DNA of 25,420 bases from contig JALLAP010000039.1 of NCBI GenBank assembly GCA_036939355.1, positions 1 to 25,420 of the forward strand, read 5' to 3'. The position numbers and the translations under genes were made by a program. The notes below the pieces were generated by a model. It was not told the DNA's origin, did no database searches, and worked only from the letters and a program-made list of their open reading frames with translations. Source of the DNA: Thalassiosira profunda (lineage: Eukaryota > Bacillariophyta > Thalassiosirophyceae > Thalassiosirales > Thalassiosiraceae). Shown here piece after piece: positions 1 to 25,420 of the stretch. Numbering within the stretch: position 1 is the stretch's first letter; each line of letters starts with the position of its first letter.

Positions 1-1
1 C

Positions 2-3000
2 CCCGACGCCGACTACTTCGCCGCCCGGCACCGCCACCGGGCCTTCTCGGGGGAGACGCACTCCCCGGGCAACAACATTCCGGGAAGCATCGCGTGCGAG
101 GAGAATACGATGACGAACGGCAATCCCTCCCTGGCTTCCACGATCCTGCCCTCGGCCATTGTGATTGATGCGCACAAGGCCAATTCCACCGGGGCCTTTG
201 GGGAGGTGGCGCACACCGGCCCCGGCGCGTCGTTCGGCTACTCCAAAGACAGGATCGACATCACGCACATCCCGGAGCGGAACGTGGTGCCAGAATCGAA
301 GAACACGTGCCTCTCGAACGCGTGGTGGTTCTTCTCCCGCCTCTGCACGCTGTTCGTTCCCGACTTTTTGCTGTGCTGCATCGGCCGCCACGCCGTTGTC
401 AAGAAGGGGATGTCCCTCGACGAGCGGAAGGCGACGCGCAAAGCCCGGAAGGAGGCCCGGCAGGCGTGGAGAGAGAAGGTGGCGATATTTTATATCATGC
501 TGTTCTTCAGCGCGTGCTTCATCGGGATCAGCGGCGTCATTCCCTTGTTTCTGTGTAGGGAAACGACGACGTACACGATGGACGAAATTCAGGCGCGGGA
601 TCGGTCCGAGGATTGGACGGTCATCTTCGGGACTATTTATGACGTCAAGGAGTACCTCTCCGCTCATCCCGGGGGCGACCAGATCCGGGACCTCGTCGCG
701 AAGGACGCGTCGAAGGTCTTCCCCCGCCGGCCCGCGGGACGGCTGCCGTCCGTGTGCGTCGATCGCGAGAAGGAGCTGAGTCGGAATTCCGAGTGCGAGG
801 AGTTCGACGAGGTCGACCGCCTCGTGAACTTGCACTGCCATTCCTCCGTGGGCTTTCGCGGGGTCGACCGGGCGATGGGCGACTATGAGCGGGGAGTGTT
901 GGCCCACCGCCGCCAGGAGTTGCAGAACGATCCGCACACCGAGTGGCTCACCGTGTACGACCGCGTGTACAATGTCACCCGGTATATCGACGCGCTGAAG
1001 GACGAGGAGAGCGGGAAGGTCGACCCGGAGAGCGAAAACGCCTACCTCGACGCCGATTTGCACGGCCTCATCGTCAACAAGCGAGGGCAGGACGCGACGG
1101 CGGTGTACGAAGCGCTGTACGGCGACGACGTCGCTCTCTCGTGCCTGGACGATCTGTTCTATGTGGGAGTCTTGAACGAGCAGGAGAACGTGCTCTGCCA
1201 GGCCTTGAACATTGCCATGTATTCGGTCATGATCATCATCGCGGCCGTCCTGGCCATCCAGTGCATTTGCTCGCTCATCTACCTCGTGAGAATGAAGCGC
1301 ACTATTACCAGGGACGATACCCGGTCCAAGATCATCGTCATGGTTCCGTGCTACAACGAAGGCGACAAGGAATTGCGCAAGACAATCGATAGCGTGATGG
1401 ATACGTCCTATCCCGACCAGAACAAGATCCTCCTCGTTGTGGCGGACGGCAACATCACGGGCAGGGGCGAGAGGATGAGCACGCCCGAGACCCTGGCGAA
1501 GCTGCTGGGATACACGATGAGCTCGAACGATAGAATGTTCAAGTGCAAGAGCATCGGCGATCTTGGCGAGAACCGCGCCAAGCTGTACACGGGCATCTAC
1601 AAAGACGCGGGCAAGGAGCTCAAGTACATTGTGCTGGTCAAGTGTGGGATGCCGAGCGAGAAGGGGAGCGCGAGGGCCGGCAATCGCGGGAAGCGAGACT
1701 CCCAGTTGCTGTTCACGGGCCTCCTCAACCGCTTCCACCACGGCCGGGACCTCAACGCCCTCGACGAGGCGATCAAGAACGCGCTCGACCAGCTGCAGCT
1801 CCCGCTCGACGAAGTGCGTTACCTGATGGCGATTGATGCGGACACTCGCATTGATCGAGAGAGCATATCGCAAATGACGTACTCGATGAATAAAAACGAC
1901 CACATCCTGGCGCTCTGCGGCGAGACGAAGGTCGACAACAAGGCCCAAAGCTGGGTGACAATGATCCAGGTCTTCGAGTACTACACCAACCACCACATGA
2001 AGAAGGCCTTCGAATCGGTCTTTGGCTGCGTGACGTGCCTCCCGGGCTGCTTCACGATGTATCGCCTCTTCTCCGACGACGGCCGCCCCCTCCTCTCGTG
2101 CGACGACGTCTACCAGCGCTACGCGACCAACAATGTGAATTCGTTGCACGACAAGAACTTGTACCACTTGGGAGAAGATAGGATGCTGACGACGCTGCTA
2201 CTGCGCTACTTCCCCGACATGAAGCTCAGCTTCGTCCCGGAAGCGACGTGCTACACGATCGTGCCTCACACCTTCTCGGTGCTGTTGAGCCAGCGCCGCC
2301 GGTGGATCAATTCGACGTTCCACAACATGCTGGAGCTGCTGCGGGTCAACACCATGTGCGGAGTGTGTTGCCTCTCGATGAAGAGCATCGTCATCTTGGA
2401 TCTTGTGGCCACGCTCATTCTTCCTGCGTCGCTCATTTACGTGGCGTACATTGTCTACATCACGTTTTGGATGGGAGAGCCCCTGTCGCTGTTGATGCTG
2501 GTTGTTTGGGGCATCGTGGTGGGCGTCCAAGTCGTCGTCTTCCTCCTCCGATCCCGGTGGGATTACTGGTGGTGGTTCTTCGTCTTCATTCTAGCGGGGG
2601 TGCCAGTGTTTTACTTCATCCTCCCGCTGTACAGCTTTTGGCACATGGACGATTTCTCGTGGGGCACCACCCGGCAAGTGAGCGCCAAGCTCAGCTCTCC
2701 CAAGAGCGGTGACGAGACGGAGCGTTCCGGTGGAGACTCCCCGACAGGCTTTGAGATCATCGATTCGCAGGTCATCGATGCCGATGAGTATGCGAGAAAT
2801 GTTCAAAGGGCGTCGGCTGGAAAGAAGCACCTCCATTCGTCAGCCCCCAAGCGCGACAGGAGGAAGCACAACAACTATGCGTCGGCACCGCCGCACAGCG
2901 ACACGGGAAAGCTCAATCTGAAGCCAAAACTGCATTCATCTATTCCTGTTGACGTGGACGCCATCTCTGCGGACGACTCCTCTTTTGCGGTATCTGCCAC

Positions 3001-3085
3001 TTCCAAGACCAAATTCGATCCAAGGAAATACAGGGATGCAGAGGAGGCGCGAGCGGCGAGGAGAAGCCGCCGCCGAGAATGCTAG
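2..3085 (+). CDS. Chitin synthase, fungal class IV/V/VII type with cytochrome b5-like domains (5' partial)
   Basis: Polymerises N-acetylglucosamine from UDP-GlcNAc into chitin at the plasma membrane. Numbering from Met at 110: membrane segment about 126-147; a cytochrome b5-like domain about 155-215 with HPGG at 185-188; a second b5-like region about 280-355; membrane segment about 365-393; then the GT2 catalytic core with VPCYNEGDKEL (about 411), VADGNITGRGE (about 444), DADTRI (about 577), GEDRM (about 688) and QRRRW (about 727). Three C-terminal hydrophobic stretches (760-845) precede DDFSWGTTRQ, the signature following the last membrane segments in fungal division-2 enzymes. A low-complexity basic tail ends at 991. 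The frame is open from base 2 to Met110 with no stop, so the true N-terminus is probably left of the window; fungal class V/VII relatives carry a myosin motor there. The family assignment is secure, the exact class is not. It runs tail-to-tail with the cap methyltransferase, 32 bp between stops. Confidence 0.93.
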   Translation, partial: PDADYFAARHRHRAFSGETHSPGNNIPGSIACEENTMTNGNPSLASTILPSAIVIDAHKANSTGAFGEVAHTGPGASFGYSKDRIDITHIPERNVVPESKNTCLSNAWWFFSRLCTLFVPDFLLCCIGRHAVVKKGMSLDERKATRKARKEARQAWREKVAIFYIMLFFSACFIGISGVIPLFLCRETTTYTMDEIQARDRSEDWTVIFGTIYDVKEYLSAHPGGDQIRDLVAKDASKVFPRRPAGRLPSVCVDREKELSRNSECEEFDEVDRLVNLHCHSSVGFRGVDRAMGDYERGVLAHRRQELQNDPHTEWLTVYDRVYNVTRYIDALKDEESGKVDPESENAYLDADLHGLIVNKRGQDATAVYEALYGDDVALSCLDDLFYVGVLNEQENVLCQALNIAMYSVMIIIAAVLAIQCICSLIYLVRMKRTITRDDTRSKIIVMVPCYNEGDKELRKTIDSVMDTSYPDQNKILLVVADGNITGRGERMSTPETLAKLLGYTMSSNDRMFKCKSIGDLGENRAKLYTGIYKDAGKELKYIVLVKCGMPSEKGSARAGNRGKRDSQLLFTGLLNRFHHGRDLNALDEAIKNALDQLQLPLDEVRYLMAIDADTRIDRESISQMTYSMNKNDHILALCGETKVDNKAQSWVTMIQVFEYYTNHHMKKAFESVFGCVTCLPGCFTMYRLFSDDGRPLLSCDDVYQRYATNNVNSLHDKNLYHLGEDRMLTTLLLRYFPDMKLSFVPEATCYTIVPHTFSVLLSQRRRWINSTFHNMLELLRVNTMCGVCCLSMKSIVILDLVATLILPASLIYVAYIVYITFWMGEPLSLLMLVVWGIVVGVQVVVFLLRSRWDYWWWFFVFILAGVPVFYFILPLYSFWHMDDFSWGTTRQVSAKLSSPKSGDETERSGGDSPTGFEIIDSQVIDADEYARNVQRASAGKKHLHSSAPKRDRRKHNNYASAPPHSDTGKLNLKPKLHSSIPVDVDAISADDSSFAVSATSKTKFDPRKYRDAEEARAARRSRRREC

Positions 3086-3117
3086 AATCTCTTCTTGTGA
3101 TTTATAATTGTTTCATG

Positions 3118-4812
3118 TTATTCTCCTGTCTGCCGTGGAGCATGCAGCTGCCACGCCGCTTCGTACTCCTGAAGATCGAGGTGGTGCTCTCGGCGCATAA
3201 GAGCAGTGGCGCCATGGCCTTGATGCACTAATTCTCTCTTGGCGTCCATGTATTCGATGATTGATCCGCAGGTGTCAATGTTCAATCGGAGCATGCCAAT
3301 ATCAAAAGAGTCCATCAATTCCTCCAAACGATCCCTTCCGTCATTCGTTGTATCGTCGGAAAGTTGCGACGTATCCACCATCCGTTCTCTCCAAAGAAAC
3401 CCATCCCATCCTGTTGTAGGGCCAGCGTAGCCAAGGCAAACCAAATATCTCTCTGCAGAGGCAGGCCGCGACAGAACTGGCTTTACAAATGTCAGCCTGT
3501 CAAAACGCCCAAACAGATACCGCAGCATTCTCCGCGTAGCCGTCTCCTGACATCCGAACATTTTCAGCACAAACGATCCGCCCTGACGCAAGAGGGCCAG
3601 CGCCGCGGCAGTTTGTGATACAACAATTTTGTGCGCAATAGCCTCCTGGTTGTTGGAGTCTCGCTGGGCATCAAAGCCCCCGTCCGCAACAACAAGGTTT
3701 GCAAGTGGATTGTGACAGTCCCTGTCGTCAGCCTGCTTTTCTGATACCAAGGCGACCATCTCGCGCTGGAGCTGGAGCACGTTGTCCCAATTGTATATGC
3801 TTCCCGCGCCGTCCTTGCCGGTGCACACTTGGTACTGCAATTTCTCATTCACGCCGCCAGTGGCATTCGATGCGTCGTCCGAAGGAAGGCGAAATCGCTC
3901 CATGTGCGCCAAATTCCAAGGGACGCCTTTGCCATCCTCGTTGGTCCCGGAGAGACTCATTCCAAACCCACAGATCCTCCCCCTCCCTTGGTTGTTGTTT
4001 GATGCATCTCCCTTTTGAGCGTCTGGAAGTACCGCCGGATGCACGTGTCGATACAATATGTACTCGCTAAAGCCTCCCGGCGCCCCGCAAAGATCCACAA
4101 ATACGAATGGCTCATTTGCATCCCTCGCAGACTGCGGCTCCGGTATTGTCGCAGTGATGCAGAATCCCAGAAGACTGTCAATGTTGGCCAGCTTTATGGC
4201 AGATCGATTGACGAATTGCGATATACCGGAAGTCGAATGTTGATGATTTCGCTTGCTGGATTGCTTCCTCTTCCTCTTGATGTGATAATTGGAAAAGGTC
4301 TCCCCCAAACGCTCGAAGGGGTTGCAGATCGACCTCGCCTGCCGAAACTCGAATTCCGGAGTGGTTTGGGCGCGCTGACGTTCGTTGATGGCATCGGCGC
4401 ACGCCTTGGCCGAGGGCATGAGCTGCTCTTTGAGACGGCTCAGTTCCGCGACGAGGGATGCATGCTGCGAGTCTGCAGACAACGTTATTGAATCTGTAGA
4501 ACTCGACACATGCACCGTCTCTCTCGAGGTTTCCCCATCATCAGAAAGCGACGTCTGCGAAACAGATGCATCAGATGTTTGCAAATCATCCCCGCAGCGA
4601 GCAACCCATCTCACTTCCGGAAACCAGCTCGATTGCACCGGCGAAGGAGAAGAGACAGGCATTTCATTTGCCAGCGTCGAGTCGGCGGGGCGATCCTCTG
4701 ATGTGTCGCCTTCGATTTGCAGCTCTCCAATTTCTTGTACATATCCAGCCGACGCGGCAGACTGGCAGCGGGGCCGGGGCACATCGCCGCTCTTGCGCTT
4801 CTTTCGGCCCAT
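3118..4812 (-). CDS. Cap-specific mRNA (nucleoside-2'-O-)methyltransferase, CMTR1-like (FtsJ/RrmJ fold)
   Basis: Predicted to methylate the ribose 2'-OH of the first transcribed nucleotide of capped mRNA (cap0 to cap1), using SAM, in the nucleus. 564 aa. The first 150 residues are low-complexity, beginning with basic MGRKKRKSG. The FtsJ domain spans about 160-470: CNPFERLG precedes VNRSAIKLANID (catalytic Lys near 207), the SAM-binding LCGAPGGFSEYILYR (about 241-255), VVADGGFD (Asp near 375), GSFVLKMFG (Lys near 415) and SRPASAERYLVC (Glu near 453). This completes the K-D-K-E tetrad in CMTR1 order and spacing. The N-terminal G-patch and C-terminal WW/guanylyltransferase-like domains of animal CMTR1 are not evident, so this is a shorter form. 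The ATG at 4812 heads an uninterrupted frame. It is divergent from the DUF3431-like gene, likely sharing the 4813-5183 promoter. CMTR2 is less likely given the NPFERLG/NRSAIKLANID signature. Confidence 0.9.
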   Translation of the reverse strand: MGRKKRKSGDVPRPRCQSAASAGYVQEIGELQIEGDTSEDRPADSTLANEMPVSSPSPVQSSWFPEVRWVARCGDDLQTSDASVSQTSLSDDGETSRETVHVSSSTDSITLSADSQHASLVAELSRLKEQLMPSAKACADAINERQRAQTTPEFEFRQARSICNPFERLGETFSNYHIKRKRKQSSKRNHQHSTSGISQFVNRSAIKLANIDSLLGFCITATIPEPQSARDANEPFVFVDLCGAPGGFSEYILYRHVHPAVLPDAQKGDASNNNQGRGRICGFGMSLSGTNEDGKGVPWNLAHMERFRLPSDDASNATGGVNEKLQYQVCTGKDGAGSIYNWDNVLQLQREMVALVSEKQADDRDCHNPLANLVVADGGFDAQRDSNNQEAIAHKIVVSQTAAALALLRQGGSFVLKMFGCQETATRRMLRYLFGRFDRLTFVKPVLSRPASAERYLVCLGYAGPTTGWDGFLWRERMVDTSQLSDDTTNDGRDRLEELMDSFDIGMLRLNIDTCGSIIEYMDAKRELVHQGHGATALMRREHHLDLQEYEAAWQLHAPRQTGE

Positions 4813-5183
4813 TGTTCGCGGACCGTCGGGGCGTGGTAGCCGCTGGTAGTGGTGGTGCTTGTCGGAGGAGCGAGGGACCGGGGGCCTCGTCTGTCCGTGC
4901 AGTCCGTGCCTGTCCGTGTCCTGTCCGTTCTCCAGCCCGGCCGCCGGCGCCGCTCCCCCTCGCTAGAGTCAACGCCATCCAACGCAACCTGGGCCAAGGT
5001 GAAGCGGGCCGCTTCGGGCTGTCGCCTGTTGCATTAGCCCGTTGCACGAGAGGGCATTGTAGGGTCCTTGTTCCGCGCTCCGCGCTCGCATGTTTTGAAG
5101 CCGCAGGGCCTTTTCATTTGGGTTCATTTTTCCCGAGGAATAAACCGGCTCCATTCAACCGCGGAATTGCAACTCGCTCTCAC
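4813..5183. promoter_or_regulatory. Divergent intergenic region (cap methyltransferase / DUF3431-like gene)
   Basis: 371 bases between two start codons facing away from each other, so it must hold both promoters and 5' leaders. It is GC-rich near the methyltransferase start and becomes more A/T-rich after about 5100. I see no clear TATA box and no convincing ORF; frames through it are compositionally random. Confidence 0.5.
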
Positions 5184-6168
5184 ATGCCTCTCACAAAGCG
5201 CCAACGGTTCTGCCGTCACCGAGGACCCGCCGCCTTGTTGCTGGCAGGCGCACTATCGTTCTACGGCTGGCACGTGGTCGCGACGTAACATCACATTTGG
5301 TGAATGTGTATTCAAGTATAGAAAAGGGCGCTCTTGCACTAATTGCAACATCGACATCGCCCCAGCTGCTAACAGAAATGGGAGGGGTCGTCGTGCACTG
5401 CAGAGAAACCTACATACTGCCTTGGATCGCCGACATTCCACCGTCGTGGGCGTTCTCCGTCTACGAAACCTGTGGACAAAACGTCTCCGAACGAAGCGTA
5501 CAGTTCCAGAATGCCGGACCGGAGGAGTGCACGCCCAATCTCGACTATTGTATATCATCCAAAATTACGACAACCTCCCGGTGCGCAGCGTCTTTTTGCA
5601 ATCGGACGCCTTCCGCGACCTCGGGAAGGAGCAGATTCGCTCGGGCAACTTCACAATCGTCGGGCACAGTCCCTTTCGAAACGTCTCTGAACTGAATGCG
5701 GCGATACAGAACGTATCTGTGAGTGGAGGGCGAACGTTCGTACACTTTGGATGGGGCTACTACCGCTTCGTTTATCCAAAATGGGGCGGCCCGGATGGAT
5801 ACACTCGAAATTATACGCCGGAGTTTCTGGAAGACTTCGGATGGAATAGCAATGCGACCGGCGAAGCGAATTCTCGAATGAGGACTCGTCCCGGTGCAGT
5901 CTTCGTCGTGCATAGGGATCGCATCCTCGCCCACAACCGAACATCGTACGAAAGAGTCAGGGATAAAATTCTCGCGAACCGCGGCAATGAAGAGGCCCGG
6001 AGGCAATGTTGTGGGTTGGAACGAATGTGGCACGCCGTTTTTGGGGAACCTGTCGACCTTCCCGTCGAGTCGACCGTCGACCACCTTTACAGCAGTGCAA
6101 TGTGTTGGGGAGTCGTCGGCAAAGGTGGCAATTGCAGTGACCCCGGGTATCCCTACGCCCACCTATGA
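5184..6168 (+). CDS. DUF3431-like secretory protein, frame-disrupted
   Basis: A DUF3431 relative, a family common in fungi and algae, often near glycosyltransferases and of undefined activity. Three frames are needed. ATG at 5184 gives a basic tail and signal anchor (about MPLTKRQRFCRHRG, then AALLLAGALSFYGW). The family core starts in a second frame near 5380 (GVVVHCRETYILPWIADIPP, SVYETCGQ, NAGPEEC) and continues in a third from about 5545 (LLYIIQNYDNLPVRSVFLQ, then FVHFGWGYYRF, CCGLERMWHAVFG) to the TGA at 6168. The first change is explained by an intron: donor at 5274 with acceptor ending 5365, or donor 5285 with acceptor 5403; the former keeps the VVVH strand. The second, about 5530-5548, falls inside a contiguous conserved block with no room for an intron, so it is a net one-base loss (or two-base gain): assembly error, programmed shift or real mutation. 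Family call fairly sure, integrity uncertain. Confidence 0.7.
5274..5365 (+). other. Candidate intron in the DUF3431-like gene
   Basis: Begins GTGGTC after the signal anchor and ends CATCGCCCCAG, with a possible branch-site CTAAT upstream of the acceptor. Removing these 92 bases joins phase 0 to phase 0 and enters the frame holding the conserved VVVHCRETYILPW. The alternative 5285-5403 (GTAACA to CACTGCAG, 119 bases) also restores frame but deletes the VVVHCR strand. Neither donor is strong. Confidence 0.35.
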
Positions 6169-6487
6169 CGAAAATCGAGAATGAATCCATCGTATCATTG
6201 CGCTGTGCTCTCCGGATTGATTCTGCTTTGCGCGCGCCACGTCAGACCATTGCTTCCAGCAACTGTGCAGGGAGCGCAGGTAATCCAGAGTATTGCTCCT
6301 TCTTCGCGCATTCCATCTAGCGGCAAGGCAACATCGGGATATGGGAGCGCAGCAACGCGGAAAGGAACAGACCACCGGTGGAGTCGTCGTCACCGAAGAT
6401 CTGATTGGATGGGCCAGCGGATGCGAGTCACAATTGGCTGGCGTTCATACGTTGTCTTTGTCGCAAACACAGTCCTGCACATATATG
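6169..6487 (+). other. 319-base intergenic stretch with a weak secreted-peptide candidate
   Basis: Lies between convergent stops. An ATG at 6181 encodes a signal-peptide-like start (MNPSYHCAVLSGLILLCARH, then VRPLLPATVQGAQ) ending exactly at a strong-looking donor, CAG|GTAATC, at 6280. An acceptor ending GAGCGCAG at 6352 would give a 73-base intron in phase, followed by QRGKEQTTGGVVVTEDLIGW and a frame open to 6718, but that part runs antisense through the 3' end of the esterase gene. No homology is recognised. It could be a small secreted protein, a relic of a lost signal-anchored gene, or chance. Confidence 0.25.
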
Positions 6488-7951
6488 CTATCCCCCGCTC
6501 CCGAGGACTTCCCCCAGAACAAAGAGAGCCTCGGCCCTGGAAGTCTCATCGTTGCGATAATGGCAGAAATCGTGAGCCGAGTCCCACATTGGCCCAATGA
6601 TGTCGGAGGTATCGAGAAATGGGACGCCCAGCTCGGCCGTAAGATTTCGATGAATCTCATTGTACATGTCCACCGTTGCCGGATACCGCCAATCTTCCGG
6701 AGGACACGTCGTCTTTAGATTGCCAAGGGGGTTGTGGTGGACGGAGCGGAGGAAGAGATTGGGAATCTCAAAACCCCGGAGAAGGAGCAGCATATCGCGG
6801 ATCTGCTTGTAATAGTCCTGAAAGGGAGTGGGTCCCATTCCACTGAACCTCCCTCCTGGGGGCTTCCGTCCGAGTGACCACTGGCTGATGCCCAAGACCG
6901 TCTGATGGCACTTCTTGAGGATGCGTTGTGCTCTATCGTTCGTTACCTCGGCCGGGAAGCGCGTGAAGTCGTTTGCAGTTGCACCGTGCGCAACGATGTT
7001 CGAAAGACCCCACTGTTTCAGCCACAAGTTCACTGCGACCGCCATTTCCCGCGAGTGCGAGGTCCCAACGAAGCAGATGCAGATTGGATTTTGTCCCTGC
7101 TTCCTGTTGACGGTTTCGGCAATGTGCCGGATGCGTTCCTCTCGGCTGCTCTCCCCACCACCCTGCTCGCGATACACGAATTTGTAGGGTCGAAATTGGT
7201 CGAGCGACAGGGCACGGACGCAGTTTGCATCGTCCGCCTCCAAGTGACACTCGTGGGGCTGATACCTCGTCAGCAGTGGCTCGGTCGGTTCTCTCTCGCC
7301 CGTAGCGTTATTTTGTGGAAGCCATTTCCAGTAGCCCACTTTGTCTCGTTCCCATCCTCCTCCGCTGGACTGTGCTCCCTCTCCAATTTCCGCCCCCGTT
7401 CGAACGACATCAATGGTGACAAAATCGTCCGTGATCCGATGGCTCGTCGGATTCTCCAAGCAAACAGCCTTGAAATCGGCCTCGAAGGATAAGCCGTTGC
7501 AAAGCAAGCCGATTATCTCCACAAAGTAGGTTCCCTGTGCAGGAACCCGGTAGCGTCCGACCATTTCCTTCGCGTCCGCCGTCTGGTCCACATTGTCCCA
7601 AGTCAAGAGTGTCACGTACGGGCCGGAGAGCCTCCCCACGAGGTGCGGTTGGGTGCACCGCCGAGGCCCGTCCCGGAATCGCACCACCACCGCCCTCTGC
7701 GCCGGGTAGTGCGCCACGCTTTCCACCTCTATTACGAGACGCGAGGGGCCGTATGTAAAAGTGGCGTTGGCGACCGGCGGGGCCGACGCGCCGCGGGCCT
7801 CCGACAGGGGAATCGTCGCCGGCCTCGCCAGCACCCTGAGTTCGGAGGAGTCGACGGTTTGGTTGTTCAGGCGGGCGATTCCCAAAATGGCGGTCAGTCC
7901 GGTAGCGAGGAGGATCCTGGCGACAACACCCCGAATTGACGCCTGCGGCAT
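6488..7951 (-). CDS. Signal-anchored PC-esterase (SGNH/TBL-NXPE-like) with N-terminal beta-sandwich-like region
   Basis: Likely Golgi-lumen acyl-transferase or esterase acting on glycans. From ATG at 7951 it is 487 aa: signal anchor RGVVARILLATGLTAILGIA at about 8-27, then a beta-rich region about 70-190 (VVVRFRDG, GPYVTLLTW, GTYFVEIIG) in the position of the Ig/filamin-like domain of NXPE proteins, then a GYWKW...C...C segment as precedes PC-esterase domains. The catalytic domain holds CFVGTSHSR with nucleophile Ser298 and, near the C-terminus, DSAH (Asp457, His460) as the DxxH pair. The architecture matches Pmr5/Cas1/TBL/NXPE families; substrate unknown. An in-frame ATG at 8062 would add a 37-residue Ser-rich, basic cytosolic tail; I prefer 7951 because neighbours have short tails. 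Divergent partner: the gene at 8181. Confidence 0.82.
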   Translation of the reverse strand: MPQASIRGVVARILLATGLTAILGIARLNNQTVDSSELRVLARPATIPLSEARGASAPPVANATFTYGPSRLVIEVESVAHYPAQRAVVVRFRDGPRRCTQPHLVGRLSGPYVTLLTWDNVDQTADAKEMVGRYRVPAQGTYFVEIIGLLCNGLSFEADFKAVCLENPTSHRITDDFVTIDVVRTGAEIGEGAQSSGGGWERDKVGYWKWLPQNNATGEREPTEPLLTRYQPHECHLEADDANCVRALSLDQFRPYKFVYREQGGGESSREERIRHIAETVNRKQGQNPICICFVGTSHSREMAVAVNLWLKQWGLSNIVAHGATANDFTRFPAEVTNDRAQRILKKCHQTVLGISQWSLGRKPPGGRFSGMGPTPFQDYYKQIRDMLLLLRGFEIPNLFLRSVHHNPLGNLKTTCPPEDWRYPATVDMYNEIHRNLTAELGVPFLDTSDIIGPMWDSAHDFCHYRNDETSRAEALFVLGEVLGSGG

Positions 7952-8180
7952 GGGTCGCCGGTGGCGTACTAGCCGGGAGGTGATGGCGAGGCGGCCGCCG
8001 GAGTGCTGTGTTGCGTGTTGCGTGCCGGACCCGGACGAGGACGAGGAAGGCACATCAAACATCAACGCCTTCCCCAGCTTGTCTCCTGCACCGCATACCA
8101 ACCCCTCCCGATGATGGCCGGGGCGTTCGATCGCTGTGGGCGTCGGCGGCGACGTTCGGCTGCAATAATAGTCACATGAT
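7952..8180. promoter_or_regulatory. Divergent promoter region (PC-esterase / unknown anchored protein)
   Basis: 229 bases between opposite starts, or 118 if the esterase begins at 8062. Presumed shared promoter. The stretch just before 8181 (TGCAATAATAGTCACATGAT) is the only A/T-leaning part. Confidence 0.45.
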
Positions 8181-9184
8181 ATGCGTCAAACGCCAGGGCT
8201 TCGGTCGAGCGCACTGAGAGCGTTGCTCGGGTTCACACTCGTGGTCTGCGCTGGCCACAGATATTTGGCAACTATCGATATCGCCGACGATGGGGGCCGG
8301 GGGCTCAAAATCACATCTCGATTCGTCAACGATACGCCTCCCATCGTGCATGCTGCCACCTTTGCGGACGTCCGGACCGCTTCAACTGTGCAATTTAGCA
8401 TCCTGTGCGTGGCCCTCCATCTGCACGTGCTTACCTATCGGCCAGACGCGGCAGATCGGACGCAGTGCTACTTCAGCAATTTTTACGAAGGGTTCAATGT
8501 GGATATGAACGTGCCGCAAGGTGAGAGAAATGGCATCCTAGCGTCACCGCAAATCGCTTGGAATCTCACGGTACCGCACTGCACGCACAACAATTAGTGG
8601 TCAAATCGCACCAACCCCCGCTCCCCCGGCACAGAATTAGGAATACAACACTGATATTCTCCACTGCGAAGACAAGGGAAGAAGCCGGCTGGCGAAGTTA
8701 CGATATTGAGAGGCAGGGATACACTGTGGGGATCATCCAAGATCTGGAAACGCTGGCCGAGATCGGAAGCAATGGTTTCGTGCAACGGTATGCAGAGATC
8801 TTTGATCTTCCCTCGCACCTTATCGAACGCATGCAGGAGTATTTTGTTATTTGGGACAAGCTTCGGGTGTGCTGTGGGCTGCAAATGAGTCAATATTGGC
8901 GATGGGAGCTGAATCACCATGCGGTGAACGAACAAAAGTACCAGAAACCACATCCGTTTTGCAGTTCCGTTGACATCGACGAGGTGGAGCGAGATTTCAT
9001 GAATACCACGCTCTTTGGTCGAATGGACAAGATTCGGGGAGCCAGGACGATCAATAGACCGTCCATGCTGGATAAGGAGCTGACCGGTTCGTACTGTTCG
9101 TGGTACAACGATCTAGTGAGGGAGAAAGCAGTTCCTTTCAACTGCTTCAATCACCCGAACAGTGGCAAAAAATGCTTGGGATAA
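8181..9184 (+). CDS. Unknown type II membrane/secretory protein, two exons
   Basis: Two exons, 8181-8520 and 8598-9184, give 308 aa. ATG at 8181 starts a short basic tail and signal anchor (SALRALLGFTLVVCAGH, about 9-25). The luminal part includes QCYFSNFYEGFNVDM before the splice and, after it, IFSTAKTREEAGWRSYDIER, LRVCCGLQMSQYWRWELN and a Cys-containing end (SYCSWYND, NCFNHPNSGKKCLG). I do not recognise the family. The mid-protein CCG...W pattern loosely recalls CCGLERMW in the DUF3431-like neighbour, but this is weak. Size, topology and position within a run of glycosyltransferase- and esterase-like genes suggest a glycan transferase or sulfotransferase-type enzyme, by context only. Exon joining is well supported because it alone removes the stop at 8597 and keeps frame. 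Tail-to-tail with the next gene, 64 bp apart. Confidence 0.7.
8521..8597 (+). other. Intron (77 nt) in the unknown anchored-protein gene
   Basis: Starts GTGAGAG directly after CCGCAAG and ends CAACAATTAG. It splits a Val codon after its first base (phase 1) and joins the frame beginning at 8181 to the one ending at 9184. The donor is the same GTGAG type as both RAD23 introns. Confidence 0.8.
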
Positions 9185-9248
9185 GCGCAAGGTAAATAAT
9201 CGCCCCTCTCTAGCAGTGTTCACTTGTGGCCGGGGTGTTTTTCTCAGT

Positions 9249-10268
9249 TCACATGCAACTTACCCTCTCGAGATAGTCCCTTCTCTTCATTTCCCAACTG
9301 CGAATGCCAGATCCTTTTCTCTTCGTCAAGTGCAGATGAAACGGTGCCAAGGCAACGGTAACATTCAATTGTGCAAGGAGCCTGGTGAACAGTGCCTCTG
9401 TACTCCGGCCGATGCTGTAATTGAAGCAAGAGCATGACTCCTCCACAATGCTCATGACGGGCCAAGGAGTATTGCCATCGGCAACTGTATCTGCACCATC
9501 AACAGCAGTGTCAATGGCCAAGGGCGGACGGCCACGAAAATAGGCTTCTTGGTGCAACTTCGGCACCACCGCCACCATATCATCGACAAAGCCGCAGACT
9601 GTGTGGACACGAGGATTGAACGGAGGCGGGCTCGTCGTCGGATCGAGGTTTGTTCTGCACCTCCCAGGCTCGCAGGCCGTCCACGAGATTTGTCCATAAG
9701 TTAGGTTGATCATGCCTTGAACCTCCCGCGCCCGCGTCAAAACATGTTGATTGGAGAAAGGCAGCGGAACGGGACTACCCCACAAATTGTCTGGGCGGGT
9801 CTTGACAATGTAATCATACCGCGGAAAGCTGCCCCCAAAACGATCTTCAATGCTGTCGTAGCAAACTCGGATTCTCTCGAACTGAGGGTGAACATAAATC
9901 GCGTTCGACCCGACCTCGTATGACCAAAACTGGACGTTGTAACCAAGAGGGCCGGCCGATGTCACATTCTCTGTCAAATTACTGTCGAGTTGGGATTGCC
10001 CGATGCAGAAGAATACGTCTACTTCGTCGTAGCGTTGCTGCAGTGGAGCAATAACATTTGTTTGGATGGACGCCCAGACTTGTAACCCGTTTTCGTTCCG
10101 AACGCCGCCAACAATCATGACCGCAACTCGTGTTGTTCGCGACGCAGGGCCGCTGGTGCCGTCCGCATCGGCTTCGTCGATCGTCGAGAGTTTGGAAAAC
10201 CCGGTGTAGCTCACAATGAAGCACACGAGCAGCCACCGCAATACGCTCGGACGGCGAACGATGCCCAT
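9249..10268 (-). CDS. Signal-anchored glycosyltransferase-like protein (TRPD-motif family)
   Basis: 339 aa. Short basic tail MGIVRRPSVLR followed by anchor WLLVCFIVSYTGF (12-24). The luminal domain begins with RVAVMIVGGVRNENG (about 47), a beta-strand/loop typical of the start of a nucleotide-sugar-binding GT-A fold. Next come DEVDVFFCIGQS (about 80) and PRYDYIVKTRPDNLWGSPVP (about 150-168), which resembles the Y-D-x-h-x-[KR]-x-R-x-D motif of uncharacterised eukaryotic glycosyltransferase-like families where the Asp sits near the donor site. Several NxT/S sequons occur (LTENVTSAG, MINLTYG, CFNYSIG), consistent with a Golgi lumen location. A later FVDDMVAVVPK may form another acidic site. Exact family and linkage are unknown. 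Divergent from the GT32 gene. Confidence 0.7.
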   Translation of the reverse strand: MGIVRRPSVLRWLLVCFIVSYTGFSKLSTIDEADADGTSGPASRTTRVAVMIVGGVRNENGLQVWASIQTNVIAPLQQRYDEVDVFFCIGQSQLDSNLTENVTSAGPLGYNVQFWSYEVGSNAIYVHPQFERIRVCYDSIEDRFGGSFPRYDYIVKTRPDNLWGSPVPLPFSNQHVLTRAREVQGMINLTYGQISWTACEPGRCRTNLDPTTSPPPFNPRVHTVCGFVDDMVAVVPKLHQEAYFRGRPPLAIDTAVDGADTVADGNTPWPVMSIVEESCSCFNYSIGRSTEALFTRLLAQLNVTVALAPFHLHLTKRKGSGIRSWEMKRRDYLERVSCM

Positions 10269-10673
10269 CGCGGGGCAACAGCCGCCGCGGTCAGCGCCGC
10301 TTGTGCTTGCTACCTCCCCGGCTCGCCCGGATCTAGTAATACTCTAAGTAGATAGAAAGATACATCAATTTCTATTTTCTTATTCTTATGTGTATTTTGT
10401 GAATAACTCAACTATTGCTGCCATCATTTCTCTAAAACCTTGCTGCACTAACTTCAGGGCACGCCCGCAGAAAGGAGGCGAGGAGACGTTTGACAGCCAA
10501 GAGCGGTCGGGGCGGCGGAGCGGCTGTTTGGTTGGCGGCTAGCACCCGGGCGGCGGTCCAGAAATGCGGAGTTTTGTTGAACGTTGAAGGGGTGCAGTGG
10601 CAGCTTCAGGTCTCTTGGGTGGGGCTGGCAGTTAGCGGAGGCGGCGGAGGATTAGAGTTGCAAATTGCAAACA
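10269..10673. promoter_or_regulatory. Divergent promoter region (GT-like / GT32)
   Basis: 405 bases between opposite start codons. The middle, about 10330-10440, is strikingly A/T-rich against GC-rich flanks and holds runs such as CAATTTCTATTTTC, a plausible nucleosome-poor core shared by both genes. The 10490-10670 side is G-rich. No classical TATA consensus is placed convincingly. Confidence 0.5.
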
Positions 10674-11774
10674 ATGGGGTGGGCGCGCGCTGTTGTGCCC
10701 GTCGCCATCGTGCTATTGACGTGCCTGGCGGTGCGCATGTCCATCTTGCTGGGGTCGAATTCGACGTGGCCCATATATAGCGACGATGCGGGCGCGCTGC
10801 CGACGGACTCGACGAGCACTGGGGGATACCTCACGATCGGGGAGCTCACGCGCAATCCCCCCGCGGGGAGCATCATTTGCCCTGAGGGGTTGTTCCCCGT
10901 GTACGATCGGATAGTCGACGAGGGCAGCGCGGCGAATGCCGCCGTCCCGCCGAGGAAGATACCGCGGACGATCCACGCCTCATTCAAGACGCGGTGCGTT
11001 GCCCCCGACACGTACCTTGCCCTCCGGGCGTGGAAGGATGCGCTCCCACGCCACTCCTTCTACTTTCACGACGACGAGGCCGTGGATAGGCTCTTTAAAA
11101 TGCCGTGGGAGATGTTTCCACAGCTCCGGCTATTCATGAAATGCGTCCGATTCACGGGGGCGATGAGGATCGACGTCTGGAGGCTGCTTGTGATATACCG
11201 CTACGGGGGGCTGTACACCGACGTCGACAACGTCCCGAGCGAGAAGTTCACCGAGGCGGGTCCCATCGGCGCGCACGACGATGCCTTTTTCCTGTCGGAT
11301 TCATGGAACAGACCCTCACAGTGGTTTTTCGCCATGACACCGCGCCATCCCATCGCCTACTTTGCCCTCTTCAGTGTATTTGTCAACCTGCAAAAGCTCG
11401 AGAGCATCGAGAGGCCATCGGTGGTGTTCGTGACCGGACCGGACGCGCTTAAGAGGGGGTACGGCGATGCCCTTGGCTGGAAAACCAGCGTAGGCGACGG
11501 AAAAGACATCTTCGCAGAAGGAACGCACCGATGCAAATGGGGCTCAAACGTGACGAAGCTACTGGGAAAGCATGGTCATATCACCCAGTTGAATATGAAC
11601 GAGATGGTAGACTTCAATGGCACCAAAGTTCCACGGAAAAAGAGGATGGAACACCTGCACAAAATGAAACACTGGGTGGACCAGAAGAATACCAAGAAAA
11701 TCGAGTTCGACGGGAGCTGCATGGACTATCTTTATGTCCAGGAACACGGTCAGAATGTCACTGCTGCAGGGTAA
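10674..11774 (+). CDS. GT32-family (OCH1-like) glycosyltransferase
   Basis: Type II Golgi glycosyltransferase, 366 aa from the ATG at 10674 (context CAAACAATGG). Anchor VVPVAIVLLTCLAV lies near the N-terminus. The catalytic domain follows the GT32 pattern: IPRTIHASFKT (about 96), W..ALPRHSFYFHDD, KCVRFTGAMRIDVWRLLVIY (about 157), then RYGGLYTDVDN with the DxD metal and sugar-nucleotide motif at about 182-184. Beyond it comes FFAMTPRHPIAYFAL, equivalent to the family's 'temporary/transient object' segment, and VVFVTGPDAL. Members transfer hexoses (mannose in yeast Och1; galactose or GlcNAc in others) to glycoproteins or glycolipids; the sugar cannot be read from sequence. Only 12 bp separate its stop from that of the convergent DUF5672-like gene, so the 3' ends must overlap as transcripts. 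Confidence 0.9.
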   Translation: MGWARAVVPVAIVLLTCLAVRMSILLGSNSTWPIYSDDAGALPTDSTSTGGYLTIGELTRNPPAGSIICPEGLFPVYDRIVDEGSAANAAVPPRKIPRTIHASFKTRCVAPDTYLALRAWKDALPRHSFYFHDDEAVDRLFKMPWEMFPQLRLFMKCVRFTGAMRIDVWRLLVIYRYGGLYTDVDNVPSEKFTEAGPIGAHDDAFFLSDSWNRPSQWFFAMTPRHPIAYFALFSVFVNLQKLESIERPSVVFVTGPDALKRGYGDALGWKTSVGDGKDIFAEGTHRCKWGSNVTKLLGKHGHITQLNMNEMVDFNGTKVPRKKRMEHLHKMKHWVDQKNTKKIEFDGSCMDYLYVQEHGQNVTAAG

Positions 11775-11786
11775 CAAAATTGGCTT

Positions 11787-13217
11787 TCACCCTCCGCCTC
11801 TCTCAAAGAGATGATCTTGGATGTATTTGCAGCGCTTCATCATTTTGGGATAGTAAGACGGCTCGGAGTTTTGCTTTTGTCGCGATGCCTTGTGAACAAA
11901 AAGCGGCATTGCGTGCCCGTCCTCGCGCAGCGTGGTCCGATAGATGTTGACACCTTCTGGTCCCCAGTATTTGGCAATCAATTTGTCCTGCTCGCCCTCT
12001 GTCTGTGGCCCAGCAACCTCGAGCACTTTGTCTGGCATTGTCGTATCAATGGTGAAGAGGGACGCTACAAAGGGAGTAGGGACCGGCGCCTTTGTCAGCT
12101 TCGATACCACGGAGTGATATGTGTCATCCACTATATCGCCTTGAAACATGGCGCAATTGCTTTCTCGCCAGTGAGCTTCGCCCAGGCCCGACCAGAGCTT
12201 GTGCGGGCAGGTTTTTATGTTGCGCTGCATCCACTTTCGGCTCCTCAAAGAGACACCACCGTTGCCCACGACGAACTTGCTAGGAAATGTTTCAGTGAAG
12301 TTGTCGGCGAAACGATGTACCTGCTCTCCGTGTCCCCAGTCTGCTACGAACGTTTTGCCTTTGACATTGTCCAGCCACCCTTGCATCTTCGATATCCAAC
12401 GAGGCCCGCGGAGCCAAGAGGTGATCGGACCGCCAATCCATGCAAAAGAACGCCATGGCTCAAGATCCTCGTTGGACAGGGGTCTGCATAAAGCCCCGTC
12501 CCGCTCAAAGAATAGGACCTGATCGCTGTCAATGCCCTCAATGAATTCCGACGCATAGTAATCGACGTTGAACCACGCCGGGAATGTTGGCCTGCCCAAG
12601 CTCCAGCAGGACTGAAATTTGTACTTTCTGTAATCGAGGATGGACACCCGCACCCGCCCACTATCCATGCGCTGTCCGAATATGTCCCCGACTCTTTCGC
12701 GAATGTTCTGGTAAAGTGCATCTTGAAGCACGCCGGTAGGAATAGTGCGGTTGTGCATCCGTATTTCCTCCTCAATTGTTGAATCTGGGGCGATGGCTCC
12801 CCAATCCCCCGGCAGGGGAGCAGTCTGCCGTTCGTGCCCCTGCAGGAGGTGATATTCCATCACGCACGAGGTGACCTGCAGAACGAAGCACGTGTCCGTA
12901 GGGGCGTACTCGCCCAAACTCTCAAGGGCAGACGTGTACATCACGTCGTCTTTCGGGAAGAACGGGATGCGCGGGTCCATCAGCAGCACCGTCAATGAGC
13001 ACGACGTCACATCCGGCCCGTATTGGTTGTGGCTGGCGTTGTCTTCTCCCCTGCGGGTCAATAACACATCCGGGTCAAGGTCGACGGAGGAGGCTGACTG
13101 AACGCAAAGGAGATCGTTGAGCACCGACACCGGCCACGCGATTGCAATTAATGCCACAAAAGTCCTGCGATATTTGCCCCTTTCGCGATGCTGGCGGTGA
13201 TGATGTGTGCTCGACAT
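11787..13217 (-). CDS. DUF5672-like type II membrane protein, probable glycosyltransferase
   Basis: 476 aa from the ATG at 13217. The frame is open for 201 bases further upstream, but that extension lacks any membrane or domain signal and includes sequence next to the promoter repeats, so I exclude it. N-terminus MSSTHHHRQHRERGKYRRT is a His/Arg-rich cytosolic tail, then FVALIAIAWPVSVL anchors it. The luminal part contains a DUF5672-type core: FAWIGGPITSWLRG (about 258), FVVGNGGVSLRSRKWM (about 315-330) and, after it, HWRESNCAMFQGDIVDD, matching the family order of a W-I-G-x-P strand, GNGG-S-LR and a downstream acidic E/D segment. DUF5672 members in fungi and algae are regarded as glycosyltransferase-like; activity here is inferred. 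Family confidence moderate to good. Confidence 0.75.
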   Translation of the reverse strand: MSSTHHHRQHRERGKYRRTFVALIAIAWPVSVLNDLLCVQSASSVDLDPDVLLTRRGEDNASHNQYGPDVTSCSLTVLLMDPRIPFFPKDDVMYTSALESLGEYAPTDTCFVLQVTSCVMEYHLLQGHERQTAPLPGDWGAIAPDSTIEEEIRMHNRTIPTGVLQDALYQNIRERVGDIFGQRMDSGRVRVSILDYRKYKFQSCWSLGRPTFPAWFNVDYYASEFIEGIDSDQVLFFERDGALCRPLSNEDLEPWRSFAWIGGPITSWLRGPRWISKMQGWLDNVKGKTFVADWGHGEQVHRFADNFTETFPSKFVVGNGGVSLRSRKWMQRNIKTCPHKLWSGLGEAHWRESNCAMFQGDIVDDTYHSVVSKLTKAPVPTPFVASLFTIDTTMPDKVLEVAGPQTEGEQDKLIAKYWGPEGVNIYRTTLREDGHAMPLFVHKASRQKQNSEPSYYPKMMKRCKYIQDHLFERGGG

Positions 13218-13580
13218 GATATGTTGCAGCGCTGAGGCGCCACCTGGATGGCGCCTCCCGCTCGGCAAAGGTGGCGCTCTGCAGGGGGGTATCTTCTTTG
13301 CAATCAGAGCTTTCCAATGGCCGCCCCAGATGCTGTTAGGAGAAACTTTGTCCCACAGAATTGCAAGTCTGCAGCTGCCGCGTCGAACCTCTAAATCAGC
13401 CCCTCGACCCTCGACCAATGACCAGTAGACTCTAAATCAGCCCCTCGACCCTCGACCAGTAGCCCCAGCGCCGCAAACAACTCTCAGGAACACAGACCAG
13501 GCACCAACAACGTTGTTATGCAGCAGACGTGGCAGCGCTGGCGAAGGAGCAGCAGAAAGTAGTGCAATAGAGCTCGAGCT
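13218..13580. promoter_or_regulatory. Divergent promoter region (DUF5672-like / SGNH hydrolase)
   Basis: 363 bases between opposite starts. It contains the 29-base direct repeat described separately and otherwise a C-rich, poorly structured leader. There is no convincing ORF beyond the upstream extension of the DUF5672-like frame. Confidence 0.5.
13389..13458. repeat. Direct repeat, two 29-base copies spaced 41 bases apart
   Basis: CTCTAAATCAGCCCCTCGAC, continuing CCTCGACCA, occurs at 13389-13417 and again, identical, at 13430-13458. The spacer ends in GACCAGTAGA and the second copy is followed by GTAGCC, so GACCAGTAG recurs too. It may be a recent tandem duplication in a divergent promoter or a paired regulatory element. 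Confidence 0.85.
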
Positions 13581-14471
13581 ATGAGATTCGTCCTCCGCTG
13601 GATTGCATCATCCACGTCTCGTGCCTCTGCCGCGAGGAGAGCTGCGGTCACGATACTTGCTTTCCTCGTCCATTCGAATGGTGCTTTGCTTCCAAGATGG
13701 AGTGCAGATGATCATAATCAAGATAGGAATATGCTTGATACGGGAAAAGGAAAAGATAATCATGCAATCAGCAACGAAACAATATGGTTCGTGGGCAACT
13801 CAGTCTCGCGTATACACGCATTTTCTACGGCCGCGATGCTTACCGGGGATTCAAGCTTTACCAGCGTGTCCAGAGCCGACCAGAAGAAACTCTGCGGGAG
13901 AGGGGGGACTTTTGGTGGGTCGAGGCCGGGCCAGGGCAAGTGCTTTGGCGCGTGCGGATGCATAGTCTCGGAAGCGCAACCAAAAGTTGGATTCGTTTGG
14001 CAACAACGCATTTTTGACATTCGACTGAGGGAGATTCTGTTGGGCCACGATGAGAGTTATAAGATTGTGAGTGGCGATGTGGTGATATTAAATATGGGAC
14101 TTGACGACATCGCCATTCATGCGAGCTGGGAAGAAAGGATTGCAGATGAGGCTGACAATTTAGTTGCGACGCTCCAAGATGCAAGGGATGCCGGCCGTCG
14201 TGTCCTCTTCAGATATACGACACCGCTTTGCAGCGGACATGGCGCACGTGAGGTGTGGGATATGACATTCGATGAAGCCAACGACAAAATCCGACGGTCA
14301 AATGACAAGTTGTGGTCTATAATTGGACCGTCGGTCGCTGCCTTGTCTGTGAAGGCGAATTGTTCAGAGTATACAGACCTCGTTCACCCAAATATGGGAT
14401 TGGCAACTCGACAAGTGCAACAACTGTTCGACAGGATTCAGGAATCCTATCAACTAAAAGTTTTCCTCTAG
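13581..14471 (+). CDS. Signal-anchored SGNH/GDSL-type hydrolase
   Basis: 296 aa, uninterrupted. An Arg-rich start (MRFVLRWIASSTSRASAARR) leads into AAVTILAFLVHSNGALLP, an anchor or cleavable signal. SGNH blocks appear in order: block I IWFVGNSVSR with nucleophile Ser74; a Cys-rich insertion (KLCGRGGTF...GKCFGACGC, about 105-132); VVILNMGLDD near 171 in the block III position with Asn; and DLVHPNMG with Asp266 and His269 as the catalytic D-x-x-H. Members hydrolyse or transfer acyl groups on glycans or lipids. It is shorter than the PC-esterase at 6488 and lacks its beta-sandwich region, so the two are probably different subfamilies acting in the same pathway. Paired cysteines suggest disulfides and a secretory location. 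Substrate not predictable. Confidence 0.8.
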   Translation: MRFVLRWIASSTSRASAARRAAVTILAFLVHSNGALLPRWSADDHNQDRNMLDTGKGKDNHAISNETIWFVGNSVSRIHAFSTAAMLTGDSSFTSVSRADQKKLCGRGGTFGGSRPGQGKCFGACGCIVSEAQPKVGFVWQQRIFDIRLREILLGHDESYKIVSGDVVILNMGLDDIAIHASWEERIADEADNLVATLQDARDAGRRVLFRYTTPLCSGHGAREVWDMTFDEANDKIRRSNDKLWSIIGPSVAALSVKANCSEYTDLVHPNMGLATRQVQQLFDRIQESYQLKVFL

Positions 14472-14615
14472 ATGCTTTGTGGTTCTGGCCAGACCTACCA
14501 CTTCCGCGGCGTCGAATTTGCAGCTCTCGCCATTTGAATGAACCATTGTCCACAACCTTCACTCCTTTGCTGCTCAAACAGCAGTCTTTTTTACTTGCAG
14601 AGACCATCCGTGGCA
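14472..14615. other. Convergent 3' intergenic gap
   Basis: 144 bases between the stops of the SGNH hydrolase and ATG12 genes, presumably both 3' UTRs. Nothing else seen. Confidence 0.5.
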
Positions 14616-15146
14616 TCATCCCCATGCCTCCTGCAAGGCATAATGAATCACCAGCTCCCCCCGCGTGCCGAAGCAATCAAACAAATCCCTCAGCCGTTCG
14701 TCGGGCGACGGGACGAACGCGGCGTTGACGTAGAGGAACAGCGCGCTCGCCGCTGCTCCCCCCGACGCGCCGTTTCCGGAGGAAAGCTTCAGCACCTTCC
14801 GCAAGAACGCGATGGCCACCGCGAAGCGATCGTCGCCGTTCATGAGGAACTTGGACTTTTTGAGGATGGGCGCGCTCCCCACCGCGACCAGGTGCACTTT
14901 GATCTTTGAGGGCTTTGGCGTGTCGACTGCTTTGGCGGGTCCTGCCCCTTTGCTTGTTGTTGCGTCGTGTGATTTCGATTTGTTGCCAATATCCCCTCCG
15001 CCCCCTTCTTTTGCGCTCCCTCCTGGCGGTGACGTGCCTTCCCCTCCGCCCCCTTCTTTTGCGCTCTCTCCTGCCGGCGACGTGCTTTCCCCTCCGTTTG
15101 GAGCCTCATCGGACTTCTCGCAGCTGTCAGACGGCGGCGAAGCCAT
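14616..15146 (-). CDS. ATG12: Ubiquitin-like autophagy protein ATG12
   Basis: Ubiquitin-like modifier that is conjugated through its C-terminal Gly to ATG5; the conjugate with ATG16 promotes lipidation of ATG8 on the growing autophagosome. 176 aa. Residues 1-80 are low-complexity and contain a duplicated 16-residue unit ending SAKEGGGG. The ATG12 fold follows from about 82: KVHLVAVGSAPILKKSKF (beta-hairpin with the conserved APILK block), FAVAIAFLRKVLKL helix, a short Gly/Ala-rich insert, then SALFLYVNAAFVPSPDERLRDL, FDCFG, ELVIHYALQEAWG and stop. The chain ends exactly at Gly176 after Trp, the family's required terminus, so no processing is needed. ATG at 15146 begins a continuous frame. The N-terminal half is the variable part in all homologues. 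It shares a divergent promoter with RAD23. Confidence 0.95.
   Translation of the reverse strand: MASPPSDSCEKSDEAPNGGESTSPAGESAKEGGGGEGTSPPGGSAKEGGGGDIGNKSKSHDATTSKGAGPAKAVDTPKPSKIKVHLVAVGSAPILKKSKFLMNGDDRFAVAIAFLRKVLKLSSGNGASGGAAASALFLYVNAAFVPSPDERLRDLFDCFGTRGELVIHYALQEAWG
14993..15088. repeat. 48-base tandem duplication in the ATG12 N-terminal coding region
   Basis: Two adjacent units (14993-15040, 15041-15088) share CCCCTCCGCCCCCTTCTTTT, then GCGCTC, and differ at a few positions; a partial third CCCCTCCG follows. It adds 16 residues in frame (unit ending SAKEGGGG). Confidence 0.8.
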
Positions 15147-15650
15147 GTTCTATCCTGCTATTCGAGGGCCGATGCAGCTAGGTGGATGTGCCCATTGGTT
15201 GCAGTTTGCAGTTGCGCCTCGCTGCTGCTGGGGCAACGCCAGTGCGCACAAAACCGCGGCCTCGCGCCTGTGCCCCCCCCTCGTCGGGTACACGCGTGGT
15301 TAGCAATGCTCGCACGCCCGTCCCCGGCCGAATGGTTGCAGCCCTGCCCCGGTGCCCGCCTTTCCTTCTGGTGCTCGTCTTGCTCCCCGCCCGCGCTGCA
15401 GGCAGTGCGCCCTGTGCTTTGCGTTGATGTCATAGGTAGGGTTAACCTAAAGTTACCACATCTTGTGGCTAAAAGTACGTGTTCACGTCATTGCAATACC
15501 CACATTAGTGTATCATCTACGATACCTTTCAGGTGGACCCCTACCTGACTCCCAATCCCCACTGCACTGTCCACTGTTGATCAGCCGTCGTCCTCGCCGG
15601 CCAGCCCCCACGCACACCGACGCCTCAGCCGCGGCCCTAGAACCAACGCC
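15147..15650. promoter_or_regulatory. Divergent promoter region (ATG12 / RAD23)
   Basis: 504 bases between starts. The part near 15440-15530 is A/T-richer and holds GGGTTAACCTAAAG, the inverted repeat CCACATCTTGTGG (arms CCACA/TGTGG, at about 15458-15470) and CACGTCATTG. Short ORFs crossing it look random. The two genes serve autophagy and the proteasome, so shared control is plausible but not shown. Confidence 0.5.
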
Positions 15651-17456
15651 ATGAAACTCGCCGTGAAGACCCTCAAGGGGGGCAAATTCACCATCGAGGT
15701 GGAGCCGTCGAACACCGTCGCGGAGGTCAAGGGCGTCATTGTGAGTGGGCGGACGGTCGAGTTGTCGATTGCCGTTGGTCGTGGACGGAGGCAGATCCAA
15801 TATCTTTGGAGGGGGCGGGGCGGGGGCAGAGACGATGGCGGGCTACTGCCGGGGGATGATATATAAATATTTGCTGGAGGAGGGGGCGTAATAACGGGGA
15901 TGGACGGGGGTCGGCGCGGGGGCGAGGGGAGGGGAGGCTCATCGCGTCACAATTCGTATCTTTGTTGGCGCGGCCAGGGGGAGCAAGATGTCAACCTCTC
16001 ATGGAGTGGCCAGCAGGGAATGCACTTCCTGATCATCCTGATCATTACGCCACTATTACAATCTGACGCCTCTCTCGCTCCCCATTACTCGTGTCCAGGA
16101 AACGAACAAGTCCGAGCTCCCCGCGGCCAGCATGAAATTGATCCACTCGGGCAAAGTGCTGAAGGACGACGACAAGATTGAGAGCTGCAACATCAAGCCG
16201 AACGATTTCCTCGTGGTCATGATCGCCAAGGTGAGAAACCATTGGGGCTGTATCTTTGGTGCAGACGATTCATTTGTTGGCAAAACTGATGATTTTCATT
16301 GGGGGAATAGGCGAAGAAAGCGCCAGCGCCAAAGCCGGCTGCAGCCGCCCCTGCTGCGGCTGCCTCGGCGGCGGTCCCGGCCACTCCCGCGGCCACCACC
16401 GCCAACCCTCCCACGCCTGCGGCCCCCGCCCCGTCCGGATCCGCGGCCACTGCCACGACGCCTGCTGCGGCCACTGCGTCTGCGGCGTCGGACGTCGGCT
16501 CTCCCGCGGAATTCCCCGCGGAGGTGGTGAACAACCTCAAAGCGCTGGGCTTCCCCGACTCGGAGGTGATGGCCTGCCTCCGGGCCGCGAACGGCAACGC
16601 CGACCTCGCGGTGGAGTTTTTGATGAACGGCATTCCCCCCGGCATTCCCACTGGCGGAGCGGCGGCGGCCCCGGCGGCGGGGGGAGCGAGCGCGGGAGCG
16701 TCCGGGGGAAGCGGGGGACCTTTGGAGGCGTTGCGGAGCCATCCCCAATTCGATGCCCTGCGACGCCTCGTGCAGACGAACCCGAGCATGCTCCAGTCCG
16801 TGTTGCAGCAGATTGGCACACAGCAGCCGGAACTGCTGCAGGCGATCAACGCCAACCAGGCGGCCTTTTTGGAAATGATGAACGAGCCCGTGGCCGATGC
16901 TCCCGCCGCCCCCGCTGCCGGGGCGCCACCCGCGGCTGGAGGAGGGGCCGGCGGGGCGGTCAACCCCTTCGCCGGCATTCCCGGCATGGAGGCCCTCGGA
17001 AACCCGGCCCAGCTCTCCCAAATGCTCCAGGCCATGCCGCCGCAGGAGCAGCAGGCCATGGCGCAGATGATGGGGATGGACGTGAACCAGCTCCAGCAGC
17101 TCGCGCAGGTCATCGCCGCGATGCCCCCGGAGCAGGTCCAGCAGCACATGAACATGGCGATGCAGGCCCAGGGCCTCGGGGGGATGATGGGCGGCGCCGG
17201 AGCGGGCGGCGCCGGCATGGGAGGGCCCCAGGTCCTGCGCCTCTCGGAGGAGGAGATGGCCGCCGTCGATCGGTTGACGGAGATGGGATTCGATCGTACC
17301 GAGGCGGCGCAGGCGTATCTGGCGTGCGACAAGAACGAGGCGCTGGCGGCGAACCTTTTGATGGACGGGGGATTCGGGGGATTTGGCGGCGGTGGAGGGG
17401 ACGCGGATATGGGCGGAAATGGCGGCGCGGGTGGCGATGATGACATGTACGATTGA
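15651..17456 (+). CDS. RAD23: RAD23: UBL-UBA proteasome shuttle / nucleotide excision repair factor
   Basis: Carries ubiquitylated substrates to the proteasome and stabilises XPC/Rad4 in nucleotide excision repair; nuclear and cytosolic. Exons 15651-15740, 16099-16230 and 16311-17456 give 455 aa. The UBL domain at 1-74 (MKLAVKTLKGGKFTIEVEPS ... LIHSGKVLKDDD ... NDFLVVMIAK) is split by both introns. An Ala/Pro-rich linker leads to UBA1 (about 142-185, VVNNLKALGFPDSEVMACLR), the XPC-binding domain (about 211-267, LRSHPQFDALRRLVQTNPSM ... AFLEMMNEP) and UBA2 (about 386-429, VDRLTEMGFDRTEAAQAYLA). Between XPC-binding and UBA2 there is an unusually long Met/Gln-rich segment (about 290-370), resembling ubiquilin-type STI1 sequence more than usual RAD23 linkers. 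Splice joins are unambiguous, as the UBL reads through in frame. The C-terminus ends in a Gly/Asp-rich tail. Tail-to-tail with the BRCT gene, 159 bp apart. Confidence 0.95.
15741..16098 (+). other. RAD23 intron 1 (358 nt, G-rich)
   Basis: GTGAGTGG to CTCGTGTCCAG, phase 0, interrupting the UBL after VKGVI. Its sense strand has several runs of four or five G (about 15808-15935) and an isolated TATATAAATAT at 15860-15870. It is over four times longer than the other introns here. Confidence 0.93.
16231..16310 (+). other. RAD23 intron 2 (80 nt)
   Basis: GTGAGAAACC to GGGGGAATAG, phase 0, directly after MIAK at the end of the UBL domain. Removing it joins the UBL to the Ala/Pro linker in frame. 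Confidence 0.92.
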
Positions 17457-17615
17457 GATCAGAATCTGTAGCAACTGGCTCCATTTGGAGGTAGGGGGTT
17501 TTGGTTGGTTGTCAAAGTGTAGATGAGCAAGGCTCGTTGACTGTTGCACTTAACTCCACATACGTTTCGCATGAAATCCCTTTTATTGATGCCATTCCTC
17601 TATGTAAATGAATCC
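17457..17615. other. Convergent 3' intergenic gap
   Basis: 159 bases between the RAD23 and BRCT-protein stops; A/T-rich relative to flanks and presumably both 3' UTRs. Nothing else seen. Confidence 0.5.
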
Positions 17616-20600
17616 TCAACATTCATCTGAGTCCTCCTCGTCGCCAAGGGTAACGAACACTTTCTTGGGCTGATTTCTCTGGGGCGATTTCGGGAGGTTG
17701 TGGAGACTGCACTTGGGCGACTTGCGTGCGCTCCCCGTCTTTCTCCGCTTTGCGCTGCCTGAACTTTCTTGGCTCTCTTGGCTCTCTCCGTTATGCAGTG
17801 CGGCCTCTGCGTGTGATGTGACCATGAGTGGCGAGTACATCGGATTGCTGCTCTTTCTCTTTTTGGACGATGCCCTTGGAGAGAGGAAGGCTTCGGCTCC
17901 ATCGGCCATCTCCGGCGGCGGGGCAGCACACTTTTTGCCGCTTTGGTTCTGACTGCTGCTGCTGCCCTGCGATGGTTCTCCTACGGCCAACGATGACTGA
18001 GAGTGCCTCGGTGTGGGAGGCTTAGAGTCGTTGCCATGCGGCCTCTTGCGGCTGCTCTGGCTGCTCTGGCTTCGGCTTCCTTGTGAGCTGGGCGCCTCGA
18101 GGGCCTGATACTCTGACTGGCCCAGGCCTTCCGCATCCCGGAGCACTCGCAATCTTTCCTCGAACCGCTTCTCTCTTTGTCTGAGCTCCCGTTTCATCTT
18201 TGCGAGCTGCTCCACGTCCAACAAGTGCGTTTGCTCCCTTTGGACGAGCATTCTCTCCCGCGCTTGGACTTCGCTCTCTCTCGCCAGCATCGATTTGTGC
18301 TCGACCTTGGACTCTTCCAAACGGGCAACCTTTTGCTGCAGTTCCGTCTCGCGTTGAGCAAGCGCCAAGGTATCGACCTGAAGCTGGCTTTCTTTCTTCA
18401 TCAGCTGGTCTGCCGCTCCCTCCTTCGATGTGTAGCACGCAAAGGATTGACGGCCGGCATTGGCACTGCACGAGAAGGATGCCAAGTTGATGTCCGCGAA
18501 GATATAGCGGGAGTTGTGTGCCGACAGGTCCTCCAAGAATTCAACAAGGTCGTCGCTGCCTGAAAGCTCCTGCAGGACGCGGTACGACCATACGAAGGAC
18601 TGCATGCGACTGTCCCCGTCATCTTCCGATGCAGCGACATCCAGCAAGTTGATGGGATACTGCACTTTGAAAGGAGCGCACTTCCGCTTGCGGGCAGGAG
18701 CCAAGTCCCCAACACACATCAGGGCATCGATCAGCGAACACCACGAGAGGGATCCCCTCAGGAACAGATTGCCCTTGATCAATGGCTTGGCCGCAAACTC
18801 AACCGATCCATCTGCCGGGGCATTCAGGGAAATGTCGACGCCTCCCGTCAAAAGAAGATGAATGACGTTCGCAAGGCACTGGTAATCGTGCTCGTAGTGC
18901 GTTTCTTGGCATTGCTCTTCGCAAGTCAGCACGAGAGATTGGTGACCGAATCCAACCAGCTGCAAGAACCACGAGCTGCTCTCATCGTCGCCGCCTTTTC
19001 GTCTCTTCTTTTTGTTTGAAGCACGCCTCACAACCAGAAACGAGTCCAGGCCAATGTCGTTGTGCGTCACTCCAAGCAGGTGAATCGCACTCACGGCCTC
19101 AATGGCCTGAATTGCCAGCGTCGCAATGACTTGCTCGGGAATCATGCCCGACGATTGGTGCTGCTGATGAAGAGAAAAGACGTCTTGCAACGTCCCAAAG
19201 ACTTCGCAGCCGTCGTTGTTGGTAGTCAGGTACAGCTGTTTGCTCTGGGCATCCTCTTGCTTCGCCCGCCCATCACTACTGATGGAGGTTGGACGCGGAA
19301 AGAAATCGCCCACCGGCTTCGCAGCGCTCGACTCCAGATCTTGCGAGCGGTTTGCCAATGTGAAGAGCACATAAGCCTCGAAGCTCACGTATGCGTTGTC
19401 CTCTACCAGCAGTTTGCGGCTCGTTGCAGAAAGAGACGGACCACTAGCTTTCGTCGCAACTTTGGGGGTGGTCGACGATACAAGTGGGCTGATGGAGCGA
19501 TTCCGGCCACGCAGGCAGCGAACGCCTCGCTTCTTCTTTTTCCCTGCTTTTGGCTTCGTGTGGGCAGACTGAGACCCAAAATACTGCATCCACAAGCCGT
19601 GCGTCTGCGACGCAGCCTTGTCCTGTGCTGCCGAGGAGCCATCCGCCGTAGCCAGCACGCTTTGATACAATGACAGGAATTGTTCTCGTGTTGTGGCGCA
19701 GCTGTGAGAGGATGGCGGTTGGGATTGCTCGAAAGTGAGTTTCTTCTTTTGCAGCTTGGACTTGGAAGGGGAGTACGTGGCTCGCTCCAGGTGAGACACC
19801 CTCGAGCCTCGGGTGGCCGAGCTTCGAACTGACGCATCATCGGCGGGCGCAGAATGGTGGCGAGCGGCGTCGGTAGCACTTCTTTTGACCGGCGACGCTG
19901 TCAGGACAGATACGGAATCGCCGTCTCCCTCTCCGTTGTCGTCAATATCAATACCAAACAGATTTTGGGTGATGATTGTGTGGAATAGCCAGGATGTGGA
20001 CAGCGCCTTTGCCCCAAGTCGTTCGGCTTTGGCGACTCCGGCCTCCTTACGTTGGGCTGCCGTGCAGGGATCGCTCGTGAGCATAATCGTTTTCAGCGGG
20101 TCGAACGACCGTTGGTTGGTCAGCGATTTGAGGATCTGTCCTCCCGCCGCATCGACGATCAAGTGCAATTCCTTCAGGCTGGGAGCCTTGTTCCCAGCCA
20201 CGCCGGAGCAAATGTAGACGAACCAGCCCCCCAGGACGCCGCCTCTCCTCCTGCGGGCGACGATTCCATTTTGGATGGTTTCCTTCATGCTGAAGTCATA
20301 TCGTTTCTCTGCTTCTCTGTCGCCGAGGAGGAGGAAGGCGTCGGTATCCAGAACGCGCTGTTCCTTTGCGGACTGCTCGAGCCATTCGTAGCTCAGGATG
20401 TTGGGCACCCTGCAGATGCACACCATCAGCTTTGGCGTGCGTCTCAACTTCGTCCTGCCGCCGCTCGCGATGACGTGCGTGGCCGTGTGAGCTTCCTCGA
20501 TCGAGCCGACGAATTCGGCTCCAATTGTGTCGATCATCCTCATATGCTTGGAAGTGGCGGTGATGCCGGTGAACATAACTCGGACCGTGCCTTTCGATTC

Positions 20601-21887
20601 GCCGCGCTTCCTCGTTTTGACCATGGCATAACCCTCCTCGCTGTCCTCGGGAGGGCGTGGCGTATTCACGACACCCGGAGACGTGTCATCTTCTTCCAAA
20701 GCTTTGTCTCCATTCTCGTCACCATCTCCCTGCTCAGCGGCTTCATTGCCATCAATCACTTTTGCTATCCTTTCCTCATCTGCCTCGTCTTCGCCATCAT
20801 CGTCGGCTTCTTCGTCCGCACCTTCCGGAGGACCCATCGACCGCGTGACCCGGCGAGGACTCGCCTCTGCCTCCTCCTCCATCGCATCATTTGCCGTCTG
20901 CGTTTGATCGACCGGCAGAAACGACCACTTCTCGTCATCCTGCATGTTCAGGCCGTCATTCTCCACTGGAAAGTCGACGGGCATTTCGTCCTTGGCCACA
21001 TTGGTCTTTGGTGTGCCATTCTCGCCCTCATCAGGCGACGTTTCGGCCTGCAGCGCATCCATTCCATCGGCTTTGGTCGCACCATCGACATCCGTGTTGT
21101 TCGCGGGGCGCTTCTTGCGACGAGCGCGGTACTTTTTCGTGGGGGAGACGTCGTCGGAGCGAGCGTCGGTTTTCTCCCCCTCCACTTCCTCGGGCTGTGT
21201 GGCGAGCAATTCCTTTTCCGGACTGTCCCGAGCATCGGTGGGGTCGGCGGGCTGTGTTTGGAGCGCATCGTCGGACTCCCCCTCGTCGTCGTCCCCCCGC
21301 CCGCCCTTCTGCATACGTCCCTCTCCCCCCGACTCCCCGGCCGCCGCCGCCCGTAAGCTCCCCTCGTCCAGCCCTCCGTCGCCGCGGAGCGCGGCCGCCC
21401 GTCCCACGACCTCGAAGACGAAGTCCAAATCTCTACGCTTCCCCACCGACGTCGCCGCGAAGAGGCGCTGTCGCAGCCGCTCCTCGAAAGCGTCGTCGTC
21501 GTCGTCGTCACCAACTGCGCGTATCGTTTGAAGAGTCACAGCGGCGAGCTCGAGGGGGGTGCGGGACGTTTCCATGCGGAGGCACGCGGCGGCGCACCGG
21601 CGGTAGAGCCACCGGGCGTGGGGGGTGGCGTCGCCCGCGGTGGCATTTGTCGTTGTGGTCGCGCCCTCCTTCGCCTCTGCCTGCTCTTCGACGTCCATTT
21701 GCTGCACGGCTTCCGGGGCCGGCACCGGTCGTTCCGGCGGGTCGGGCGACAGCAGGGGCTGCGACTGCAATAACTCCTCCTCCTCCTCCTCACTGTCCTC
21801 GCCATTTTCATCCACTGGCGGCGCAGCGACTTCGGCCTCCTTCGCTGCTTCCCCTGGTGGCACCGTCAATTCGTCTTTGCCCTCCCC

Positions 21888-21921
<34 letters not shown>

Positions 21922-22586
21922 ATCGCATTCCCCGCCCCCTCGACGTTTTCCCCCAAAGGTGCGGCATTCCCCGCCCCCTCCAGGGACGGCGCGAGCCCTT
22001 CATCCCCCACCTCCCAATTTCCCGCGTGGAAGGAAGTGGGAGGAGGCGCCCGGCGATGGATCTCCGGCACCGAGAAGGAGTGCCCGAACTGGAGCTTGTC
22101 GAGGCTCTCCCGCGCCATGGGCCGGATGCTCATTTCGTTGGGTGGCATTGCCGCCGTCTTTAGCGTGGGGGGAGAGGCGATGGATGCAGCTGGTGGGTTG
22201 GCAATTGTCGCCCCCGCCGCACCTGCTTCGTCGGCATTGTTGGCGGCCGCCGCGTGCGATTCCGCAGGGGGTGGTGCCGCGGCAGAGCGCTCCAAATAAT
22301 TGTCTCCGCCCCGCCCGCCCTCCAGCGACATCCTCCCCGCCGCACCATCAATTTCCTCCACCGCCTTCTTCGCGGGCGAGGGGCTCTCGAGGGACATGGA
22401 GAAGTTGGCGAGCGGGCTCTCCTTCGCCTCGGCGGGCGGGGCGTGCGAGGCGCCAACTCCGCCCGAAGCAATGCCACCATTATTTTCACCGCTGCCGACG
22501 CCCGCAGCGGAGGGAGGAAAGGACCTCCGGCCGCCCCGCCCCCTCCCCCGCCGGGGGACGATATCGATGCCGTGCACGCGGGGCAT
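17616..22586 (-). CDS. Tandem BRCT (MDC1/PTIP-like) protein fused to a Bub1-like pseudokinase domain
   Basis: One uninterrupted 1656-residue frame from the ATG at 22586. Residues 1-660 are disordered and acidic, with poly-Ala and L-x-[S/T]-Q-P sites near 273, 441 and 459. Tandem BRCTs follow: BRCT1 about 667-749 (TVRVMFTGITATSKHMRM ... VPNILSYEWLEQS) and BRCT2 about 780-874 (GGWFVYICSGV ... LSTSWLFHTII). The FTG and downstream Lys (RTKLRRTPKLM) match phosphate-contacting positions of MDC1-type pairs. About 1057-1300 resembles the Bub1 kinase fold: YLTTNNDGCEVFGTLQDV, MIPEQVIATLAIQAIEAVSA, then THNDIGLDSFLV in place of HGDIKPDNF and VGFGHQSLVL in place of DLG/DFG, then HYEHDYQCLANVIHLLL. Loss of the catalytic Lys/Asn and metal Asp indicates a pseudokinase. 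A coiled coil (about 1392-1487) and an SQ-rich, basic C-terminus end it. Likely nuclear DNA-damage or chromosome-segregation scaffold. BRCT assignment strong, Bub1-like assignment moderate. Confidence 0.85.
21889..21921. repeat. GCT trinucleotide microsatellite (11 units)
   Basis: Eleven GCT triplets on the + strand. On the coding (-) strand they encode an 11-Ala run in the disordered N-terminus of the BRCT protein. Likely length-polymorphic. Confidence 0.9.
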
Positions 22587-22990
22587 CGTCGCGGCGCACC
22601 TTTGTGGAAGAGGAGCGGCGGATTCCCCCAGTCTTGTTGGTGTTGGTGTTAGCGGGGGGGGGGAGGAGGGATGGGCGGGAGGAGGGAGGATAACTACTTA
22701 CAATACGTACTTTCTTGACTCTACCCCTAGATAGGTACCTTCGACAAAGCACAAGCACAAGAAGGCCAAGGGCCAAGGCGAGCAGGGAGCAGCAGCGCAA
22801 GGGACAGAGAGTAGCGGCGGCGGCGGCGGCGCGAGCGATCCCTGCAGCCTTGCCCATAGGCGCCGTGCTTTACTTGCGTGGGGTGTGTGAAATGCACATA
22901 TCTTGTGGACAGGCAGGCTGCCTTGGCTGTGTTGCTTAGGCCAACTTAGACTGGGGACGTGCAGATCTTCTGGTTGCAACAATAATAATC
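22587..22990. promoter_or_regulatory. Divergent promoter region (BRCT protein / duplicated-domain protein)
   Basis: 404 bases between starts. A G-tract cluster at 22654-22689 lies about 70-100 bases upstream of the BRCT-protein ATG. An A/T-leaning core (about 22690-22740, CTACTTACAATACGTACTTT) follows, then GCACATATCTTGTGG near 22894-22908, sharing TCTTGTGG with the ATG12/RAD23 promoter. Confidence 0.5.
22654..22689 (+). other. Potential G-quadruplex-forming tract
   Basis: Ten consecutive G, then GGG runs at 22668, 22673, 22677 and 22684 separated by 1-4 bases, all on the + strand. This satisfies the usual four-run G-quadruplex pattern within a divergent promoter. Confidence 0.6.
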
Positions 22991-25342
22991 ATGCCGTCCA
23001 AGGTCCCCGACGCCCCGCCCGCGCCAGCCAAAGAGGGGGGCGATGGCGTGGACAGCGGCCAATCGCAGGCGATGGACCTGGATGCTAATATTGATGGAGC
23101 CAAATCAGAGGCGTCGCCGACTGAGGGAGGGGATGCTGCGGGCAACGGGGGTGGCAACCCTGTTGTCGCTGATGACGGAGCAGAGAGCAAAAAGCGCAAG
23201 GAAGACGAGCCGGACGACTCCTCTGCGCCCTCTGCCAAGAAAGCGAAGGAGGCGCCCCTTCCGACAAATGCGCAGCAGCAGCTTGCCGACATGCTGGCCA
23301 ATCAGCAGATGATGAACCTCCAGGGGATGGCTCCCATGCACCTCCAGCAGATGCAACTGCAGCAATTCATTAACCTCCAACAGATGGCCTATGCACAGCA
23401 AATGATGAACATGAATACCTTGAATGCCATCAATGCCTTGAATTGGGGGAGCCAGCTTCCTCCCGGGCTGGGCGCCCCGCAACGCATGGTCACTGTGATG
23501 CAAAGGATGGTGGCTTCGACGGGGGGAAACGTTCATCACGTTGTCCTCACCCTGCCGCCGCCGAAAACGAAGCTTGGGATGATCCTCGATGACAACCAGA
23601 CGTATAATTTGCCACAACTGATGGGCCTGACACCCGCCTCGCCCATGCTGCATCAGTTGCCCCTGTCGAAGGATTGCTGCATCGCCTTGTTGAAGGGGGG
23701 GGGCGTCGGGCACGCCCAGCCCAAGACCGCGGCGGCGTGCGCGAAGTTGATCTCCAAAGCGCAAAAGGGGAAACCCCAGCCGGCGAAATTGGAGGTGGTC
23801 TTGATCGAAACGAAGAGGAGCAGCAATGCTTTCTTGGGGTCCAAGGCCGACGGCGAGCCACACAAGAAACGGGCAGGGGGGAAGCCGGGGAGGAAGCCCC
23901 GAGCGGAGCAAATCGAGTTCGACGTGCTCAAACGGCAGGCGTTGCTAGAGTATTTCAGCGACCCCGCCATCAGCAATACGTACGCTTATTGCCAAGAGAT
24001 CGGCAAAGAGAATTTCCGGTCGACAATGGAGCGGCTCATAAAGAAGGACAGCAAGCTGGCCAAATTGGAGGGGCAGCGGCACGTTCCCGCCCGGCGGAAG
24101 GAAGCGTACGCTATCATCGAGAAAATGTTTCCTCCCAACGCCGCGGAGGATGCCAAGGACAGGCTGGAGGAGGCGCGGAGGCTGAGGAGGTTCCTGCTCG
24201 GCTTCTTCGGTGGCACCGCTTCTCTGGACGCGTTCTGCAATGCGAAGAAGATTGGCGCTGCCGACCGGCGGGCCATCATGAGGTTCTTGGACCGGGAGGG
24301 AAAGTTGGCCAAACTGGTGGACCGACGGCTCGACCCAAATCGGCGCGAGGAGGCGATCGATATTATCAAGAAGGCGTTCGAGGATTCCGACTCGAATGAT
24401 GAAGAAGAACAGTTGGAGAACGACTCTGACCAGAAGCAAGAGGGCAAATCAACCACTTCCTCTGCAAAACAAGCTGTTCTCCCGGAACGCAACAACTTCT
24501 TTTCACCCGAGAACCTTTCTCTTATCGCTGAGAGCCTTGACTTTAAGGCTCGTCCTCGGATGTCCCGCGATGGTTCCAAAGAGATAGCGCTGAACGACCG
24601 CAAGGTCCCAGACGAACACTTGACGCTGCTCATGATAGATTTGTGCAACAGGGTATTGAAGGGAAGATCCTTGTCATCGAAGGGCAGAAGCACGACCATG
24701 ACCAACTGCGTCAGAGTGCTCTTTTATGACCACGGGTACAAGGAGGCGACGAAAATGTCTGGGCTCATCAACAGCAACAAATGGGAACAGCGCCTCGAGG
24801 ATGCCTACATGTCTGGGGCAGACCAGCATCCTCTCGCGAAGCTGGCGATGGGCAAAGATTCATACACTGACAAGATCGAGCAGGACCATCCGGGTCTGTT
24901 GGCGCGGTTGCATGCGCAGGCGGAGGAGGTGCTTGGGAGTGATGCTGGAGCTGCAGAAAAAGCAATGCTGATGAACGAGATTTCAATGGAAGAGGCTTGC
25001 GATGACCCTTTATTTCCTGTGCTCGATATGAATAAGCAGACGCTCAGGAAGTGGGAGCTGGCGCAGAAGATACAGGAGCAGCCAGGAGGAGGCAAGAACG
25101 GCTCGGCGCAACCAAAAACGGAAGAGAGGTCCATCTGTCAGATCGAGAAGAAGCATCCCGATCTCATCGAAGGACTATATCATTTTGCGCTGGACGCGTT
25201 GGGTCCGGACGCTTCCTATCACCTGCTCGCAACGTGCATGAACGAACGTGCGAAGGAAGCTGTGGAGGCGGATCCCAACCTCCCATTGGTTACAATGTCG
25301 AAGCAAACCCTTCCTGCCTGGCTCAAGAAACAGGAACTGTGA
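22991..25342 (+). CDS. Unrecognised nuclear-type protein with two kinds of duplicated domain
   Basis: 783 aa, no family recognised. Order: acidic, Pro-rich start with basic nuclear-localisation-like clusters (SKKRKEDE near 67, KKAKE near 80); Met/Gln-rich stretch about 93-150; a region about 177-275 with PKTKLGMILDDN and ASPMLHQLP that faintly recalls a PDZ fold; an AT-hook-like GGKPGRKPRAE near 297-307. Two homologous helical units follow at about 314-378 and 400-462, sharing LL-x-[YF]F, C..(E/K)IG, [DG].KLAKL and P.RR.EA..II.K.F. After an acidic linker there is a unique region about 500-615, then a second duplicated type at about 624-700 and 714-783, sharing I(E/Q)..HP.L...L, LG.DA, MNE and M.KQTL..W. 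AT-hook, NLS and Q-rich segments suggest a chromatin or transcription factor; that is inference. ATG at 22991 follows A/T-rich AATAATAATC. Confidence 0.75.
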   Translation: MPSKVPDAPPAPAKEGGDGVDSGQSQAMDLDANIDGAKSEASPTEGGDAAGNGGGNPVVADDGAESKKRKEDEPDDSSAPSAKKAKEAPLPTNAQQQLADMLANQQMMNLQGMAPMHLQQMQLQQFINLQQMAYAQQMMNMNTLNAINALNWGSQLPPGLGAPQRMVTVMQRMVASTGGNVHHVVLTLPPPKTKLGMILDDNQTYNLPQLMGLTPASPMLHQLPLSKDCCIALLKGGGVGHAQPKTAAACAKLISKAQKGKPQPAKLEVVLIETKRSSNAFLGSKADGEPHKKRAGGKPGRKPRAEQIEFDVLKRQALLEYFSDPAISNTYAYCQEIGKENFRSTMERLIKKDSKLAKLEGQRHVPARRKEAYAIIEKMFPPNAAEDAKDRLEEARRLRRFLLGFFGGTASLDAFCNAKKIGAADRRAIMRFLDREGKLAKLVDRRLDPNRREEAIDIIKKAFEDSDSNDEEEQLENDSDQKQEGKSTTSSAKQAVLPERNNFFSPENLSLIAESLDFKARPRMSRDGSKEIALNDRKVPDEHLTLLMIDLCNRVLKGRSLSSKGRSTTMTNCVRVLFYDHGYKEATKMSGLINSNKWEQRLEDAYMSGADQHPLAKLAMGKDSYTDKIEQDHPGLLARLHAQAEEVLGSDAGAAEKAMLMNEISMEEACDDPLFPVLDMNKQTLRKWELAQKIQEQPGGGKNGSAQPKTEERSICQIEKKHPDLIEGLYHFALDALGPDASYHLLATCMNERAKEAVEADPNLPLVTMSKQTLPAWLKKQEL

Positions 25343-25420
25343 TTGGCCAGGCTGTTGACAGGCTGCGAGAATCTGACGAGTCTAGCTCTACATAAAACAA
25401 CAAATACTTTGCAATGCATA

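What the first reader, a model, noticed from the sequence alone, without database searches (positions are those of the whole stretch)
17616..22586. Fusion of tandem MDC1-like BRCTs with a Bub1-like pseudokinase
A single frame joins a phosphopeptide-reader-type BRCT pair (FTG and a conserved downstream Lys retained) to a domain with the layout of the Bub1/Mad3 kinase fold but altered catalytic motifs (THNDIGLDSF, VGFG). I know of no described protein joining these. It would physically link DNA-damage chromatin marks with spindle-checkpoint-type scaffolding. The ORF continuity and BRCT motifs are seen; the Bub1 relation rests on motif order and is inference.
Basis: partly seen in the sequence, partly recalled or inferred. 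Interest (0 to 1): 0.85.

Follow-up and report, generated by a model that had tools for sequence, protein, structure and literature searches.

The report
Diatom BRCT–Bub1-like pseudokinase fusion protein
A single diatom gene joins a sensor for the chromatin mark of broken DNA to a dead relative of a mitosis-checkpoint kinase, an undescribed pairing that would wire DNA damage directly to a cell-division scaffold if the parts work as their relatives do.

The parts
17616..22586 (-). whole coding frame, 1656 aa, BRCT pair + Bub1-like pseudokinase
   Evidence: translation without stop; 34 of 49 homologues with both domains, some cut short; second copy on contig C238 with intact frame, dN/dS 0.275 overall
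21357..21626 (-). conserved helical-looking N-terminal segment, residues 321-410 (WLYxRC..KRDLxFVFEV), no known family
   Evidence: conserved in the long homologues; dN/dS 0.14; 4 of 5 members tested without any Pfam match up to E 10, the fifth only an irrelevant match at E 0.1; helical nature is a guess from sequence
20328..20618 (-). BRCT 1, residues 657-753
   Evidence: PF16770 E 1.3e-6; MDC1/PTIP in PDB
20565..20570 (-). T673-G674, equivalent of MDC1 T1898-G (phosphate pocket)
   Evidence: alignment to 2azm; T in 12 of 14 fusion-type rows that reach the column and in 9 of 9 BRCT-only rows; MDC1 role from passages of PMC4013092
20430..20444 (-). R715 R716 T717 P718 K719, equivalents of MDC1 R1932, R1933 and K1936
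   Evidence: alignment; R715, R716, T717 and K719 each in 26 of 27 fusion-type rows that reach the column and 9 of 9 BRCT-only rows; roles from PMC4013092
19959..20225 (-). BRCT 2, residues 788-876
   Evidence: PF16589 E 2.4e-6
19563..19619 (-). confident helix before the kinase fold, residues 990-1008; lies where the Bub1 N-terminal extension aligns
   Evidence: AlphaFold2 helix at model 6-24, mean pLDDT 93 in model block 11-20; human Bub1 rows align from Bub1 residue 752 to model residue 1, but some other kinases also align from residue 1
19476..19526 (-). conserved motif GVRCxRGRxRSxSPLV, residues 1021-1037, between that helix and alpha-C
   Evidence: conservation; dN/dS 0.12 over 1011-1054
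18447..19424 (-). Bub1-like pseudokinase domain, residues 1055-1380
19335..19394 (-). alpha-C helix NxxxTWEAYVLFTLxxR, residues 1065-1084, with conserved E1070
   Evidence: E1070 in 36 of 36 rows with a letter; hhalign pairs it with BUB1 NPWEFYIGTQLMERL
19038..19064 (-). degraded catalytic loop HNDIGLDSF, residues 1175-1183
   Evidence: column counts: 1177 D25 E5 N10 H1 of 41; 1179 (Lys position) G25 S8 T5 N3 V1 of 42; 1182 (Asn position) S41 A1 of 42
18945..18953 (-). GFG in place of DFG, residues 1212-1214
   Evidence: 1212: G39 N1 C1 of 41
18840..18890 (-). alpha-F-like segment HDYQCLANVIHLLLTGG, residues 1233-1249
   Evidence: hhalign pairs it with BUB1 IDYFGVAATVYCMLFG
18132..18401 (-). 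highly charged Pro/Gly-free segment, residues 1396-1485, perhaps one long helix
   Evidence: sequence; heptad signal not above shuffles (211 of 2000 as high), so a coiled coil is not shown
17619..17744 (-). conserved C-terminal tail ending PKKVF(I/V) plus acidic residues, residues 1615-1656
   Evidence: alignment; dN/dS 0.15 over 1481-1656; function unknown

Best explanation
This is a chromatin-bound scaffold protein of thalassiosiroid diatoms. Its tandem BRCT pair reads the phosphorylated C-terminal SQ tail of histone H2A(X), as MDC1 and Mdb1 do, and so places the protein on chromatin around DNA breaks. C-terminal to it sits a Bub1-derived domain that has lost catalysis and the first strands of the N-lobe and serves as a protein-binding platform. 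The likeliest setting is the meeting point of the damage response and mitosis: it holds a Bub1-type partner surface on damaged chromosomes, to mark or tether breaks through division or to delay anaphase. Shown here by computation: one reading frame, both domains, loss of the catalytic residues, conservation, purifying selection. Inferred: gamma-H2A binding (from four conserved contact residues), descent from Bub1, loss of activity, the pseudokinase as scaffold, and the mitotic role.
For: Single frame and 34 of 49 homologues with both domains, including one-gene models in five named species. BRCT pair matches PTIP and MDC1; all four MDC1 gamma-H2AX contacts conserved. A Bub1/BubR1 kinase is first among kinases by sequence profile, Foldseek and VIA-align Z, 15.2-14.7 against 13.7 for the next, on a model of pLDDT 73, pTM 0.76. 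hhalign to human BUB1 covers 199 columns from alpha-C to alpha-G; of 25 kinases read from the same genome none scored higher or aligned over more than 122 columns. Catalytic residues lost. Purifying selection in both domains. Precedents seen in passages or sections: BubR1 coats tethers of broken chromosomes in flies and interacts with MDC1 in human mitosis (PMC6770852); yeast Mdb1 acts at breaks and on spindles through its phospho-binding residues (PMC4013092); KKT14 is a Bub1-like pseudokinase (PMC11286163).
Confidence: 0.5

Rival explanations
1. It is the diverged Bub1 (MadBub) of these diatoms, as KKT14 is in kinetoplastids: the BRCT pair has replaced the Bub3/KNL1 route and reads a phosphorylated kinetochore protein, and the protein works at kinetochores rather than at breaks.
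For: No other Bub1-like kinase found in the own genome (best matches of human BUB1 are E 1.6e-6, 32% identity over query 5-142 of 301, on two contigs) and no Mad3/BUB1 region I (no positive control), while a Mad1-like match is present (E 4e-24, over the cut-off) and Ndc80 weakly (E 1e-3, under the cut-off). KKT14 also lacks TPR and catalytic residues (PMC11286163). Mdb1 goes to spindles without gamma-H2A (PMC4013092).
Against: Assembly is incomplete (no HORMA match, three histone matches), so absence is weak. A pennate diatom has genes annotated BUB1 and MAD2 (PMC7296067, passage). All four gamma-H2AX contacts are kept. No ABBA motif in 11 long members, unlike KKT14.
Confidence: 0.25
2. The second domain is a pseudokinase from another kinase family (for example Ste20/PAK) that resembles Bub1 by convergence after loss of the first strands of the N-lobe; the protein is an MDC1/PTIP-like mediator with a generic pseudokinase.
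Against: A Bub1/BubR1 kinase leads each ranking; the hhalign alignment to human BUB1 runs from alpha-C to alpha-G, including the alpha-C WExY motif, while PAK4 aligns over about 40 profile positions round the catalytic loop.
Confidence: 0.2
3. Two genes read through, or an assembly artefact, make the apparent fusion.
For: No transcript for this genome was available.
Against: 34 of 49 homologues have both domains in one predicted protein, with gene models of five named species; the linker is in frame and holds a conserved motif; two copies in this genome keep the frame.
Confidence: 0.03

Closest known systems
MDC1 and PTIP (PAXIP1) tandem BRCT; yeast Mdb1
   Same: Tandem BRCT pair; equivalents of MDC1 T1898, R1932, R1933 and K1936 all present; best PDB sequence matches.
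   Different: BRCT pair in the middle of the protein; no FHA domain found by Pfam; followed by a Bub1-like pseudokinase.
Bub1 / BubR1 (MadBub family)
   Same: Kinase fold closest to Bub1/BubR1 among the chains compared; alpha-C WE motif, catalytic-loop region and alpha-F pattern align. Vertebrate BubR1 is also a pseudokinase (PMC5204127, passages).
   Different: No TPR, no ABBA, no conserved KEN found; no beta1-beta3 in the model; BRCT pair added.
KKT14 of kinetoplastids
   Different: KKT14 has an ABBA motif and no BRCT is mentioned in the parts read; here no ABBA, BRCT pair present, different lineage.
BRCT-only relatives in thalassiosiroid diatoms (P0031-P0038)
   Same: BRCT pair 59-65% identical to this one, same four contact residues.
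   Different: BRCT pair near the C-terminus, different N-terminus with TQxF-like repeats, no pseudokinase; not found in this genome.

Membership tests
MDC1/PTIP-type gamma-H2AX readers | tandem BRCT pair of this subfamily | tested here: met
   Pfam; PDB: MDC1 E 5e-11, PTIP E 1.3e-18
MDC1/PTIP-type gamma-H2AX readers | phosphate and tail contacts of MDC1: T1898, R1932, R1933, K1936 | tested here: met
   T673, R715, R716, K719; conserved; roles from passages of PMC4013092
MDC1/PTIP-type gamma-H2AX readers | binding to phosphorylated H2A(X) tail | not testable with these tools
   needs peptide binding; no H2A recognised in the assembly
MDC1 proper | N-terminal FHA domain | tested here: not met
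   Pfam scan of P0001 to E 10 lists no FHA
Bub1/BubR1 (MadBub) | C-terminal domain with a kinase fold closest to Bub1 | tested here: met
   top by profile, Foldseek, VIA-align Z among 1000 chains; modest margin, low Foldseek TM-scores
Bub1/BubR1 (MadBub) | Bub1-type N-terminal extension packed on the N-lobe | tested here: inconclusive
   confident helix at 990-1008 and human Bub1 aligned from residue 752, but some other kinases also align from model residue 1
Bub1/BubR1 (MadBub) | N-terminal TPR (Mad3/BUB1 homology region I) | tested here: not met
   PF08311 not listed for P0001 at E 10; none in the own genome (no positive control)
Bub1/BubR1 (MadBub) | KEN boxes and ABBA motif | tested here: not met
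   11 fusion-type proteins over 1200 aa scanned: ABBA in 0 of 11, KEN in 4 of 11, neither in P0001
Bub1/BubR1 (MadBub) | GLEBS motif for Bub3 | tested here: inconclusive
   only a crude pattern count; no profile available
Active Bub1 kinases | Gly-rich loop, beta-3 Lys, HxDxKxxN, DFG | tested here: not met
   column counts; no conserved Lys at 1050-1068; model has no beta1-beta3
KKT14 | Bub1-like pseudokinase with ABBA motif | tested here: not met
   pseudokinase yes, ABBA no; kinetochore location not testable here

The most novel reading that the evidence does not exclude
Thalassiosiroid diatoms have hard-wired the damage mark to the spindle-checkpoint family: a gamma-H2A reader and a Bub1-family pseudokinase in one polypeptide form a dedicated mitotic break scaffold, doing in one protein what MDC1 plus BubR1 (or MDC1 plus TOPBP1) do as separate proteins in animals. 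It may even be the only Bub1-family protein of these cells.
Probability: 0.3. Interest if true: 0.88.

Novelty: new variant of a known kind. Interest (0 to 1): 0.72.

Why it matters
Crosstalk between DNA-damage signalling and the spindle checkpoint is an open question in animals, where MDC1 and BubR1 are separate proteins (PMC6770852, passages). A natural fusion, kept under selection and present in several genera of diatoms, would say that joining the two is useful and would give a one-protein system to test it. It would also add a second lineage, after kinetoplastids, in which the Bub1 kinase fold survives as a pseudokinase outside the usual MadBub architecture. The precomputed Pfam domains of the homologues list BRCTs only, so current annotation misses the second domain.

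Tried and rejected
First AlphaFold2 job with 15 rows gave pLDDT 49 and a Foldseek list of kinases without a Bub1 lead (6jkk at rank 22); superseded by the 41-row job. Human BUB1 as a tblastn query of the own genome found other kinases only and not this gene. Single-protein Pfam scans give Pkinase only E 0.14 in P0001, 9e-4 in P0021, 4e-3 in P0003 and no listed match in P0017. PF08311 and HORMA searches of the own genome returned nothing, but no control genome rang, so they show nothing firm. The Mad1 profile passes its cut-off in the own genome, but also rings below its cut-off in 4 of 14 prokaryote controls, as long helices may. The three histone-fold matches include an H2B-like protein but no H2A that I could recognise. 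Coiled coil after the pseudokinase: heptad signal not above shuffles. N-terminal segment: no useful Pfam match. Tree of BRCT pairs (37 rows): unrooted; the 8 BRCT-only rows group with the Cyclotella-type fusion rows, P0020 and P0039 (98/98), so the order of fusion and split is open. KKT14 does not appear among the structural rows shown; that is no evidence either way. First hhalign control read only 13 of 27 kinase loci because one strand was missed; repeated with 25 of 30. The homologue searches collect candidates by exact words and score about 8000 of them, so absence outside Thalassiosirales is not shown.
Full report
What was checked. The finding names 17616–22586 without a strand. The plus-strand frame of the same codons has several stops; the minus strand is one frame of 1656 codons from ATG to stop. 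It stays open for 37 codons upstream, then meets TAA. The N-terminus MPRVHGI.. is shared by homologues P0017, P0021 (MPRIH) and P0039 and by the second copy, which supports the start codon.

Source. The window lies in a 21.8-Mb assembly of 1366 contigs. The homologues that carry an organism name are Skeletonema marinoi and dohrnii, Cyclotella atomus, meneghiniana and cryptica, three Thalassiosira, Mediolabrus comicus, and one sequence labelled Alexandrium tamarense whose BRCT pair is nearly identical to that of P0020. One species of each of the four diatom genera was looked up and belongs to Thalassiosirales. The source is therefore most likely a diatom of that order. Only three histone-fold matches and no HORMA protein were found, so the assembly looks incomplete.

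BRCT pair. Pfam finds two BRCT domains. In the PDB the single protein matches MDC1 at E 5e-11; the family profile matches PTIP at 1.3e-18, MDC1 at 6e-11 and yeast Mdb1 at 0.009. The alignment puts T673 on MDC1 T1898 and R715, R716, K719 on R1932, R1933, K1936. PMC4013092 (passages) says that T1898 and K1936 bind the phosphate of gamma-H2AX, and R1932 and R1933 the +2 residue and the C-terminal carboxylate. R715, R716, T717 and K719 are each present in 26 of 27 fusion-type rows that reach the column and in 9 of 9 BRCT-only rows; T673 in 12 of 14 and 9 of 9. The rows that differ may be cut-off fragments. Reading of a phosphorylated H2A tail is the natural prediction; binding is not shown.

Catalysis. 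Column counts in a 50-row alignment (nine rows lack the domain, a few cells may be misaligned): catalytic Asp D25 E5 N10 H1; loop Lys replaced by G25 S8 T5 N3 V1; metal-binding Asn replaced by S41 A1; DFG Asp replaced by G39 N1 C1. No Lys is conserved at 1050–1068, before alpha-C, and the model lacks beta1–beta3. The alpha-C Glu is kept in 36 of 36. The domain is therefore expected to be inactive throughout the family.

One gene. BLAST of each domain against 50 proteins (P0001 and 49 homologues) finds both in 35, that is P0001 and 34 homologues; in some of these the BRCT pair is cut short by the start of the sequence. Six have the pseudokinase only (fragments of 432–635 aa) and nine the BRCT pair only. 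A second copy on contig C238 is 90% identical with an intact frame. dN/dS is 0.106 in the BRCTs, 0.200 in the pseudokinase, 0.124 in the RGR motif, 0.136 in residues 321–410, 0.185 in 1381–1480 and 0.147 in the C-tail, against 0.530 in 1–320, 0.375 in 411–656 and 0.478 in the linker 881–1010. This copy is probably the other haplotype or a close strain, since flanking DNA also matches.

Checkpoint motifs and other checkpoint genes. No TPR was found. Of the 11 fusion-type proteins over 1200 aa, none has an ABBA motif and 4 have a KEN somewhere, not P0001. In the genome a Mad1-like match is clear (E 4e-24, over its cut-off) and Ndc80 weak (E 0.001, under its cut-off); HORMA proteins such as Mad2, Mad3/BUB1 region I and a second Bub1-like kinase were not found. 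A pennate diatom is reported to have genes annotated BUB1 and MAD2 (PMC7296067, passage), so this order may well have a separate Bub1.

How it may work. PMC6770852 (passages) reports BubR1 on tethers of broken chromosomes in flies, an MDC1–BubR1 interaction in human mitosis, and MDC1–TopBP1 bridging of breaks in mitosis. The fusion would unite the chromatin anchor and the Bub1-type surface. Steps shown: architecture, contact residues, loss of catalytic residues, selection. Steps inferred: binding, descent from Bub1, scaffold role, timing in mitosis.

Literature. One search (BRCT domain + pseudokinase + Bub1) held no paper. The rows shown (kinetochore, diatom, Bub1, BRCT, three of four; 20 of 42; MDC1, Bub1, spindle assembly checkpoint, BRCT; 6 of 6; diatom, BRCT, kinase domain; 2 of 2) describe no such protein, judging by titles and starts of abstracts. 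The library is open-access only. Seen as passages: PMC11354203, PMC5579357, PMC5204127, PMC4647503, PMC6770852, PMC4013092, PMC7296067; as sections: PMC11286163 (outline with abstract, first part of Results, Discussion).

Verdict. It is a new variant made of known parts rather than a new kind. Filing it inside the MadBub family is not justified because TPR, KEN and ABBA were not met; calling its domain Bub1-like is.

Noticed in passing
P0031-P0038 (homologues), BRCT pair near their C-termini: A second diatom family shares a BRCT pair 59-65% identical to this one, with several TQxF-like repeats upstream that recall the RNF8-binding repeats of human MDC1 (recalled). It may be the diatom MDC1 itself; P0034 as query did not find it in this genome.
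   Followed up: partly
window 15581-22607 against contig C238:7592-14497: The block holding the fusion gene and the RAD23-like gene is inverted on C238 while DNA on both sides (14585-15529 and 22970-25420) keeps its orientation: an inversion polymorphism between copies or an assembly error. No long inverted repeat was seen near the ends.
   Followed up: partly
window 16524-17456 (+): RAD23-like gene (XPC-binding domain E 5e-23 and UBA domains), tail to tail with the fusion gene; no ubiquitin-like domain was listed for this frame.
   Followed up: partly
window 17619-17744 (residues 1615-1656): The C-terminus ends in conserved PKKVF(I/V) followed by hydrophobic and acidic residues, which resembles a SUMO-interacting motif (recalled, untested).
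   Followed up: no
P0039 (eukprot, labelled Alexandrium tamarense): Its BRCT pair is almost identical to P0020 and it shares the diatom N-terminus; the protein seems to include unspliced intron sequence in BRCT 1 and may be a diatom contaminant.
   Followed up: no
window 110-3085 (+): Chitin synthase with a cytochrome b5-like domain (PF03142 E 1e-165; PF00173 E 3e-13).
   Followed up: no
window 5068-14471: Genes with glycosyltransferase-like or unknown domains (Gly_transf_sug, DUF3431, DUF5672, a sub-threshold GDSL match) and two frames without a Pfam match at E 0.01.
   Followed up: no
window 21357-21626 (residues 321-410): A conserved segment of the fusion protein with no useful Pfam match, under purifying selection (dN/dS 0.14).
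   Followed up: partly
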